Made by a program: the position numbers and the translations under genes | Notes under the pieces: generated by a model | Databases searched by the model: none | What the model was told of the DNA's origin: nothing | The model's input: the letters and a program-made list of their open reading frames with translations, nothing else | Assembly (NCBI RefSeq): GCF_001429185.1 | Contig: NZ_LMIW01000001.1 | Location: 1,267,490 to 1,331,489 of the forward strand | Source of the DNA: Terrabacter sp. Root85 | GTDB lineage: Bacteria > Actinomycetota > Actinomycetes > Actinomycetales > Dermatophilaceae | Direction: 5' to 3' | Length of the DNA: 64,000 bases | In this document: piece after piece, positions 1 to 64,000 of the stretch | Position numbering within the stretch: position 1 is the stretch's first letter | Layout: each line of letters starts with the position of its first letter

Positions 1-171
1 AAGGACGTCGAGAGCCTGTGGGGCGGCCGACCCGTATTGGTAAGCGTTCCACGAGAGTGTGCTGGCGATTCCGTCGGACTGGTCGTTCGCTGGCCAGATC
101 ACGGCTCTGCCGTGAGTTCGGAGGGCAGCCCCCGCGGGAGCCAGTTCCAGGTGGCTCGAGGGTCTGTTCAT
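1..171 (-). CDS. qatC: Qat defence QueC-like protein QatC, N-terminal fragment
   Basis: A minus-strand frame opens with ATG at 171 and stays open for 57 codons to the window edge. The ATG overlaps the stop of the preceding gene as ATGA, so translation is probably coupled. The last visible residues read SAAPQALDVL, resembling the segment near the start of the island-borne QueC-like proteins (a Q/F-A-L-D-L-L signature). In Qat systems the third gene encodes a QueC-like protein, related to the enzyme that makes 7-cyano-7-deazaguanine. The catalytic part lies outside the window. The assignment rests mainly on gene order behind the qatA-like and qatB-like genes. Confidence 0.6.
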   Translation of the reverse strand, partial: MNRPSSHLELAPAGAALRTHGRAVIWPANDQSDGIASTLSWNAYQYGSAAPQALDVL

Positions 172-965
172 GACGGTCCCTTAATGAAGATGGTGATGAC
201 ACCTTCGAGGATGTCCCCGCAGTGCTTTCCGAACATGGAGGGCCCAAAGTATGCACCTCTCACTACGGGGTGGTCTTTAAGGGTCTCGTGGATGTAGTCC
301 TTCAGGTCGTGCTCAAGGGTGATGATCTCGTCCACGGTGCGGGTAGCAGCGAAGGCGTCGGCGGTCAGTTCACGGATTGCCAGCTCGTACACGTAGTGCT
401 CGGCGAAGAGCTGAACGGTGTCGGCTGGTGTTGCTTCGGTGACTTCGTCGCTGAGTTGGATGAGGGCTTCGAACGAGGCGCGGCGGAGCACTTCGTCGTC
501 GGGTGATCCAGGCGGACCTAGCGTGGCGTTGAGAATGGCGTCGCAGCGCCCCTCGGCGGAGAGGGCGCTAAGAGTTTCGAATGACAGTGTTGGGTCAACC
601 TCGGCCAGCATTCCGCGATCACCGGATGCGACCGCGTACCCGGCAGCCAGGGCGGCGCCTGCTCTCGCTGCGTTGCTGCGAGCACCCCCCGAGCCGCGAG
701 ATGTGGAACCGCCACGGCTGGTCGTAGTCCCCGACCCGCGACTGGGACGACCGGCCGGCGGCGTCCAACTCGCTGGTGCCGTAGTCGAGGCACGAAGGGC
801 ACGAGCGATCGCGGCCGCGAGTTCAGCAGGGCCAGGCGTTTTCGGCCGGGGACCGTCCGAGGATCCGCCTGAAGTTGACGGTGTTAAGTCCATTTCCCCA
901 ACAAGGTTTTGGACCTGCTTCCATGCGGACGAACCGCTGCCCCCGTATGCCCCTGATGTGCCCAT
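168..965 (-). CDS. qatB: Qat defence protein QatB
   Basis: This 265-residue protein lies between a KAP-type NTPase gene and a QueC-like gene, the qatB position. It begins MGTSGAYGGSGSS, close to the MGTS..S.GP-type start I associate with QatB proteins. A low-complexity Ser/Gly/Arg-rich stretch follows at about residues 60-95, then a more ordered acidic helical C-terminal half (about 120-265) rich in Leu, Glu and Asp. No catalytic motif is visible, and the biochemical role of QatB is not established. The start ATG at 965 overlaps the qatA stop by one base (TGATG), and the stop overlaps qatC as ATGA. Codon use is less GC-rich than in the sugar genes to the right, which suggests transfer. Confidence 0.65.
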   Translation of the reverse strand: MGTSGAYGGSGSSAWKQVQNLVGEMDLTPSTSGGSSDGPRPKTPGPAELAAAIARALRASTTAPASWTPPAGRPSRGSGTTTSRGGSTSRGSGGARSNAARAGAALAAGYAVASGDRGMLAEVDPTLSFETLSALSAEGRCDAILNATLGPPGSPDDEVLRRASFEALIQLSDEVTEATPADTVQLFAEHYVYELAIRELTADAFAATRTVDEIITLEHDLKDYIHETLKDHPVVRGAYFGPSMFGKHCGDILEGVITIFIKGPS

Positions 966-2680
966 CAGCCCATGCCAAGCTTCTCTCGAGCCGTGTTTCG
1001 AACCGGCTGCGATGCGTCGGAGTCGTCAGCTGCGATCTCCTTGAGGATGTCGGTGGGGTTCGTCATGCGGGCGAGGCGGAGGATTGACCCTGGGTTGAGG
1101 GTGCGGAATCCCCGGCGTCGTACAGCGGCGTACACCGCTCCGGAGGCCGAGGGGTGTTCCGCTGCCACATCGCAGATGGCATCGAAGACCTTGGTGGGGT
1201 TCTTGAAGGAAGCCAGCCGGTCCATGACCTTGGGCACAAAGACGGCGAGCTCCTCACTCTTCCGCTTCTTCAGGCTGGCGACGAGCGGCTTGATCTTGGT
1301 GTCCGCGCCGGTGTTGAACTCGACGAAGGCCGCGTTCTCCCAGTCGAGGTGTTTCTCACGAATGTCGATTCCGTGGAAGGTGCGCGCGAGGCTGAGGTAT
1401 GCACCTACTTCGTCTGCGTGATCACTGAGCCGTGGGCCGCTCCTGCCCCACTCCTGCATCTCGGAGGAAAAGGCCTCGTCCGGGTACTCCGCACCATCGT
1501 CACCGTTCACCCACGCGTCGAGACGGGCAAGGGCGGCCGAGCGCTCCTGGTCCGACATTGACGCGAAGGCCGTGAACTTTGTGAGGTCTCGCTCTTCGAA
1601 GATCGCCAACTTCAAGGAAACCCCATGGTCGATAAAGATGCCTCTCGCTCGGGCGACGCTGTTGCGGATGCCCCAGCCGTTAAGGAAGCGCTTTACAGCG
1701 CGCGGACTGCTCCACCTATCGGCCGACAGGACCTCTGCGAACGCGTACGCAAGACTCTCCTCCTCGTCGGTGGGTCGCGGCGTATCCGCGTTCAGTCGAC
1801 CGAAGATGCCGTCAAGTCCACCATCCCAATTCCGAGCGACATCCTCCGCGAGGACTGCAAACTGGTCCGGGTCGTTGATTCGGCGTTCTGCGAGAAGGAG
1901 TGCAACGAATACCACGGCCCCCGGCTTGGTCAGGCGAGGCAGTGTGACCGGAACCTGAACGATCTTCTCCAAGTACCGGTTGGCGAACTCGGGTCCCCGA
2001 CCGCCGTGCTGCTCGATGGCGGATCGGATCAACTCCTCCTCGGCCGCGAGCACGAACGTCATCTTGGGCACACTGAGAAAGACCTTGATCGCTTCGAGGA
2101 CGGCCACCACCGTTTCCGGCAGACACCGGTCGAGGTCATCGACCAGAACCACGATTCGCTCCGTACCGCTAAGAGCGTTCATGGCTTCGGCGAAGTCGGC
2201 ACGAAATCCAGCCATGTTGCGTGGCTTCTCGTTCTCCTGCGGAGTGAACGCTTTGACAAGCGCTTCCGGGTCGACGCTCTGGGTGATGACCGCGCTGCCC
2301 AGGGCGACTGCCACCTGGGACCAGGCGATCCTCTTCATCAGTCCGCGGATCTTCTGTTTGACGTCCGAGTTGTCCTTTGCAGCCGTCTCCAGCGCGGTGA
2401 GCACCTGCGCGATGAGGGCTGTGCGCATGTCAGCGACATTCTCGTACTCCCACGGGTCTGCCCGCAGCACGATGACTGAGTCGTCGTCCTTGAGTCGCTC
2501 TTCGATCATCGAGAGCGCGGATGATTTGCCACCACCCCACGGCGACTGGATCGCGACGGTTACCGGGTCGAGTTCGGGCGCCAGTAGGGCTTGGACCACC
2601 GTGTCAATCAGCCCGGAAAACCCGAGCAGGTCACTCCCGGTCGGGTTGTCGTTCCACAGCCTGATGGCGTCGTTCGTCAT
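965..2680 (-). CDS. qatA: Qat defence KAP-family P-loop NTPase QatA
   Basis: This is a 571-residue KAP-family P-loop ATPase. Walker A is SPWGGGKSS (K52), the WEYENV segment typical of KAP proteins is near residue 77, and Walker B is VLVDDLDRC (D181, D182, D184). The C-terminal half is helical and lacks a recognised domain. Start: ATG at 2680 follows GGAGAG by about five bases; an upstream in-frame ATG at 2737 has no comparable site and would add 19 unlikely residues. It is the first gene of a three-gene overlapping set that matches the order of the known Qat anti-phage system (KAP ATPase, QatB, QueC-like, TatD nuclease). The fourth gene is beyond the window. Base composition is lower in GC than the rest of the window. 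KAP ATPases occur in other systems, so the name depends on the neighbours. Confidence 0.75.
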   Translation of the reverse strand: MTNDAIRLWNDNPTGSDLLGFSGLIDTVVQALLAPELDPVTVAIQSPWGGGKSSALSMIEERLKDDDSVIVLRADPWEYENVADMRTALIAQVLTALETAAKDNSDVKQKIRGLMKRIAWSQVAVALGSAVITQSVDPEALVKAFTPQENEKPRNMAGFRADFAEAMNALSGTERIVVLVDDLDRCLPETVVAVLEAIKVFLSVPKMTFVLAAEEELIRSAIEQHGGRGPEFANRYLEKIVQVPVTLPRLTKPGAVVFVALLLAERRINDPDQFAVLAEDVARNWDGGLDGIFGRLNADTPRPTDEEESLAYAFAEVLSADRWSSPRAVKRFLNGWGIRNSVARARGIFIDHGVSLKLAIFEERDLTKFTAFASMSDQERSAALARLDAWVNGDDGAEYPDEAFSSEMQEWGRSGPRLSDHADEVGAYLSLARTFHGIDIREKHLDWENAAFVEFNTGADTKIKPLVASLKKRKSEELAVFVPKVMDRLASFKNPTKVFDAICDVAAEHPSASGAVYAAVRRRGFRTLNPGSILRLARMTNPTDILKEIAADDSDASQPVRNTAREKLGMG

Positions 2681-3323
2681 ATTCTCTCCGCTCTTCTCCC
2701 CGGAAGATACCGGGCCATACCGACAAACGCGCCGCAAACCTGCCCTTGCCCGAGCGTCCGACTCGGGAACTCAACCTGCAGGGCCGAGGACGGCAGATCT
2801 CGGCGACGTCAGCGTCGGCGAGCTCTTCGTCTTCGATCTGAAAGACAGTCACTGATGCACGTGTCAGCTCGCATCTGATCTCCTGCCGGCGCCCCGGACC
2901 TGGTCCTCACTCGGGTCGGGGTCTCAGAGCGCGTCTGACACGACCCGTGTAACCCTTGGCTGTTGGTGAACCATGTCGCGCTCGAACATGCTCCATGTTG
3001 AGTTTCGGACCGTGTGCAACGGTGCACGCACGGACCGGTAGCGGGACGGGGCCAGCGCGACGGCGGGCGGCAAAGTCATCTGTGAAATCTTTGATGCCAT
3101 CACTGAATGCCGAATGCTTCGTCATGCTCGTTGGTCCAGATCTACCCGACCGTGACGAAGTCGAAGGTAGGCCAGGCATGCGTCAAAGTGGGCGGGATGG
3201 GCTCCGTCGCCGGCGTGTTTCTTGATGCGCTCGGCGCTAGTCGAAGACGACTCATTTCAGCAGCAGAGCGGCCAGGGTGGGACTCCTTTGTCACCCTCCG
3301 GGCCGCCCTCTACATGCTGGAGC
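2681..3323. other. Non-coding junction between the Qat island and the glycan locus
   Basis: About 640 bases hold no convincing gene. Short open frames on both strands lack ribosome sites and have no protein-like composition. GC is visibly lower than in the glycan genes. The left part should contain the qat promoter, read leftward. I see no tRNA end, integrase or paired att repeat. The right edge coincides with the degraded 3' end of the GH35 remnant, so this may be one boundary of the island. Confidence 0.5.
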
Positions 3324-4504
3324 TCAGGGACGGAGCGAGTGCTGCCGTGGGGCCAGTTCGACTGGGAGGCCGTCGGCGATGACTGTTGGTGCCGCAGTCC
3401 TCGTCGAGGTCTGGCCGGAAGTGCACCGTCCCGTCCGCGTCGGCGCCTGCGATCTCGGCCGACGCCCAGTCCTGACGCCGCCCTGCGACGTCGAGTCCGA
3501 GGGGCAGGATGTGCCCCGGCCGCGGAGGCACGTGGAGGGTGGTGCCGGCCGCGATGGGGGTGCCGTCGATGGCGACCGTCACCGTGGCCGGCGCGCCCGA
3601 CGCGTTGAGGACGTGCAGGGCGTGCTGTCCGTCGTCCGTGCTCGTCGTCGTGCCGAAGACACCCGGCCACTGCGTCTCGAGGCGCAGCCCCGGAGTCACG
3701 CCGAGGCTCGACATCGCCCCGTCGAAGAGCACCGGGTCCGACGGCGCATGCGCTGCGAGCACGATGGCGCCCCCCTCGACGAATGGCACGTCGACGCCGC
3801 ACACCGCGCCGTAGACGTCGGTCAGCACGACGTCGCCACGCTCGTGCGACAGAGCCTGCACCCAAGCCGGCCCGCATCTCGGGCCACGGCTGCGCCCACC
3901 CGTGCGCGACGAGCGACGGGTAGGAGTGGCCGGTGTCGCGCACCACCTCGCCCGCCGTGAGACCAGCGCGTCCGCCAGCACCGTGCACGGCGACCCGTCG
4001 AGGTCCCGCTCGGGCAGCGGCCCGAGCAGTACGACGTTGCCACCGGTCGTCACACGGCCAACCAGCCGCTCCTGCACGACTCGCGACAGGTGGCGCCCAG
4101 TGCCGACGAGCACCGTCGACCCCGGCGCCGGGTCGCGCCGCTCGAGATGCGTTGCGCCAAAACGGAACCCACCGGGCAGGAGCGACCGCGCCAGCGCCTT
4201 GCGCTCGCCCGCGCCGCGGTGCGACGTCAGGTCGTCGACGACCTCAGTCATCAGCTCAGACCCGGGGTGGTACTCCGTCATGTACGCGTCGAGCACGAGT
4301 CCCAGCGACACGTCGTCGTGGTCCCCGTCCATCCGGGCGAGCCACGGCTCGTGTAGAGGCGACGGTGTCGCACCCCGCCTCGACGAGCAGGTCGAGGCGC
4401 TGGCCTCACTCGGCGCGCGCGACGCGGAAGTAGTGCACCTCCCCCGACATGACGACGACGGGCTCGCCGTCGATCCGGATCTGGCGCTGGACGGTCCCGA
4501 TCAT
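3324..4504 (-). pseudogene. GH35-like beta-galactosidase, decayed
   Basis: The minus strand starts with ATG at 4504, overlapping the stop of the GH3 gene as ATGA. It reads a GH35-type N-terminus, RIDGEPVVVMSGEVHYFR, then hits TGA at about 4411 where homologues have Trp (RAEW). The following bases still encode RLDLLVEAGCDTVA in the same frame. The catalytic middle, probably about 200 residues, is then missing, and the sequence jumps to a C-terminal part readable from 4332 (DDVSLGLVLDAYMTEY onward). At least two more frame disruptions occur, around 3880-3910 and around 3390; the last shifted frame ends at TGA 3326-3324. The remnant is about 1.2 kb, against about 1.75 kb for an intact gene. It was probably the third enzyme of the GH94-GH3 operon. 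Confidence 0.7.
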
Positions 4505-6696
4505 GAGGAGGCCTTCGGGGACGTGATGGTGACGGACACGGGCTGGAGGCGGGCCGCGTCGGGCCCGGTGAGCAGGACGATCTCGCCCTCGTCGACACGC
4601 GTCGTGAGGTCACGGCCTGCGTATGCGAATCGCGAGGCCTGCACGTCGAAGGTGACCTCGCGCGCCTGGCCGGGCTCGAGGTCGACGAGCGCCCAGTCGG
4701 TCAGCTCGACGAGCGGGCGGGTCACCTGGGCGACGGGGTCGCGGAAGTAGAGCTGGACCACCTCGCGGCAGGGCCGCTCGCCCGTGTTGGTCACCGTGAC
4801 GGTGAGGGTCGTGGACCCGTCGGTCGTCATCGTCGGCGACGACAGGACGGGCGCGCCGTAGTCGACGGTCGTGTAGGACAGGCCGAAGCCGAAGGGCAGC
4901 CGCGGGTAGGTGAGGGCGTCGATGTAGCGGCCCTCCTGGTGGTCGACGTCGGCGCGGATGAGCCGGCCCGTCCGGCGCTGGTGGGTGCTCGTCGGGATGT
5001 GGCCCGTCGAGAGGGGGAAGGTCATCGGCAGCCGGCCGTGCGGCTCGGCGTCGCCGAGCAGGATGTCGGCCAGGGCAGTGCCGGCCTCGACACCGGGGTG
5101 CCACACGACGAGCACCGCGTCGGCGAGGTCGAGCAGCTCGGTGAGGTCGAGCGGGCGGCCGGTGTAGACGACGGCAACGAGCGGCTTGCCGAACGCCGCC
5201 GCGGCGCGCACGAGCTCTAGCTGGCCCGGCGGCAGGCCGATGTCGACGACGGACTGCGCCTCGCCGGAGCGGGACCGGTGCTCGCCGAGGAGCAGCACCG
5301 ACGTGTCGGCGGCGCGCGCCTGCATGAGGGTGACGTCGGGGAAGCGGCCGTCGGCGACGGTGACCCGGTCGCCAAGGCGCTCGCGCAGAGCGGCCTCGGG
5401 GGTGACGACCTCCTCGCCGCGGCCGTCGAGGACCCACGTGCCGAGCAGCGCGTCGCCGTCGTCGACGAAGGGGCCTGACAGCAGGACCTTTCCGGCCTCG
5501 TCGCCGAGCGGCAGGACGCCGTCGTTCTTGACGAGGACGTGCGCGGCCTGCGCCGCGCGGAGGGCGGCGGCCCGGGTCGACGGAGTCGGCGCGTTCGACG
5601 CACCCGGCCGGGCGGCATACGGACGCTCGAAGAGCCCCAGGCGGAACTTGAGGCGCAGCACGCGGCGGACCGCGTCGTCGACGAGCGCGAGGTCGACCTC
5701 GCCGGACTCGACGAGCTCCTCGAGGTGCTCGAGGTAGGTGCCGCTCACCATGTCGAGGTCCACGCCGGCGCGGATCGCGAGGGCCGCGGCCTCCCGCTTG
5801 TCGGCGGCGACGCCCTGGAAGACGATCTGGCCGATGCCGTTCCAGTCGGCGACGACGACACCGTCGAAGCCCCACTCGCCCTTGAGGACCTCGCGGACGA
5901 GGTGCTCGTGGGCGTGCATCGGGATGCCGTCGATGTCGTTGAAGGCGGCCATGACGGTGAGGACGCCGGCGTCGACGGCCGACCGGAACGGCCGCAGGTG
6001 CAGGTTGCGCAGGGTGTTCTCGCCGACGCTGACCGTGTCGTAGTCGCGGCCACCGGCGGCGAGGCCGTAGCCGGCGAAGTGCTTGGCGCACGCCGCGAGG
6101 CGGTCGGGGTCGCTCGGGTCGTCGCCCTGGAAGCCCCGGATCAAGCCGGCCGCCAGACGGCCGGAGAGCACCGGCGTCTCGCCGAGCGACTCGGCGACCC
6201 GGCCCCAGCGCGGCTCCTCCGAGATGTCGACCATCGGCGTGAAGGTCCACGCCACCCCGTCGACGGCCGCCTCGCGGGCGGCGATCTCGCCGATCTCCTC
6301 GGCGACGTCGGGGTCGAAGGACGCCGCGATCCCGAGCGGGATCGGCGCCACGGTGCGGTGCCCGTGGATGACGTCGCGGCCGAAGAGCAGCGGGATGCCG
6401 AGACGGCTGCCCTCAACGGCGTGCCGCTGGGCGGCGTCGATGTTGCCGACGAGGACGCCCTCGTCGCGCTCGTTGCCGGCGGTCGCACCCGAGGCGTAGA
6501 GGCTCGAGCTGATCCGTCCCGACGCGATCTCGGCGGCGTCGTCGTCGGGGTTGATGTTGGCGACCTGGTGGGTCTGGCCGACCTTCTCGGCCAGGGTCAT
6601 CTCGGCCATGAGGAGGTCGATGCGCTCCTCGACGGGCAGCGTGGCATCGAGCCACGGCCGCGGCTGGGTGGGCGGCGTGGCGGTGACGTCGGTCAT
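4501..6696 (-). CDS. bglX: Glycoside hydrolase family 3 beta-glucosidase
   Basis: This 731-residue cytoplasmic GH3 enzyme should release glucose from the non-reducing end of beta-glucosides. The TIM-barrel domain spans about residues 15-380 and shows KHFAGYG (205-211), the GRDVIHGHRT segment (about 107-116) and the nucleophile Asp284 in VVVADWNG. The alpha/beta sandwich domain (about 400-590) and a C-terminal fibronectin-III-like domain (about 620-731, FGFGLSYTTV at its start) follow. No signal peptide is present, so it acts on imported oligosaccharide. The ATG at 6696 is one base past the GH94 stop, and the stop overlaps the GH35 remnant. Pairing with a GH94 phosphorylase and a sugar ABC transporter resembles sophorooligosaccharide clusters, where the GH3 enzyme cleaves sophorose. 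Substrate is inferred from context. Confidence 0.88.
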   Translation of the reverse strand: MTDVTATPPTQPRPWLDATLPVEERIDLLMAEMTLAEKVGQTHQVANINPDDDAAEIASGRISSSLYASGATAGNERDEGVLVGNIDAAQRHAVEGSRLGIPLLFGRDVIHGHRTVAPIPLGIAASFDPDVAEEIGEIAAREAAVDGVAWTFTPMVDISEEPRWGRVAESLGETPVLSGRLAAGLIRGFQGDDPSDPDRLAACAKHFAGYGLAAGGRDYDTVSVGENTLRNLHLRPFRSAVDAGVLTVMAAFNDIDGIPMHAHEHLVREVLKGEWGFDGVVVADWNGIGQIVFQGVAADKREAAALAIRAGVDLDMVSGTYLEHLEELVESGEVDLALVDDAVRRVLRLKFRLGLFERPYAARPGASNAPTPSTRAAALRAAQAAHVLVKNDGVLPLGDEAGKVLLSGPFVDDGDALLGTWVLDGRGEEVVTPEAALRERLGDRVTVADGRFPDVTLMQARAADTSVLLLGEHRSRSGEAQSVVDIGLPPGQLELVRAAAAFGKPLVAVVYTGRPLDLTELLDLADAVLVVWHPGVEAGTALADILLGDAEPHGRLPMTFPLSTGHIPTSTHQRRTGRLIRADVDHQEGRYIDALTYPRLPFGFGLSYTTVDYGAPVLSSPTMTTDGSTTLTVTVTNTGERPCREVVQLYFRDPVAQVTRPLVELTDWALVDLEPGQAREVTFDVQASRFAYAGRDLTTRVDEGEIVLLTGPDAARLQPVSVTITSPKASS

Positions 6697-6697
6697 G

Positions 6698-9600
6698 TCA
6701 GTGGGTCTCCACGAGGATCTCGCTGGTCGGGGCCGTGGCGTCGGTGGCCTCGGCAGTCCGGGCAGTCTGGGCCGTCTGGAGCCCGAGCAGGTCCGCGGTC
6801 CGGACGGCCGCACCCGCCCGCCGGTAGGGGTTGGTCAGCGGTCGCAGGCTCAGCTCACGCCCGTTCACGGTGACGCGGCGGACGCCGTGCCCCTCGGGCC
6901 CCACGACGTAGCGGACCGTGAGGTCGGTGCCGGCCAGCGGCAGGCGCGCGGTCAGCTCGGAGGCGCCGGCGCCGGCGCCGGCGTCACCGCTCGGCGGCAG
7001 CACCGGGTCGATCTCGACGTCGTCGCCGCGCTGGCGGATGCCGAGGAGCACCTCGGTGACGAGCCGGAGCACGAGGCCGGGGCCGGAGGAGTAGACGCGC
7101 CACCCTCCCTCGAGCGGCACGTCGCCGGCCATGAGCGCGGCATACCGCTCCGACGCGTCGTAGCGGTCGGTGAAGGCGCCGTCGGACGAGGAGTAGTAGC
7201 ACGTCGTCTGGCGCGGGCGGGCTTGTGGCACGAGCGAGTCCAAGCCCACCGGGCTCGCCTTGGCGAGAGCTGTGAGCAGGGCTGCGCCGTCACCGACCCG
7301 GGCCAGCGCCTCGGCGTAGCGCAGGTGGGCGTGCATGTACATGAGCCCGATCTCGCGGCCCCAGAAGGTGCTCGCCTCGGCCCGCTGGAAGACGCTCATC
7401 GGCCCACCGACGTAGCTGACCGGCCGGTCGAAGAGCCGCGCCCCGTCGGGTCCGAGGAGGTGCTCCTCGATGAGGTCGAGGTGGTGGCGCGCCTGCTCGG
7501 GCGTCAGCAGGTCGGCACCGATCGCGTGGATCCACGGCAGCACGCCGTAGTGCAGCCCGGTGCGCTCGTCGCTCGGGTGGACGAGCGGCTCGAAGTGCCC
7601 GTCCTCGTGCTGCAGCAGGTAACCGGGCAGCACGGGGTCGGCCGCGAGCTGGTCGAGCAGGGCGTCGTGGGTGCGCTCGGCGAGCTCGTCCGCGTCGGCG
7701 GCCAGGGCCGAGGCGCCGTCGGGCGCGCCGACCGCGTGCAGCCCCTCGGCGAGGGTGCGCAGCGACTGCGTCTGGAGCACGGCCGTCCACGTGGACACGA
7801 GATGGGCCGCGAGGTGCGGGTCGGCCGGCTGGAGCGAGTCGTTCCAGTCGCCGTGGCCGTATGCCGGCAGCGGGCTCCCGGGGACCGTGCACTCCGCGAT
7901 CCGCGCGACCGCACGACGCAGGTGCTCGGCCACGCTGGCCGTCTCGCCGAGCGCGTCGTCGCCGACGAAGGCGACCGCCTCGTCGAGCAGGCTCGCGTCA
8001 CCGGTCGTGCGCAGGTAGTCACCGGCCGCGAGGACGGGCCAGAAGACGACGTCGCCGTGCGAGTCCTGCTGGCCCGTCTCGGCCAGCGGCGGGAGGAACT
8101 CGAAGGCCTGCGGCCAGTCGCCGCGGGCGTTCTGGGCGCGGAAGACGCGCAGCAGCACGTCGCGGACGGCGTCCTGTCGCCCGAGCGCCGTGAGCAGCCC
8201 GACCGGACCCTGGCAGACGTCGCGGGTGCCCCACGCGCCGCCCGAGAACTGCTCGAGCCCGCGCGGCGAGAGGTAATGGACGAAGGCGTTGTGCGTGAAC
8301 CACGGCAGGGCCGCCGAGAGGTTCGCGGCCTGGGAGCCGGCGTCACCGAGCGACGACCCGTCGAGGGTCACGGCGTGGCCGGCCTTGTCCCAGAACGCTG
8401 CTCCGAGGCGCTCGCCCGTGGGGACGACCTCGCCGGCCGCAGCATCGCCGGCGCCAGGGGCAGAGCGGACGACGACCTCGAGCTGCTCGCTCGCGTCGAA
8501 GAGCACGGTGAGCCAGCCCGGTCCGCGGCCGACGCCGTCGGCCTGGAGCCGGGCGTCGCCGACCTCCGGGTCGCCGGGCCCGGTCCACGAGACGCGCCAC
8601 GGCCGTGGGTCGTTCGCCGTCGTGACGTCGAGGTGGTCGTCGGCCGTCGCCACCGACGGGGCGTCGGACAGGTCGTCGGCGACCTGCAGCGCGAGCAGCA
8701 CCCGTCGCGGAGCTGCGCCGTGCTGCCCGACCGAGAGCGTCAGGGCGTGCTCGTCGGCAGGCGCGCTCGAGGTCACGGTGAGCACGGGACCCGACGCGGC
8801 GGCATACCACCACGTGCAGTGGTCGAGGCCGGTGAACCACGCGCTCGGGGTCTCGAGGAGGCTCCACGTGCCGTCGGCGTCCTCGACGAAGAGGCGCATG
8901 CCGTGGGCCCGCTGGAGGCCGAGGTAGGTGCGACGGCCCGTCACGACCGGGTCGCGGCCGACGTGGCCGCGGGTGATCTGCGAGTGGAAGGTGCCGGCCA
9001 TCCACACCGTCGACGCGAGCGAGCGCGAGTCGGGCGTGAAGGTGTCACCGGTGCGGAGCAGGTGGCCGTGCGGGCGCAGGACCGCGAGCTCCTTGGCGGG
9101 GGTGACGAGCTGCCCGCCGCGGACGGTCCACGCGAGCTCGGTGCCGTCGTCGGCCGTCTCGACGTCGGTGCGGTGCTCGAGCAGGCCGGCGTCGGCGAGC
9201 TCGGCGCGGTCGAGTGCCCGTGACGCGAAGGCCGGGCTGGACGACCACAGCGTCGCCGGCGTCGCGGCGTCGTCTGCACCGTCGAGAGCCTGGCCGTGGG
9301 CGCCGTCGCCCGCCGGCGCCCACGGGGTCGGTGTGGCCGCGATCGCGACGTCGGCCCAACGGGCGTCGGCGTCGGACGTGGCCTCGGGGTGGTCCTCGAG
9401 GGCGATGCCCCAGAAGCCGGTGCGGTGGGTGTCGGCGGGTGCGATCTCGACCGGGGCGTCCTGCAGGGCGATGAGCGAGTGCTCGTGCTGGAGGCGCGCG
9501 CTCGGCAGGTCGACGGCCTCGAGCCCGGCCCAGTCGACACCGGGGCCGGTGCGGCGGACGAGCTGGAGGGCATCGGTCGCCCAGCCGGTGCCCGTGCCGG

Positions 9601-10171
9601 TCGTCCCGACCATGAGCCACGGGACGCGCTCACCGGGCATGTTCTGGCGAACGGCGACCGCGGTGCCGTGGCCGTCCGTCGCGACGGGGGTGAGGTCGAG
9701 GTACTGGCTGACGTAGTACTCGTTGATCCGGACGTTGCCGAGGGGCGCCAGGGCGGGGTCGTGCGTCAGCACCGCGTCGGCGGTGACGGGCTCGCCCGTC
9801 GCGTTCGTGAGCTCGAGGTCCCAGTGCCACGTCGGCGTCTCGGGTGACCCGTCGCCGAGCGTGAGGACGAGGCGGTAGTCGAGGCCTTCGTGGCGGCCGG
9901 TGACGACGACGGCGCCGTCGACCGAGGTGACGACCGAGCCGCTGCCGGGGCCCAGCAGGGCCCGACGACGGATGCCGTCCGGCCCGTGCACGCGCAGGTG
10001 GACGTTCGTCAGACCCGCCTCTGCGACGGTCGCGGGGTGCAGCAGCAGGCTGGTGCCGAAGGCCTCGAGACGGCGCAGGGCACCGTGGGCGAGGACCTCG
10101 GCGGACAGCCCGGAGCTGCCCACCAGGGTGAGGACCGTGGGGGCGGTCAGGACGGCGTTGTCGTCGAGCAC
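6698..10171 (-). CDS. GH94 glycoside phosphorylase, beta-1,2-oligoglucan phosphorylase-like
   Basis: This is a 1157-residue GH94-type phosphorylase. The N-terminal beta-sandwich region covers roughly residues 1-560. The (alpha/alpha)6 barrel follows, with GAWGTRDVCQG, then HGDWND near residue 775, where the Asp is the family's general acid, and FWGREIGLMYMHAHLRY. A beta C-terminal jelly-roll ends the protein. Length is well above cellobiose or chitobiose phosphorylases (about 800) and fits beta-1,2-oligoglucan phosphorylases (about 1100). The reaction would be phosphorolysis of sophorooligosaccharides to glucose 1-phosphate. Start is GTG at 10171 behind AGGAA; no ATG is better placed. It heads a minus-strand operon with the GH3 gene and GH35 remnant, and it is divergent from an ABC sugar importer about 0.7 kb away. 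Other GH94 specificities cannot be excluded. Confidence 0.8.
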   Translation of the reverse strand: MLDDNAVLTAPTVLTLVGSSGLSAEVLAHGALRRLEAFGTSLLLHPATVAEAGLTNVHLRVHGPDGIRRRALLGPGSGSVVTSVDGAVVVTGRHEGLDYRLVLTLGDGSPETPTWHWDLELTNATGEPVTADAVLTHDPALAPLGNVRINEYYVSQYLDLTPVATDGHGTAVAVRQNMPGERVPWLMVGTTGTGTGWATDALQLVRRTGPGVDWAGLEAVDLPSARLQHEHSLIALQDAPVEIAPADTHRTGFWGIALEDHPEATSDADARWADVAIAATPTPWAPAGDGAHGQALDGADDAATPATLWSSSPAFASRALDRAELADAGLLEHRTDVETADDGTELAWTVRGGQLVTPAKELAVLRPHGHLLRTGDTFTPDSRSLASTVWMAGTFHSQITRGHVGRDPVVTGRRTYLGLQRAHGMRLFVEDADGTWSLLETPSAWFTGLDHCTWWYAAASGPVLTVTSSAPADEHALTLSVGQHGAAPRRVLLALQVADDLSDAPSVATADDHLDVTTANDPRPWRVSWTGPGDPEVGDARLQADGVGRGPGWLTVLFDASEQLEVVVRSAPGAGDAAAGEVVPTGERLGAAFWDKAGHAVTLDGSSLGDAGSQAANLSAALPWFTHNAFVHYLSPRGLEQFSGGAWGTRDVCQGPVGLLTALGRQDAVRDVLLRVFRAQNARGDWPQAFEFLPPLAETGQQDSHGDVVFWPVLAAGDYLRTTGDASLLDEAVAFVGDDALGETASVAEHLRRAVARIAECTVPGSPLPAYGHGDWNDSLQPADPHLAAHLVSTWTAVLQTQSLRTLAEGLHAVGAPDGASALAADADELAERTHDALLDQLAADPVLPGYLLQHEDGHFEPLVHPSDERTGLHYGVLPWIHAIGADLLTPEQARHHLDLIEEHLLGPDGARLFDRPVSYVGGPMSVFQRAEASTFWGREIGLMYMHAHLRYAEALARVGDGAALLTALAKASPVGLDSLVPQARPRQTTCYYSSSDGAFTDRYDASERYAALMAGDVPLEGGWRVYSSGPGLVLRLVTEVLLGIRQRGDDVEIDPVLPPSGDAGAGAGASELTARLPLAGTDLTVRYVVGPEGHGVRRVTVNGRELSLRPLTNPYRRAGAAVRTADLLGLQTAQTARTAEATDATAPTSEILVETH

Positions 10172-10255
10172 GGTTCCTGTCTACCAGCGGTGGACTCCGC
10201 GACCTCACGGGCGGGGCGGTCGTACGCTGGAGGTGCCCCGAGCGCGTGAGAGGCG

Positions 10256-10741
10256 GTGGCGGTCGTGTCGCAGTGGCGTGAGCAGTGGTCGGAGCAGGAG
10301 TGGTTCACGCTCCGGCTCGCCCCCGTGTGGGTGCTGAGCGCCCTGGCCGGCCGCATCCGCTTCGACGACGACGAGCGCGGCGCCTTCTGGGACGCCGTGA
10401 CCGACGCGGCCCTGCGCAGCGAGGGTCCCGGGCGCGAGCTGCTCGGCACCGCTGCAGCCGAGCGCCTCTGGCTCTTCGACGAGTTCGAGCTCGACGGCCG
10501 ACCGGTCGTCTCGGGCCTGCTCTCCGTGAGCCGGCTGCTCGAACGCATGGACACCGACACGCGGACCGACGTCCGGTCGAGCATCCTGCGCGTCGGTGCG
10601 GGCGTGGCCCTGGCCCGCGGCCACTTCGGCCGCCGTATGACGCTCGAGGACGAGCAGACCCTGCTCCTCGTCGAGCAGCTGCTCCAGACGGCCCCGGAGA
10701 CCCTGAGCGACAACCCGCTCAACTCTCCGGCCACCATCTGA
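10256..10741 (+). CDS. Conserved hypothetical protein, 161 residues
   Basis: I do not recognise the family. The protein is soluble and mostly helical, with many charged residues and no signal or membrane segment. It starts SQWREQWSEQEWFTLRLAPVW and contains FDDDERGAFWDAV, followed by a long amphipathic C-terminal half. Start is GTG at 10256 behind GAGAGG; a second in-frame GTG at 10265 is also possible. It is divergent from the GH94 gene and lies upstream of the sugar-binding protein in the same direction, but a gap of 150 bases with its own putative leader separates them. Third codon positions are strongly GC-biased, so the frame is very likely real. No function is proposed. Confidence 0.7.
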   Translation: MAVVSQWREQWSEQEWFTLRLAPVWVLSALAGRIRFDDDERGAFWDAVTDAALRSEGPGRELLGTAAAERLWLFDEFELDGRPVVSGLLSVSRLLERMDTDTRTDVRSSILRVGAGVALARGHFGRRMTLEDEQTLLLVEQLLQTAPETLSDNPLNSPATI

Positions 10742-10892
10742 GCCGCGCTGACCTCCGGGGGTGGGCCATCCGGCATACGCGGAGGTAACGGGCATACGAT
10801 CGCCGGGTGGGCGAGGTCGAGCAGACTGGCCGAGCGCCCGCCGTCGTGAACGGTGCCCGCACACCCGGGCAGGAAGGACGCAGGGGAACCCT

Positions 10893-12218
10893 ATGTCTGA
10901 CAAGCAGATCGGTCGCGAGATCGGCCAGGCCCTCGGGGCCCACCTCACCCGGCGCTCGCTCTTCGCGCTCGGCGGTGCCGCTGCGGTCACGGGTGCGCTC
11001 GCCGCGTGCGGCAGCAACACGGGACGCGAGCCGGCAGCCACCGGTGGCGCGACCGGAGGCGGCAGCGGGACCACGCTCAACCAGTGGTACCACCAGTACG
11101 GCGAGGCCGGCACGCAGCAGGCCGTCGAGAAGTACGCCGCCGCCTACAAGGACGCCACGGTCAAGGTCAGCTGGAAGCCCGGCGACTACGACCAGTCCAC
11201 CGCGGCCTCGCTGCTCACCGACGCCGGGCCCGACGTCTTCGAGTACGGCAACGGCCCGACCATCGACATGATCAAGGGCGGCCAGGTCGTCGACCTCACC
11301 GACCTCATCGGCGACACGAAGTCCGACTTCAACCCGAGCATCCTCGAGCGGATGACCTACGACGGCAAGACGTATGCCATCCCGCAGGTCGTCGACATGC
11401 AGCTGCTCGTCTACCGCAAGTCGATGCTCGACAAGGCCGGCATCACGCCGCCCCAGACCATCGACGAGCTCATCGACGCGGCGAAGAAGCTGACGCAGGG
11501 CAACGTCAAGGGCCTCTTCCTCGGCAACGACGGTGGTGCCGGCCTCATGGGTGGCCCGATGCTGTGGTCGGCCGGGCTCGACTACCTCACCAAGGACAAC
11601 CAGTTCGGCTTCGACGACCCGCGAGCGGCGACCGCACTCGGCAAGCTCCGCGAGATGTGGGACGCCAAGGTGCTGCTCCTCGGGGCGCCGAAGGACTGGT
11701 TCGACCCGTCCGCGCTCACCGCTGGGCTCACGGCCATGCAGTTCACCGGCCTGTGGACCTTTCCCGACCTCAAGAAGGGCCTCGGCGACGACTTCGGCGT
11801 CATGGCGTGGCCCGCGCTCGACGACCAGGGCAAGGCGTCGGTCCCCGTCGGCGCCTACGGCTCGTGCGTCAGCGCCAAGAGCAAGGACGTCGAGGCCGCC
11901 AAGAAGTTCGCCAAGTGGCTGTGGATCGACCAGACCGCCTACCAGCTCGACTTCGCGACGGCCTACGGCTTCCACATCCCCTCGCGCACGAGCCTCATCG
12001 GCCAGGCCTCGACGCTCACGAGCGGGCAGGCGGCCGAGGCGGCCAAGCTCGCCACCGACGTCGGCCACGCGCAGAGCCCGATCCTGTGGACGCCCAAGTG
12101 CGCCACGGCCTTCGGTGACGCGATGAACCGCATCGTCAAGGAGGGCGCCGACCCGGCCGGCGAGATCGCCAAGGTCAAGACCGTGGCCGACGCCGAGCTG
12201 AAGCGGGTCCTCGCCTGA
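10893..12218 (+). CDS. Extracellular solute-binding lipoprotein of a sugar ABC transporter
   Basis: This 441-residue family 1 (MalE-like) binding protein presents oligosaccharide to the two permeases that follow. The N-terminus carries a Tat-type motif, TRRSLFALGG, and a lipobox, ALAAC, so the mature protein is a lipid-anchored receptor exported folded. A Gly/Thr-rich linker follows the lipidated Cys. The start ATG at 10893 has AGGGGA five bases upstream; longer in-frame starts would place a basic non-signal extension in front. The stop overlaps the likely CTG start of the first permease. No dedicated ATPase gene is nearby, so a shared MsiK-type ATPase elsewhere is likely. Divergence from the GH94-GH3 genes supports import of a glucooligosaccharide. 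Confidence 0.88.
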   Translation: MSDKQIGREIGQALGAHLTRRSLFALGGAAAVTGALAACGSNTGREPAATGGATGGGSGTTLNQWYHQYGEAGTQQAVEKYAAAYKDATVKVSWKPGDYDQSTAASLLTDAGPDVFEYGNGPTIDMIKGGQVVDLTDLIGDTKSDFNPSILERMTYDGKTYAIPQVVDMQLLVYRKSMLDKAGITPPQTIDELIDAAKKLTQGNVKGLFLGNDGGAGLMGGPMLWSAGLDYLTKDNQFGFDDPRAATALGKLREMWDAKVLLLGAPKDWFDPSALTAGLTAMQFTGLWTFPDLKKGLGDDFGVMAWPALDDQGKASVPVGAYGSCVSAKSKDVEAAKKFAKWLWIDQTAYQLDFATAYGFHIPSRTSLIGQASTLTSGQAAEAAKLATDVGHAQSPILWTPKCATAFGDAMNRIVKEGADPAGEIAKVKTVADAELKRVLA

Positions 12219-13222
12219 CAGCGCAGGCCGACCCGGCGGCATACGACAGCGCCGCGCAGCGGAAGGCAGCCGACCGGGCGACGCCGCCCCCCACCGCGGG
12301 GAGGCCGTCGCTCGGTCGTCGCCTGCGCGGGCGCCAGGACCGCAACCTGTGGTTCTGGGTCTTCGTCGGGCCGTTCGTCATCGGGCTGATCGTCTTCGTC
12401 TACGTCCCGATCGCCTGGTCGATATACCTGTCGTTCTTCGAGTCCTACAACACCGTCACGCCCACGAAATTCGTCGGCGTCGGCAACTACCTCGACATGC
12501 TGCGCGACCCGGCCTTCCGCAGCAGCCTCGTCACCTTCCTCGCCTTCGCCGTCTTCATCGTGCCGACGACCTTCGTCATCTCCCTCGGGGCGGCGCTGCT
12601 CGTCGCGCGCACCCGGGTCATGCAGTCGTTCTTCCGGACGGTCTTCTTCCTGCCGACCGCGTGCTCCTACGTCGTCGCCGCGCTCGTCTGGAAGATGTCG
12701 ATCTTCAGCGGCATCCGCTCGGGCCTGGCCAACGCGGTGCTCGGCTGGTTCGGCGCCGACTCGATCCCGTGGCTCAGCCTCGCCGACCCGCCGTGGTACT
12801 GGCTCGTCATCGTCACGGCGCGGCTCTGGCTGCAGGTCGGCTTCTACATGATCCTCTTCCTCGCCGGCATCCAGCGGATCAGCCCGACGCTCTACGAGGC
12901 GGCCGCGATCGACGGCGCCGAGGGGTGGAAGGTCTTCCGGCACATCACCCTGCCGCAGCTGCGCGCGACGTCGACGGCGGTGCTGCTGCTCCTGCTCATC
13001 AACGCGTTCCAGGCGTTCGACGAGTTCTACAACATCCTGTCGACGTTCGGCACCTACCCGCCCTACGCGCGGCCGCCGCTCGTCTACCTCTACTACACGG
13101 CGCTCGGCTCGGGCCAGGACTTCGGCCACGGGTCGGCGGGGGCCGTCATCCTCACTCTCATCATCGCGATCGTCGCCGTGGTGCAGGGCCGCATCCTCCG
13201 ACTCGGCGACAGGGGCGACTGA
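12215..13222 (+). CDS. Sugar ABC transporter permease (MalF/UgpA type) with probable CTG start
   Basis: This is the first of two MalF/MalG-family inner-membrane subunits, about 335 residues with six membrane segments. Segment 1 is FWVFVGPFVIGLIVFVYV, the loop after it contains KFVGVGNYLDML, and the EAA motif reads EAAAIDGAEGWKVF. The frame is open from 12119 but contains no ATG, GTG or TTG before the internal ATG at 12497, which would remove segment 1 and the conserved loop. The only plausible start is CTG at 12215, which overlaps the binding-protein stop as CTGA and gives MTAQADPAAY. The product's stop overlaps the next permease as TGATG. Confidence 0.85.
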   Translation: MTAQADPAAYDSAAQRKAADRATPPPTAGRPSLGRRLRGRQDRNLWFWVFVGPFVIGLIVFVYVPIAWSIYLSFFESYNTVTPTKFVGVGNYLDMLRDPAFRSSLVTFLAFAVFIVPTTFVISLGAALLVARTRVMQSFFRTVFFLPTACSYVVAALVWKMSIFSGIRSGLANAVLGWFGADSIPWLSLADPPWYWLVIVTARLWLQVGFYMILFLAGIQRISPTLYEAAAIDGAEGWKVFRHITLPQLRATSTAVLLLLLINAFQAFDEFYNILSTFGTYPPYARPPLVYLYYTALGSGQDFGHGSAGAVILTLIIAIVAVVQGRILRLGDRGD

Positions 13223-14073
13223 TGGCGATCGTCCGGAGCAAGCGGCAGACCCGGATCACGGGGTGGGCCCGCTACAGCGCCCTCGTCGCGGCGGCGCTGC
13301 TCTTCCTCGTCCCCTTCTACCTGCTCGTGCGCAGCGCGTTCATGCGCGAGCAGGACCTCGGGTCGCCCGACTTCCACTGGCTGCCGCCGGTCTGGGAGAC
13401 CTCCAACCTCACCGGGCTCTTCGACAACCCGGCGATCCCGATGGCCCGCAGCCTGCTCAACTCGGGCCTCATCGCGGTGACCCAGACGATCGGGGTGCTC
13501 GTCGTCTCGGGTCTCGCCGGCTACGGTCTCGCGCGCATCCCCTACCGCTGGTCCAACGCCGTCTTCTACACGATCACCGCCACGCTGCTCATCCCGGCGG
13601 CCGTGACGTTCGTGCCGAGCTTCGTCCTCGTGTCGACACTCGGCTGGATCTCGACGCTGCGCGGCCTCATCATCCCCGGGCTCTTCCAGGCGCTCGCGAC
13701 GTTCCTCTTCCGGCAGTTCTTCCTCGGCTTCCCCAAGGAGATCGAGGAGGCCGCCTTCATCGACGGGCTCGGCTACTGGGGCACCTTCTGGAAGATCGTC
13801 GTCCCCAACTCGTTCGGCTTCGTCGCGGCCATCGGCACCATCACCTTCATCGGCTCGTGGAACGCCTTCCTCTGGCCGCTCGTCATCGGCCGCGACCAGG
13901 AGTCGTGGACGGTGCAGATCGCGCTGTCCACCTTCCTCACGGCGCAGTCGGTGCAGGTGAGCCAGCTGTTCATGGCCGCGCTCGTCGCGATCGTGCCGCT
14001 GCTGCTGATGTTCCTCTTCCTCCAGCGCTGGATCGTCGAGGGCGTCGAGCGCACCGGCATCGGCGGCGACTGA
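13222..14073 (+). CDS. Sugar ABC transporter permease (MalG/UgpE type)
   Basis: This 283-residue MalG-type permease has six predicted membrane segments, starting with YSALVAAALLFLVPFYLLV. It carries the EAA loop EAAFIDGLGYWGTFW, which contacts the ATPase, and the GSWNAFLWPLVI segment typical of this subunit. The ATG at 13222 shares bases with the stop of the first permease (TGATG), so the two membrane subunits are translated together. It is the last gene of the importer and is followed directly by a strong hairpin facing the convergent cupin gene. No ATPase gene follows. Confidence 0.9.
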   Translation: MAIVRSKRQTRITGWARYSALVAAALLFLVPFYLLVRSAFMREQDLGSPDFHWLPPVWETSNLTGLFDNPAIPMARSLLNSGLIAVTQTIGVLVVSGLAGYGLARIPYRWSNAVFYTITATLLIPAAVTFVPSFVLVSTLGWISTLRGLIIPGLFQALATFLFRQFFLGFPKEIEEAAFIDGLGYWGTFWKIVVPNSFGFVAAIGTITFIGSWNAFLWPLVIGRDQESWTVQIALSTFLTAQSVQVSQLFMAALVAIVPLLLMFLFLQRWIVEGVERTGIGGD

Positions 14074-14075
14074 CT

Positions 14076-14114
14076 GCGGTGGATCGCCGGCGTGTGCTGC
14101 CGGTGATCCACCGC
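14076..14114. terminator. Bidirectional hairpin terminator
   Basis: Arms 14076-14091 and 14099-14114 pair over 16 positions with one G-T wobble and a 7-base loop, three bases after the permease stop. A weaker hairpin follows at about 14116-14155. There is no T-run. It separates the transporter operon from the convergent cupin gene. Confidence 0.75.
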
Positions 14115-14161
14115 GCACGGCCGCCTGACGGCCACCCACGGCGTGGGCCGTGCAGCCCGGG

Positions 14162-14494
14162 TCAGGGCAGCTTGGCGACGGTGAGGAGCACGGCAGAGTC
14201 CTCGAGTGCCTCGAGCGAGTGGCGCGCCTGCGGGACGACGAGCAGGTCACCCGGCGCGCCCTCCCAGGCCGCGTCGGCGGTGCTGATGCGCACCCGTCCG
14301 CGCAACACCTGCACCGTCGCCTCGCCGGGGTTCTCGTGCTCGGTCATCGACCGACCTGCCGCCAGCGCGACGACGGTCTGGCGCAGCACGTGCTCGTGGC
14401 CGCCGTAGACCGTGTCGGCGCCGCGACCGCTCGAGGTCGTCCTGGCGTGCTCGAGCAGCTCCCGGGCGAGGGCGGTCAACGACGACTTCTCCAT
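14162..14494 (-). CDS. Small cupin-domain protein
   Basis: This 110-residue single-domain cupin has a beta-barrel pattern. TEHENPGEATVQVLRGRVRI corresponds to cupin motif 1, degenerate but with H and E, and GDLLVVPQARHSLEALED to motif 2 with the PxxxHS signature. A helical N-terminus of about 25 residues precedes the barrel. Such proteins bind metal or small ligands; nothing here shows which. Gene neighbours are a convergent sugar transporter and an upstream hypothetical gene in the same direction (gap about 80 bases). Start is ATG at 14494. Confidence 0.78.
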   Translation of the reverse strand: MEKSSLTALARELLEHARTTSSGRGADTVYGGHEHVLRQTVVALAAGRSMTEHENPGEATVQVLRGRVRISTADAAWEGAPGDLLVVPQARHSLEALEDSAVLLTVAKLP

Positions 14495-14577
14495 CCACTC
14501 ACCATGGCACCCCGGGGCCCGGTCGTCGATGGTGCCGTCGCCCCTGATGGCGTATGCCGGGTGGCGCGGTCTCCGGG

Positions 14578-14979
14578 TCAGCGAAGGCGCCGCAGGTGGT
14601 CGGGTGCCGGCATCCGGCGCACCTCCACGCTCCAGAAGCGGACGACGAGCGGGTAGGCCGGCACGAGCGTGACCCGGTGCTCGAAGCCGCCGTCGGGGGT
14701 GGGCACGACCTCGGACCGCTCGACCTCGGCGGCGGCCGCGACGGCACGGTCGAGGTCGCGGCGGTTGGTGTGGAGCACGACGGCGCCGACGTAGGTGATG
14801 CTGGCGAGCTCGTGGCCCCGGCCGGTGTCACCAGCGAGCAGGGTCCACGTGAAGGAGTCGCCGGCGATCGACCAGTGCTGCACCTGCGCCGCACGCAGGT
14901 CGAGGGCCGCGAGGTCGCCGACGTCAACGGGCAGCTCCGCGGGGAGCTCCGCGGGGAACTCGGCGGGCAGTTCGGTCAC
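14578..14979 (-). CDS. Hypothetical protein with PAEFPAELP repeat at the N-terminus
   Basis: I do not recognise this 133-residue protein. It begins with a short repeated segment, ELPAEFPAELPAELPVDVGD, encoded by near-identical 12-base units, then continues as a compact soluble domain with alternating strands (VQHWSIAGDSFTWTLLAGDT, VRFWSVEVRRMP). No signal peptide or known motif is seen. Third-position GC bias supports the frame. It lies between the PfkB kinase gene and the cupin gene, all on the minus strand but not overlapping. The number of N-terminal repeat units could vary between strains. Confidence 0.6.
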   Translation of the reverse strand: MTELPAEFPAELPAELPVDVGDLAALDLRAAQVQHWSIAGDSFTWTLLAGDTGRGHELASITYVGAVVLHTNRRDLDRAVAAAAEVERSEVVPTPDGGFEHRVTLVPAYPLVVRFWSVEVRRMPAPDHLRRLR

Positions 14980-15012
14980 GTCACCATCGTGCCGCGTGGC
15001 AGCGGACGACGG

Positions 15013-16182
15013 TCAGTCGAGGTCCTGCACATCGGCCCGCTTGGCGATCGTCGCGGTCGCGCGACGGCACGCCGTGACCGGCACCCGCGGCACGATCTCG
15101 TCGAGGAAGCCGAACCGGCGCCGGAGCGAGCGGTGGTAGGCGTCGCCGCTCGTGTCGGAGACGAGGGCCGTCCACCAGTCGGCGAGGTCGCCCCAGCCGG
15201 GTGCCGCGAGGGAGCCGCCGTACTGCTGGAGCGCGAGGCCCGCGCAGAGGCTCGCGAAGGTCATCCGCTGCTCGAGCGGCCACTCCGCGAGCGTGCCGAC
15301 GAGCAGGGCGGCCCCGAAGACGTCGCCGGCGCCGGTCGGGTCGACCTCCTGCACCCGCAGCGACGGGACCTGGGACTCCTCGCCCGTGCGGGCGTCGATG
15401 CCGAGCGCCCCGTTGGCGCCGTCGGTGACGATGGCGACGGGCACGCGGTCGGCGAGGGCGTAGACGGCCTCGACGGGCGACCGGGTGCCCGTGTAGGCCA
15501 TCGCCTCGACGGCGTTGGGCATGAAGACGTCACAGCGCTCGAGCCGGTCGAGCACGTGCGGCGACCACTCCTCCTTGGGGTCCCAGCCGACGTCGGCGAA
15601 GACGAGCGCTCCGTCGTCGCGCGCCCGGTCGACCCAGGTCCGGCCGCTCGCGCCGAAGGCCTCGTCCTCGCCGAGGTCGACCATGACCGCGCGAGACCGC
15701 GGGGGCGTCCCGATGAGCTCGGCGGCGGCGACGGGGGACGGGTGACCGTGCGAGACCATGCTGCGGTCGCGGTCGACCGACATCGAGACGGTGACGGGGC
15801 TGTGCCAGTCGGCGAAGCGGCGGCTCCGGGCGAGGTCGATGCCCTCCTGCTCCTCGAGGGTGCGCCAGCAGAAGTCGCCGTAGTCGTCGTCGCTGAAGGC
15901 GGCCGCGAGACCCGTGCGCAGGCCGAGGCGACGGGTGGCGACGGCGAGGTTGGCGATGCCGCCGGGGCACGAGGCGAGCCCCTCGGCCCACACCTCGGTG
16001 CCCGGCTTCGGCGCGCTCGGCAGCCCCGCGAAGATCATGTCGAGGAAGACGGTGCCCCAGACGAACACGTCGAGAGCCGGCTCGTCGGCGGTGCGACGAG
16101 ACGCGAGCGGGTCGAACGTGTGGTGGGGCGGCACGCCCCCATGATCCCGCACTGCCGTCCGCGACTCGCCGGGTTTTCCCAC
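15013..16182 (-). CDS. PfkB-family carbohydrate kinase
   Basis: This cytoplasmic sugar kinase of the ribokinase/PfkB family phosphorylates a sugar or nucleoside hydroxyl with ATP. The N-terminal substrate signature is GGIANLAVATRRLG. The C-terminal signature VDPTGAGDVFGAALL carries the catalytic Asp in GAGD, preceded by the IVTDGANGALG anion-hole strand. The frame gives 389 residues from ATG 16182, slightly longer than usual; an internal GTG (giving VPPHHTFDPLAS) is an alternative start, so the first 17 residues are uncertain. It is divergent from the GH4 gene, with about 95 bases between them, which suggests linked sugar metabolism. The substrate cannot be told from sequence. Confidence 0.85.
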   Translation of the reverse strand: MGKPGESRTAVRDHGGVPPHHTFDPLASRRTADEPALDVFVWGTVFLDMIFAGLPSAPKPGTEVWAEGLASCPGGIANLAVATRRLGLRTGLAAAFSDDDYGDFCWRTLEEQEGIDLARSRRFADWHSPVTVSMSVDRDRSMVSHGHPSPVAAAELIGTPPRSRAVMVDLGEDEAFGASGRTWVDRARDDGALVFADVGWDPKEEWSPHVLDRLERCDVFMPNAVEAMAYTGTRSPVEAVYALADRVPVAIVTDGANGALGIDARTGEESQVPSLRVQEVDPTGAGDVFGAALLVGTLAEWPLEQRMTFASLCAGLALQQYGGSLAAPGWGDLADWWTALVSDTSGDAYHRSLRRRFGFLDEIVPRVPVTACRRATATIAKRADVQDLD

Positions 16183-16225
16183 GGTCGTATGCCGTGTCGG
16201 CGCAGATCGTCCCGATGTCGCCCAC

Positions 16226-16244
16226 GTCGAGTGGCCCCGTCGTC
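16226..16244 (-). repeat. Copy of a dispersed repeat shared with the pxpBC linker
   Basis: Nineteen bases here (GTCGAGTGGCCCCGTCGTC on the plus strand) are the exact reverse complement of 19142-19160. Similarity continues weakly beyond: the reverse strand at 16211-16225 has a GACATCGGG run like the end of the second linker unit. It lies in the kinase/GH4 divergent promoter region. Confidence 0.6.
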
Positions 16245-16276
16245 ACACCTTGGTACGGTCCGAGGGTGGTGCTGCC

Positions 16277-17632
16277 ATGAAGCTGGTCATCCTCGGCGGG
16301 GGCGGGTTCCGCGTGCCGCTCGTCCACGGCGCGCTGCTGCGCGACACCGCGGACCGGCGCGTCACCGAGGTCGTCCTGCACGACACGGACGGCGCGCGGC
16401 TCGACGTCATGCGACGGGTGCTCGGCGCCCAGGCCGCCCGGGGCGCGGCGACCGCGCCGCCGACGGTCACGGCGACGACCGACCTCGACACGGCGCTCGC
16501 GGGTGCCGACTTCGTCTTCTCCGCGATGCGGGTCGGAGGTCTCGAGGGCCGCACCGCCGACGAGCGGATCGCGCTCGACCTCGGCCTCCTCGGACAGGAG
16601 ACGACCGGCCCCGGGGGTGTCGGCTACGGCCTGCGCACCGTGCCGGTGGCGCTCGACGTCGCCGAACGCGTACGCCGTCTGGCGCCCGACGCGTGGGTCA
16701 TCAACTTCACCAACCCGGCCGGGCTCGTGACCCAGGCGATGCAGTCGGTGCTCGGTGCGCGGGTCGTGGGCATCTGCGACTCCCCGTTGGGCCTCGCCAA
16801 GCGCGCGGCCGGGGCCCTCGGCCACGATCTCGACGACCTCGAGATCGACTACGCCGGGCTCAACCACCTCGGCTGGCTCGCCGGGCTGCGCCACGACGGC
16901 CGCGACCTGCTCCCCGACCTCCTCGCGGACGACGTCGCGCTCGGAGCCATCGAGGAGGGCCAGCTCTTCGGCACCGAGTGGCTGAGGACGCTCGGTGCCC
17001 TGCCGAACGAGTACCTCTTCTACTACTACTTCACCCGTGACGCGATCGCCCAGATCATCGGGGCGCCGCAGACGCGCGGGGAGTACCTCGTCGGTCAGCA
17101 GGCCGACTTCTACGCCGGGGTGACCGACGAGCCCGAGCAGGCTTGGCAGCGTTGGGACTCCGTGCGACGCGACCGCAACGCGACCTACATGCAGGAGACC
17201 CGCGAGAGCGACGACGGGCACACGCAAGAGCGGGCCGAGGCCGACGTCGAGGGAGGCGGCTACGAGGGCGTGGCGCTCGCGCTCATGGCCGCGATCGCGC
17301 GCGACGAGCCGGCGCGCCTCATCCTCAACGTCCGCAACGGCGGCGCCGTCGTGGGGCTCCCGGACGACGCCGTCGTCGAGGTGCCGTGCCGGGTCGACGC
17401 GGCCGGGCCGGTCCCCGGCACCGTGAGCCCGCTCCCCGGCCACGCGCTGGGGCTCGTGCAGCAGGTCAAGGCCGTCGACGAGCTCGTCATCCGGGCCGCC
17501 GTCGAGCAGTCCAGATCCCTTGCGGTGCAAGCCTTTGCGCTCCACCCGCTCGTCGACTCGGTCACCGTCGCGCGCGAGCTGCTCACGGCATACTCGATGC
17601 GTCTACCCGAGCACTACGCAGGCCTGCGGTGA
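16277..17632 (+). CDS. Glycoside hydrolase family 4, 6-phospho-beta-glucosidase type
   Basis: This 451-residue GH4 enzyme uses NAD+ and a divalent metal in a redox-assisted hydrolysis of (6-phospho)glycosides. The N-terminal Rossmann motif is [13 protein letters not shown], the [10 protein letters not shown] segment and GICDSP (metal Cys) follow, and AGLNHLGWL supplies the conserved Asn-His. Length is normal for the family. Start is ATG at 16277, giving an immediate Rossmann strand; an upstream in-frame GTG at 16250 has no better site. The stop overlaps a GTG of the following pxpA frame. No PTS gene is in the window, so the source of 6-phosphosugar is unclear; the divergent PfkB kinase could supply it. 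Confidence 0.87.
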
Positions 17633-17673
17633 ACGCCGCGGCGGAGCCGTCCGGCGTGCGGGAGGATCGGGTC

Positions 17674-18432
17674 GTGCGCCTCGACCTCAACGCCGACGTC
17701 GGGGAGTCCTACGGCGCTTGGACGCTCGGCGACGACGCCGCCGTGCTCGACGTCGTGACGAGCGCCAACGTCGCGTGCGGCTTCCACGCCGGCGACCCGC
17801 TCACCCTCCGCACGACCTGCCGGTATGCCGCCGAGCGGGGTGTCGTCGTCGGCGCGCAGGTGGCCTACCGCGACCTCGTCGGCTTCGGGCGCCGCTTCAT
17901 GGACGTCCCTCCGGACGAGCTGACCGCCGACATCATCTACCAGCTGGGCGCCCTCTCCGCGATCGCCCAGGTCGAGGGCACCGACGTCGCCTACGTGAAG
18001 CCGCACGGTGCCCTCTACAACGCGGTCGTCCACCACGAGGCGCAGGCCCGGGCGCTCGTCGACGCCGTCGTGGCGGTCGACACGTCGCTGCCCGTCCTCG
18101 GCCTGCCCGGCAGCCTCGTGCTCGAGCTCGCGACGGACGCGGGGCTGCGCGCCGTGACCGAGGCGTTCGCCGACCGCGGGTACACCCCCGACGGGCGCCT
18201 CGTCCCGCGGACCGAGCCCGGAGCCTTGCTCCACGACCCGGGGGAGGTGGCCGTCCGCGTCGTCCGGCTCGCGCAGGAGGGCCTCGTGACCGCCGTCGAC
18301 GGCACCGATGTCGAGATGCGGGCCGAGTCGGTGTGCATCCACGGCGACACCCCCGGCGCGGTGGCGATGGCGCGGGCCGTGCGCGCTGCGCTCGAGCAGT
18401 CCGGCGTCGAGATCCGCCCCTTCGCAGGCTGA
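17674..18432 (+). CDS. pxpA: 5-oxoprolinase subunit A (LamB/YcsF family)
   Basis: PxpA with PxpB and PxpC hydrolyses 5-oxoproline (pyroglutamate), a damage product of glutamine, to glutamate using ATP. The 252-residue protein begins with the family signature [15 protein letters not shown], then [12 protein letters not shown] and VKPHGALYN. Start is GTG at 17674 behind GGAGG with an eight-base spacer, matching the usual family start; an earlier GTG at 17629 overlaps the GH4 stop but adds 15 residues lacking similarity. The fused pxpBC gene follows after two bases. Confidence 0.92.
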
Positions 18433-18434
18433 GC

Positions 18435-20135
18435 GTGGAGGCCCGGCTGCTGCCGATGGGCGGCGCAGCCCTGCTCGTCGAGGTGGCCGACACCGATGCC
18501 GCGCTCGCCCTGCGTGCCCACCTGGCACCGATGGTCGAGCGTGCCGCAGGTGTCTGGGAGGCCGTCGACCACCTCGTGGCCGGGGCGCGCACCGTCCTCG
18601 TCGTGCTCCGGGACCCCGGGCGGCGGTCGGACGTCGGCCTGGCGTGCCTCGACGAGGCGACCCGCCTGACCGTGGCGGTCGCCCCGCCGACCGACGCGGC
18701 TGAGGTCGTGGTCGAGGTGCCGGTGCGCTACGGCGGGCCCGACCTCGACGAGGTCGCCCACCTCACCGGACTGACCCGCGACGAGGTCGTCCGCGCCCAC
18801 ACGGGCACGACGTGGCGGGTCGGGTTCGGGGGCTTCGCGCCCGGCTTCGCCTATCTCGTCGACGGCGACCCGCGCCTGCACGTGCCGCGTCGCGGCGAGC
18901 CACGCACACGTGTCCCAGCCGGATCCGTCGCTCTCGCAGGCGATTTCAGTGGCATCTACCCCCAGGACTCCCCCGGCGGGTGGCAGCTCATCGGCACGAC
19001 CGACGCCGTGCTGTGGGACGTCGACCGCGACCCGCCCGCGCTGCTCGCGCCGGGCACGTCGGTCCGTTTCGTCGACGCCGACCAGACCTCCTCGAGTGGC
19101 CCCGTGACCCCGGCCGTCCCACCCGTCACGGGGAGGGGTGGGACGACGGGGCCACTCGACTCCGGGGGGTCTCGGATGGGTGGGGCTCAGGGGACGACGG
19201 GGCCATTCGACTCTGGGGGGTCTCGGGTGGGTGGGGACATCGGGCGGCGGGGGCTCGAGGTGCTGGCCACCGGGCCGCTCACCCTCGTCGAGGACCTCGG
19301 CCGCCCGGGTCTCGCCGACGCGGGGGTGGGCCGTTCCGGGGCGGCCGACCCGACGGCATACCTCCTCGGTCTGCGGCTCGTCGGGCACCTGCTCGCCCCC
19401 CACGAGGCGAGCGGGCCGGCGCCCGCGTCCCTCGAGGTCACCCTCGGCGGGCTCTCGGTGCGCGCCCATGGTGACCTGCTCGTCGCGCTCACCGGCGCGC
19501 CCTGCCCCGCTGACGTCGACGGACGGCCGGTCCCGCACGGCGCCCCCGTCGCGCTGGTCGACGGGGCCGTGCTCACCCTCGGGGTGCCCGCTGCCGGCCT
19601 GCGCACGTGGCTCGCGGTGCGTGGCGGCGTCACGGTCGCGCCGGTGCTGGGCTCACGCGCGACCGACACCCTGGCGCGCGTGGGTCCGCCGCTGCCTGGC
19701 GCCGGTGACCTGCTCCCGATCGGGCCGCCACCAGCCACGTTCCCCGTCGTCGAGGTGGCACCGCAACCGAGCCTCACCGACGGCGAGGCGGTGCTCGACG
19801 TCGTGCCCGGCCCCCGTGCCGGCTGGTGCGACCTCACCGGCGTCGACGAGACCTCCTGGGCGGTCTCCTCGCGCAGCAACCGCGTAGGAATCCGCCTGGA
19901 GGGCAACGCGATCCAGCGATTGCCCGCGTATGCCGACCGCGAGCTCCCGAGCGAGGGGATGGTCCCCGGGGCGGTGCAGGTGCCACCCGGTGGCGAGCCC
20001 GTCGTCTTCCTCGCCGACCATCCGGTGACCGGCGGCTACCCCGTCGTCGCCGTGCTCACCTCACGAGCCATCGCGCTCGCCGCGCAGCTGCGCCCCGGCC
20101 AGCGGGTGCGGCTGCGGTGGTCGCGCGGGGACTGA
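18435..20135 (+). CDS. pxpBC: Fused 5-oxoprolinase subunits B and C (KipI-KipA)
   Basis: A single 566-residue protein joins PxpB (KipI-like, about residues 1-215; [17 protein letters not shown] and [20 protein letters not shown]) to PxpC (KipA, biotin-carboxylase-like domain, about 272-566; [38 protein letters not shown]). In many bacteria these are separate genes. The joining linker (about 216-271) is not protein-like: it is a duplicated DNA unit giving [14 protein letters not shown] then [14 protein letters not shown]. Start is GTG at 18435 directly after pxpA; ATG 18456 is an alternative. The sequence shows no other frame break. Confidence 0.9.
19141..19242 (+). repeat. 51-bp tandem duplication inside the pxpBC linker
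   Basis: Two adjacent 51-base units, 19141-19191 and 19192-19242, differ at only a few positions. Each contains GGACGACGGGGCCA, and 51 is divisible by three, so the frame survives. The segment just upstream (19092-19105) is the inverted form of the unit start, and a further inverted copy lies at 16226-16244. Confidence 0.85.
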
Positions 20136-20139
20136 ACCC

Positions 20140-21288
20140 TCAGGCGCTGCGTGCCCCGGTCCCGGTGTCCGGCTCGCGCCGCACTGCGGAGCGCCAGAAC
20201 GACACCTGGTCGGCGGCCTCCGGGGCGATGACCGTTGTCGGGCGCGCGACGGGCAGGGCGGGCACCGCGGGACGCACCGGGAGGATCATCGCGACGTCCG
20301 CACCGCCCCACGCGGAGACCCCGAGCTGGACCCACCCGCCGCGTCGCGTCGCGACGTCGCGCACGAGGGACAGGCCGAGCCCGGTCTGGGAGAGGTCGTC
20401 GCGCACGCCGTCGAGCACGCTGCTCGGGAGGTCCTGACCGGCGGCCGAGCGCAGCATGTCGGTGGTGAAGCCGCGGCCGGAGTCGGCGACCCCGATAGCG
20501 ATGGCGCCGCGCATCGGGCGGGCGTAGAGGAGGACGGTGTCGTCGTCGTGCGCGGTGTAGCGCAAGGCGTTCTCGATGAGGGTGTCGAGGCAGGCCCGCA
20601 GCCGCTCGCTCGAGCACTGGAGCGTGAGCGCCGACGACTCGACCTTCCAGCTTCGCTGGGCGACGGCCGACCACCGCTCGGCCGTCTGGTGGAGCACCGA
20701 GTCGAGCTCGACCTCGGTGACCTCGAGGTCGGAGCCGACGCGCATGCTCCGCACGAGCCGCTCGCACACGCGGGTGAGCCGCGCCAGCTCCTCGTCGACG
20801 ACCTGGAGGTCGGCGTGGTCCTCCCCGGGTGGCGTGCGGTCCATGAGCATCTCGAGGTAGCCGCGGGAGATCATGAGTGGCGACCGCATCTCGTGTGATG
20901 TGCGCAGCGTGAGCAGCTCACGCATCGTCGAGTCGGCGCGCTCCCGGGCCGCGTTGACCGTGAGATCTGAGAGCGCCTGCTGACGACGGCGCACGTGCCA
21001 GATCATGAGCGCCATGAGCAACAGCATGAGCGGGATCTCGGTGGTCTCCTGCCACTCGAGGACGTCGGTCATGACGCGGTAGACGAGGATCGCGCCGGTC
21101 ACGAAGGTGAAGACGCCGAGGCCGACCCACGTGGACCGCGGGCTCCACTGCTCGAGGCCGAAGCAGAGCGCGAAGGCCGCCCAGGCGATGTGGTACGGCA
21201 CGGTCTCGCTGCCCGGCAGCGCGATCATCGCGGCCGAGCAGAGCGCCGCGATGACACTCCAGACGAGGACCATCCGGTGCCGTCCCAT
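20140..21288 (-). CDS. Sensor histidine kinase
   Basis: This 382-residue membrane sensor has four or more N-terminal hydrophobic segments (about 5-110), a short linker, then a HisKA domain with SHEMRSPLMISRGYLEML (phosphorylated His). The HATPase domain has an N box, LIENALRYTA, a G1 box, VADSGRGF, and a G2 region, GLGLSLVRDVA. There is little extracytoplasmic loop, so it may sense within the membrane. Start is ATG at 21288, overlapping the regulator stop as TGATG, which makes regulator and kinase an operon. A C-terminal tail of about 45 residues beyond the ATPase domain has no known motif. It is convergent with pxpBC. It probably controls the divergent copper-oxidase cluster. Confidence 0.88.
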   Translation of the reverse strand: MGRHRMVLVWSVIAALCSAAMIALPGSETVPYHIAWAAFALCFGLEQWSPRSTWVGLGVFTFVTGAILVYRVMTDVLEWQETTEIPLMLLLMALMIWHVRRRQQALSDLTVNAARERADSTMRELLTLRTSHEMRSPLMISRGYLEMLMDRTPPGEDHADLQVVDEELARLTRVCERLVRSMRVGSDLEVTEVELDSVLHQTAERWSAVAQRSWKVESSALTLQCSSERLRACLDTLIENALRYTAHDDDTVLLYARPMRGAIAIGVADSGRGFTTDMLRSAAGQDLPSSVLDGVRDDLSQTGLGLSLVRDVATRRGGWVQLGVSAWGGADVAMILPVRPAVPALPVARPTTVIAPEAADQVSFWRSAVRREPDTGTGARSA

Positions 21289-21959
21289 CAGGCGTCCTCG
21301 TAGAGCCCGTACCCGACGCCGCGCAGCGTCTCGACCGGGATGTCCTGGCCGAGCTTGGCGCGGAGCCTGCCGACGCACACCTCGACGACGTTGCTGCCCG
21401 GGTCGAAGTCGAGGTGCCAGACGTCGTGGAGCAGCTCCTCCTTGTGGCACACCTGGCCGGCGCGCCGCATGAGGTGTGCGAGCAGGCTCAGCTCGCGCTC
21501 GGTGAGGGCGGCGCTGCGCGCCCTGAACGTCGCCCGGCGGCGCCCGACGTCGAGGCGTATGCCGGCCACCTCGAGGAAGCCGTCGTCAGCGGGAGCGCGC
21601 GCCGCCCCGACGTTGCGTCGGACGCGAGCCATGAGCTCGGTCAGGCTGAACGGCTTGGACACGACGTCGACGGCCCCGCGGTCGAGCGCCTCCACCCGGG
21701 CTCCCACGTCGGTGACGCCCGACAGCACGATCACCGGCGTCGTCTGCTTGCGCTCCCTGATCGCGTTGAGCACGGCCATGCCGTTGAGCCCGGGCATCAC
21801 GAGGTCGAGCACGACGAGATCGACGTCCCTCGACGCGAGCCGGTCTATCGCGGCGTTGGCCGAGGCAGCGGTCACCACCGAGTGTCCTTGGGACGACAAC
21901 GACTTCGCCAGCAACGTGCGTACGCGTTCCTCGTCGTCGACCACCATGACAGTTGCCAT
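21288..21959 (-). CDS. OmpR/PhoB-family response regulator
   Basis: This 223-residue regulator has a receiver domain (VMVVDDEERV acidic pair, phosphorylated Asp in VVLDLVMPG, SKPF switch Lys) and a winged-helix DNA-binding domain (TERELSLLAHLMRR, SNVVEVCVGRLRAKLG, TLRGVGYGL). Start is ATG at 21959, behind GGAGGGGGGA; a longer frame to 22100 has no site and adds a Cys-rich non-family stretch. It is co-transcribed with the kinase and divergent from the 1820-residue secreted protein gene, with about 315 bases between. Direct repeats of the type such regulators bind lie in that space. Confidence 0.92.
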   Translation of the reverse strand: MATVMVVDDEERVRTLLAKSLSSQGHSVVTAASANAAIDRLASRDVDLVVLDLVMPGLNGMAVLNAIRERKQTTPVIVLSGVTDVGARVEALDRGAVDVVSKPFSLTELMARVRRNVGAARAPADDGFLEVAGIRLDVGRRRATFRARSAALTERELSLLAHLMRRAGQVCHKEELLHDVWHLDFDPGSNVVEVCVGRLRAKLGQDIPVETLRGVGYGLYEDA

Positions 21960-22086
21960 GAAAGTCCCCCCTCCCCGATCTGTCGCCAAGTATGGATCCG
22001 AGCGTGTGACGGCGGAGTGGGAAAGGTCACAGAGCTGGGAAATCCGTGGTCGAGACCCGCATCTATCAGCGCAAATCGGGCGCCAA

Positions 22087-22173
22087 CATGACAGGAACAT
22101 GACGGCGGGCTGGCAACGGCATGACAGGTCCCTGAGCCGAGACCAACCCCGTCGATGACAGTTGCCTGAGCCG
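22087..22173 (+). promoter_or_regulatory. Direct-repeat array, candidate response-regulator operator
   Basis: CATGACAGGAA and CATGACGGCGG follow each other with an 11-base period (ATGAC at 22088 and 22099). ATGACAGGTCCCTGAGCCG at 22121-22139 lies two periods further on. A near copy, ATGACAGTTGCCTGAGCCG, is at 22155-22173. Tandem half-sites about 11 bases apart are the usual pattern for OmpR/PhoB-type dimers. The array is between the regulator gene and the secreted cluster and could control both. The rest of the 21960-22275 gap holds no gene. Confidence 0.6.
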
Positions 22174-22275
22174 TCGACCCATCTCCGCAGAGCGCCATGA
22201 CGGCGCGTGCGACGTTCTCGGGACGACGGGCTCGCACCGAGCCCTGCAGAGCATCACGTGGGGGTTGCCGTGGAC

Positions 22276-25200
22276 ATGCCAAGGCTGCGTAGGCGTTGCG
22301 TCCCGATCATCGCCGGACTGACCGCACTCGCCATCGCGGGGGTGGCCCAGGTCGGTGGACCGCTGGCTGCAGCGGCAGCCGCGCCGAGACCGGCGGCCGC
22401 GCCCGCGGCGCCCGCCGCGGCACCGGCCGCGGCACCGGCGGTGACCACTCCGACGGGTGGACCCTGCCCGACGACGACTGCCGCGGGGAAGGGCTGCATC
22501 ACCCTGACCGTCGCGAGCGCACGCTCCGTGGGCGCCGGGCCCGGCTTCATCCACAAGGGCGACCACGTCACGGCATACCAGTGGATGGTCAACGAGGACA
22601 GCACCGGCGACCCGGGCACGGCTGACGCCCCGCTCCTCGACCGGTGCCTGCCGTCGCGGGCGCCCGGCGGCAGCACGAAGCCGGCCACCCCCCAGGCGGG
22701 CGACCCGACCGAGCCCTATGCCGACAGCTGCCCGTGGCCGTCGGTGCGGCCCACGTCCGGATTCTCCAAGATCGTCGCGCAAGGCTCCGAGGCCGACCTC
22801 GACTCCGCGAAGGTCCTCGAGGGTCTGGCCCCCGGCAAGTACCTCATCTCCGTCACGGCCGACGGCTACAAGATCGACGGCGCGCACTTCACCGTCAAGG
22901 CGGGGCTCAAGGGCCTCGTGGACGTCGCGATGCAGCCGCTGCCCCTGCCGCTCGCCACGATCAAGATCCAGGTCTTCAACGACAACGTCCCCGCGGACGG
23001 CACCTACGAGGCCGACGCCGAGCGGGGTCTGTCCGGCTTCACCGGCAACCTCTCCGACGTCCTCGGGCCGGTGAGCACCGACTACTACGGCAACGCCCTG
23101 TGCACCGTCTACCGGCACGATGCCGCCGGACGGATGACGTTCGGCACCGACGGCAAGCCGGTCGTCGACACGACCCGCTCCACCGGCAAGTGCACGAGCG
23201 ACGCCTCGGGCGTCATCACGATCCCCAACCTCGGCCCGAACCGTTACGGCGCCACCGTCTCCCCGCCCGCCGGCCAGTCGGGCTGGGTCCAGACGACGAC
23301 CCTCGAGGGCGGGCACGACCACGACATCTGGGTGCAGGAGGGCGACACCGGCCTCGACACCGAGTTCATCAAGGGCGCCGAGCCCGTGCCGGCGACGCAG
23401 TTCGGCTTCGTCCGCGTCAAGGCCATGCCCACGTCCACCGCGACCGGCGAGGTCAAGGGCGTCGCCGTCGCCGGCCTGCCCTACGTCGGTGGGCAGAACG
23501 GCCAGGTCGTCCCCGAGACCGGCTGGGCCGGGTCGAAGTACGCCGGCCCGATCGCGTCGCCGTGGGTGGCGCTCTCGGACCTCACCGGTGGGGACGCGGC
23601 CGTCTACGTCGGGCGGGGCGCGGCCAACGGCTCCTTCGACATCAAGAACGTCCCGGACGGCACCTACCAGCTGACGATCTGGGATGACGCGCAGGACTAC
23701 ATCCTCTGGAGCTTCAACGTCGAGGTGTCCGGCGGCGACCTCGTCGACGTCGGCAACAAGATGCTCGTCGGCTGGTTCACGCACGTGCGCGGCACCGTCT
23801 TCGTCGACGACAACGGCAACGGCAAGCGCGACCCGGGCGAGGCTCCGGTCCCCGGCTTCACGCTGACCGTCCGCGAGCGCGACAACTCGCTCATGGACCA
23901 GTACACGAACCTCGTCAACACCGGCGACGACGGTGTCTACGACATCAAGGAGGGCTACCCGCTCAGCAAGTGGCTCGTCCTCGAGGCGTTCAACACCCGC
24001 TACCGGACCACCGGCGTGACCTACCAGGCGGACAACGAGGACTCCCCGACGACCATCCTCGGCGGGCTCGTCGACATCGACTTCCTGCCCGTCATCGGCC
24101 TCTCGGGACGCATCGACTGGGGCGTCGAGCCGTACGCGACGAACGAGAACGGCGGCATCGCCGCCACCGTGTCCTACGACGTGACGCGCAACGAGCTCGA
24201 CCCCGCCGACGCCGTGAGCGAGGACTACCAGCCGGGCATCCCCGACGTGAACGTGCACGTCTACGCCTCCGTGCCCTGCACGGCCACGACGGCCGAGGAG
24301 AAGGCGAACGCGTGCCGCCAGGGCAAGGCGATCGTGCCGCTGTCGGTGCCCAACCCGGCCCACGAGACCGACCCCACGGCCCCGGCGACCATCGCGAACG
24401 CCGATCCCGAGCGCGGCGCGCTCGTCAAGGGCGCCGAGGTGCAGGACCAGTACCCGAGCGAGGAGTGGGCCCCGCCGCGGGGCTGCACCGCTCGCCAGTG
24501 GGACGGCACCGAGCTGACCGACCAGCTCGCCCTGCCCGAGTCCGGGCCCGAGGCGAACAACCTCTGCGTCGAGGCGCCGATGATGGGAGTGCAGGTCGGC
24601 CCGTCCGACAGCACGCCCGGGGCAGCCGGCCAGACGGTCAACGGCAACTACGGCTTCGGAGACCTCCCCGCGGGTGACTACATCACCTCGGTCGAGATCC
24701 CGACCGACCCGGTCGACGGCAAGCCGATGTACCAGGTCACCCGTGAGGAGGACGTCAACGTCTTCGACGGAGACAGCTACCTCTCCCAGGAGAACTTCCC
24801 GCCGACCGTGGCCGAGGCGGCCTCCGACGGCCCCGGCACCGGCAACGACCCGCTGCCCCCGACCCAGCCCCCGTCGCAGGGAGCCGGCATCATCTCGGGC
24901 TGCGCGGGCGCGCTCCACACCGTGCGCGTCACGAACCCGGCCTTCCTCGACGGCGGCGGCAGCCCCTTCGAGGGCCAGGACCGGCCCCTGTGCGACTCCA
25001 AGCTCATCACCGTCCGCAGCGGCCAGACCGTCGCCCCGAACTTCAACCTCTACACGCCCGTCCCGATCCCCACGCACTTCTGGGGCCTGACGATCAACGA
25101 CCTCGGCCTGTCCCTCGACAAGCGGAGCGCCAACTACGGCGAGGCCCAGGGCCTGCCCAACGTCCCCGTCGGCCTCTACGACTGGAGCGGACGCCTCGTC

Positions 25201-27738
25201 GACACGACGCACACCGACTTCAACGGCTTCTACGAGGCCCTCGAGCCCTCGACCGGGACGTACAACTGCCCGGTCCCGGCCGGTCCCTGCCCGAACATGT
25301 ACCGCTTCACGGGCAACGACCCCGGAGGACCGGGTGACCCGAACCCGGACTACAACCCGGCCTACCGGACGATCAGCACGAACTTCCAGGGCTGGCCCGG
25401 TCTCTACACCGTGACCGACACGGCGCCCACCCAGGCCGCCGCGACGGTGCTCGCCCCCGGGACCACCGCGTCGAACCCGGCGCGTTGCAACCTCGGCACG
25501 ACGGACCCGCAGCTGCTCGCCGTGAGCCGGCCGTATGTGCGTCCCTCGTCGGCGGCCGCCGACCGCACCGTGACCATCACGGGCACCGGCTTCGGGGCGA
25601 CCCGCGGCACCGGCACCGTGACGCTGACGAACAGCGCCGGCACGAACGTCCCCGTGACAGTCGGGCCGTGGTCCGACACGAGCATCACGTTCACGGTGCC
25701 CACGCTGTTGACCACGACAGCGGGCGCCCTCAAGGTGACCGTCACCAACGGGTCGAAGCGCTCGACGTACAACGGCCTGACGGTCTGGAACCTCGGCACC
25801 CAGACGAGTACCAGTGGCACGACCGCCACCAACCCGCGCGTCGTCGAGGTGGGGCCGGGCAAGGCGTACGGCAACGTCCAGGCCGCGCTCGAGGCGGCCA
25901 CGCCGTCCTCGACGAGGCGGCACTGGCTCGTCGTCGTGTGGCCGGGCGCCGCGACCGCGCTCAACCCGCGCGGTGAGTACAACGAGAACCTCCTCGTCCA
26001 CCACCGTGTCGCCATCCAGGGCGTCGGTCCCGGCGGCTTCACGACCAACGCTGACGGCTCCCAGCGGTGGGTGCCCGGCTCGATCATCGACGGGTCCGGC
26101 TTCAGCCCTGACCTGCCCGGCGGCACGGCGTGGATCACCCGGCTCGGGACGCTGACCTACAGCGGCGAGCTCGACGTGCCCGACGCCGCGACGATCACCG
26201 TGCTCGACGACCCGGCGCGCGCCAACGTGGGCGACACGGCATACCCCGTCGCCATCGACGGGCTGCAGGTCACCGGCGGCGCCCAGTCCGACTTCCCCGG
26301 CAACGTCAACGTGCTGACCGGCGGCGTCACGACGCCGTACGGTGCGGCCGGCGCGCTCGTCACCCAGGGCGGCGGCATCTACCTGCACAACAACAACCGC
26401 AGCGTCCGCATCACCGACAACGTCATCGTCGGCAACAGCGGCAGCTACGGCGGCGGCATCCGCGTCGGCACGCCCTACACCGGCGACAACCGCAACTACG
26501 ACACCCTCATCGCCGACAACCAGGTGCTCAACAACGGCGGGACCAACCTCGCCGGCGGCATCGGCCTCTTCACCGGCAGCGATGGCTACAAGGTCCTGCA
26601 CAACGCCATCTGCGGCAACTTCTCCGCGGAGTACGGCGGCGCGATGACGGCCTTCGGCTACATGTCGAACACGGGTGGCAACAACGGCGGCACCATCACC
26701 GGCAACACCATCTGGTTCAACAGCTCCTACGACGAGGGTGGCGCCGTGATGCTCGCCGGCGAGCTGCCGTCGAGCCCCACCGGCCTCAGCCCCGGTACGG
26801 GCGAGGCGACGATCGACGCCAACGTCATCGACGCCAACCTCGCGAGCGACGACGGCGGCGGCATCCGACTGCTCCAGGTGGCCGGAACGCACGTCACCAA
26901 GGCCGACCCGCAGACGATCACCATCACGAACAACACCGTCACCAACAACGTGTCGGCCCACGAGGGCGGCGGCATCGCCCTCGACGACGCGCCGTTCGTC
27001 AACTTCGTCGACAACACCGTCGCGGGCAACATGACGACGGCGACCGCGGTCACCTCGGACGGTCTCCCGGCCCCGGCAGGCCTCGCGACCGGGCCGAACA
27101 GCGACCCGCTCATGGCCAGGCTCAACAGCGGCGGCGCAGGTGCCTTCGCGATCGTCAAGGTCACCGGGCAGTCGACGTTCAGCAAGCCGGTGCTCCTCGA
27201 CAACGTCTTCAACGACAACCGCGCCGGCACCTACGTCGGCGGCTACGTCTACGGCATCGGTGGCACCCTGCCCGACGGTGCGACCAACTCGGTCGACCCC
27301 TGGGACATGGCGGTCGTCGGCGGCCCGGGCACGCTCCACCCGGTGGGCGGTGTCATCCAGACGACGACGGGCACCGACGGCGGAGTGGGCGTCACCGTCA
27401 GTGACACCCCCGGCTTCAAGGACCCGACGCCCGAGCTGACGGTCACCGTCCTCGCCGCACGCACCTTCCCGGCCTTCCGCGAGGCGGCCATCGTCACGGC
27501 CCTGTTGCCCCCTCGCCTGCGGGCGGACTACCACCTCTCGGGGACGGCAGCCACGGCATACGCCAAGGGCCGCGGGAAGACCTCGGTCGTCTACGGAAGC
27601 CAGACGTTCCTGGGCATCACCGCCCAGTGGACCGCGACCGTCACCGCGGCAGCGCGCGACATCGACAACCAGGCGAGGCCGACCGGATCCGGGACTGCCG
27701 CACGGTACGACTCCGGCTCCGACCAGTACTACCCGTAA
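22276..27738 (+). CDS. Giant secreted SdrD-B / TIG / beta-helix protein
   Basis: This 1820-residue exported protein is the first gene of the copper-oxidase cluster. A basic start (MPRLRRRCVPIIAGL) and hydrophobic core form a signal peptide, followed by an Ala/Pro-rich spacer to about residue 75. Several Cna-B/SdrD-B-like beta domains fill about 90-1050; the clearest is RGTVFVDDNGNGKRDPGEAP near residue 505, with typical Ca-binding Asp/Asn spacing. An IPT/TIG domain lies at about 1076-1160 (TVTITGTGFGATRGTG). From about 1190 a right-handed beta-helix runs to about 1700 with repeated NxITGNTI/NVIDAN-like rungs. There is no LPXTG or C-terminal anchor. ATG 22276 is chosen for the signal sequence; GTG 22258 or 22270 are possible. 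It may be a surface scaffold or a polysaccharide-binding partner for the oxidase-like proteins. Confidence 0.75.
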   Translation: MPRLRRRCVPIIAGLTALAIAGVAQVGGPLAAAAAAPRPAAAPAAPAAAPAAAPAVTTPTGGPCPTTTAAGKGCITLTVASARSVGAGPGFIHKGDHVTAYQWMVNEDSTGDPGTADAPLLDRCLPSRAPGGSTKPATPQAGDPTEPYADSCPWPSVRPTSGFSKIVAQGSEADLDSAKVLEGLAPGKYLISVTADGYKIDGAHFTVKAGLKGLVDVAMQPLPLPLATIKIQVFNDNVPADGTYEADAERGLSGFTGNLSDVLGPVSTDYYGNALCTVYRHDAAGRMTFGTDGKPVVDTTRSTGKCTSDASGVITIPNLGPNRYGATVSPPAGQSGWVQTTTLEGGHDHDIWVQEGDTGLDTEFIKGAEPVPATQFGFVRVKAMPTSTATGEVKGVAVAGLPYVGGQNGQVVPETGWAGSKYAGPIASPWVALSDLTGGDAAVYVGRGAANGSFDIKNVPDGTYQLTIWDDAQDYILWSFNVEVSGGDLVDVGNKMLVGWFTHVRGTVFVDDNGNGKRDPGEAPVPGFTLTVRERDNSLMDQYTNLVNTGDDGVYDIKEGYPLSKWLVLEAFNTRYRTTGVTYQADNEDSPTTILGGLVDIDFLPVIGLSGRIDWGVEPYATNENGGIAATVSYDVTRNELDPADAVSEDYQPGIPDVNVHVYASVPCTATTAEEKANACRQGKAIVPLSVPNPAHETDPTAPATIANADPERGALVKGAEVQDQYPSEEWAPPRGCTARQWDGTELTDQLALPESGPEANNLCVEAPMMGVQVGPSDSTPGAAGQTVNGNYGFGDLPAGDYITSVEIPTDPVDGKPMYQVTREEDVNVFDGDSYLSQENFPPTVAEAASDGPGTGNDPLPPTQPPSQGAGIISGCAGALHTVRVTNPAFLDGGGSPFEGQDRPLCDSKLITVRSGQTVAPNFNLYTPVPIPTHFWGLTINDLGLSLDKRSANYGEAQGLPNVPVGLYDWSGRLVDTTHTDFNGFYEALEPSTGTYNCPVPAGPCPNMYRFTGNDPGGPGDPNPDYNPAYRTISTNFQGWPGLYTVTDTAPTQAAATVLAPGTTASNPARCNLGTTDPQLLAVSRPYVRPSSAAADRTVTITGTGFGATRGTGTVTLTNSAGTNVPVTVGPWSDTSITFTVPTLLTTTAGALKVTVTNGSKRSTYNGLTVWNLGTQTSTSGTTATNPRVVEVGPGKAYGNVQAALEAATPSSTRRHWLVVVWPGAATALNPRGEYNENLLVHHRVAIQGVGPGGFTTNADGSQRWVPGSIIDGSGFSPDLPGGTAWITRLGTLTYSGELDVPDAATITVLDDPARANVGDTAYPVAIDGLQVTGGAQSDFPGNVNVLTGGVTTPYGAAGALVTQGGGIYLHNNNRSVRITDNVIVGNSGSYGGGIRVGTPYTGDNRNYDTLIADNQVLNNGGTNLAGGIGLFTGSDGYKVLHNAICGNFSAEYGGAMTAFGYMSNTGGNNGGTITGNTIWFNSSYDEGGAVMLAGELPSSPTGLSPGTGEATIDANVIDANLASDDGGGIRLLQVAGTHVTKADPQTITITNNTVTNNVSAHEGGGIALDDAPFVNFVDNTVAGNMTTATAVTSDGLPAPAGLATGPNSDPLMARLNSGGAGAFAIVKVTGQSTFSKPVLLDNVFNDNRAGTYVGGYVYGIGGTLPDGATNSVDPWDMAVVGGPGTLHPVGGVIQTTTGTDGGVGVTVSDTPGFKDPTPELTVTVLAARTFPAFREAAIVTALLPPRLRADYHLSGTAATAYAKGRGKTSVVYGSQTFLGITAQWTATVTAAARDIDNQARPTGSGTAARYDSGSDQYYP

Positions 27739-27748
27739 CCCCCAGTCC

Positions 27749-27801
27749 GGCCCCCGGGGCACCCCAGTCACTCCCACTGGATCCCCCGGGCCCCGGGGGC
27801 C
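27749..27801 (+). terminator. Intercistronic GC-rich hairpin
   Basis: GGCCCCCGGGGC at 27749-27760 pairs perfectly with 27790-27801 across a 29-base loop, eleven bases after the stop of the giant secreted protein. It may attenuate or protect transcript ends between this gene and the first oxidase gene. No T-run follows. Confidence 0.55.
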
Positions 27802-27817
27802 AACCCACTCACCACCC

Positions 27818-27837
27818 GTCCGGCCCAGGAGCCGGAC
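27818..27837 (+). terminator. Short hairpin upstream of the first oxidase gene
   Basis: GTCCGGC at 27818-27824 pairs with GCCGGAC at 27831-27837 around a six-base loop, ending 18 bases before the ATG at 27856. It may affect ribosome access or mark an RNA processing site rather than terminate. Confidence 0.35.
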
Positions 27838-27855
27838 CGACCTCAGGAGCACCTC

Positions 27856-29148
27856 ATGACCGACGAATCACGCTCAGACGCCGCACGGCGCACGGCGGGC
27901 TCAGGTCTCGGCCGGCGAGCCGTCATGCTGGGTGGGGCGGGCGCCGTGGGCAGCGTCTTCCTCGGCACGCGCCTCAGCTTCGGACAGCAGGCCGCCCGCC
28001 CGACCGTCGTGCAGGCCGCCGCAACGGGCCCCGCCAAGTCGGTGCACCTGGCCGGCACCGACGGCTGGGTCAGCATGCCGGCCGGCTCGCCCGACGACCT
28101 GCCCTTCTTCCCGGACTCGCTCGCGCCGTCGCCCTTCGACACGTACGTCTTCGGCTTCCGTGACGTCACGGGGATGTCGGCGACGCAGGTGGCGGCCACG
28201 CGCGGCAAGGCGCAGATCTCGGCGCCGATGCTCGCCTTCGACGAGCTGGACGAGGTGACGATCACGCTGTCCAACCTCGGACTCGTCATGCGGCCCGACC
28301 TCTTCGACGGCCACACGCTGCACTGGCACGGCTTCGTCAACGCCATCCCGCTCTTCGACGGCGTGCCGGAGCTCTCGCTCGCCGTGCCGATCGGGCGCGA
28401 CCTGTCCTACTTCTACCGCCCCCGCGACGCCGGCACGTACATGTACCACTGCCACTTCGAGGACGTCGAGCACGTGCAGATGGGCATGACCGGCATGGTC
28501 TTCGTGCGGCCGAAGCAGAACAGGGCGCCGGTGGCCGGCCACCCGATGGGCACCAAGTACGCGTACAACGACGGCGACGGCAGCACGCGCTACGACCGCG
28601 AGTTCGCTTTCATGATCACCGAGCTGTGGTCGGCCGCCCACTACCGCGACGCCCACATCCAGGTCAGCGACTGGACCGACTACGCCCCGAGCTTCTGGCT
28701 GCTCAACGGCCGCGGCTACCCCGACACCATCGCGCCAGGGGGCAACCCGACGTCGACGGCGGCGGGTCGGCTGCAGTACCAGCCGATCAGCTCGCTCATC
28801 ACCTGCAACGTCAACGAGACGGTGCTGCTGCGGATGTCGAACCTCGGCTACCAGAACCACGCCCTGACGCTCGACAACGTCGACATGCAGATCATCGCCA
28901 AGGACGCGACCCTGCTCCGCGGTCGCGACGGCTACACGAACTACCTCGAGACCAACACCGTCGACGTGGGGCCCGGCGAGAGCCGGGACGTGCTCGTCAC
29001 GCCCCACCAGCCCGGCGAGTACCTGCTCTACGACCGCAACTACGCCTATCTGGGCAACGGCGGGGGACCCGGCTGGGGCGGCATGATGACCGTCCTCCGC
29101 GTCGGCGCGCCCGGCACCTACGGGCTCCAGACCCAGCCCAACACCTGA
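27856..29148 (+). CDS. Multicopper-oxidase-like protein 1, carries T1 and half of the trinuclear site
   Basis: This is a 430-residue Tat-exported protein (GLGRRAVMLGGAGAVG, R20-R21) with two cupredoxin domains. Domain 1 has H153-x2-H156-W-H158-G and Y-H198-C199-H200 ... H206 ... M211. This layout matches the last domain of ordinary multicopper oxidases: type 1 ligands H153, C199, H206, M211, and trinuclear His 156, 158, 198, 200. The gap from H200 to H206 is two residues longer than usual. Domain 2 (about 250-415) lacks the second HxHG/HxH pair: the matching places read QNHALTLDN and LLYDRNYAYLG. The protein alone therefore lacks half the trinuclear ligands. Start ATG 27856 has AGGAGC upstream. 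A 20-base gap separates it from the next oxidase gene. Confidence 0.85.
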   Translation: MTDESRSDAARRTAGSGLGRRAVMLGGAGAVGSVFLGTRLSFGQQAARPTVVQAAATGPAKSVHLAGTDGWVSMPAGSPDDLPFFPDSLAPSPFDTYVFGFRDVTGMSATQVAATRGKAQISAPMLAFDELDEVTITLSNLGLVMRPDLFDGHTLHWHGFVNAIPLFDGVPELSLAVPIGRDLSYFYRPRDAGTYMYHCHFEDVEHVQMGMTGMVFVRPKQNRAPVAGHPMGTKYAYNDGDGSTRYDREFAFMITELWSAAHYRDAHIQVSDWTDYAPSFWLLNGRGYPDTIAPGGNPTSTAAGRLQYQPISSLITCNVNETVLLRMSNLGYQNHALTLDNVDMQIIAKDATLLRGRDGYTNYLETNTVDVGPGESRDVLVTPHQPGEYLLYDRNYAYLGNGGGPGWGGMMTVLRVGAPGTYGLQTQPNT

Positions 29149-29168
29149 CGAGCCGACGGAGGACGATC

Positions 29169-30509
29169 ATGCGACTCAACCGATCACGACGCCACCCGGG
29201 TGACGCGGCGAGTGCCGCGCGCACCCGACGGCGCACGGGCATCCTCGCGGCCGTCGGCGCCCTCGTCGCCGCGGTGGCCGTCGGCTCGACCGCCGGTGCC
29301 CAGGCTGCGACGTCCGAGGGGCTGCTCTGCCAGACCGACCCGCAGCAGACCTTCTCGCTCACCGCGCGGACGGGCTACGTCTCGACGCCGGACGGCAACT
29401 CGATCTACATGTGGGGCTACGGGATGAGCTCCGGACAGTTCCAGCTGCCCGGGCCGGTCCTCTGCGTCACGTCCGGCCAGCCGGTCACCGTCATCCTGCA
29501 CAACGACCTGCCGGAGGCGACCTCGATCCTCTTCCCGGGCCAGAAGGCGGTCAAGGCGAACGGCAACCCGGCCCAGCCCCAGCTCGACACGGGCGGCTCC
29601 CTCACCTCGATGGTCCAGCCGGCCGGTGCCTCGGGCGGCTCCGTGACGTACACCTTCACGGCGGGCTCGCCCGGGACGTACCTCTACTCGAGCGGCACCG
29701 ACGTGACGAAGCAGCAGCAGATGGGCCTCTACGGAGCGCTCGTCGTGCGCCCCGCCGGGGCGGCCGGGCAGGTCAACGCCCGCGCCGACTCGGCCTTCAA
29801 CCCACAGCACGAGTACGTCTTCCTCCTCTCGGAGATCGACCCCGAGGTGCACCTGGCCGTCGAGCGCTCTCAGCCCGTCGACTGGGGCGCCTACAACGCG
29901 CGCTACTACCTCATCAACGGCCGCAGCATGCCCGACACCCTGGCGCCCAACAACGCCTCGTGGCTGCCGAGCCAGCCCTACGGCGCCCTCGTGCACATCA
30001 AGCCGTACGACCCGACCAGCAACCCGCTCCCGGCGGTCATCCGCTACCTCAACGCGGGACGGGGCAACTACCCCTTCCACCCGCACGGGAGTGACGAACG
30101 CGTCGTCAACAAGGACGGTCATGCCCTCCAGGGCACGAGCGCCACTGCGCCACAGGATCTTTCGTACCTCAAGTACGACATCGACGTCATGCCCGGGCAG
30201 ACCGTCGACGCGCTGATGGACTGGCGCGACGTCGAGCAGTGGAACGCGACGACGAACCCGATCCCGACGCAGCTTCCCGTCATCACCGACCAGCTCCTCG
30301 TGGGCGCCGACACGTGGTTCAGCGAGAGCCCCTACCTCGGCACGAAGGGCACCTTCCCGTCGAACATCACCGTGAACAACGAGTGCGGCGAGTACTACCA
30401 CGTGGCCCACAGCCACGCGCTCCAGCAGGCGACCAACTACGGCGCAGCCTTCGGCGGCATGATGACGGTCTTCCGCATCGACCCGCCCGCCGGCTGCCCG
30501 ACGAGCTGA
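29169..30509 (+). CDS. Multicopper-oxidase-like protein 2, carries the other half of the trinuclear site
   Basis: This 446-residue secreted protein (signal core GILAAVGALVAAVAVGS, cleavage near AQA-A) has two cupredoxin domains. Domain 1 has lost copper ligands: LHNDLPEATSILFPGQ replaces the HxHG strand and YLYSSGTDVTKQQQMG replaces the HSH strand. Domain 2 has YPF-H304-P-H306-G and H414-S-H416-ALQQ. This resembles the non-T1 domain of ordinary oxidases, with no Cys or axial Met near these His. It supplies exactly the four His missing from protein 1. Start ATG 29169 follows GGAGG. The next gene begins 11 bases after the stop. A small GGMMTVFRI end strand resembles the end of protein 1. Confidence 0.85.
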   Translation: MRLNRSRRHPGDAASAARTRRRTGILAAVGALVAAVAVGSTAGAQAATSEGLLCQTDPQQTFSLTARTGYVSTPDGNSIYMWGYGMSSGQFQLPGPVLCVTSGQPVTVILHNDLPEATSILFPGQKAVKANGNPAQPQLDTGGSLTSMVQPAGASGGSVTYTFTAGSPGTYLYSSGTDVTKQQQMGLYGALVVRPAGAAGQVNARADSAFNPQHEYVFLLSEIDPEVHLAVERSQPVDWGAYNARYYLINGRSMPDTLAPNNASWLPSQPYGALVHIKPYDPTSNPLPAVIRYLNAGRGNYPFHPHGSDERVVNKDGHALQGTSATAPQDLSYLKYDIDVMPGQTVDALMDWRDVEQWNATTNPIPTQLPVITDQLLVGADTWFSESPYLGTKGTFPSNITVNNECGEYYHVAHSHALQQATNYGAAFGGMMTVFRIDPPAGCPTS

Positions 30510-30520
30510 GGACGACAACG

Positions 30521-33500
30521 ATGACCTCTCGACCCAGCCTCCGGCACCGCCTCGGCGTCTCCGCCGTCGCCGCCGCGCTCGCGACCGTCCCCTTCGCCGC
30601 CGCGACTGCGTATGCCGTCTCGCCGGCCTCCGTGGCCACGTCGGCCTCCGCGGTCACCTCCTCCGTCGCCCCGGCTGTCGCACCCGCGGTTGCGCCGGCG
30701 GCACCGGTCGGCAAGCTGACTCCGAACACGCCCGGCTGCACCGTCACGCCGGCGTCCGCGCCTGACCCGGAGATCGTCGCGTGCGACCTCTGGGCCAAGC
30801 CCGGCACGAACCAGGTTCTCGGACAACCGATCCCGATCTGGGGCTACTCGACGACCTCGGCCGGGGCGGCCACCGCGCCCGGCCCGGCCATCATCGCCCG
30901 CCAGGGCGACCGCGTCGTGCTGACGCTGCACAACGGCCTCGACGAGCCGACCTCGCTCGCGCTGCCCGGGCAGCCCGCGGCGTCCATCACCGAGGGGCTG
31001 CCCACGGCGGCCGCGACGACCGGCATCGCGCCGGGCGCCACCGCGCGCTACGTCTTCACCGCAGGCCGGCCCGGCACGTTCCTCTACGAGGCCGGCCACA
31101 CCTCGGGCGGAGCCCGTCAGGTGGCGATGGGTCTTGCCGGTGCGCTCGTCGTCCTCGGCGACGGCACGGCATACGGCCAGGCGTACAACGACGAGGCGGT
31201 GCTCGTGCTCAGCGAGATCGACCCCGCCCTCAACGCGCACCCGACGACCTTCGACATGCGCGAGTTCCACCCGGCCTACCGGCTCATCAACGGCAAGCCC
31301 TTCCCGTCGAGCGACCCCGTGCCGACCGACCAGGGCCACACCGTGCTCCTGCGCTACGTCAACGTCGGGTCCGAGCTGCACTCGATGAGCACCCTCGGCG
31401 CCGACCAGGTCGTCCTGTCGCACGACGGGCACGGCCTCGCGTTCCCGGAGCCGTCCGTCGTCGTGCCGGTCGACCCCGGCGTCAGCGTCGATGCGCTCGT
31501 CACCGTGCCCACCGGACCCGAGTCGAAGGTCGCGGTCTACGAGTCCTCGGCCCGGCTCGACAACGCGGGCCAGACCACGGCCGACCCGCTGGCGGTGGCG
31601 TTCGGCGGCATGATGACCTTCCTCGACACGAACGCGCTTGCACCCTCGACCGACGGAGTGGGCCCGGTCTCGACAGCGATCTCCGCGACCCCGAACCCGA
31701 CGGACGCCACCGGCCCCGTCACCGTCACCGCGACCGTGAGTGACGCGACCACAGGTCACGGCACCGTCAGCCAGGCCGAGTTCGTCGTCGACGACGCGGT
31801 CACCGTCGGCGTCGGCAGCGGCGTCCCGATGACCGGGACCTGGGGGGTCGAGACCACCACGGTCAGTGGCGCGATCCCGGCCGTGGCGACCGCAGCGGAC
31901 TGTGTTGCGCCCGTGCCTCCCGTCGACCTGCACTGCCTGACGTCGACGAAGCACACGGTGTTCGTGCGCGGTCTCGACGCCGCCGGCAACTGGGGCGTCG
32001 TCGGGTCGGTGATCCTCAACGTCGCCAAGTCCGGCCCGCAGACCGTCGCACTCTCGGTGAGCCCGTCGCCCGCCAGCGGCAAGGGCACCGTCACGGTCAA
32101 CGCGACCGGTGACGACACCGCTGCCGGAGGCACGATCACCGGAGCCGAGTACTTCCTCGGTGCGGCCGCCGGCGCCAACGGCACCGGCCACGCGATGACC
32201 CTCAACCGGGTCGCGACGAAGGTCGCCGAGACCGGGACCATCCCGGCCGCGGACGTCCTCGCGCTCGGCGAGGGGACCGCGAAGGTGTGGGTCCACAGCC
32301 GCAACTCCCAGAACATCTGGGGCCCGGCCGTGCCCGTCGACCTCACCGTCGACCTCACAGCGCCGGCCGTCAACGCCGCCACCGTCGGCCCCAACCCGAC
32401 CAACGCGGTGCTCAGCTCGAAGTCCTACCCCGGCTACCTCGTGATCTCTGCCGAGCTGCAGGACCGCGACGCCGGCAACGGGCTCCAGAGCTCGGTGCTC
32501 GCCGGCGAGGCCTTCGTCGACCCGACGAGCACGACCCCGACGTTCGGCAAGGGACTCAGCCTCATCGCCGTCGACGGTGCGTTCGACTCGCCGACGGAGC
32601 AGGTCTACGGCCTCATCCCGCTGACCCAGGTCAAGGCGATGACACCGGGCGAGCACCAGGTCTACGTGCACGGCAAGGACGCCGCCGGCAACTGGGGCAG
32701 CCTCACCGCGAGCAACGCCCTCGTGCGGCTCTTCGTCGACAGGACGGCACCGGTCCTCGGGGCCGCGTCGGCCTCGCCGAACCCGACCAACGGCTCGGCC
32801 ACGGTCACGCTCTCCGCGCCGGTGACGGAGGCCCCGGTCCCGACCTACGTCGGGCCGCGCTTCCAGGGCGCCGAGTTCTGGATCGGCACGACCGACCCCG
32901 GTGCCGGCAAGGCGACGCGGGTCCAGGTGACCGACTCGGGCACGGGTGTCACGGCGGCGATCCCGCTGACCGGCATCCAGCCGGGCACGGTCCAGTTCAA
33001 CCTCCGCGTCCAGGACGCGGCGGGCAGCTGGAGCAACGCGTCCGCGGTCACGGTCCAGGTGACCCGGCCCAACGCGATCTTCAGCGACACGTTCAACAGC
33101 GGCAACCTGCTCGCCTGGTTCGGGCGGAGCGGGGCAGTCTCGACAAGCCTGGCTGCCGGCATACCGTTCGGCACCGGCAGCTACGGCATGGTCGCGACCG
33201 GCTCGGCCACCCCGGCGTACGTCACCGACACCACGCCGTCGGCCGAGACGACCTACCGCGCGCAGTTCTCCTTCAACGCCAACACGCTCTCGTCGGGCAC
33301 CAGCACGACGGCCTGGCTGACGGTGTTCGAGGGGCGCAGCGCCACGGGTCAGTCGTTCGCGGTGCAGTACCACCGCGTCGGCACGGGGGCGGTGACGCTC
33401 CGCACCGTGATGAACCGCGCGGCGTTCGGCGCCACGACGAGCCCGGCGCTCAGCCTGGCCTCCGGCGCCCACACGATCCGCATCGACTGGGTGCAGGGGA

Positions 33501-33682
33501 CGGGCGGGTCGCTGACCCTCCGCGTCGACGGCACCCTGCGTGACACGCGGAGCGGCAACAACACCGGTACGGCCCTGCAGATCGAGACGGCTCGTCTCGG
33601 GGTCATCGCCGGCACCACGTCGACCACGGCGGGCACGGCCTGGTTCGACAGCTTCGTCTCGACCCGGAACAGCATCCCCTGA
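30521..33682 (+). CDS. Multicopper-oxidase-like protein 3 without copper ligands, with Ig-like and LamG-like tail
   Basis: This 1053-residue secreted protein has a signal peptide ending near TAYA, an Ala/Val/Pro spacer, then two cupredoxin-like domains (about 60-370) related to protein 2. All ligand positions are lost: LHNGLDEPTSLALPGQ, FLYEAGHTSGGARQ, ELHSMSTLGAD and YESSARLDNAG stand where HxHG/HxH motifs would be. Four Ig-like repeats follow at about 378, 504, 613 and 742, each opening with a SxSPNPTxxxG-type strand; two end with DAAGNWG. A LamG/ConA-like domain (about 852-1053, FSDTFNSGNLLAWFGRSG) ends the protein. A structural or substrate-binding role seems more likely than catalysis. 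Confidence 0.8.
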   Translation: MTSRPSLRHRLGVSAVAAALATVPFAAATAYAVSPASVATSASAVTSSVAPAVAPAVAPAAPVGKLTPNTPGCTVTPASAPDPEIVACDLWAKPGTNQVLGQPIPIWGYSTTSAGAATAPGPAIIARQGDRVVLTLHNGLDEPTSLALPGQPAASITEGLPTAAATTGIAPGATARYVFTAGRPGTFLYEAGHTSGGARQVAMGLAGALVVLGDGTAYGQAYNDEAVLVLSEIDPALNAHPTTFDMREFHPAYRLINGKPFPSSDPVPTDQGHTVLLRYVNVGSELHSMSTLGADQVVLSHDGHGLAFPEPSVVVPVDPGVSVDALVTVPTGPESKVAVYESSARLDNAGQTTADPLAVAFGGMMTFLDTNALAPSTDGVGPVSTAISATPNPTDATGPVTVTATVSDATTGHGTVSQAEFVVDDAVTVGVGSGVPMTGTWGVETTTVSGAIPAVATAADCVAPVPPVDLHCLTSTKHTVFVRGLDAAGNWGVVGSVILNVAKSGPQTVALSVSPSPASGKGTVTVNATGDDTAAGGTITGAEYFLGAAAGANGTGHAMTLNRVATKVAETGTIPAADVLALGEGTAKVWVHSRNSQNIWGPAVPVDLTVDLTAPAVNAATVGPNPTNAVLSSKSYPGYLVISAELQDRDAGNGLQSSVLAGEAFVDPTSTTPTFGKGLSLIAVDGAFDSPTEQVYGLIPLTQVKAMTPGEHQVYVHGKDAAGNWGSLTASNALVRLFVDRTAPVLGAASASPNPTNGSATVTLSAPVTEAPVPTYVGPRFQGAEFWIGTTDPGAGKATRVQVTDSGTGVTAAIPLTGIQPGTVQFNLRVQDAAGSWSNASAVTVQVTRPNAIFSDTFNSGNLLAWFGRSGAVSTSLAAGIPFGTGSYGMVATGSATPAYVTDTTPSAETTYRAQFSFNANTLSSGTSTTAWLTVFEGRSATGQSFAVQYHRVGTGAVTLRTVMNRAAFGATTSPALSLASGAHTIRIDWVQGTGGSLTLRVDGTLRDTRSGNNTGTALQIETARLGVIAGTTSTTAGTAWFDSFVSTRNSIP

Positions 33683-33698
33683 TCCGGTCCCACCTCGT

Positions 33699-33726
33699 GC
33701 CGGGGTCACCTGCCCGTGACCCCGGC
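33699..33726 (+). terminator. Hairpin after the third oxidase-like gene
   Basis: GCCGGGGTCAC at 33699-33709 pairs perfectly with 33716-33726 around a six-base loop, 17 bases after the stop. It probably ends or attenuates the secreted-protein transcript before the membrane and CopCD genes. No T-run follows. Confidence 0.6.
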
Positions 33727-33750
33727 CGGCAGCATCGGAGGGCAGTCCGA

Positions 33751-34275
33751 ATGAGCACCACCACAGCAGTTCCGCCGGTCCAGCCGGCCGGTCCCACCGG
33801 ACCCTCCGCCCCGTCCACCCGGACGGGTCGGCAGGGTCGGGCCAGGGTCGCGCTCGCCGTCGTCGCCGTCCTCGTCGTCGCGGTCCTCGGTCTCCTCGGG
33901 GCCCGTGCGCTGCGAGGCGGCGACGACCCGGGGCGACCGGTCCCGCACTCCGACGCGATGGAGACGGCCCTCGGCGTCCGCATCTCTCGCGTCGCGGTCG
34001 TCGGCGACGGTGGCCTCGTCACCGTCAGCTACGTCGTCCTCGACGTCGACAAGGCGAGCCGCTTCCAGGCCGACGTCAAGCACCCGCCGGTGCTGCGCAG
34101 CGAGGCCCGCGACGGCTCGACGAACCGCGTCTCGGTCATGCGGCAGGGGCACATCAACCGCGCGGGCGCGACGTACTACTTCGTCTACCAGAACACCGGG
34201 GGCGCGCTCCGCGCCGGTGAGGACGTGACGATCGAGTACGGCGGCCTCCGCCTCGAGCACGTTCCGGTGCTCTGA
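33751..34275 (+). CDS. Hypothetical membrane-anchored protein upstream of copCD
   Basis: This 174-residue protein has a Pro/Thr-rich cytoplasmic N-terminus (about 1-30), one membrane segment (VALAVVAVLVVAVLGLLGA) and an extracytoplasmic domain of about 110 residues. The domain is beta-rich (RISRVAVVGDGGLVTVSYVV, TYYFVYQNTGGAL) and ends in GLRLEHVPVL. I do not recognise the family. Start ATG 33751 is preceded by GGAGGG. Its stop overlaps the CopC-CopD start as TGATG, so a role in copper delivery or assembly beside CopCD is a reasonable inference, but no Cys/Met/His copper motif is evident. Confidence 0.75.
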   Translation: MSTTTAVPPVQPAGPTGPSAPSTRTGRQGRARVALAVVAVLVVAVLGLLGARALRGGDDPGRPVPHSDAMETALGVRISRVAVVGDGGLVTVSYVVLDVDKASRFQADVKHPPVLRSEARDGSTNRVSVMRQGHINRAGATYYFVYQNTGGALRAGEDVTIEYGGLRLEHVPVL

Positions 34276-36221
34276 TGAGCCTGCTGGGACTGCGACGGGC
34301 CCTGCTGGCCCTCGCGGTGACGCTCGGCTCGGCCCTGCTCGTCGCGCTCGGCGCGGGCCCGGCCTCGGCGCACGCCTACCTCGCGTCGAGCAACCCGCCC
34401 GACGGGGCCAGCCTCGCGGCCGCCCCGCGCACCATCGAGCTGCGCTTCACCGAGCACGTCGTCCTCGCCTCGACCGAGATCATCGTCACCGAGCCGGACG
34501 GCCACCGCGTGGCTCCGACGGCGATGACGCTCGTCGAGAGCGACGAGGACCAGGAGGCCCCGGCGACCGTCGTGGCCACGATCCCCGCGCTCGGCGTCGG
34601 CGCCTACCACGTGTCCTGGCGGACCCTGTCGAGCGACGACCTCCACGAGTCCGCGGGCATCTTCGCCTTCGGCGTGCAGAGCGAGGTGCAGGCGGCCGGT
34701 CCGAGCGAGACGAACCCGGACCTCTTCGAGCTCGTCGGCCGGTGGGCCGTCCTCGCGGGGATCGGGGCCGGGCTCGGCGCCGTCGTCGTCGGGCGCCTGC
34801 TGCGCCGCGTGCCGGAGGCGACGAGCGGTATGCCGCGGGCCTGGCTGCGCCGTCAGGCGTTCCGTCTCCTCGTCGTCGGGGCGACGGCCGCCCTGGCCGT
34901 CGCGCTCGTCGACCTCGTCCGCTTCGGCGCCGGGGCCTTCACCCCCGGCTACGTGCTGCGGTGGGGGCTGCGCGAGGCGGCCCTGCTCGGAGCGGCGCTC
35001 GCCCTCCGACCCGACCGGCCGGCATCGGGCAGGGTGTCGCGCGACGTCGCAGCCACGGCCGCGCTCGTCGGCGCCGGCCTGCTCACCGTGAGCATCGGTC
35101 ACTTCGGCGTCCGCGGCGGCCCGACGTGGGTCGTCACCTCGACCGCGCACCTCGTCGCCGCCCTCCTGTGGGCGGGCTCGGTGGCCGCCCTCGCGCTGCT
35201 CGGCGTGCGCGCCGCGCGGCTGGGACTCTCCCGTGCGGACGTCCGCGGGATCCTGCGGGGCTTCCGCACTCCCGCGACGGTCTCGGTCGTCGTCGTCGCC
35301 GTCACCGGCGTCTACCTCGCGAGCGACGTCGTCGTCTCGGTCGATGCCGTGCTGCTCACCACCTACGGTCGCGTCCTGCTGGCCAAGGTCGCCCTGGCCG
35401 GTCTCGTCGGGCTCGTCGCCCTCGCGACCACCCGCGCCCTGCACCCTCGGGGGTTGCAGGACGGTCGGGTCCGCCGGCGGCTCATCGCGGCGGAGGCCCT
35501 GGGGCTGCTCGTCGTCGCCGCCCTCGGTGGTCTCCTCGCCACGGGGCAGCCCGCCGTCTCGCCGCGCCTCGTCAGCGCGCAGGCGCCGAGCGTCATCGAC
35601 GACCGGCCGGTCGCCGACCTCCAGCAGACCCTCGCCCTGCGGCCGAACCGTCCCGGCGCCAGCGTGGCCCTCATCGACGTGCTCGACACCCGTCGGCCGT
35701 CCCCCGGGCCCGTCACGGGTGTCTCCGTCACGGTCCGAGGCGGTTCGTCCGGTGGCGTCGAGGCTCGTCCCGCCGCGGCCGAGGCCCCGGTGACGGCGAC
35801 CGCCGTGACGCCGTCGCGCTGGTCGGCGGCGCTCGAGCTGCCGGCCGGTGGACCGGTCGACGTCGACGTCGTCGTGCACCGGCGCGGTCTCGACGACGTG
35901 CGCAGCACCGTGCACTGGGTGGTCGGCCCGAGCGCCTCCGACCCGGCCCCGGTCGTGTCGCGGGCGCCCATCTCGGGGCTGCTGGCCTCGGCGTCCGCCG
36001 CGCTCGCCGTGGCCGCCGTGATCGGGGCCGCCTGGCTGCTCTGGAGGCGCCGCCGCCGTCCGGCTCCGGCACCGGGTCGTACGCGCGCGGTGGCCGAGCG
36101 CGGGGGCGCCCGGCCCGCGGCGTCCGCTGCCCGGCCCGCGGCGTCCGCCGTCCCCGGCAGCACCGACTCGGCTCAGGACGAGACCGGCACTGTCACCCCA
36201 CGATCCGCCGCGAGTCGGTGA
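34275..36221 (+). CDS. copCD: CopC-CopD fusion, copper binding and import membrane protein
   Basis: This is a 648-residue fusion. A signal peptide ends in PASA, so the mature protein begins HAYLASSNPP with the N-terminal His used by CopC for Cu(II). The CopC domain (about 35-125) ends with DDLHESAGIFAFGV, which holds the second conserved Asp/His. About eight membrane segments (about 155-440) form the CopD part. An extracytoplasmic domain (about 450-575) and a final membrane helix (SASAALAVAAVIGAAWLLW) with a basic cytoplasmic tail complete it. CopC/CopD proteins bind periplasmic copper and move it inward. Location directly behind three oxidase-like genes suggests copper supply to them. Confidence 0.88.
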   Translation: MSLLGLRRALLALAVTLGSALLVALGAGPASAHAYLASSNPPDGASLAAAPRTIELRFTEHVVLASTEIIVTEPDGHRVAPTAMTLVESDEDQEAPATVVATIPALGVGAYHVSWRTLSSDDLHESAGIFAFGVQSEVQAAGPSETNPDLFELVGRWAVLAGIGAGLGAVVVGRLLRRVPEATSGMPRAWLRRQAFRLLVVGATAALAVALVDLVRFGAGAFTPGYVLRWGLREAALLGAALALRPDRPASGRVSRDVAATAALVGAGLLTVSIGHFGVRGGPTWVVTSTAHLVAALLWAGSVAALALLGVRAARLGLSRADVRGILRGFRTPATVSVVVVAVTGVYLASDVVVSVDAVLLTTYGRVLLAKVALAGLVGLVALATTRALHPRGLQDGRVRRRLIAAEALGLLVVAALGGLLATGQPAVSPRLVSAQAPSVIDDRPVADLQQTLALRPNRPGASVALIDVLDTRRPSPGPVTGVSVTVRGGSSGGVEARPAAAEAPVTATAVTPSRWSAALELPAGGPVDVDVVVHRRGLDDVRSTVHWVVGPSASDPAPVVSRAPISGLLASASAALAVAAVIGAAWLLWRRRRRPAPAPGRTRAVAERGGARPAASAARPAASAVPGSTDSAQDETGTVTPRSAASR

Positions 36222-36334
36222 CGGCCGTGGAGCCCTCCCGTCGCGACGAGTCGGGCCGGAGGGCAGGATGGCCCGTGGTCCTGTGGGACTCGGCGTTCGT
36301 TGCCGCAGTCGAGGATTTCGCGCTGTACTGGTGA
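36218..36334 (+). CDS. Possible 38-residue protein coupled to copCD
   Basis: A GTG at 36218 overlaps the copCD stop as GTGA and opens 38 codons with strongly GC-rich third positions. The product is acidic/basic at the start and hydrophobic at the end (WPVVLWDSAFVAAVEDFALY). There is no homology that I recognise, and the frame also spans the likely promoter of the next gene. It may be fortuitous. Confidence 0.3.
   Translation: MTAVEPSRRDESGRRAGWPVVLWDSAFVAAVEDFALYW
36300..36329 (+). promoter_or_regulatory. Candidate promoter of the transglycosylase gene
   Basis: TTGCCG at 36300-36305 and TGTACT at 36324-36329 are 18 bases apart and lie 40 bases before the ATG at 36369. The match to the vegetative consensus is moderate. 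Confidence 0.35.
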
Positions 36335-36368
36335 GTGGGCGGCCACGCGCCCGAGGAAGGACAGGGAC

Positions 36369-37325
36369 ATGTCAGGGGCGACCAGGCGACGACTGACCGC
36401 GGCACGAGCCGTGGCCGCCTCCGTCGTCGTGGCGACGGCCCTGGTCGGGTCCGCAGCGCGGGCCGTGGCCGACACCGCGCCGGCCGTGCCGACCCCGACC
36501 CCGGCGCCCTTGCTCTCACCGCTGGTCCCGGGAGGCGCTGCGGCCACGGCCAGCAGTGATGGCTCGACGCCACCGGCGCCGCCGCTCTTCGACAGCGGGT
36601 TCGGCTCTGTCGCAGGCGATCTCGTGCTGCCCGTCTTCGACGAGATCCGCGTCGCGGCTGCGGCCCTCGCGCAGGAGGCGCCTCCGGTCGTCGCCGCGAC
36701 CCTCGAGCCGGGGGGCGGGTCGAGCGCCAACCCCACACCGTGGCGACCCAAGGCGGTCATCAAGATCCCCGTCGTCGTCACCGTGCCGCCCAAGGGCACC
36801 ACGCGGCCGACCGCACGCACCAAGGACGAGATCATCTGGGCGGCATACGCCTCCGCCGCGGAGCGGCAGCGTGCCTGCCACATCCCCGTCATGCTGCTCG
36901 CCGCCATCGGCGAGGTGGAGTCGTCCTCGCTCCGTGGCCGGACGCTCGACGCGTCGCACGACGCCGTCCCGCCGGTCCGGGGTCCGGCGCTCTCCGGTGG
37001 CTCCTTCTCGGCGATCCGCGACACCGACGGAGGCCGCTACGACGGCGACCCGGTCTGGGACCGCGCCGTCGGCCCGATGCAGTTCATCCCCGGCACGTGG
37101 CGCATCTGGGGCGCCGACGGCAACGCCGACGGCGTCAAGGACCCGCAGAACATCGAGGACGCGGCGCTCGCGGCCGCGAACTACCTCTGCGCCGGTGGCC
37201 GCGACCTCTCGCGCCCGGCCGACCTCACGGCGGCGGTGCTCTCCTACAACCACTCGCAGGCGTATCTCTCGACGGTGGTCGGCATCGTCCAGGCCGTCGA
37301 CTCCGGCCAGCTCGCCGGCCCCTGA
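36369..37325 (+). CDS. Secreted lytic transglycosylase
   Basis: This 318-residue exported murein hydrolase cleaves the MurNAc-GlcNAc bond of peptidoglycan. The signal peptide runs to about residue 35 (ARAVA-D), followed by a Pro/Ala-rich region. The SLT domain (about 155-310) has MLLAAIGEVESSS (catalytic Glu in GEVES), AVGPMQFIPGTWRIWGADGN and a DPQNIEDAALAAANYLC segment, as in the MltB-like actinobacterial group. Start ATG 36369 follows AGGAAGG. It stands alone between the copper cluster and the sulfate operon and is followed by a very long hairpin. Confidence 0.88.
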   Translation: MSGATRRRLTAARAVAASVVVATALVGSAARAVADTAPAVPTPTPAPLLSPLVPGGAAATASSDGSTPPAPPLFDSGFGSVAGDLVLPVFDEIRVAAAALAQEAPPVVAATLEPGGGSSANPTPWRPKAVIKIPVVVTVPPKGTTRPTARTKDEIIWAAYASAAERQRACHIPVMLLAAIGEVESSSLRGRTLDASHDAVPPVRGPALSGGSFSAIRDTDGGRYDGDPVWDRAVGPMQFIPGTWRIWGADGNADGVKDPQNIEDAALAAANYLCAGGRDLSRPADLTAAVLSYNHSQAYLSTVVGIVQAVDSGQLAGP

Positions 37326-37339
37326 CCGCGCCACCCCTC

Positions 37340-37392
37340 CAACCGTCGAAAGGCCACGAACCGGGACCCGGTCCGTGGCCTTTCGACGGTTG
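37340..37392. terminator. 53-bp near-perfect palindrome
   Basis: The whole segment 37340-37392 equals its own reverse complement apart from one mismatched pair near the centre and the central base. The outer arms (37340-37358) contain AACCGTCGAAAGGCCACG. It starts 15 bases after the transglycosylase stop and should act as a terminator that insulates the sulfate operon; there is no T-run. A smaller hairpin (TTCCCAC/GTGGGAA) follows at about 37414-37434. Confidence 0.8.
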
Positions 37393-37456
37393 ACAGGCCG
37401 CGAGGTGCCCGGCATTCCCACTGGTTGGGTGGGAAAGGGCCGCACTCTGGACCCGT

Positions 37457-37484
37457 TTGGGCAGAGATAAGTGCTGGTTATACA
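37457..37484 (+). promoter_or_regulatory. Promoter of the sulfate assimilation operon
   Basis: TTGGGC (37457-37462) and TATACA (37479-37484) are separated by 16 bases in an AT-richer stretch. Transcription would begin within a few bases of the ATG at 37494, and there is no Shine-Dalgarno sequence between, so the first gene is probably read from a leaderless mRNA. Confidence 0.6.
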
Positions 37485-37493
37485 TTCGATTAC

Positions 37494-39218
37494 ATGACCG
37501 TCACCGACTCCGCGACCGGCACGGCCCCGGTGCGCCCCGGCACCCGCCCGCCCCGCGCCGGCCGCTCCAACGGGCAGTGGAAGGTCGACGGCACCGAGCC
37601 GCTCAACGCCAACGAGACCTGGAAGCAGGAGGACGGCGGGCTCAACGTCCGCGAGCGGATCGAGCAGATCTACTCGCGCGAGGGCTTCGCGTCGATCCCG
37701 CCCCAGGACCTCTCGGGGCGCTTCCGCTGGTGGGGTCTCTACACGCAGCGCCGCCCCGGCATCGACGGCGGCCGCACCGCTCAGCTCGACGACACCGAGC
37801 TGTCCGACGAGTACTTCATGCTCCGCGTCCGCCTCGACGGCGGCGCGATCAGCCTCGCCCAGCTGCGCGTCCTCGCGGAGATCAGCCACGAGTTCGCCCG
37901 CGGCACCGCCGACATCAGCGACCGGCAGAACATCCAGTACCACTGGATTCGCGTCGAGGACGTCCCCGAGATCTGGCGGCGCCTCGAGGCCGTCGGTCTC
38001 CAGACGACCGAGGCGTGCGGCGACACCCCGCGTGTCATCCTCGGCAGCCCGCTCGCCGGGGTGGCGCAGGACGAGATCATCGACCCGACGCCCGTCATCG
38101 ACGAGATCCTCGACCGCTACATCGGCGACCCGGAGCTCGCCAACCTGCCGCGCAAGTTCAAGTCGGCCATCACCGGCCACCCGAGCCTCGACGTCGTGCA
38201 CGAGATCAACGACATCTCCCTCGTCGGGGTCGTCCACCCCGAGCTCGGCGCCGGCTACGACCTCTGGGTCGGCGGTGGCCTCTCGACGAGCCCCCGCCTC
38301 GCCGAGCGGGTCGGGGTCTTCGTGCGGCCCGAGGAGGCGGCCGAGGTCTGGCACGGGGTCATCCGGATCTTCCGCGACTACGGCTACCGCCGGCTGCGCA
38401 ACAAGGCCCGCCTCAAGTTCCTCCTCGCCGAGTGGGGTCCCGAGAAGTTCCGCCAGGTGCTCCAGGACGAGTACCTCGAGCGCGAGCTCCCCGACGGCCC
38501 GCCGCCGGCGCCCGCCAGCGGCCCCGGCGACCACGTCGGCGTGCACCTGCAGAAGGACGGCAAGCGCTACATCGGCGCGGCGCCGACCGTCGGTCGCATC
38601 AGCGGCGACGTGCTCACCGGGCTCGCCGACCTCATGGAGCACGTCGGCTCCGACCGGCTGCGCCTGACCCCGCACCAGAAGCTCGTCGTCCTCGACGTCC
38701 CGGGCCGCCTCGTCCGGGGCGCCGTCACCCGCCTCGAGAAGCTCGGCCTCAGCACCGCGCCGAGTCCCTTCCGGCGACACACGATGGCGTGCACCGGCAT
38801 CGAGTTCTGCAAGCTCGCCATCGTCGAGACCAAGGCGACGGCGGCGACGACGATCGCCGCGCTCGAGCAGCGTCTCGCTGACGTCACCGAGCAGCTCGAC
38901 ACCCCGATCAGCCTCAACGTCAACGGCTGCCCGAACTCGTGCGCCCGCATCCAGGTCGCCGACATCGGCCTCAAGGGCCAGCTCGTGACGATCGACGGTG
39001 AGCAGGTGCCCGGCTTCCAGGTGCACCTCGGCGGCGGCCTCGCCTCCGTCGACCGCGACGAGGCCGGCCTCGGACGCACCGTCCGCGGCCTCAAGGTGAC
39101 GGCCGACGACCTGCCCGACTACGTCGAGCGCGTCGTGCGGACCTTCCTCGACCAGCGCGAGTCCGGCGAGAGCTTCTCGTCGTGGACCCGCCGCGCAGAC
39201 GAAGGAGCACTCCTGTGA
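37494..39218 (+). CDS. nirA: Ferredoxin-dependent assimilatory sulfite reductase
   Basis: This 574-residue siroheme/[4Fe-4S] enzyme reduces sulfite to sulfide with six electrons, probably from ferredoxin. It has two ferrite-reductase-like half domains followed by siroheme domains. Cluster Cys are C433 and C439 (ACTGIEFC) and C479 and C483 (GCPNSC), the usual C-x5-C and C-x3-C. NirA proteins include nitrite reductases, but the operon with cysH, cysD and cysN points to sulfite. Start ATG 37494 (MTVTDSATG) is preferred over an upstream in-frame ATG at 37425, because the promoter lies between them. The stop overlaps the cysH GTG. Confidence 0.92.
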   Translation: MTVTDSATGTAPVRPGTRPPRAGRSNGQWKVDGTEPLNANETWKQEDGGLNVRERIEQIYSREGFASIPPQDLSGRFRWWGLYTQRRPGIDGGRTAQLDDTELSDEYFMLRVRLDGGAISLAQLRVLAEISHEFARGTADISDRQNIQYHWIRVEDVPEIWRRLEAVGLQTTEACGDTPRVILGSPLAGVAQDEIIDPTPVIDEILDRYIGDPELANLPRKFKSAITGHPSLDVVHEINDISLVGVVHPELGAGYDLWVGGGLSTSPRLAERVGVFVRPEEAAEVWHGVIRIFRDYGYRRLRNKARLKFLLAEWGPEKFRQVLQDEYLERELPDGPPPAPASGPGDHVGVHLQKDGKRYIGAAPTVGRISGDVLTGLADLMEHVGSDRLRLTPHQKLVVLDVPGRLVRGAVTRLEKLGLSTAPSPFRRHTMACTGIEFCKLAIVETKATAATTIAALEQRLADVTEQLDTPISLNVNGCPNSCARIQVADIGLKGQLVTIDGEQVPGFQVHLGGGLASVDRDEAGLGRTVRGLKVTADDLPDYVERVVRTFLDQRESGESFSSWTRRADEGALL

Positions 39219-39964
39219 CCGCAGTTCCCCTCGCGACGCCCAAGGTCCCGCGCAAGCGGCGCAGCGATGCCGAGCTCAAGGCGATCGTCGACGACTTCAA
39301 CGCCACCCTCGGCGCCGACCCCGAGCGCGAGCCGACCGCCGACGAGGTCGCGGCGTGGGCCGCCTTCCACTTCGACGGCACCCTCGCGGTGGCCTGCTCG
39401 ATGGCCGACGCCGTGCTGCCCCACGTCGTCTCGCGCTTCGCGCCGGGCGTCGACGTCCTCTTCCTCGAGACCGGCTACCACTTCTCCGACACGATCGTCA
39501 CCCGCGACATCGTCGCCGAGGACCTGCCGATCACACTCGTCAACGTCATGCCCGAGCTGACCGTCGCCGAGCAGGACGAGGAGTACGGCGCTCGCCTCTA
39601 CGAGCGCGACCCGGCACTGTGCTGCCAGATGCGCAAGGTCGAGCCGCTCGCGCGGACCCTGCCGCTCTACGAGGCATGGGTCACCGGAGTCCGCCGCGAG
39701 GAGGGCCCGACCCGGGCCGACACCCCCCTCGTGACGTGGGACGCCAAGAACGGCCTCGTCAAGATCAACCCGCTCGCGGCGTGGACCTTCGACGAGCTGC
39801 TCGCGTATGCCGGTGAGCACCAGGTCGAGGTCAACTCCCTCCTCTCCGACGGCTACCCCTCGATCGGCTGCGAGCCGTGCACCCGCCGGGTCGAGCCCGG
39901 CGAGGACCCCCGGGCCGGCCGCTGGGCCGGCTTCTCCAAGACCGAGTGCGGACTCCACACATGA
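39215..39964 (+). CDS. cysH: Phosphoadenylyl/adenylyl-sulfate reductase, [4Fe-4S] type
   Basis: This 249-residue enzyme reduces APS (or PAPS) to sulfite with thioredoxin. It has the CC-x-CxxC cluster signature of the APS-reducing bacterial class: C136-C137 (PALCCQMRKVEPL) and C219, C222 (GCEPCTRRV). The ECGLH C-terminal motif supplies the catalytic Cys. Start is GTG at 39215, behind GAAGGAG and overlapping the sulfite reductase stop (GTGA). The stop overlaps cysD as ATGA. Absence of a CysC kinase gene in the operon agrees with APS, not PAPS, as substrate. Confidence 0.93.
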   Translation: MTAVPLATPKVPRKRRSDAELKAIVDDFNATLGADPEREPTADEVAAWAAFHFDGTLAVACSMADAVLPHVVSRFAPGVDVLFLETGYHFSDTIVTRDIVAEDLPITLVNVMPELTVAEQDEEYGARLYERDPALCCQMRKVEPLARTLPLYEAWVTGVRREEGPTRADTPLVTWDAKNGLVKINPLAAWTFDELLAYAGEHQVEVNSLLSDGYPSIGCEPCTRRVEPGEDPRAGRWAGFSKTECGLHT

Positions 39965-40923
39965 CGACGACCACCCCTCTGGACGCGGCCCCGGCCGCCC
40001 CTGCCGGTGACCCGGGCGACTCCGACGACCGCCGCCTCACCCACGTCGACACCCTCGAGGCCGAGGCGATCCTCGTCATCCGCGAGATGGCGGGCGAGCT
40101 CGAGCGTCCGGCGCTGCTCTTCAGCGGCGGCAAGGACTCCGTCGTCATGCTCCACCTCGCGACTAAGGCCTTCTGGCCGGCGCCGATCCCCTTCCCGGTG
40201 CTGCACGTCGACACGGGCCACAACTTCCCCGAGGTCCTCGCCTACCGCGACGAGACCGTCGAGCGCCTCGGCCTGCGGCTCGTCGTCGCGAGCGTGCAGG
40301 ACTACATCGACGACGGCCGGCTGCGCGAGCGCGCCGACGGCACCCGCAACCCGCTCCAGACGTTGCCGCTGCTCGACGCCATCAACGACCACCGTTTCGA
40401 CGGTGTCTTCGGCGGTGGGCGACGCGACGAGGAGAAGGCGCGCGCCAAGGAGCGCATCGTCAGCCTCCGCGACGAGTTCGGCCAGTGGGACCCGAAGAAC
40501 CAGCGGCCCGAGCTGTGGAACCTCTTCAACCCCAGGCACCGACCGGGCGAGCACGTGCGCGTCTTCCCGATCAGCAACTGGACCGAGGTCGACATCTGGC
40601 GCTACATCGACCGCGAGCACATCCCGCTCGCGCCGCTCTACTACGCCCACGAGCGCGAGGTCTTCCAGCGTGACGGCATGTGGCTCGCTGTCGGCCCGGT
40701 GAGCCAGCCGCGCGACGACGAGCCCGTCGAGACGCGCCTCGTGCGCTACCGCACCGTCGGCGACATGTCGTGCACCGGGGCCGTCGAGTCCCCGGCGCGC
40801 ACGAACGCCGAGATCGTCGTCGAGGTGGCCGCCTCGACCCTGACCGAGCGCGGCGCCACGCGCGCCGACGACCGGATCTCCGAGGCCGCCATGGAGGACC
40901 GCAAGAAGGAGGGTTACTTCTAG
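39961..40923 (+). CDS. cysD: Sulfate adenylyltransferase small subunit
   Basis: This 320-residue PP-loop ATP pyrophosphatase subunit makes APS from sulfate and ATP together with CysN. The PP-loop is LLFSGGKDSVVML, followed by LHVDTGHNFPEVLAYRD, GGGRRDEEKARAKER and FPISNWTEVDIWRYI, all standard. Start ATG 39961 overlaps the cysH stop. The stop TAG shares one base with the cysN GTG. Length is normal. Confidence 0.95.
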   Translation: MTTTTPLDAAPAAPAGDPGDSDDRRLTHVDTLEAEAILVIREMAGELERPALLFSGGKDSVVMLHLATKAFWPAPIPFPVLHVDTGHNFPEVLAYRDETVERLGLRLVVASVQDYIDDGRLRERADGTRNPLQTLPLLDAINDHRFDGVFGGGRRDEEKARAKERIVSLRDEFGQWDPKNQRPELWNLFNPRHRPGEHVRVFPISNWTEVDIWRYIDREHIPLAPLYYAHEREVFQRDGMWLAVGPVSQPRDDEPVETRLVRYRTVGDMSCTGAVESPARTNAEIVVEVAASTLTERGATRADDRISEAAMEDRKKEGYF

Positions 40924-42299
40924 TGACCGCCCCCACCCAGACCACGCCGGTCCTCGACCCGGCCGCCGTTGCCGGTGCCGCCCGCGGCACCCTGCTCCGG
41001 CTCGCCACGGCCGGTTCGGTCGACGACGGCAAGTCGACCCTCGTCGGTCGCCTCCTCCACGACACGAAGTCGGTGCTCTCCGACCAGCTCGCCGCCGTCG
41101 AGCGCGTCTCCCGCGACCGTGGCCTGACCGCCGCCGACCTCGCGCTGCTCACCGACGGCCTCCGCGCCGAGCGCGAGCAGGGCATCACCATCGACGTCGC
41201 CTACCGCTACTTCGCGACGGCGAACCGCTCGTTCGTCCTCGCCGACTGCCCCGGTCACGTGCAGTACACGCGCAACACCGTCACCGGCAGCTCGACGGCC
41301 GACGTCGTGGTGCTCCTCGTCGACGCGCGCAAGGGCGTCCTCGAGCAGACCCGCCGCCACCTCGCCGTGACCGCGCTGCTCCGGGTGCCGCACGTCGTCG
41401 TCGCCGTCAACAAGATCGACCTCGTCGACTTCTCGCAGGAGGTCTACGACCGCGTCGAGTCCGAGGTGCAGGCCGTGGCCCGCGAGCTCGGCGTCGTCGA
41501 CGCCATCGCCATCCCGGTCAGCGCCCTCGACGGCGACAACGTCGCCGAGCGCTCGCCGCGCACGCCCTGGTACGCCGGCCCGAGCCTCCTCGAGCTCCTC
41601 GAGGCGCTCCCGCCGTCGGACGACCCGGGGGGCGAGTCCTTCCGACTGCCGGTCCAGCTCGTCATCCGCCCCCAGGGCGCGGCCCGTGACGAGGCGCACC
41701 GCGACTACCGGGGGTATGCCGGCCAGGTGGCCTCGGGCGTCGTGCGCGTCGGTGACGAGGTGGTGGCCCTCCCCTCCGGCCGCCGCACGACCGTCGCCGG
41801 CATCGACCTCGGTGACCGTGAGCTCCAGGAGGCCTTTGCGCCGCAGTCGGTGACGCTCCGGCTCACCGACGAGATCGACATCTCGCGCGGCGACGTCATC
41901 GCCGCGGCCGCCGACGCCCCGGAGCCGACGCAGGACATCAAGGCCGTCGTCTGCTGGCTCGGCGACGCGCCGCTGCGCCCGGCCCAGCGCCTGCTGCTCA
42001 AGCACGGTTCGCGCACGGTGCAGACCGCCGTGCGCTCCCTCGACGGGGCCCTCGACCTCGACGACCTCCACACGGTCCCGGCGGAAGCCCTGTCGCTCAA
42101 CGACATCGGCCTCGTGACCCTCCGTCTCGCCGCGCCCGTCCCGGTCGAGAACTACTCGACCTCGCGCCGCGGTGGCTCGTTCCTGCTCATCGACGCGCAC
42201 GACGGGCGCACCGTCGCCGCCGGCATGGTGGGCGCGACCCTGCCCACCGCCGCCGACGCCCCGACCGAGCCCGAGGGTGACGAGGAATGGGAGATCTGA
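40923..42299 (+). CDS. cysN: Sulfate adenylyltransferase large subunit (GTPase)
   Basis: This 458-residue EF-Tu-like GTPase couples GTP hydrolysis to APS formation by CysD. Motifs: GSVDDGKSTLVGRLL (G1), DCPGHVQYTRN (G3), VVAVNKIDLVDF (G4) and IPVSALDGDNV (G5), followed by two beta-barrel domains. It ends without an APS kinase (CysC) domain. Start is GTG at 40923, sharing a base with the cysD stop. The last 13 bases overlap the siroheme synthase gene. Confidence 0.95.
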   Translation: MTAPTQTTPVLDPAAVAGAARGTLLRLATAGSVDDGKSTLVGRLLHDTKSVLSDQLAAVERVSRDRGLTAADLALLTDGLRAEREQGITIDVAYRYFATANRSFVLADCPGHVQYTRNTVTGSSTADVVVLLVDARKGVLEQTRRHLAVTALLRVPHVVVAVNKIDLVDFSQEVYDRVESEVQAVARELGVVDAIAIPVSALDGDNVAERSPRTPWYAGPSLLELLEALPPSDDPGGESFRLPVQLVIRPQGAARDEAHRDYRGYAGQVASGVVRVGDEVVALPSGRRTTVAGIDLGDRELQEAFAPQSVTLRLTDEIDISRGDVIAAAADAPEPTQDIKAVVCWLGDAPLRPAQRLLLKHGSRTVQTAVRSLDGALDLDDLHTVPAEALSLNDIGLVTLRLAAPVPVENYSTSRRGGSFLLIDAHDGRTVAAGMVGATLPTAADAPTEPEGDEEWEI

Positions 42300-43510
42300 A
42301 ACCGGCCCTGCCGGTCGTCCTCGACCTGACCGGTCGGCTCGTCGTCGCCGTCGGCGGGGGCCCGGTGTCCGCGCGCCGGGTCCGCGCCTTCCTCGACGAA
42401 GGCGCCGTCGTGCGGGTCGTCGCCCCGTGGCTCTGCGAGGACCTGCGCGATCTGGCCGACGCCGGCCGCGTCGAGTGGCTCGAGCGCGACTACGCCGGCC
42501 CCGCCGACCTCGACGGCGCGTGGTTCGCCCACACGGCGACGGGCGAGCCGTCCGTCGACCGCGAGGTCGCCGCGGACGCCGAGGCCCTGCGCGTCTGGTG
42601 CGTCGACTCCACGGACGCCGCCGGCACGACCGCGAGCGTCGCCGCCCGCGCCGACGTGACGACCCCCGACGGCCGCGTCACCGTGGCTGCGTATGCCGCC
42701 GGCGACCCCGGTCTCGCCGTGACGATCCGCGACGGCGTCGAGCGGGCGCTCGTCTCGGGCACCCTCGACCTGCGCCGCACCCGCACGCACGGCCGTCGCG
42801 GCTGGGTGGCGCTCGTCGGCGGCGGGCCGGGCGTCGACGGCCTCCTCACGACCCGCGGTCACGAGCTGCTCGCCTCGGCCGACGTCGTCGTCGTCGACCG
42901 GCTCGCGCCCCGCGCCGTCGTCGACCGGCTGCCTGCGTCGGTGCGCGTCATCGACGTCGGCAAGACCCCGGGCAACCACCCGGTGCCGCAGTCGCGCATC
43001 AACGACATCCTCGTCGAGGAGGCCCAGCGCGGCCTCGGCGTCGTGCGCCTCAAGGGCGGTGACCCCTACGTCCTCGGCCGCGGCGGCGAGGAGCGCGACG
43101 CCTGCGAGGCACACGGCATACGGGTCGAGGTGGTGCCCGGCGTGACGAGCGCTGTCAGCGTGCCCGCGGCGGCCGGCATACCCGTGACCCACCGCGGCGT
43201 CGCGCGCGGCTTCACGGTCGTCACGGGCCACGAGGACATCCCGGTGCTCCCGACGGGCGGCGACCACACGCTCGTCCTGCTCATGGGTGTCACCCAGCTC
43301 GCCCGCACGACCGAGCTGCTCGCCCGGCACGGCCGGTCGGCCGACTGCCCCGTCGCGGTCGTCGAGCGCGGCTTCGGGCCCGACCAGCGCACCACGGTCG
43401 GCACGGTCGGCACCATCGCCGAGCTCGCCCGCGAGCGTGGCGTGCGGTCCCCCGCAGTCGTCGTCGTGGGCGACGTCGTGCGCCTCGGCCCCGACTGGCA
43501 GCAGCGCTGA
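42287..43510 (+). CDS. cysG: Siroheme synthase, CysG-like (dehydrogenase plus uroporphyrinogen-III methyltransferase)
   Basis: This 407-residue protein makes the siroheme precursor for the sulfite reductase at the head of the operon. The N-terminal part (about 1-150) is a precorrin-2 dehydrogenase-like Rossmann domain (VVAVGGGPVSARRVRAFLDEG). The C-terminal part (about 165-400) is the SAM-dependent uroporphyrinogen-III C-methyltransferase (GGGPGVDGLLTTRGHELL, RLKGGDPYVLGRGGEE, VVPGVTSAVSVPAAAGIPVTH). The middle dimerisation segment of enterobacterial CysG looks shortened, so ferrochelation may need another protein. Start ATG 42287 lies inside the end of cysN. Confidence 0.9.
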   Translation: MGDLKPALPVVLDLTGRLVVAVGGGPVSARRVRAFLDEGAVVRVVAPWLCEDLRDLADAGRVEWLERDYAGPADLDGAWFAHTATGEPSVDREVAADAEALRVWCVDSTDAAGTTASVAARADVTTPDGRVTVAAYAAGDPGLAVTIRDGVERALVSGTLDLRRTRTHGRRGWVALVGGGPGVDGLLTTRGHELLASADVVVVDRLAPRAVVDRLPASVRVIDVGKTPGNHPVPQSRINDILVEEAQRGLGVVRLKGGDPYVLGRGGEERDACEAHGIRVEVVPGVTSAVSVPAAAGIPVTHRGVARGFTVVTGHEDIPVLPTGGDHTLVLLMGVTQLARTTELLARHGRSADCPVAVVERGFGPDQRTTVGTVGTIAELARERGVRSPAVVVVGDVVRLGPDWQQR

Positions 43511-43578
43511 CCTCTGAGCCGTACGCCGGCTGCTGGGCCACGCCCCGCCCCCGAGCCGCACCCCGCCGCCGAGCGGGC

Positions 43579-43635
43579 TTGGACGCGCGCCCGCTCTCGG
43601 CTATCGTGGTCGCGAACGCATACCCCCATGGGTAT
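43579..43635 (+). promoter_or_regulatory. Promoter with CsoR/CstR-like operator
   Basis: TTGGAC (43579-43584) and TATCGT (43602-43607) are 17 bases apart. Just downstream, 43620-43635 is a palindrome with perfect six-base arms, ATACCC-CCAT-GGGTAT. This type of site is bound by the copper or persulfide sensors CsoR and CstR in other bacteria. Its position over the start of the transcript fits repression of the small Cys-rich gene behind it. Confidence 0.6.
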
Positions 43636-43657
43636 ACATCGACCAAGGAGATCGACC

Positions 43658-43831
43658 ATGTGCCGAGCGGCCACCTGCAAGACCTGCGGCAAGACGACGT
43701 GGGCCGGCTGCGGCCAGCACGTCGACCAGGTCATGCGCAACGTGCCCGCGGGCCAGCGCTGCCCGGGCCACGCCGAGTCCGAGAAGGCGTCCGGTCCCGG
43801 CTTCCTCAGCCGCATCCTCGGTCGCGGCTGA
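43658..43831 (+). CDS. Small Cys-rich protein (57 residues)
   Basis: The product is MCRAATCKTCGKTTWAGCGQ followed by HVDQVMRNVPAGQRCPGH and a basic tail. Five Cys are within the first 18 residues (two CxxC-like pairs), with another Cys and several His downstream, so zinc or copper binding is likely. AAGGAG lies seven bases before ATG 43658. It is the only gene behind the CsoR/CstR-like operator and lies directly after the sulfate reduction operon. Similar small proteins of unknown function occur in actinobacteria. A metal buffer or sulfur-carrier role is inference. Confidence 0.7.
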   Translation: MCRAATCKTCGKTTWAGCGQHVDQVMRNVPAGQRCPGHAESEKASGPGFLSRILGRG

Positions 43832-43857
43832 CGCACGCCTCGGCAGGCGCGACCGGC

Positions 43858-44412
43858 TCAGCCGAGCGCGGCCGCCTGCGCCTCGACGATCGCCGCGCGC
43901 TGCGGCCACCGGACCGCCTCGGCCCGCCCACCGAGCGCCGCCACGACGACCGTGCTGCCGACGACGCACCACACGGTGAGGGTGCGCGAGTGCTCGCCGT
44001 CGAGGACGAACGCCTGCTCGGCCGCCTCCACGTGCGTCGTGCCGGCCACCTCGGGCGCCGCGACCGCCCGCAGCTCGCCGACGTCGGAGAGGCCCTTGCT
44101 CTGCGGCATCGTCCTCGGGAGCGCGCGCAGCTCGGTGAGGGCCGCACGGGCGTCCTCCGGTGACGCGAAGGGGATGACCTGGATGAAGAGGTCGGCCCGG
44201 CCCACCTCCTGGTAGCCGCGCACGCTCGTGACCGAGCGGATCGCGCGTGCCCGGGTGATGGCCTCGCTCGTGCTGCCGCTCGCGCCGGTGCGATAGGTCC
44301 GTCCACCGCGCGCGACCCACGGGCCCCCGGGGACATCGCCCGGCGACAGGCAGGTGTTGCGCGAGCCGATCGACCTGACCTGCGCGAGCATGAGGCGTCC
44401 GATGTTCGTCAC
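43858..44412 (-). CDS. Hypothetical protein, 184 residues
   Basis: I do not recognise the family. The frame runs from GTG 44412 (TNIGRLMLAQVRSIGSRN) or ATG 44391. The protein has an early CLSPGDVPGG segment, then an alpha/beta domain (RADLFIQVIPFASPEDARAA, HSRTLTVWCVVGSTVVVAALG) with no clear signal or full membrane helix. It is divergent from the alpha-mannosidase gene and convergent with the small Cys-rich gene. GC-rich third positions support it. Confidence 0.6.
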   Translation of the reverse strand: MTNIGRLMLAQVRSIGSRNTCLSPGDVPGGPWVARGGRTYRTGASGSTSEAITRARAIRSVTSVRGYQEVGRADLFIQVIPFASPEDARAALTELRALPRTMPQSKGLSDVGELRAVAAPEVAGTTHVEAAEQAFVLDGEHSRTLTVWCVVGSTVVVAALGGRAEAVRWPQRAAIVEAQAAALG

Positions 44413-44511
44413 GCGGTCACGATATGCCGGAGGTCGTCGCCCGTGCGGCGATCGGTCCGCGTCGGGCCGTCGTGCCGAGATCGGCCGACCCCGCACCCCC
44501 GAGAGGCAGCC

Positions 44512-47500
44512 ATGCACGACGACATCCCCCTGACCGTGGGCCGCGTGACCCGCGTCCTCGCCGAGCGCATCCTCCCGGCCGTCCATGCCGAGTCGGTGCC
44601 GCTCACGGCCGAGTGGCACGAGCTGCCGGGCGAACCGGTCCCGCCGGCCGAGGGGCTCGCGCTCGACTACACGCCGTATGCCGTCGGGACCCCGTGGGGC
44701 GCCGCCTGGGGCACGACGTGGTTCCGGCTCACCGGGGAGGTGCCGGCGCACTGGGCCGGACGCCGCGTCGAGGTCGTCGCCGACCTCGGCTTCGACCGCG
44801 ACATGACGGGCTTCCAGTGCGAGGGACTCGTCTACCGCGCCGACGGCACGCCGGTGAAGTCGCTCAACCCGCGCAACCAGTGGGTCCTCGTCGCCGAGGA
44901 GGCGGAGGCCGCGCAGGCCGTCGAGCTCTACGTCGAGGCCGCCTCGAACCCGATCCTCGTCGCAGGCAACCCCTTCGTGCCGACGCGCGAGGGCGACATC
45001 GTCACGAGCTCGTCGACGCGCCTCTACTCCACCGGTCGCCTCGACCTCGCGGTCTTCGAGCGCGACGTCTTCGAGCTCGCGCTCGACGTCCAGGTGCTCC
45101 TCGAGCTGCAGGCCGAGCTGCCGCCCGGACCGCGGCGCATGCAGGTGCTCCAGGCCCTCGACGACGCCATGGACCGCCTCGACCTCCAGCACGTGGCGTC
45201 GACGGCCGGGGACGCACGCGCCGCCCTCGTCGACGTGCTCGCCCGCCCCGCCGAGGCGAGCGCGCACGAGATCTCCGCCGTCGGCCACGCCCACATCGAC
45301 AGCGCCTGGCTGTGGCCCGTGCGCGAGACGATCCGCAAGGTGGCCCGGACGACCGCGTCGATGACGACGCTCATCGACGAGACCGACGACTTCGTCTACG
45401 GCATGTCGAGCGCCCAGCAGTACGCGTGGATCAAGGAGCACCGGCCCGAGGTCTGGGAACGGGTCAAGGCAGCCGTCGACGCCGGCCGCTTCGTGCCGCT
45501 CGGCGGCATGTGGGTCGAGAGCGACACCGTCATGCCGTCCGGCGAGTCGCTCGTGCGCCAGTTCCTCCACGGCCAGCGCTTCTTCGAGACCGAGCTCGGC
45601 ATCCGCTGCCGCGGCGTCTGGCTGCCCGACAGCTTCGGCTACTCACCCGCCCTGCCACAGCTGATGCGCCGGGCCGGCTTCGAGTGGTTCTTCACGCAGA
45701 AGATCTCGTGGAACCAGGTCAACACCTTCCCGCACCACACCTTCCTCTGGGAGGGCATCGACGGCTCCCGCGTCCTCAGCCACTTCCCGCCGATGGACAC
45801 CTACAACGCGCAGCTGTCCGGCGCGGAGGTCGCCCTGGCCTCGCGCCAGTTCCGCGAGAGCCGCGTCGCCACCGGCTCGATCGCGCCCGTCGGATGGGGC
45901 GACGGCGGCGGCGGCACGACCCGCGAGATGACGGGCCGGGCGAGCCGCCTCGCCGATCTCGAGGGCAGCCCGAGGGTGCGCTGGGAGCACCCCGACGCCT
46001 TCTTCGACCGCACCCGTGAGCAGCTGCCGCAGGCGCCCGTCTGGGTCGGGGAGCTCTACCTCGAGCTGCACCGGGCGACGCTGACCTCGCAGCACCGCAC
46101 GAAGCAGGGCAACCGTCGCACCGAGCACCTGCTCGTCGAGGCGGAGCTGTGGGCGGCCACGGCCGCCGTGCGGACGGGGACGGCATACCCCCACGACGAG
46201 CTCGACGCCCTGTGGGAGCAGGTGCTGCTCCAGCAGTTCCACGACATCCTGCCCGGGACGTCGATCGCGTGGGTGCACCGCGAGGCGGTCGAGCAGTACG
46301 CCCGGGTCACCGAGGCGGCCGAGGCGATCGTCGCGCGCTCCCTCGCGGCGCTCGTCGGTGAGGGCGACACGGCCCTCGAGGCCAACGCCGCGCCCTTCGA
46401 GCGTGCCGGGGTGCCGGCCGGCGGCGTCGTCGAGCGGGAGTCGCGGACCGACGAGCCCGGGGCGTATGCCGTGTCGCTGAGCGAGCGCGACGGCGGCTGG
46501 GTCCTCGACAACGGCGTCGTCGCGGTGACGGTGTCGGCCGAGGGACTGGTCACCTCGGCCGTCGACCTCGCGACGGCACGCGACGCCATCGCACCGGGGC
46601 GCGAGGGCAACCTCCTCCAGCTGCACGAGGACGTCCCGAACCGCTGGGACGCGTGGGACGTCGACCGCTACTACCGCAACCGGGTCACCGACCTGCGCGA
46701 CGAGAGCGCACTGTCGGCCTCGGTCGACGAGGAGGGGGTCGCCCGGGTCGTCGTCGAGCGGCGCATCTCGCCCGACTCCACCGTGCGACAGGAGCTCTCG
46801 CTCGCACCGGGAGCGAGGCTCCTCGAGATCGAGCAGGAGACCGACTGGAACGAGACGGAGAAGTTCCTCAAGGTCGCCTTCCGGCTCGACGTGCGCGCCG
46901 AGCACGTCGCCGCAGAGACGCAGTTCGGCTTCCACCGCCGGGTCACGCACACGAACACGAGCTGGGAGGCGGCGAAGTTCGAGACGTCCATGCACCGCTT
47001 CGTGCTCGCCGAGGAGCGCGGCTTCGGGGTCGCGCTCGTCAACGACTCGACCTACGGCCACGACGTGACCCGCGACGTCGTCGGCGACGGCGTCGTCACG
47101 ACGCTGCGCCTGTCGCTGCTGCGGGCCCCGCGCTTCCCCGACCCCGAGACCGACCAGGGCGTCCAGACGCACCGCTACGGGCTCGTCATCGGGGCCGACG
47201 CCGAGGTCGCGACACGCGAGGGCGCGCTCATGGGGACGCCGGCCCGTCGGGTCACCGGTGGCCACGGCGTCGGCCCGCTCGTCACGGCGACGGGTGAGGG
47301 CATCGTCGTGTCGAGCGTCAAGGAGGCCGCCGACCGCTCGGGCGACCTCGTCGTCCGGGTCTACGAGTCGCTCGGGGGCCGCGCCCGGGGCACGCTGCGG
47401 CTCGACCTCCCGGTCGGCTCGGTGACGACGGCGACGCTCCTCGAGGAGCCGCTGGACGACGGCGAGGTCCCGGTCGTCGATGGCGCGGTGCCGGTGGAGC

Positions 47501-47544
47501 TCGGTGCCTTCGAGGTGCGGACCCTGCGGGTCGTCCGGGCCTGA
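44512..47544 (+). CDS. GH38 alpha-mannosidase
   Basis: This 1010-residue cytoplasmic retaining alpha-mannosidase removes alpha-linked mannose from oligosaccharides. The N-terminal accessory beta domain (about 1-240) precedes the GH38 catalytic domain: GHAHIDSAWLWPV with zinc ligands H259, H261 region and D263, and the nucleophile D373 in WLPDSFGYSP. The three-helix middle domain has LWEQVLLQQFHDILPGTSI, and the C-terminal beta domains follow. Length fits class II bacterial enzymes. Start ATG 44512 has GAGAGG upstream; longer frames add a basic non-family extension. It stands alone between minus-strand genes. Confidence 0.92.
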   Translation: MHDDIPLTVGRVTRVLAERILPAVHAESVPLTAEWHELPGEPVPPAEGLALDYTPYAVGTPWGAAWGTTWFRLTGEVPAHWAGRRVEVVADLGFDRDMTGFQCEGLVYRADGTPVKSLNPRNQWVLVAEEAEAAQAVELYVEAASNPILVAGNPFVPTREGDIVTSSSTRLYSTGRLDLAVFERDVFELALDVQVLLELQAELPPGPRRMQVLQALDDAMDRLDLQHVASTAGDARAALVDVLARPAEASAHEISAVGHAHIDSAWLWPVRETIRKVARTTASMTTLIDETDDFVYGMSSAQQYAWIKEHRPEVWERVKAAVDAGRFVPLGGMWVESDTVMPSGESLVRQFLHGQRFFETELGIRCRGVWLPDSFGYSPALPQLMRRAGFEWFFTQKISWNQVNTFPHHTFLWEGIDGSRVLSHFPPMDTYNAQLSGAEVALASRQFRESRVATGSIAPVGWGDGGGGTTREMTGRASRLADLEGSPRVRWEHPDAFFDRTREQLPQAPVWVGELYLELHRATLTSQHRTKQGNRRTEHLLVEAELWAATAAVRTGTAYPHDELDALWEQVLLQQFHDILPGTSIAWVHREAVEQYARVTEAAEAIVARSLAALVGEGDTALEANAAPFERAGVPAGGVVERESRTDEPGAYAVSLSERDGGWVLDNGVVAVTVSAEGLVTSAVDLATARDAIAPGREGNLLQLHEDVPNRWDAWDVDRYYRNRVTDLRDESALSASVDEEGVARVVVERRISPDSTVRQELSLAPGARLLEIEQETDWNETEKFLKVAFRLDVRAEHVAAETQFGFHRRVTHTNTSWEAAKFETSMHRFVLAEERGFGVALVNDSTYGHDVTRDVVGDGVVTTLRLSLLRAPRFPDPETDQGVQTHRYGLVIGADAEVATREGALMGTPARRVTGGHGVGPLVTATGEGIVVSSVKEAADRSGDLVVRVYESLGGRARGTLRLDLPVGSVTTATLLEEPLDDGEVPVVDGAVPVELGAFEVRTLRVVRA

Positions 47545-47573
47545 GCCCAGCCGCGCAGCGGTGCTCTCCGACG

Positions 47574-48527
47574 TCAGATGACGGCGGCGAGCACCCGGTC
47601 GATGCGCGGCAGCGTCACCGGGTCGTCGGGGATCTCGAGGAACCAGGCGGCGAGGCGCTCGCGCTCCGGCTCGCTGCTCGCACCGACCCAGCGCGAGCAG
47701 GCGAGCTGGCCGATGTGGGCCTGCTCGGCGACGAGCATCGTGAAGTGCCCGCGGCGGGTGACCCGCCCCGGTCCGCCGGCCTCGCGGTATGCCGTGTGCA
47801 GCCGCCGCGCGCGGGCCGGGTCGTCGTCGCCGAACTCGAAGAGCACCATGGCGAGCTCCTGGCTCGGGTCGGCCGGGCCGAGGTTCTCGAAGTCGATGAC
47901 GCAGACGTCACCGCCGGACGTGGCGAGCACGTTGTCGGCCCAGAGGTCGCGGTGGCAGACGATGGGCGCCTCGTGCGGCTCGACGACCGACTCGACGGCG
48001 ACGAGCTCGTCGACGAGCGCGCCGAGCTGCCCGGCGAACGGTGCACCCTCCTCGAGGACCCGCTGGTGCAGCTCGCGCCACCGCTGCTCGCCGAAGCCCG
48101 TCGCGAACCAGTTGTCGACGGCCTCGTCCGACGGCGCGCCCGCCCGGTGCAGTCCCGCGAGCGTGCGCCCGACCGCGACCGGGTCGAGTCGGCGGGTCCG
48201 TGGCTGCAGGTCGACCCACTCGAAGACCCGGACGGCCGTCTCGCCGTCCGCGGTGTCGACGGTCGTGGCCACGTCGCCGCTGGTCGTGCGCAGGATCCGC
48301 GGCGTGACGACGCCCTGCTCTCGGGCCGCCGCGACGAGGTCGGCGTCCCTCGAGGCTGCGTCCAGGTCGGGCGTGGCGAACCACTCCTTGACGGCGTGGC
48401 TGCCGTGACCGGTGTCGAGCCGCCACACCTGGCCGAGCTGACCGCGCGCGACCGGGCCGGTCAGGCTCGCGGTCCCGTCGAGACCGTAGGCGTCTGCGAC
48501 CTCTCGGGCCGCTGTAGGGGTGAGCAT
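47574..48527 (-). CDS. Aminoglycoside phosphotransferase (APH) family kinase
   Basis: This 317-residue member of the APH/choline kinase fold shows a Lys strand, SHAVKEWFATPD, the Brenner motif IVCHRDLWADNVL (catalytic Asp and Asn) and VCVIDFENLGPADPS for metal binding. Such proteins phosphorylate small molecules; resistance to a drug cannot be concluded from this sequence. It ends convergently with the mannosidase gene (gap about 30 bases). A membrane protein gene lies 30 bases upstream on the same strand. Confidence 0.85.
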   Translation of the reverse strand: MLTPTAAREVADAYGLDGTASLTGPVARGQLGQVWRLDTGHGSHAVKEWFATPDLDAASRDADLVAAAREQGVVTPRILRTTSGDVATTVDTADGETAVRVFEWVDLQPRTRRLDPVAVGRTLAGLHRAGAPSDEAVDNWFATGFGEQRWRELHQRVLEEGAPFAGQLGALVDELVAVESVVEPHEAPIVCHRDLWADNVLATSGGDVCVIDFENLGPADPSQELAMVLFEFGDDDPARARRLHTAYREAGGPGRVTRRGHFTMLVAEQAHIGQLACSRWVGASSEPERERLAAWFLEIPDDPVTLPRIDRVLAAVI

Positions 48528-48557
48528 CGGATCCCGTTCGCGCTCAGGCGATCCCGG

Positions 48558-49157
48558 TCACGGGAGGAGGCGCCAGACGGCGACGCCGACCGTGACGACG
48601 GCGAGAGCGAGGGAGGCCCAGCCGAGGGGCGATCGGCCGGATCGCCCGCGACCGAGGAGGAGCAGCAGCGCCGCGAGGACCGACAGGACGGCTGCGACGA
48701 CCGTCTCCTCGGCGCCGAGGTCGATGGTCCGGATGAGGATCGTGTCGGTGACGCCGTGACGGGTCAGGAAGCCGAGGACGCGGATCACGACGAAGAGCCA
48801 CCAGCCGACCGTGATCCAGAAGAGCGCCACACCGATCTGCCCGAGCAGCGGGTCGACGGTCTCGTCGGTGACCTGGCTGGGAGCTGAGGTGGCCGGCCAA
48901 ACCGGCTGTCCGGCATACGGATTCGGCGGCACGGGGGGAGCAGACGGCTGCGGGGAGGGCCACGACGGGTCGGCCGTCGGCAGCTCACGCGTCGGCTCGA
49001 AGACGGGGATGGCCTGCGTCGGCGCCGCGGCCGCAGGTGTCGTGGGTCCGGCCGCGCCGGCGCCCGGACCGCGCGGCAGGTTGGGCACGGGGACGGTGAA
49101 CTGCTCGTCCGGGCCCGTCGGCCCGGTGGACCCGCCTGACACGGGGGTGTCGCTCAT
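48558..49157 (-). CDS. Membrane protein with Pro/Ala-rich N-terminus
   Basis: This 199-residue protein has a disordered Pro/Thr/Ala-rich N-terminal half (about 1-95, with PNPYAGQPVW) and about three membrane segments (IGVALFWITVGWWLFVVIRV, TVVAAVLSVLAALLLLL, WASLALAVVTVGVAVW). No enzyme motif is present. It lies upstream of the phosphotransferase on the same strand. Function unknown. Confidence 0.72.
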   Translation of the reverse strand: MSDTPVSGGSTGPTGPDEQFTVPVPNLPRGPGAGAAGPTTPAAAAPTQAIPVFEPTRELPTADPSWPSPQPSAPPVPPNPYAGQPVWPATSAPSQVTDETVDPLLGQIGVALFWITVGWWLFVVIRVLGFLTRHGVTDTILIRTIDLGAEETVVAAVLSVLAALLLLLGRGRSGRSPLGWASLALAVVTVGVAVWRLLP

Positions 49158-49280
49158 GGCGACAACGTACCTCGCGACCCGGCGCCCCGGCGGGATCGTC
49201 AGCGCCCGGAAGGCACGGTGGACTGCCCGACCGTCAGTGCGGGAAGGACGTCCACGTGTCGTCCGTGGTCCGCCCGTCGG

Positions 49281-49673
49281 TCAGGCGTCGACGGGCGGAG
49301 GCCCGGCGAGCGGACGCACCTCGATCGGGACGCCGGTCGGCGCCCCACCCGGCCCGGGTGACGACGACGCCTTCGCCGCGATGGCATACGCCCGTTCCTC
49401 GCTGTCGCACTCGACGACCCAGAAGCCGATGAGGAACTCCCGACCCTCGGGGAACGGCCCGTCGCTGACGGCGGGCGCCCCGTCGGCGTGGCGCACGATC
49501 CGTGCCTGGTCGGGCCACGCGAGCCCGGCGTTGAAGACCATCTCGCCGTTCTCCTCGAGCTCCCGGTCGAACGACCGCTGGAACTCGATCATGTTCGCGA
49601 TGTCTGTCTGGCTCCACTCCAGCACCTCGCGACCGCCGTCGTGCCCCACGTGCATCATCAGCATGAATCTCAT
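49281..49673 (-). CDS. YCII-related (DGPF-domain) protein
   Basis: This 130-residue dimeric alpha/beta-barrel protein begins RFMLMMHVGHDGG and has VSDGPFPEGREFLIGFWVVE, the DGPF signature that names the family. These proteins are often encoded beside ECF41-type sigma factors; none is adjacent here. Start is ATG 49673. It is divergent from the truncated kinase gene. Confidence 0.88.
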   Translation of the reverse strand: MRFMLMMHVGHDGGREVLEWSQTDIANMIEFQRSFDRELEENGEMVFNAGLAWPDQARIVRHADGAPAVSDGPFPEGREFLIGFWVVECDSEERAYAIAAKASSSPGPGGAPTGVPIEVRPLAGPPPVDA

Positions 49674-49839
49674 CGCGGCCTCCTTCGACGCTGGCAGTGC
49701 TCCGATGTCGACACTAGCCATGGGTCGCTGCTCGCGGAGGGAGAGACGTCGTCGACGTCGTCGGCGACGGACCGGACAGGGCCGACCCCGGCGAGACGTC
49801 GACGATGATGGGGCGAAAAGCTCGCACGGAAGGTGATCG

Positions 49840-50067
49840 ATGAGCCCCCCGACCCTGTTCCTGACCGTGGGACTGCCCGGCACCGGCAAGACCACCGCAG
49901 CCCGGCGCCTCGAGGTCGAGCAGCGGGCCCTCCGACTGACGAAGGACGCGAGCATCGAGGTCCCGACGCCCGGTGAGCTCGACGGCAGCGAACCCGTCGA
50001 CGACCCACCGGCGGGCTTCGCCTCCTGGGCGGAGTGGCGCGCCCGTCGCTGGCCGGCCTCCGTCTGA
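49840..50067 (+). CDS. Internally deleted P-loop kinase
   Basis: The 75-residue product has a complete Walker A loop, LTVGLPGTGKTTAARRLE, then RALRLTKDA and at once IEVPTPGELDGSEPVDDPPAG and ASWAEWRARRWPASV. In the AAA/zeta-like kinases I recall from actinobacteria, the LTKDEW segment and the PTPGELDG C-terminus are separated by roughly 70-80 residues containing the acceptor and lid regions. An in-frame internal deletion has probably removed that core, leaving an open frame unlikely to be active. Start is ATG 49840. Confidence 0.65.
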   Translation: MSPPTLFLTVGLPGTGKTTAARRLEVEQRALRLTKDASIEVPTPGELDGSEPVDDPPAGFASWAEWRARRWPASV

Positions 50068-50083
50068 CACCCGCCGGACCGGG

Positions 50084-50108
50084 GGCGTATGCCGTCCGCG
50101 ACGTCGGG
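50084..50108 (+). repeat. 25-bp intergenic word, copy 1
   Basis: This segment is identical to 53882-53906 except for one base. Both contain GTATGCCGTCCGCGAC and lie in short gaps after plus-strand genes. Copy 1 forms the left arm of a terminator hairpin. Confidence 0.7.
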
Positions 50109-50132
50109 CGAGCACGCCGACGCCGCGGACGG
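50092..50132. terminator. Bidirectional hairpin terminator
   Basis: CCGTCCGCG (50092-50100) pairs with CGCGGACGG (50124-50132), and inside them CGTCGG (50102-50107) pairs with CCGACG (50117-50122). It lies between the convergent truncated kinase and MHS transporter genes. Confidence 0.75.
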
Positions 50133-50139
50133 CGGGCAC

Positions 50140-51423
50140 TCAGGCGGCGCCGTAGCGTCGGCGGGCCACCGTCAGGCCGACGAGCGAGATCACCGCGACC
50201 ACCATGTAGTAGACGCTCGGGGCGTTGAGCGAGCCGGTGAGGCCGATGAGCCAGGTCAGCACGAGCGGGGCGATGCCGCCCATGACCGTGACGCCGACGT
50301 TGTAGGCGACGGAGACGCCGGTGGCCCGCACGTCGCTCGGGAAGAGCGTGGTCAGCAGGGCCGGCAGAGGGCCGAAGTAGAAGGCCATGATGACGCCGAG
50401 GAGCCCGATCGACACGACGAGGACCGGGACGGTCGGCGAGGCGATGACGATCGCGAAGAGCGGCCAGGCCAGCACGAGCGCGCCCACGGCGGCCCACACC
50501 ATGACCCGGGCCGGTCCGACGCGGTCGGCCAGCCGACCGACGAGCGGGACCCCGACCATCGTCACGACGCCCGCGACCACGCCGCCGAGGTACGCGGCGC
50601 TCGCGGGGACGCCGAGGTTCTTCACGGCATACGTCGGCATGAAGAGGATGAGGTAGACGGAGATGGTGGCGACGCCGACGCAGGCCGAGCCGGTGACCAC
50701 CCGTCCCAGGTGCTCGGTGAACGTGGCGCGGATCGGTGCCTCGTTCGGGGTGCTCTCGGTGAACTCCTTGGGCTCCGTGAGGCGAGCCCGGACATAGAGG
50801 CCGACCGGACCGATGAGGCACCCGATGACGAACGGGATGCGCCAGCCCCAGGAGTAGAGGTCCTCCTTGGACAGCTGGGTGAACAGCACGTAGCCGAACG
50901 CCGACGCGAGGAACATCGAGATGCCCTGGCTCGCCACCTGCCAGGAGGCGTAGTAGGCCTTGCGGTGCGGCGCGGTCTCGACGAGGAACGTCGTCGCCGA
51001 GCCGAACTCGCCGCCCGCCGAGAAGCCCTGCACGAGCCGTGAGACGAGGATGATGACCCCGGCCCAGGCGCCGACCATGGCGTGGGTGGGCGCCGCCGCC
51101 ATGAGGACGGTGCCGACCATCATGAGCAGGAGGGTGAGGGTCAGGGCCTTCTTGCGCCCGTGCCGGTCGCCGTAACCGCCGATGAGCATCCCGCCGAGCG
51201 GACGGACGAGGTAGGAGATGGCGAACGTCGCGAACGTGAGGATCAGGCCCAGGGTCTGGTCGCCCTCCGGGAAGAAGTTCTCGGCGATGACGATGGCGAA
51301 CGACGCGTAGACGATGATGTCGAACCACTCGAGCGCGGCGCCGATGGAGCTGCTCAGCACCGCCTTGCGGGCTTCGGCCAAGCGTTCGGGAGTCACGTCT
51401 GTCGGTGTGGCGGTCAGGGTCAT
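50140..51423 (-). CDS. MHS-family (MFS) metabolite:proton symporter
   Basis: This 427-residue transporter has twelve predicted membrane segments. It shows the ALEWFDIIVYASFA start and the GYGDRHGRKKAL loop-2/3 motif of the MFS, and GFSAGGEFGSATTFLVE, typical of the MHS subfamily (ProP, ShiA, citrate and dicarboxylate carriers). Substrate cannot be read from sequence. The ArgE-like deacetylase gene 37 bases upstream suggests an amino-acid derivative. Start ATG 51423 has AAGGAG upstream. Confidence 0.88.
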   Translation of the reverse strand: MTLTATPTDVTPERLAEARKAVLSSSIGAALEWFDIIVYASFAIVIAENFFPEGDQTLGLILTFATFAISYLVRPLGGMLIGGYGDRHGRKKALTLTLLLMMVGTVLMAAAPTHAMVGAWAGVIILVSRLVQGFSAGGEFGSATTFLVETAPHRKAYYASWQVASQGISMFLASAFGYVLFTQLSKEDLYSWGWRIPFVIGCLIGPVGLYVRARLTEPKEFTESTPNEAPIRATFTEHLGRVVTGSACVGVATISVYLILFMPTYAVKNLGVPASAAYLGGVVAGVVTMVGVPLVGRLADRVGPARVMVWAAVGALVLAWPLFAIVIASPTVPVLVVSIGLLGVIMAFYFGPLPALLTTLFPSDVRATGVSVAYNVGVTVMGGIAPLVLTWLIGLTGSLNAPSVYYMVVAVISLVGLTVARRRYGAA

Positions 51424-51460
51424 GGTGCTCCTTCGGGACGGCGTGGGAGGTCGGGGCGCG

Positions 51461-52660
51461 TCAGGCGCTGAGGTGGCTGAGGAGGTTGGCGAGGAGGGTG
51501 TCGCAGCGCTCGATCTGCTCGATCGCGACGAACTCGTCCGGCGCGTGGGCCTGCGCGATGTCGCCGGGGCCGCAGACGACGGTCGGGATGCCGGCGCGCT
51601 GGAAGAGGCCGGCCTCGGTGCCGTAGGCCACCTTCTCGGTGGAGGCCTCGCCACCGACCCTCGTCACGAGGTCGATGACGTCCTCGTCGTCCGCGGTTTC
51701 GAGGCCCGGTGCCTGGGCGCCGATCGACACCTCGACGCGGGCGTCAGGGTTCTCGCGGCGCATCTCGGCCTCGATGCGGCGCGCCTCGGCGCGGAAGGTC
51801 TCGACGGTCGCGTCGACGTCCACCGCGCCGACGGCGCGGAACTCGAAGGTGAGCGAGCACTCGGCCGGGACGGTGTTGACGGCGATGCCGCCCTCGATCT
51901 GGTTGACCGTCGCCGTCGTGAAGGGCACGTCGTAGTGCTCGTCGAACGGGCCGTCGGTGCGGAAGCCGTCGGCGACGCCACGGACGAAGCGGACGAGCTG
52001 GGCGGCATACTCGATCGCATTGACACCGAAGGGCGTCCGCGAGGAGTGGGCCGCGACTCCGTGGAAGGTCACCTGCAGCATCGTCAGCGACTTGTGGCCG
52101 CGGATCACCCGCATGCTCGTCGGCTCGCCCACGATGCAGGCCCGGGGGCGCAGCCCACGCTCGACGATCGCGTCGACGAGGGAGACGGCGCCGACGCAGC
52201 CGACCTCCTCGTCGTAGGACAGGGCGAGGTGGACCGGCTCACGGAGCGGCGTCGTGCTCAGGGCCGGCACCGTGGCCATGACCGAACCGATGAAGGCCTT
52301 CATGTCGCAGGAGCCGCGGCCGTAGAGACGGCCGTCGCGGATCTCGGGGACGAACGGCTCACTGGCCCAGTCCTGCCCGTCGACCGGCACGACGTCGGTG
52401 TGCCCCGACAGGACCACGCCCCCGGTGGTCGTGCCGTCCGCCGCCGGGATGGTGGCGAGCAGGTTGGCCTTGGTCCCGTCGTCGTTCGTGATGAGGACGG
52501 GCTCGACGCCGTGCTCCCGCAGGTGCGCGGCGACGAGGTCGATGAGCGGCAGGTTGGTGTCGCGGCTCGTCGTGTCGATCTCCATGAGCTGCGTCGTCCA
52601 GTCGAGACCGGCCGGCTGGGTCGGTCGCGTCATCTCGCGGGTCGCGCCTTCGGGCGGCAT
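51461..52660 (-). CDS. argE: ArgE/DapE-family deacetylase (acetylornithine deacetylase type)
   Basis: This 399-residue M20 metallohydrolase removes the acyl group from an N-acyl amino acid. Zinc-ligand motifs are LSGHTDVVPVDG, YGRGSCDMKAF, YDEEVGCVGA (catalytic Glu pair) and, at the C-terminus, QAHAPDEFV. The dimerisation domain lies at about 180-300 (FHGVAAHSSRTPFGVNAIE). Start ATG 52660 follows AGGAGC. It is co-directional with the MHS transporter and divergent from a double Lrp/AsnC regulator, which suggests uptake and deacylation of an N-acylated amino acid under that regulator. A catabolic rather than biosynthetic role is therefore possible. Confidence 0.87.
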   Translation of the reverse strand: MPPEGATREMTRPTQPAGLDWTTQLMEIDTTSRDTNLPLIDLVAAHLREHGVEPVLITNDDGTKANLLATIPAADGTTTGGVVLSGHTDVVPVDGQDWASEPFVPEIRDGRLYGRGSCDMKAFIGSVMATVPALSTTPLREPVHLALSYDEEVGCVGAVSLVDAIVERGLRPRACIVGEPTSMRVIRGHKSLTMLQVTFHGVAAHSSRTPFGVNAIEYAAQLVRFVRGVADGFRTDGPFDEHYDVPFTTATVNQIEGGIAVNTVPAECSLTFEFRAVGAVDVDATVETFRAEARRIEAEMRRENPDARVEVSIGAQAPGLETADDEDVIDLVTRVGGEASTEKVAYGTEAGLFQRAGIPTVVCGPGDIAQAHAPDEFVAIEQIERCDTLLANLLSHLSA

Positions 52661-52741
52661 GCGTCGCTCCTGTGTCGGTCGTGCGTGCTGAGGACGGTGT
52701 GGCGTCGGGCCGCCTTGAGCGGGCCGCACCAGTGACCGAGA

Positions 52742-53866
52742 ATGGCAGCCATGCCACGAAGAGCCCGGAATGCGCAGGATCTCGCGACGAGTGCTGAGAT
52801 TCCGCAGGATTCCGCCGCACGCGCCGACGAGCTGGACCTGGCGATCGTCAACTGCCTCCAGCTGCAGCCTCGCGCGTCGTGGACGCTCGTCGGCGAGGCG
52901 CTCGACGTCGACCCGGTGACGGTGGCCCGACGCTGGCAGCGACTCTCGTCGGCGGGCATCGCCTGGGTGTCCGGGCGGGCGACCGGGCAGGGGCGCCCCG
53001 AGTCGTGCCTCGCCGTCGTCGAGCTGAGCTGCAGCGCTGCCCAGACACTGGCCATTGCGCGGCAGGTCACCGAGCTGCCCCACGTGCTCAGCGTCGAGCA
53101 CACGAGCGGGCCCCGCTCCCTGACGATCCTCGTCGAGGTGCGCGACCTCGCGTTCCTCTCCCGCTTCCTCCTCGAGTCGGTCGGCACGATCCCGGGCGTC
53201 GTCGCGACGAGCAGCCATGCGGTGACGAAGGTCTACTCGATGGGCGACCACTGGCAGCTGCACGTGCTCGACGCCTCGCAGCGCGCCGTCATGATGCGGG
53301 CGCCGCAGCCGCGTCTCGACGGCCTGACGTCCGAGCAGACCGACCTCGCCCGGGGCTACGACGCCGTCGACCGTCAGCTGATCCTGCTGCTCGGCGAGGA
53401 CGGGAGGATGCCGGTGGCCACCATGGCAGCGCGGGCGGGGCTCAGCGAGAGCACGGTCCGGCGCCGGCTCGCCGACCTCGTCGGCAACGGACGCGTCGTC
53501 CTCCGGTGCGACATGGCTCTGCCGGACTCGGGGTGGCCGGTCATCAGCTGGCTCTGGGCCTACGCCGACGCCGGCGACATCGACGCGGTGGCCACGACCC
53601 TGCGCCGGCTGCCGGGCATCCGCGTGTGCTGGCGGATCTCCGGTGGCCGCCCCAACCTCATGATCGCCCTGACGACCCACTCGCTGACCGAGCTGTCGCA
53701 CGTCGAGGCCCGGCTCGCGGCCGAGGTGCCGCAGATGACGATCCACGACCGGTCGATGGTGCTCCGTTCAGTCAAACGGATGGGTCGTGAGCTCGACCTC
53801 GACGGCCGCAGCGTCCGCTCGGTCCCGCTCGACATCTGGGCCGACGCGGCCGGCCCACCGCACTGA
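52742..53866 (+). CDS. Lrp/AsnC-family regulator with duplicated modules
   Basis: This 374-residue transcription factor contains two Lrp/AsnC units in tandem. First HTH: about residues 30-80 (DELDLAIVNCLQLQPRASWT); second HTH: about 205-255 (DAVDRQLILLLGEDGRMP, MAARAGLSESTVRRRLADL). Each is followed by an alpha/beta effector-binding region. Ordinary Lrp proteins have one unit of about 150 residues. It is divergent from the argE-transporter pair with about 80 bases between and probably controls it in response to an amino acid. Start is ATG 52742; ATG 52751 is equally possible. Confidence 0.85.
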   Translation: MAAMPRRARNAQDLATSAEIPQDSAARADELDLAIVNCLQLQPRASWTLVGEALDVDPVTVARRWQRLSSAGIAWVSGRATGQGRPESCLAVVELSCSAAQTLAIARQVTELPHVLSVEHTSGPRSLTILVEVRDLAFLSRFLLESVGTIPGVVATSSHAVTKVYSMGDHWQLHVLDASQRAVMMRAPQPRLDGLTSEQTDLARGYDAVDRQLILLLGEDGRMPVATMAARAGLSESTVRRRLADLVGNGRVVLRCDMALPDSGWPVISWLWAYADAGDIDAVATTLRRLPGIRVCWRISGGRPNLMIALTTHSLTELSHVEARLAAEVPQMTIHDRSMVLRSVKRMGRELDLDGRSVRSVPLDIWADAAGPPH

Positions 53867-53881
53867 CGCGCGTCGACCGAT

Positions 53882-53906
53882 GGCGTATGCCGTCCGCGAC
53901 CTCGGG
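53882..53906 (+). repeat. 25-bp intergenic word, copy 2
   Basis: This is the partner of 50084-50108, with one mismatch. Fourteen bases at its left edge (53879-53892, GATGGCGTATGCCG) also recur at 14546-14559, another intergenic site. Confidence 0.7.
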
Positions 53907-53919
53907 TGGACGAGTCGCC

Positions 53920-54084
53920 TCAGGTGGCCGTCGCGAACAGGCGCGGCTTGCCCGGACCGAAGGCGGCCGCATCGGGCACCGGCTCGACGACGACGTGCTG
54001 GCTCGAGACGTGGCCGAGCCCCGTGTGTGCTGCTCCCCTGACGTGGTCATCCACGCGGATGCGCCAGCCGGGTCGCGAACCCAC
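53920..54084 (-). pseudogene. Coding-like remnant in frame after nadR
   Basis: After the nadR stop (TGA 54090-54088) the same frame continues, with GTG 54084, for 54 codons of protein-like sequence: GWRIRVDDHVRGAAHTGLG, then VVVEPVPDAAAFGPGKPRL, ending LFATAT. Third positions are GC-rich. It looks like the C-terminal end of some longer protein or a very small gene; I do not recognise the family. The remaining gap to the Lrp gene holds the 25-bp repeat. Confidence 0.35.
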
Positions 54085-54087
54085 CCG

Positions 54088-55110
54088 TCAGCCCACAGGG
54101 TCGGCGAGGTCCCAGCCCTCGGCGACGACCTCGTCGACAGCGGCGGTGGCCGCGGCCAGTCGCTCGTCGCGCGTGCCCCGCACCTCGACCCACGGCACGC
54201 GGCGGGCCGTGAGCTCCTCGCGGAACCGACCCTGCATCCACGCGCGCCCGTGCTCGCCGTCGCGAATGCCGTCCGGGACGAAGGGGATCTCGTCGCCAGA
54301 CAGGAGGTAGAGGGCCGGAGTCGGGCGGGCGTCGGCGAGGGCCCGCACGCTGGGCGACGGGGTGCCGACGTGGCGCTCGTGCAGGAGCGTCGTCGCGAAG
54401 GCGTCGGTGTCGCAGACGAGCAGTGGTCGCGGTGCGGCGGCGGCCCCCGCGTCCTCGAGGGCGGCCTGCTCGCGGGCCACGAGCTCGAACTCGGCGGTGT
54501 GCCACGGCCCGGTCAGCCCGCCGGCTCGCCGGTCGGTCCACTCACCCCAGAACTCGGGGACGACCGTCGTGCCGTAGTGCGCGCCCAGGGCGTCGGCCAG
54601 CGTCGTCGTGCCTGTCGACTCGGCGCCCACGACGACGACGCGCTTGGCGAACCACGCCCGGACCGGCGACGGCAGCGCCCACCAGGAGCCGGCGACGTCG
54701 GCACGCACCGCGGTCCCCGAGATGGGGGTCGAGGCCCGTCCCGGGTCGACCTGCACCCATGTCGCGCCGAGCCGACGGGCCATCTCCTCGCCGTACGCGT
54801 CGCTCGTGAAGACCGCGTCCACGGGAGCGTCGAGGTGCGACTCGATGACGTCCATGTGCAGGTCCCAGACCTCCGGCGAGTCGAAGTCGACGTCGTGGTC
54901 GTCCGGGGCCGCGACGACGCGGGCCGTCGGGTGCTCGGCCTGCACCCAGCCCACGCGGACCTCGACGGGGATCGACTCGACGGTGTGCGCCATGACCTCG
55001 ACGGTGACGCGGTCGCACGAGCTCGTCGCCGCCCGCACGAGCGCCTGGTGGCCGGCGTGGAAGGGGTAGAACTTCCCGATGACGAGCCCGTGCCCGTGAC
55101 GCCCGGTCAT
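54088..55110 (-). CDS. nadR: NadR: NMN adenylyltransferase / ribosylnicotinamide kinase
   Basis: This is a 340-residue bifunctional NAD salvage enzyme. The nucleotidyltransferase domain (about 1-170) opens GLVIGKFYPFHAGHQALV with the HxGH motif and has PISGTAVRAD. The kinase domain (about 175-340) phosphorylates nicotinamide riboside. Its P-loop reads VVVGAESTGTTTLADAL, with Thr where the Walker A Lys is normal. The HTH repressor domain of enterobacterial NadR is absent. The start is uncertain: ATG 55110 overlaps the end of a short upstream frame (ATGA), and ATG 55137 is in frame. No clear Shine-Dalgarno site precedes either. Confidence 0.85.
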   Translation of the reverse strand: MTGRHGHGLVIGKFYPFHAGHQALVRAATSSCDRVTVEVMAHTVESIPVEVRVGWVQAEHPTARVVAAPDDHDVDFDSPEVWDLHMDVIESHLDAPVDAVFTSDAYGEEMARRLGATWVQVDPGRASTPISGTAVRADVAGSWWALPSPVRAWFAKRVVVVGAESTGTTTLADALGAHYGTTVVPEFWGEWTDRRAGGLTGPWHTAEFELVAREQAALEDAGAAAAPRPLLVCDTDAFATTLLHERHVGTPSPSVRALADARPTPALYLLSGDEIPFVPDGIRDGEHGRAWMQGRFREELTARRVPWVEVRGTRDERLAAATAAVDEVVAEGWDLADPVG

Positions 55111-55178
55111 CGTCCGCGCACGACGAGGGCCACGCATACGGCACCCGTGGGGAAGCCCGCCACCTCGATCCGGTCCAT
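55107..55178 (-). CDS. Possible 23-codon upstream ORF of nadR
   Basis: ATG 55178 opens MDRIEVAGFPTGAVCVAL and ends in TGA, overlapping the nadR ATG as ATGA. It may allow translational coupling to nadR, whose own start lacks a good ribosome site. No ribosome site precedes it either, so support is weak. Confidence 0.3.
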   Translation of the reverse strand: MDRIEVAGFPTGAVCVALVVRGR

Positions 55179-55325
55179 GGCAGGAGAACGTACCGGGACG
55201 ACCGGCCCGGAGTCGCCGACGGAGCGGGCTGCTCACGTCGACCGACGTCCCGACATCGCGGTAACCGACGGCTCACGATCATCAATCCGGGTGCGGCAGG
55301 CCGCCGGGTGGGGTGCACTGGCGTC

Positions 55326-55805
55326 ATGGGTGGAGTCCACGAACCGGAGTTGCCGACGCTGTACGAGTGGGCGGGCGGTCTCGCGCCGCTGCGCCGGATG
55401 ATCGACTGCTTCTACGACCGGGTCGAGCTCGACGAAGCCTTGTCGGGGTTCTTCCCGGGCGGGGTGTCGGAGCATCATCGAGCCCACGTCGCGGACTGGT
55501 GGGCCGAGGTGCTCGGCGGTCCTGCGACCTACACGGAGCGGCACGGGGGGTACGAGTCGATGCTCCGCCACCACCTCGGGCTGGCCATCACGCCAGCGCA
55601 ACGGCACCGGTTCGCAGCCACGATGAGTCTGGCGGCCGACGACGCCGAGCTGCCCGCCGACCCGGAGTTCCGGGCCGCGATCATCGGCTACCTCGAGTGG
55701 GGCACCCGGCTCGCCATGGAGAACTCCCAGCCCGGCGCCGAACCGGTCGAACGCGCTCCCACTCCACGGTGGGGCTGGGGCGTCGCGCCGCCGTACCTGG
55801 GGTGA
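55326..55805 (+). CDS. Truncated haemoglobin, group II-like
   Basis: This 159-residue 2-on-2 globin binds haem and oxygen or NO. TLYEWAGGLAPLRRMIDCFYDRV is helix A/B with the B10 Tyr. The F-helix segment MLRHHLGLAIT places the proximal His at H83, following the H-x-x-L/F-x-I pattern. WW at residues 58-59 falls where group II proteins have aromatic residues. The C-terminal 25 residues are extra and Pro-rich. Start ATG 55326 gives MGGVHEPELP; an earlier GTG/ATG frame at 55308 is less likely. It is convergent with rskA across a long hairpin. Confidence 0.85.
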   Translation: MGGVHEPELPTLYEWAGGLAPLRRMIDCFYDRVELDEALSGFFPGGVSEHHRAHVADWWAEVLGGPATYTERHGGYESMLRHHLGLAITPAQRHRFAATMSLAADDAELPADPEFRAAIIGYLEWGTRLAMENSQPGAEPVERAPTPRWGWGVAPPYLG

Positions 55806-55848
55806 CCGATCCGGGAGTGGTCGGAGCGATTCCCGCCGGAGCGCGGAA

Positions 55849-55906
55849 GTCGGGCGGTCACGAGCTCCAGCTGGGGAAGCCGGGAGCGAGCTCGTGACCG
55901 CCCGAC
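55849..55906. terminator. 19-bp perfect stem hairpin
   Basis: GTCGGGCGGTCACGAGCTC (55849-55867) pairs perfectly with 55888-55906 around a 20-base loop. It lies between the convergent haemoglobin and rskA genes and should stop transcription from both sides. Confidence 0.85.
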
Positions 55907-55925
55907 GTCCGGGCGACCGGTTGTC

Positions 55926-56756
55926 TCAGGCGAAGGCGATGAACGCGACGGGGTCGGAGGTCGGCTGGTCGGACCCGCCGTCGGGCTCGACCGTGATGCC
56001 GGCGCCCTTCGAGTGGCTGGCGTCGCCGCTCAGCACGACCACCTGGTCGCCGCCGCCGGGCATCAGGCCCGCCGAGGTCATGTGACCCGTCGCGTCCTGG
56101 AGCCACAGCTGGAAGACCTTGCCCGAGGGCGGCTGCGACATGCCGGACGTGACGATGACGGCCTTGTGGAGCGAGTTGGAGCGGACGACCGTGGCCGTCG
56201 CGCCGCCGGCGAGCCGCTGCCCGTAGCGCGTGGCGTCGGGGGCCGCGAGCACCTGGTCGGCGATGGCCCGGGACGGATCCTTGTCGATCTGCTTCCAGAC
56301 CGTGAACCCGCCGATGGCGAGCACGGCCACCGTGGCGGCAGCGACGACGACCCGCCAGCCGCGGGCGAGCCCCCGGGTGGAGCGGGACCGGCGACGCTCG
56401 GTGAGGTCGTCGGCGTGCTCGACCTGGGTGGCCGGGGCTCCGGTGGCGGCCGGAGCCTGCACGGGCTCCGGGGGCGTGGACGACGTGACGTCCTCGTCGA
56501 CGGACTCGTGCTGCGGTGCCGTGAGGGGCGGCAGTGGGCGGACGGTCGCGATCTCGGCGAGCACCTTGGCCCGGAGCGAGGCCGGCGGAGCGGCCTCGGT
56601 CAGCACCGACAGCTCCGACGCCGCGGCGACGAGGCTCTCGACCTCGGCCTGGCAGGCGGTGCAGCCGGCGAGGTGGCGCTCGAAGCGCGCTCGCTCGACG
56701 TCGTCGAGGGCGTCCACGGCGTAGGCACCCGAGAGTGCGTGGATGTCTTCGCTCAC
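55926..56756 (-). CDS. rskA: Anti-sigma-K factor RskA
   Basis: This 276-residue single-pass membrane protein holds SigK inactive until proteolysis. The N-terminal zinc-binding anti-sigma domain has FERHLAGCTACQAE (H-x3-C-x2-C). One membrane helix (VVVAAATVAVLAIGGFTVW, about 135-155) leads to the extracytoplasmic RskA domain, which has KVFQLWLQDATG and PDGGSDQPT near the end, as in known RskA proteins. The ATG overlaps the sigK stop (ATGA). Confidence 0.93.
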   Translation of the reverse strand: MSEDIHALSGAYAVDALDDVERARFERHLAGCTACQAEVESLVAAASELSVLTEAAPPASLRAKVLAEIATVRPLPPLTAPQHESVDEDVTSSTPPEPVQAPAATGAPATQVEHADDLTERRRSRSTRGLARGWRVVVAAATVAVLAIGGFTVWKQIDKDPSRAIADQVLAAPDATRYGQRLAGGATATVVRSNSLHKAVIVTSGMSQPPSGKVFQLWLQDATGHMTSAGLMPGGGDQVVVLSGDASHSKGAGITVEPDGGSDQPTSDPVAFIAFA

Positions 56757-57364
56757 AGTGTCACCCCCAACGTGTCTCGTAGTCTGATCAGTCCATCACG
56801 GATGCGTGTCTTGGCGGTCCCGAGTGGCAGGTCGAGCATGGTGGCCACCTCCGTATGGGTGTATCCCGAGAGGTAGGCCAGCTCGAGGGCCTGCCGCTGG
56901 ACCGGTGTGAGCGTCTCTAGCGCCCGATGAACCCGCTCCGCATCGAGCCGTTCGACGACGGCCTCCGCTGTGGAGTCGTGGGTGACGTCCTGGTTGCTGG
57001 CGCCGTATCCCTCGTCGCGGTGACGGGCTGCCTCCGCCGACCGGACCCGGTCGACGGCCTTGCGGTGAGCGATGGTGAGCATCCACGAGAGAGCTGCACC
57101 CTTGCTCGGGTCGAACCGTGCGCTGTGCCGCCAGATCTCGAGGAAGACCTCCTGGGTGACTTCCTCTGACTGGGCCGGGTCGCGCACGACCCGGCGGACG
57201 AGACCGAAGAGCCGGGAGGAGACGGCGTCGTAGAGCTCTGCGAAGGCCGTCTCGTCTCCCGTCGCTGCTCGGCGGAGCAGCTGCTCCAGGGTGACTGGGC
57301 GGGCGGGTCCCCCCGGCGACTCATCGCCGGAGGGAACCACCGAGAACCGTGACATGGGGTCCAT
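56753..57364 (-). CDS. sigK: ECF sigma factor SigK
   Basis: This 203-residue ECF sigma factor has region 2 at about 30-105 (FAELYDAVSSRLFGLVRRVV, EEVTQEVFLEIWRHS, SWMLTIAHRKAVDRVR) and region 4 at about 140-195 (LTPVQRQALELAYLSGYTHT, GTAKTRIRDGLIRL). It is coupled to its anti-sigma factor by ATGA. Start is ATG 57364 or ATG 57355. No copy of the -35/-10 pair found before the two neighbouring targets is evident upstream of sigK itself. Confidence 0.93.
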   Translation of the reverse strand: MDPMSRFSVVPSGDESPGGPARPVTLEQLLRRAATGDETAFAELYDAVSSRLFGLVRRVVRDPAQSEEVTQEVFLEIWRHSARFDPSKGAALSWMLTIAHRKAVDRVRSAEAARHRDEGYGASNQDVTHDSTAEAVVERLDAERVHRALETLTPVQRQALELAYLSGYTHTEVATMLDLPLGTAKTRIRDGLIRLRDTLGVTL

Positions 57365-57410
57365 TGTGTCGCCCGTCGTCGTGGTCTGCGTCAGCCTGGT
57401 CAGGTGACGA

Positions 57411-58073
57411 TCAGGGCATCAGGACGCCGTCGATGATGTACACCGTGGCGTTGGCGGTCGGGACGTTGCCGCAGATGACCTTGGCGTCGGCCTTGCCGAC
57501 GGTGAAGTTCTCGCCAGAGCCCTTGACCGTGATCGTGGTGCCGGCGAGCGTCTTGTGGTCGCCCGCGAGCTGGTCCGGCGAGAGCTTGCCGGCCACGACG
57601 TGGTTCGTGAGGATCTTGGTGAGGGTCGGCTTGTCGGCGAGGACCTTCTTGAGGTCGGCGGCCGGGATCTTGGCGAACGCGTCGTTGACGGGCGCGAAGA
57701 CGGTGATCTCGGGAGCCGAGTTGAGGGTGTCGACGAGGCCGGCGGTCTTGACTGCGGTGACGAGCGTCGACAGGAGCGGGTTGGCGCTCGCGGCGGTCGC
57801 GACCGGCGCGGTGGCCATGCCGTTGAACGAGCCGGCGCCGTCCTTCGGCACCGCGGCGCAGCCCTCACCGAAGACGGCCGCAGCGGCGTCCATCGACTCG
57901 GACGAGGTCATCGTGTCGGACGGCGTGCTCGTCATGGCGTCCGAGGACGTCGCGGCGGGCGTGCTGCCACCGGCGGCGGCGGTGTTGTCGCTGGAGCTGC
58001 CGCAGGCCGCGAGGCTCAGGGGCAGGGCGATGGCGAGGGCGACGAGGCCGGTACGGGTCTTCATGCTCTTCAT
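57411..58073 (-). CDS. Fasciclin-domain lipoprotein (MPT83-like)
   Basis: This 220-residue surface lipoprotein has signal LVALAIALPLSLAACGSS (lipobox Cys), a Ser/Thr/Met-rich linker, and one fasciclin domain (about 75-220; ITVFAPVNDAFAKIP, LTNHVVAGKLSP, VYIIDGVLMP). It resembles mycobacterial MPT83/MPT70, the best-known SigK targets. ATG 58073 is chosen because AAGGAGT lies eight bases upstream; GTG 58082 is inside the spacer. It lies next to sigK-rskA and behind a SigK-like promoter. Confidence 0.9.
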   Translation of the reverse strand: MKSMKTRTGLVALAIALPLSLAACGSSSDNTAAAGGSTPAATSSDAMTSTPSDTMTSSESMDAAAAVFGEGCAAVPKDGAGSFNGMATAPVATAASANPLLSTLVTAVKTAGLVDTLNSAPEITVFAPVNDAFAKIPAADLKKVLADKPTLTKILTNHVVAGKLSPDQLAGDHKTLAGTTITVKGSGENFTVGKADAKVICGNVPTANATVYIIDGVLMP

Positions 58074-58115
58074 GTCAGTCACTCCTTGTGGCTGTGTGGT
58101 GCACGGTCATCTGGG

Positions 58116-58142
58116 ATTCGGTGCCGCTGTGGCTCCGGATTG
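58116..58142 (-). promoter_or_regulatory. SigK-type promoter of the fasciclin gene
   Basis: On the minus strand CAATCC (58142-58137) and CCGAAT (58121-58116) are 15 bases apart, about 40 bases before the ATG. Mycobacterial SigK promoters are close to CCATCC and CCGAAT. A related pair precedes the molybdenum enzyme gene. Confidence 0.65.
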
Positions 58143-58184
58143 CTTGTCGGAGAAGTTTTTTCGCGGGTTCTTGGCCGTATGCGT

Positions 58185-59753
58185 TCACGCGACGGTCACC
58201 ACCACCTCCTGGATGCCGCTCGACCCGCTGGGGAACGGCGTGGCGCGTTCGGTGATCTGCGCCTGCCCCTCGAGGTCGGTCGCGCGCACCGCGATGCGGT
58301 GCAGTCCGGGCTTGGCGTCCCACGGGAGGTACCACTGGCGCCAGTAGTCGATGCCGACGTCGGGGCCGAGCTTGGTCTTCTGCCACTGGCCGTCGTCGAT
58401 CTTGACCTCGACCGTGCCGACGCCGCGGTGCTGGGCCCAGGCGACGCCGGCGATGGCGGTCGTGCCGGCCTTGATCGTCGACAGGGGTGCGGGCGTGTCG
58501 ATGCGCGCGCTCGTCTTGATCGGGGCGTCCGTCGCCCACTGCCGCTTCGTCCAGTAGGACTGGTCGGCGGCATACGTCGTCAGGGTGAGCTTGGTCAGCC
58601 ACTTCGTCGCGCCGACGAAGCCGTAGAGGCCGGGCGTGATGAGGCGCGCGGGGAAGCCGTGGGTGTCGCTGAGCTGGGCGCCGTTCATGCCGATGGCGAT
58701 CATCGCGTCGCGTCCGTCGCGGACGACGGCCAGCGGGGTGCTGATGGTGAAGCCGTCGACGGCGGTGCTCAGCACCTGGTCCGGGCTGCCGGTGATGCCG
58801 GCCCGGTCGAGGACGTCGGTCAGCTTGACGCCGAGCCAGCGGGCGGAGCCGATGTAGCCGCCGCCGACCTCGTTGGAGACGCACGTCATGGTGATGTCGC
58901 GCTCGATGAGCGGCATGGCGGCGAGCTCGGCGAAGGTCATCGTGAAGGGCTTCTCGACCATGCCGTCGACCTCGAGCGTCCACGTGTCGACGTCGACCTG
59001 GGGCACGACGAGGTTGGTGTCGACGCGGTAGAACTTGTCGGTCGGGGTGCGCAGTGGTGAGATGCCGGAGACGGTCGTCTCGAGCCCCTTCGGCAGCGCC
59101 TTGGCCTTGTCGGCGGCGGCGGGCAGGACGACCTTCTTGACCGACTGGGCGCCGGCGCGCAGCTGGCCACCGACCGCGGCGAGCGCCGCGAGGGCCGTGA
59201 CGCCGAGTGCGCCGAAGAGGAAGCCGCGGCGTCCGGCCTTCGAGCCGGCCGTCGAGCTGTCGGGCCCGGTGGCGTTCGTCATGACCGCGTCCCGGGGGCC
59301 GGTGGTCTCCCGGACGACGTCGCCCGAGGCGGTCCGGGCGAGACGGGCGAGCCAGACGAGCGTGGCGACACCGGCCGCCATCGCGGCAACGGCGGGCAGC
59401 GCGTCGAGCGGGCGGGCCGCGGGCCGCAGCAGCGCGGCGGCGCCGGCGAGGCCGGTGAGCAGCACGATGAAGCCGACGGCGACGGGCATCCGGCGGCGGG
59501 CGAGCAGGCCGGCCACAGCGGCGAGGACGAGCGTCACGACGAGCACCGACCCCTGGAGGATCAGCTTGTCGTTCGTGCCGAAGGTCGCGATCGCCCATTC
59601 CTTGACGGGCGTGGGGGTCAGGTCGATCACGGTCGACCCGATGGCGAGCACCGGCGAGGATGCGGGAGCGAGGAAGCCCGCGACGAGGTGGCCGGCAGCG
59701 ATCCCGGCAACCGCGGCGAGGATCCCGCTGAGGGCAAATCGTAGGCGCGTCAT
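58185..59753 (-). CDS. Membrane-anchored molybdopterin oxidoreductase (sulfite-oxidase fold)
   Basis: This 522-residue protein has four or so N-terminal membrane segments (about 5-135), then a Tat-like RRGFLFGALGVTALAALAAVG stretch and an extracytoplasmic sulfite-oxidase-family domain. The molybdenum ligand is C291 in TMTCVSNEVGG. A C-terminal Ig-like dimerisation domain (about 415-520; WAQHRGVGTVEVKIDDGQW) follows. YedY-type members repair oxidised Met; the true substrate here is unknown. It lies beside the SigK unit and has its own SigK-type promoter. ATG 59753 is only about nine bases from that -10 site, so the mRNA is probably leaderless. Confidence 0.88.
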   Translation of the reverse strand: MTRLRFALSGILAAVAGIAAGHLVAGFLAPASSPVLAIGSTVIDLTPTPVKEWAIATFGTNDKLILQGSVLVVTLVLAAVAGLLARRRMPVAVGFIVLLTGLAGAAALLRPAARPLDALPAVAAMAAGVATLVWLARLARTASGDVVRETTGPRDAVMTNATGPDSSTAGSKAGRRGFLFGALGVTALAALAAVGGQLRAGAQSVKKVVLPAAADKAKALPKGLETTVSGISPLRTPTDKFYRVDTNLVVPQVDVDTWTLEVDGMVEKPFTMTFAELAAMPLIERDITMTCVSNEVGGGYIGSARWLGVKLTDVLDRAGITGSPDQVLSTAVDGFTISTPLAVVRDGRDAMIAIGMNGAQLSDTHGFPARLITPGLYGFVGATKWLTKLTLTTYAADQSYWTKRQWATDAPIKTSARIDTPAPLSTIKAGTTAIAGVAWAQHRGVGTVEVKIDDGQWQKTKLGPDVGIDYWRQWYLPWDAKPGLHRIAVRATDLEGQAQITERATPFPSGSSGIQEVVVTVA

Positions 59754-59761
59754 GACTCGTG

Positions 59762-59789
59762 GTTCGGCGCGAGAGGGCGATCCGGATTG
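59762..59789 (-). promoter_or_regulatory. SigK-type promoter of the molybdenum enzyme gene
   Basis: On the minus strand CAATCC (59789-59784) and CCGAAC (59767-59762) are 16 bases apart, with the ATG nine bases further on. The -35 hexamer is identical to that before the fasciclin gene. Confidence 0.65.
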
Positions 59790-59857
59790 TCGGTCACCCG
59801 GCGCCGGCGGGCGTGCGGCGGTGGGAAGAGCACGGGCGCCGCCGTTGTTGACCGCAC

Positions 59858-60874
59858 GTGAAGAACATCGGATTCCTCTCGTTCGGGCACTGGAACCCGT
59901 CGCCGCACTCGGGCACGCAGTCGGCGTCGGACGCCCTGCTCCAGTCCATCGACCTCGCGGTCGCCGCCGAGGAGCTCGGCGCGGACGGCGCCTACTTCCG
60001 GATCCACCACTTCGCGCGCCAGCTCGCGTCGCCGTTCCCGCTGCTCGCCGCGGTCGGGGCGCGCACGAGCCGGATCGAGATCGGGACCGGCGTCATCGAC
60101 ATGCGCTACGAGAACCCGCTCTACATGGCGGAGGACGCAGGGTCCGCCGACCTCATCTCCGGCGGGCGGCTCCAGCTCGGCATCAGCCGTGGGTCACCCG
60201 AGCAGGTGATCGACGGCTTCCGCTACTTCGGCTACGAGCCCACCGACGGCGACCACGCCGCGATGGCCCGCCAGCACACCGAGGTCTTCCTCGACGTCCT
60301 GTCCGGCCGGGGCTTCGCCGAGCCGAACCCGCGCCCGATGTTCCCCAACCCGCCCGGGCTGCTCCGCATCGAGCCGCACGCGCCGGGGCTGCGCGACCGC
60401 ATCTGGTGGGGCGCCGGCAGCCGGGCCACCGCCGAGTGGACGGCCGAGCAGGGGATGAACCTCATGAGCTCGACCCTCCTCACCGAGGACACCGGCGTGC
60501 CCTTCCACCAGCTGCAGGCCGAGCAGATCCAGCGTTTCCGCGACGCGTGGACGGCAGCGGGGCACGAGCGGGAGCCGCGAGTCTCCGTGAGCCGCAGCGT
60601 CTTCCCCATCGTCGACGACCGGGACCGCGCGTACTTCGGCCGCGAGTCGGCGAGCCAGGACCAGGTCGGACACATCGACGGCGGGAGCGCCCGCTTCGGC
60701 AAGACGTACGCCGGTGAGCCCGACCAGCTCGTCCGTGACCTCGCGGAGGACGAGGCGATCGCCGCCGCCGACACGCTGCTCCTCACCGTGCCCAACCAGC
60801 TCGGCGTCGACTACAACGCCCACGTCATCGAGAGCCTCCTGACGCACGTCGCTCCGGAGCTCGGCTGGCGCTGA
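59858..60874 (+). CDS. Luciferase-like flavin-dependent oxidoreductase
   Basis: This 338-residue TIM-barrel protein of the bacterial luciferase (LLM) class uses reduced FMN or F420 from elsewhere. Signatures: NIGFLSFGHWNP, DLAVAAEELGADGAYFRIHH, RIEIGTGVIDMRYENPLYMA and RLQLGISRGSPEQVIDGF. Start is GTG 59858, without a clear Shine-Dalgarno site; the family's N-terminal strand begins at once. It is divergent from the molybdenum enzyme. Substrate unknown. Confidence 0.85.
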   Translation: MKNIGFLSFGHWNPSPHSGTQSASDALLQSIDLAVAAEELGADGAYFRIHHFARQLASPFPLLAAVGARTSRIEIGTGVIDMRYENPLYMAEDAGSADLISGGRLQLGISRGSPEQVIDGFRYFGYEPTDGDHAAMARQHTEVFLDVLSGRGFAEPNPRPMFPNPPGLLRIEPHAPGLRDRIWWGAGSRATAEWTAEQGMNLMSSTLLTEDTGVPFHQLQAEQIQRFRDAWTAAGHEREPRVSVSRSVFPIVDDRDRAYFGRESASQDQVGHIDGGSARFGKTYAGEPDQLVRDLAEDEAIAAADTLLLTVPNQLGVDYNAHVIESLLTHVAPELGWR

Positions 60875-60888
60875 CCGCCGCGCTCCCC

Positions 60889-61332
60889 TCAGCCGCGCGC
60901 GAGCAGCTTGCGGAGGGTGGAGCCGTATGCCGCCCCGGCGACCTTCGCGACGACGGGGTCGAGGAGCGTGGGCACGCCTCGCACCTCGATGTGCTGCGTC
61001 CACCGGACCGTCGACCCGGCGGCCGTGGGCGTCACGAGCAGGTCGATGCGTCCGCGGACGACCTTGCCCTCCTTGCGGATCCGGGCGCTCCCGGCCGAAT
61101 GTGTCGTCGGCTGGACCACCGACTGCACGACCATGACGTCGTCGAAACCCACCGGCCCGACGCCCGTCCGCGCGACGAAGCGCGACCCCTCGACGAGCTC
61201 GCTCGCGCCCATCGCCTCGCCCGTCACGGTCGTGAGCGGGATGACGGCCATGTGCGCGCGCAGGTCGAGGATCCGCCGCCACGCCTCGGGTGCGGGCAGG
61301 GGGGAGTCGAGGTGCACCTCGAAGTCGGCCAT
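60889..61332 (-). CDS. SRPBCC-family protein
   Basis: This 147-residue START/polyketide-cyclase-like protein forms a hydrophobic ligand cavity. It starts ADFEVHLDSPLPAPEAWRRI and has VRGRIDLLVTPTAAGSTVRW and a C-terminal long helix (VVAKVAGAAYGSTLRKLLARG), as in the fold. No catalytic residue can be proposed. Start is ATG 61332. It is convergent with the luciferase-like gene (gap 14 bases) and divergent from the ABC exporter. Confidence 0.82.
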   Translation of the reverse strand: MADFEVHLDSPLPAPEAWRRILDLRAHMAVIPLTTVTGEAMGASELVEGSRFVARTGVGPVGFDDVMVVQSVVQPTTHSAGSARIRKEGKVVRGRIDLLVTPTAAGSTVRWTQHIEVRGVPTLLDPVVAKVAGAAYGSTLRKLLARG

Positions 61333-61432
61333 GGGGTCAGTCTGTCCGGTCCGGCGCCCCGTGACACCTGTCACGCGCAGGACGTGACGCCTGCTGCTGA
61401 CGCGGAGCATCGCCGAGCGGGAGAGTTGGGTC

Positions 61433-62476
61433 ATGACCACCACACCTCGTCCGGTCGACGGCGCCTCGGGGGCGCCGGCGATCGAGCTGCGTTCGCTCGT
61501 CAAGAGCTTCCCTTCCCGACGCGGGTCCCAGGATGCCGAGGTCCGTGCCGTCGACGGCATCGACCTGCGCATCGAGCCCGGCGAGGTCGTCGCCTTCCTC
61601 GGACCCAACGGTGCCGGCAAGACGACGACCCTCGACATGGTGCTCGGCCTCACCGAGCCGACGAGCGGCACGGCCGAGGTCTTCGGCCGGCGTCCTCGCG
61701 AGGCCGTCGTCGGCGGGCACGTGTCCGCCGTCCTCCAGACGGGCGGGCTCCTGCGCGACCTCACCGTCCGCGAGACGGTCCGGATGATCGCGTCGACGTA
61801 TGCCGTCCACTCCCCGGTCGACGAGGTCATCGACCGTGCCGGGCTGAGGTCGCTCGCCGACCGCCGCGTCTCCAAGTGCTCGGGCGGCGAGCAGCAGCGG
61901 CTGCGCTTCGCCCTGGCGCTCCTGCCCGACCCCCGGCTGCTCGTCCTCGACGAGCCGACGGCGGGCATGGACGTCACGGCCCGGCGCGACTTCTGGGACA
62001 CGATGCACGCCGACGCCAGCGCGGGCCGCACCGTCGTCTTCGCCACGCACTACCTCGAGGAGGCCGACGCCTTCGCCGACCGCATCGTCCTCATCGCCGG
62101 CGGCCGCATCGTCGCCGACGGCACGACGGCCGAGATCCGGTCGCAGGCGAGCGGACGCACCGTCTCCGCGACGCTGCCGCCGGGCTCGGTCGCCGAGTCC
62201 GTCGCGAGGCTGCGGACGGTCGGCGGCGTGCACCAGGTCGAGGAGCGCGGCAACCGGGTCGTCGTCACGGCCGGCGACTCCGACACCGTCGCCCGGCTGC
62301 TCCTGCTCGAGCTCGGCGGCACCGACCTCGAGATCGTCACCGCCGGCCTCGAGCAGGCCTTCATGACCCTGACCGGTGACGGCCGCGACGCCCGTGACGC
62401 CCGTGACGCCCCTGACGCCCGTGACGCCCGGGACGCCCGCGACGCCACGACCCCCGACGAGGAGCTCGTCCGATGA
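61433..62476 (+). CDS. ABC-2 exporter ATPase
   Basis: This 347-residue ATPase has Walker A GPNGAGKTTTLDM, Q-loop VLQTGG, signature CSGGEQQRL (slightly unusual first residue), Walker B LLVLDEPTAGMD and switch His in ATHYLEEAD. A C-terminal extension ends in seven nine-base repeats encoding RDA/PDA triplets (62387-62449). Start ATG 61433 follows GGGAGAG. It is coupled to the permease (ATGA) and then to a sensor kinase, a common arrangement for drug or peptide exporters with their own two-component system. Confidence 0.9.
   Translation: MTTTPRPVDGASGAPAIELRSLVKSFPSRRGSQDAEVRAVDGIDLRIEPGEVVAFLGPNGAGKTTTLDMVLGLTEPTSGTAEVFGRRPREAVVGGHVSAVLQTGGLLRDLTVRETVRMIASTYAVHSPVDEVIDRAGLRSLADRRVSKCSGGEQQRLRFALALLPDPRLLVLDEPTAGMDVTARRDFWDTMHADASAGRTVVFATHYLEEADAFADRIVLIAGGRIVADGTTAEIRSQASGRTVSATLPPGSVAESVARLRTVGGVHQVEERGNRVVVTAGDSDTVARLLLLELGGTDLEIVTAGLEQAFMTLTGDGRDARDARDAPDARDARDARDATTPDEELVR
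62387..62449 (+). repeat. Nine-base tandem repeat in the ABC ATPase tail
   Basis: Seven units of GACGCCCGT or close variants give an (Arg/Pro)-Asp-Ala repeat in frame. Unit number could vary between strains. Confidence 0.9.
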
Positions 62477-63219
62477 ACGCCACCTTCACGCTGCTCGAGA
62501 TGCGCCGGATCACGCGCGACTGGGCGGGCATGTTCTTCACCGCCGTGCTGCCCGCCTTCTTCTACCTCATCTTCGGCGCGACGGTCGATGCCAAGGACGC
62601 CACCATCGGCAACGGCAACGTCGCGATGTACGTCATGATCAGCATGGCCGCCTACGGCGCCGTCACCGCGACGACGAGCATCGGCGGCAACGCGGCCGTC
62701 GAGCGACAGCAGGGCTGGGGGCGCCAGCTCGGGCTCACGCCGCTCGCCGACTCGTCCTACATCGCCATGAAGGCGCTCATCGCCATGACCGTGGCGGCCG
62801 TGCCGATCCTGCTGACCTTCGCCCTCGGTGCTGCGACCGGCGCTCGTGGGTCGGCGCAGGCCTGGGTGCTCAGCGCGGTGCTCTGCCTCGTCGGGTCCGC
62901 CGTCTTCGCCGTCTACGGCCTGCTCGTCGGCACGGCGTTCCGCTCCGAGGCCGCGGTCGGCGCCGCGAGCGGCACCATGGTGATCTTCGCCTTCCTCGGC
63001 AACGTCTTCATCCCGCTGTCCGGGGCCCTGCTGGCCTTCGCGAAGTTCACGCCGCTCTACGGGTACGCCGCCCTGGCGCGCTATCCGCTCACCGAGGGCT
63101 ACCTGCCCGACGGGTCGCAGGACCCGCTGTGGGTGCCGATCGTCAACGTGCTCGCCTGGCTCGCGATCTTCGGGACCGCCGCCGTGCTCCTCGTGCGGCG
63201 CGGCCGGGAGCGCCAGTGA
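62473..63219 (+). CDS. ABC-2 type exporter permease
   Basis: This 248-residue membrane subunit has six predicted helices. It has the ABC-2 N-terminus (LLEMRRITRDWAGMFFTAVLP) and late segments FAFLGNVFIPLSGALLAFA and VLAWLAIFGTAAVLLV. Start ATG 62473 overlaps the ATPase stop, and its own stop overlaps the kinase GTG, so the three genes form an operon. Confidence 0.9.
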   Translation: MNATFTLLEMRRITRDWAGMFFTAVLPAFFYLIFGATVDAKDATIGNGNVAMYVMISMAAYGAVTATTSIGGNAAVERQQGWGRQLGLTPLADSSYIAMKALIAMTVAAVPILLTFALGAATGARGSAQAWVLSAVLCLVGSAVFAVYGLLVGTAFRSEAAVGAASGTMVIFAFLGNVFIPLSGALLAFAKFTPLYGYAALARYPLTEGYLPDGSQDPLWVPIVNVLAWLAIFGTAAVLLVRRGRERQ

Positions 63220-64000
63220 CCCAGCGGGCGTCGGTCTCCGACGTTCCGGGTGCCCCGGCCGCCGACCCGGCGCCGGGGCGCAACCCGTGGGAGCGCTTCG
63301 GCTGGGTCGTCCAGTCGGTGTGGCTCGTCTTCCTCGTCTTCCCCGTCATCGCGATCGTCTCGAGCGGTCTGCCCGTCTGGCAGGTCGTGCTCGGGCTGGC
63401 GCTCGTGCTGACCTTCGCCGTCGTCTACGGCCTCGGCGCGCAGCACCTCCAGCGCCTGCACCGGAGGTGCGCGCCGACGCAGCGTCGGGGTGTCGGCTAC
63501 CTGCTCGTGCTGGCCGGCTGCGCGATCGGGCTGGTTCCACTCATCGGCGCCGGCAGCCTCGGCTTCCTGCCCTTCGTCGTGTCGTTCGGGATGTTCGCGC
63601 TGCCACTCGCGTGGTCGATCGCCCTGGGCATCGCGTGCGTGGCGATCGCGACGGCGGTCGCGGTCTTCGTCGACCCCGACGAGGGCACCTGGGTCGTGGC
63701 CATCATCGTCTTCGCCGTCGGTGCGATGACCGGGGCGGTCCGGCTCATGACCGACCGGGGTGAGGACTACGAGCGGATCTCGCGCGACCTCGCCATCGTC
63801 GAGGAGCGCGAGCGCGTGGCCCGCGACGTCCACGACGTGCTCGGCCACTCGCTCACCGTCGTCACGGTCAAGGCCGAGCTGGCCGAGCGTCTCGTCGACC
63901 TCGACCCCGAGCGGGCCAAGGGCGAGCTCGCCGAGATCCAGGCGCTGAGCCGTCAGGCGCTCGCCGAGATCCGGGCGACCGTCGGGGGCCTGCGGGTGGC
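63216..64000 (+). CDS. NarL-type sensor histidine kinase, partial at the right edge
   Basis: A frame opens with GTG 63216, overlapping the permease stop (GTGA), and runs to the window end (261 codons visible). It begins TQRASVSDVPG, has about five membrane segments (about 35-165), then the HisKA_3 box EERERVARDVHDVLGHSLTV with the phosphorylated His and a following long helix. The HATPase domain is outside. A LuxR-type response regulator is expected next. DesK-like kinases often control the adjacent ABC-2 exporter. Confidence 0.88.
   Translation, partial: MTQRASVSDVPGAPAADPAPGRNPWERFGWVVQSVWLVFLVFPVIAIVSSGLPVWQVVLGLALVLTFAVVYGLGAQHLQRLHRRCAPTQRRGVGYLLVLAGCAIGLVPLIGAGSLGFLPFVVSFGMFALPLAWSIALGIACVAIATAVAVFVDPDEGTWVVAIIVFAVGAMTGAVRLMTDRGEDYERISRDLAIVEERERVARDVHDVLGHSLTVVTVKAELAERLVDLDPERAKGELAEIQALSRQALAEIRATVGGLRV

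Follow-up and report, generated by a model that had tools for sequence, protein, structure and literature searches.

Three adjacent genes for multicopper oxidase paralogues, none of which carries a complete set of copper ligands, raise the question of whether their products can jointly form one oxidase. The genes, P1, P2 and P3, lie head-to-tail on the same (+) strand of the window, the whole 64,000-nucleotide stretch of the Terrabacter sp. Root85 genome that was analysed. Each shows, on inspection by eye, a ribosome-binding site and an export signal (the signal of P1 contains a twin-arginine-like stretch), and all three proteins have oxidase cupredoxin domains according to Pfam. The genes, their neighbours and the ligand-bearing codons, numbered along the window, are:

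22207–27738, + strand: U, 1843 aa (SdrD_B and TIG domains); neighbour of P1 on the upstream side
27856–29148, + strand: P1, 430 aa; exported two-domain oxidase paralogue
28312–28329, + strand: P1 codons 153–158 (H-T-L-H-W-H); roles assigned via alignment to 3g5w
28447–28488, + strand: P1 codons 198–211 (H198-C199-H200...H206...M211); roles assigned via alignment to 3g5w
29169–30509, + strand: P2, 446 aa; exported two-domain paralogue
30078–30086, + strand: P2 codons 304–306 (H-P-H); two trinuclear His
30408–30416, + strand: P2 codons 414–416 (H-S-H); two trinuclear His
30521–33682, + strand: P3, 1053 aa; ligand-free two-domain paralogue with a long C-terminal part
33751–34275, + strand: X, small, no Pfam match; downstream neighbour
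34275–36221, + strand: CopC-CopD fusion; candidate copper supply

The best matches of P1 among solved structures are the type C two-domain multicopper oxidases 3g5w, from Nitrosomonas europaea (E = 4.9e-22), and 2zwn (7e-19), and the next match follows at 4.8e-11. Like these enzymes, P1 consists of two cupredoxin domains with a type 1 site in domain 1, where the ligand spacing is also that of 3g5w and 2zwn. A listing of all His and Cys residues gives H153-TL-H156-W-H158-G, H198-C199-H200, H206 and M211 in P1 domain 1; alignment to 3g5w assigns H153, C199, H206 and M211 to the type 1 site and H156, H158, H198 and H200 to the trinuclear site. Both His pairs that 3g5w has in domain 2 are lost from P1, HAIHTHG being replaced by NHALTLD and IHDHVDTH by LYDRNYAY. 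The His of P1 domain 2, H335, is off any trinuclear position and is a His in just 37 of 81 aligned rows (the window and the best 80 of 341 relatives).

P1 domain 2 thus has no conserved His that could serve as a neighbour-supplied ligand, which speaks against P1 alone working as a homotrimer in the manner of copper nitrite reductases, with type 1 and type 2 copper. Such enzymes do occur among the matches of P1, but P1 carries the HCH and HxH trinuclear motifs, scores 34.5 bits with NCBIfam TIGR02376 against a cut-off of 296.3, and would as a nitrite reductase leave P2 unexplained. We consider this reading very improbable.

The places of the two domain-2 His pairs of 3g5w are taken in P2 by H304-P-H306-G and H414-S-H416, which make up the other four trinuclear His. 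Listing of all His and Cys shows no type 1 site in P2 and no ligand motif in its domain 1, and the same listing shows no copper-ligand motif in the cupredoxin pair of P3. In profile alignments H304 and H306 of P2 fall on T338 and D340 of P1 and on S290 and L292 of P3. Together, P1, P2 and P3 contain exactly one full multicopper oxidase ligand set, so that, judged by ligand residues alone, there is one trinuclear site among three two-domain units. A sequence-only reading of the locus had proposed this division: a type 1 site and four trinuclear His in P1 domain 1 with no trinuclear His in its domain 2, and four trinuclear His in P2 domain 2 with none in its domain 1 and no type 1 site. The alignments bear it out and place the two halves of the one complete set at homologous positions. 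The same reading had P3 losing all motifs and gaining Ig-like and LamG-like domains; the loss holds for the cupredoxin pair, but at E up to 0.01 Pfam detects no domain in the C-terminal part.

The division of the trinuclear His as four in P1, four in P2 and none in P3 is unlike that in type C oxidases, which hold all of them in one chain. As far as the available text of PMC13151041 goes, two-domain oxidases are trimers in which the trinuclear site is coordinated by two protomers; in those of type C the type 1 copper sits in the N-terminal domain, and each site of the homotrimer is made by domain 1 of one chain against domain 2 of the next. The known type C homotrimer therefore has three sites, whereas one would be expected per trimer here (PMC13151041, available text).

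The ligands of both proteins are conserved far beyond the window. In the motif-free set of 17 loci, consisting of the window and 16 stretches found by similarity search with P1, the eight ligands of P1 and the four of P2 are invariant (17/17), while the identity of P1 and P2 to those of the window falls to about 46–47%. A wider set was obtained by a P1-profile scan of a genome collection, which gave 341 relatives, the best 80 of which were analysed. The scan patterns TYM[YF]HCH and EHV[QH]MGM include H198, C199, H200, H206 and M211, whose conservation in the wider set is therefore partly by construction; H153, H156 and H158 of P1 and all ligands of P2 lie outside the patterns. In this set H153, H156, H158, C199, H200, H206 and M211 of P1 are present in all 81 rows (the best 80 of 341 and the window) and H198 in 80 (Leu in L070). 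H304 and H306 of P2 are present in 79 of 79 rows, and H414 and H416 in 78 of 79, the row of L116 being cut by a contig end. Stray HxH motifs occur once in P1 domain 2 (1/81, L087), once in P2 domain 1 (1/79, L058) and twice in P3 (2/75, L076 and L097). Among 53 non-redundant sets the most conserved domain is P1 domain 1, with a mean identity of 70%; the ligand-bearing domain of P2 is not the better conserved one (54% for domain 2 versus 62% for domain 1), and the two domains of P3 are the least conserved (51% and 41%).

Gene order is equally constant. P1, P2 and P3 follow each other in this order on one strand in all 17 motif-free loci, and P1 is followed by P2 in 80 of the best 80 of 341 relatives. 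The downstream P2 has its full score in 78 of these 80; in L088 it is a contig-end fragment, and in L121 it is found as two pieces around an N run with both motifs still visible. P3 comes after P2 above the score threshold in 74 of the 80, and the other six stretches end within 2,125 bases of P1. The best 80 belong to Actinomycetota (48), Chloroflexota (28), Pseudomonadota (1) and Myxococcota (1), with two unassigned, and no open reading frame fusing P1 and P2 was found in any of them. An artefact in which a single oxidase gene was split by a frameshift or misassembly would make the ligand sets complementary, as they are. It is refuted by the conserved three-gene arrangement: the three paralogues are full-length, every one has a start and an export signal of its own (by eye), and the genes are separate in all of the best 80 of 341 loci across four phyla. 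The chance of such an artefact is close to nil.

Among 149 family genomes, P1 (E up to 1e-10) and P2 (E up to 1e-40) match the same 16, the genome of the window among them, with 17 full copies of each; among 396 phylum genomes, the two profiles match the same three, one of which has two copies of each. P1 or P2 alone was never found in these 149 and 396 genomes. As to whether the three genes always occur together, in the genomes sampled P1 and P2 are confined to the same genomes, they are adjacent in all of the best 80 of 341 loci, and P3 is next wherever the contig allows. The window and 25 of the 80 loci supplied 26 sequences per paralogue, and a tree of all 78, built with a quick method, resolves them into three clean groups, one each for P1, P2 and P3, each on one side of a branch, with support of 98–100, and the triplication therefore predates the sampled lineages. 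The split of the ligands over P1 and P2 is old and conserved. The pairwise distances of P1, P2 and P3 correlate (r = 0.94, 0.83 and 0.88; 74 sets, with the shared species phylogeny left in), as expected from co-inheritance.

Several loci depart from the layout in the window. In L085, L086, L106 and L111, from about 300 to 1,476 extra residues lie between P2 and the cupredoxin pair of P3, so the ligand-free P3 has large N-terminal additions in some Chloroflexota loci. L124:79-14844 has a second P2–P3 pair upstream of a P1–P2–P3 set; the P1 of that pair would fall past the end of the contig or stretch. The genome of the window has three more Cu-oxidase_3 matches outside the window (contigs C8 and C9), which are other oxidases.

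Some loci have the genes in the same frame with nothing but stops between them, so that their products can be folded in tandem as a single chain. The P1–P2 tandem was modelled with the L076 sequence (its P1 is 79% identical to that of the window) and a 91-row alignment, 76 single-protein rows of which were checked for placement with 0 misplaced. The AlphaFold model has a pLDDT of 86.3 and a pTM of 0.87, and such a pTM over two bodies of 370–400 residues means that the relative placement of P1 and P2 is predicted confidently. The P1–P2–P3 tandem (L095, 21-row alignment) has a pLDDT of 67.9 and a pTM of 0.41 and is uninformative on the arrangement. Modelling of the complexes, which had been suggested as a check, thus favours the packing of P1 with P2, with the interface predicted by exclusion as described below, and gives no guidance for all three chains.

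A Foldseek search with the P1–P2–P3 model places six-domain chains at the top of the list with TM scores of 0.20–0.24 by query length, which leaves the arrangement uninformed; six-domain chains also lead the list for the P1–P2 model. One unit of the latter (P1 or P2) fits 3g5w with a TM score of 0.76 by target and 0.31 by query length (3.2 Å, 367 columns), so one unit matches the two-domain protomer fold. Against ceruloplasmin and factors V and VIII in sequence order, the P1–P2 model reaches TM scores of 0.27–0.30 by query length with an rmsd of 15.6–19.1 Å. This is the worth of one unit, and P1 and P2 are therefore not packed as consecutive ceruloplasmin units, an arrangement in which P1 domain 2 would contact P2 domain 1. 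With this contact excluded, the remaining contact in a three-unit ring is that of P2 domain 2 on P1 domain 1, as the ligands demand. The modelled P1–P2 packing thus fits the predicted interface, by exclusion and assuming a ring.

Coevolution was rejected as evidence for this contact. Of the 300 highest-ranking inter-protein pairs in 74 paired sets, 91 join P1 domain 1 to P2 domain 2 where 24.5 would be expected, an excess that beats shuffles ignoring lineage. Shuffles that keep 4, 8 or 14 clusters (12 shuffles each) match or exceed it, however, with mean enrichments of 4.9, 4.6 and 4.2 versus 3.7 observed; the signal follows from the difference between the two main operon lineages. The linked residues at P1 170–172 and P2 421–434 (families A1 and A2), in domain 1 and domain 2 respectively, differ between these lineages and perhaps form a lineage-specific interface.

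The alternative that P1 and P2 are separate copper proteins, such as an electron carrier and a copper chaperone or sensor with no shared cluster, draws on the export signal that each carries (by eye) and on the predicted nature of the P1–P2 complex itself. It has to contend with retained residues that match the two halves of a trinuclear site exactly, stand at homologous positions and are kept in four phyla, with genes that are always adjacent and with the confident joint packing of P1 and P2, and we regard it as improbable. It is very likely that P1 and P2 have a trinuclear site in common. The heteromeric enzyme that had been put forward as the simplest explanation gains support from the complementary conserved ligands, the adjacent and co-occurring genes, the two-domain pattern of P1 and the confident P1–P2 packing.

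The assembly that we infer, including its ring order, copper content, O2 reduction and the roles of P3 and U, would proceed from exported paralogues related to type C oxidases that form one heterotrimeric ring instead of a homotrimer. The ring order would be P2–P1–P3, with domain 2 of each chain facing domain 1 of the next. Placed in a type C ring in this order, P1, P2 and P3 yield one complete site and two empty interfaces: the sole complete interface, between P2 domain 2 and P1 domain 1, would contain eight trinuclear His, and the type 1 copper would be kept in P1 domain 1 alone. Electrons would enter at this type 1 copper and pass over the Cys-His bridge to the trinuclear cluster shared by P1 and P2, where O2 would be reduced to water. 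Both the electron route and the O2 chemistry are established for the multicopper oxidase superfamily. P3 would complete the ring and, together with the co-encoded protein U, anchor the enzyme to the cell surface.

A full P1:P2:P3 heterotrimeric ring with one active interface is likely. That P3 completes it is probable from paralogy, gene order and arithmetic. Alternatively, P3 may stay outside the ring as an anchor or mineral-binding accessory, with the shared site residing in a P1:P2 heteromer of another stoichiometry. The low conservation of the P3 cupredoxin domains, its long extra C-terminal part and the confident modelling of the P1–P2 pair by itself point in this direction. P3 nevertheless retains both cupredoxin domains and comes after P2 wherever the contig allows, and the known two-domain oxidases are trimers (PMC13151041, available text); in a trimer, P1 and P2 leave a third place. 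An accessory P3 is therefore unlikely, though less so than two independent copper proteins.

Heteromers are known among proteins with oxidase-type domains. Factor VIIIa is a heteromer with oxidase-type cupredoxin domains, its chains being cleavage products of one precursor, and POXA3 laccase is a heterodimer in which the small subunit is unrelated to laccase and supplies no copper ligand. The locus resembles ceruloplasmin and MnxG in having three two-domain units with a single trinuclear ligand set, but it differs from them in being three separate genes rather than six cupredoxin domains in one chain. Three- and six-domain oxidases are monomers (PMC13151041, available text), and the six-domain enzymes consist of three two-domain units with at most one trinuclear site left (PMC3600357, available text). 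In the bacterial six-domain enzymes described in the latter text, this site is located between domains 2 and 3 and the mononuclear site in domain 2; P1–P2–P3 differ in having the type 1 site in the first domain of a unit. Mnx also has MnxE and MnxF subunits, which are unrelated to P1, P2 and P3 (PMC5622069, available text). A heteromeric oxidase with a shared trinuclear site was not found among the literature matches listed, which cover mostly freely accessible literature. An active site built from two different proteins, as seems to be the case here, would set these proteins apart from the known enzymes of this kind, which use one chain or identical copies.

The gene surroundings suggest that the enzyme works at the cell surface and has a copper supply of its own. 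U lies before P1 in 16 of the 17 motif-free loci (as a contig-end fragment in L032; L033 starts at a contig end) and upstream in 73 of the 80 wider loci; in the seven loci without it, the sequence before P1 is no longer than 2,239 bases. In 71 of the 73 the best-matching piece of U stops no more than about 310 bases from the start of mature P1, and in L069 and L103 farther away; U is a probable surface partner of the enzyme. Anywhere in the stretch, X is matched in 54 of 80 and CopC-CopD in 40 of 80; the CopC-CopD fusion is a possible source of copper. Response regulator and sensor kinase genes lie at 20140–22100 of the window (− strand), divergent from U. A response regulator is matched in 25 and a kinase in 22 of the 80 stretches, some of the kinase matches being weak or on the other side, and these may perhaps be the regulators of the operon. 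Genes at 17143–20135 are by eye similar to 5-oxoprolinase pxpA/B/C and unrelated to the oxidase.

As to the substrate, the leading guess is a metal ion at the surface, for instance Mn(II). The Mn(II)-oxidising Terrabacter strain MOB-326 has 98% 16S rRNA identity to T. tumescens (PMC6396730, available text), and the operon is present in T. tumescens JCM 1365 (L049), so that the relationship of MOB-326 to an operon-bearing species provides a weak link to Mn. The operon is also present in a Methylococcaceae MAG named MnB_9 (L110). The available part of a hot-spring Mn paper (PMC9224936) contains nothing specific to this operon.

We put at roughly 0.7 the probability that P1, P2 and P3 form an obligate heterotrimer, a gene-separated counterpart of ceruloplasmin in which two chains make one site and the third is structural, and which occurs widely in Actinomycetota and Chloroflexota as an old surface enzyme, perhaps a metal (Mn) oxidase. 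If this is true, the enzyme would be a multicopper oxidase with a trinuclear site contributed by different gene products. Active sites would have been lost as the paralogues specialised within a heterotrimer while their genes stayed unfused, which would parallel how ceruloplasmin and other six-domain enzymes arose. Annotation pipelines would report a pair of incomplete oxidases and a dead one in place of what is probably a single enzyme. The operon also draws attention to an oxidase, as yet unstudied and probably located at the cell surface, that many environmental bacteria possess.
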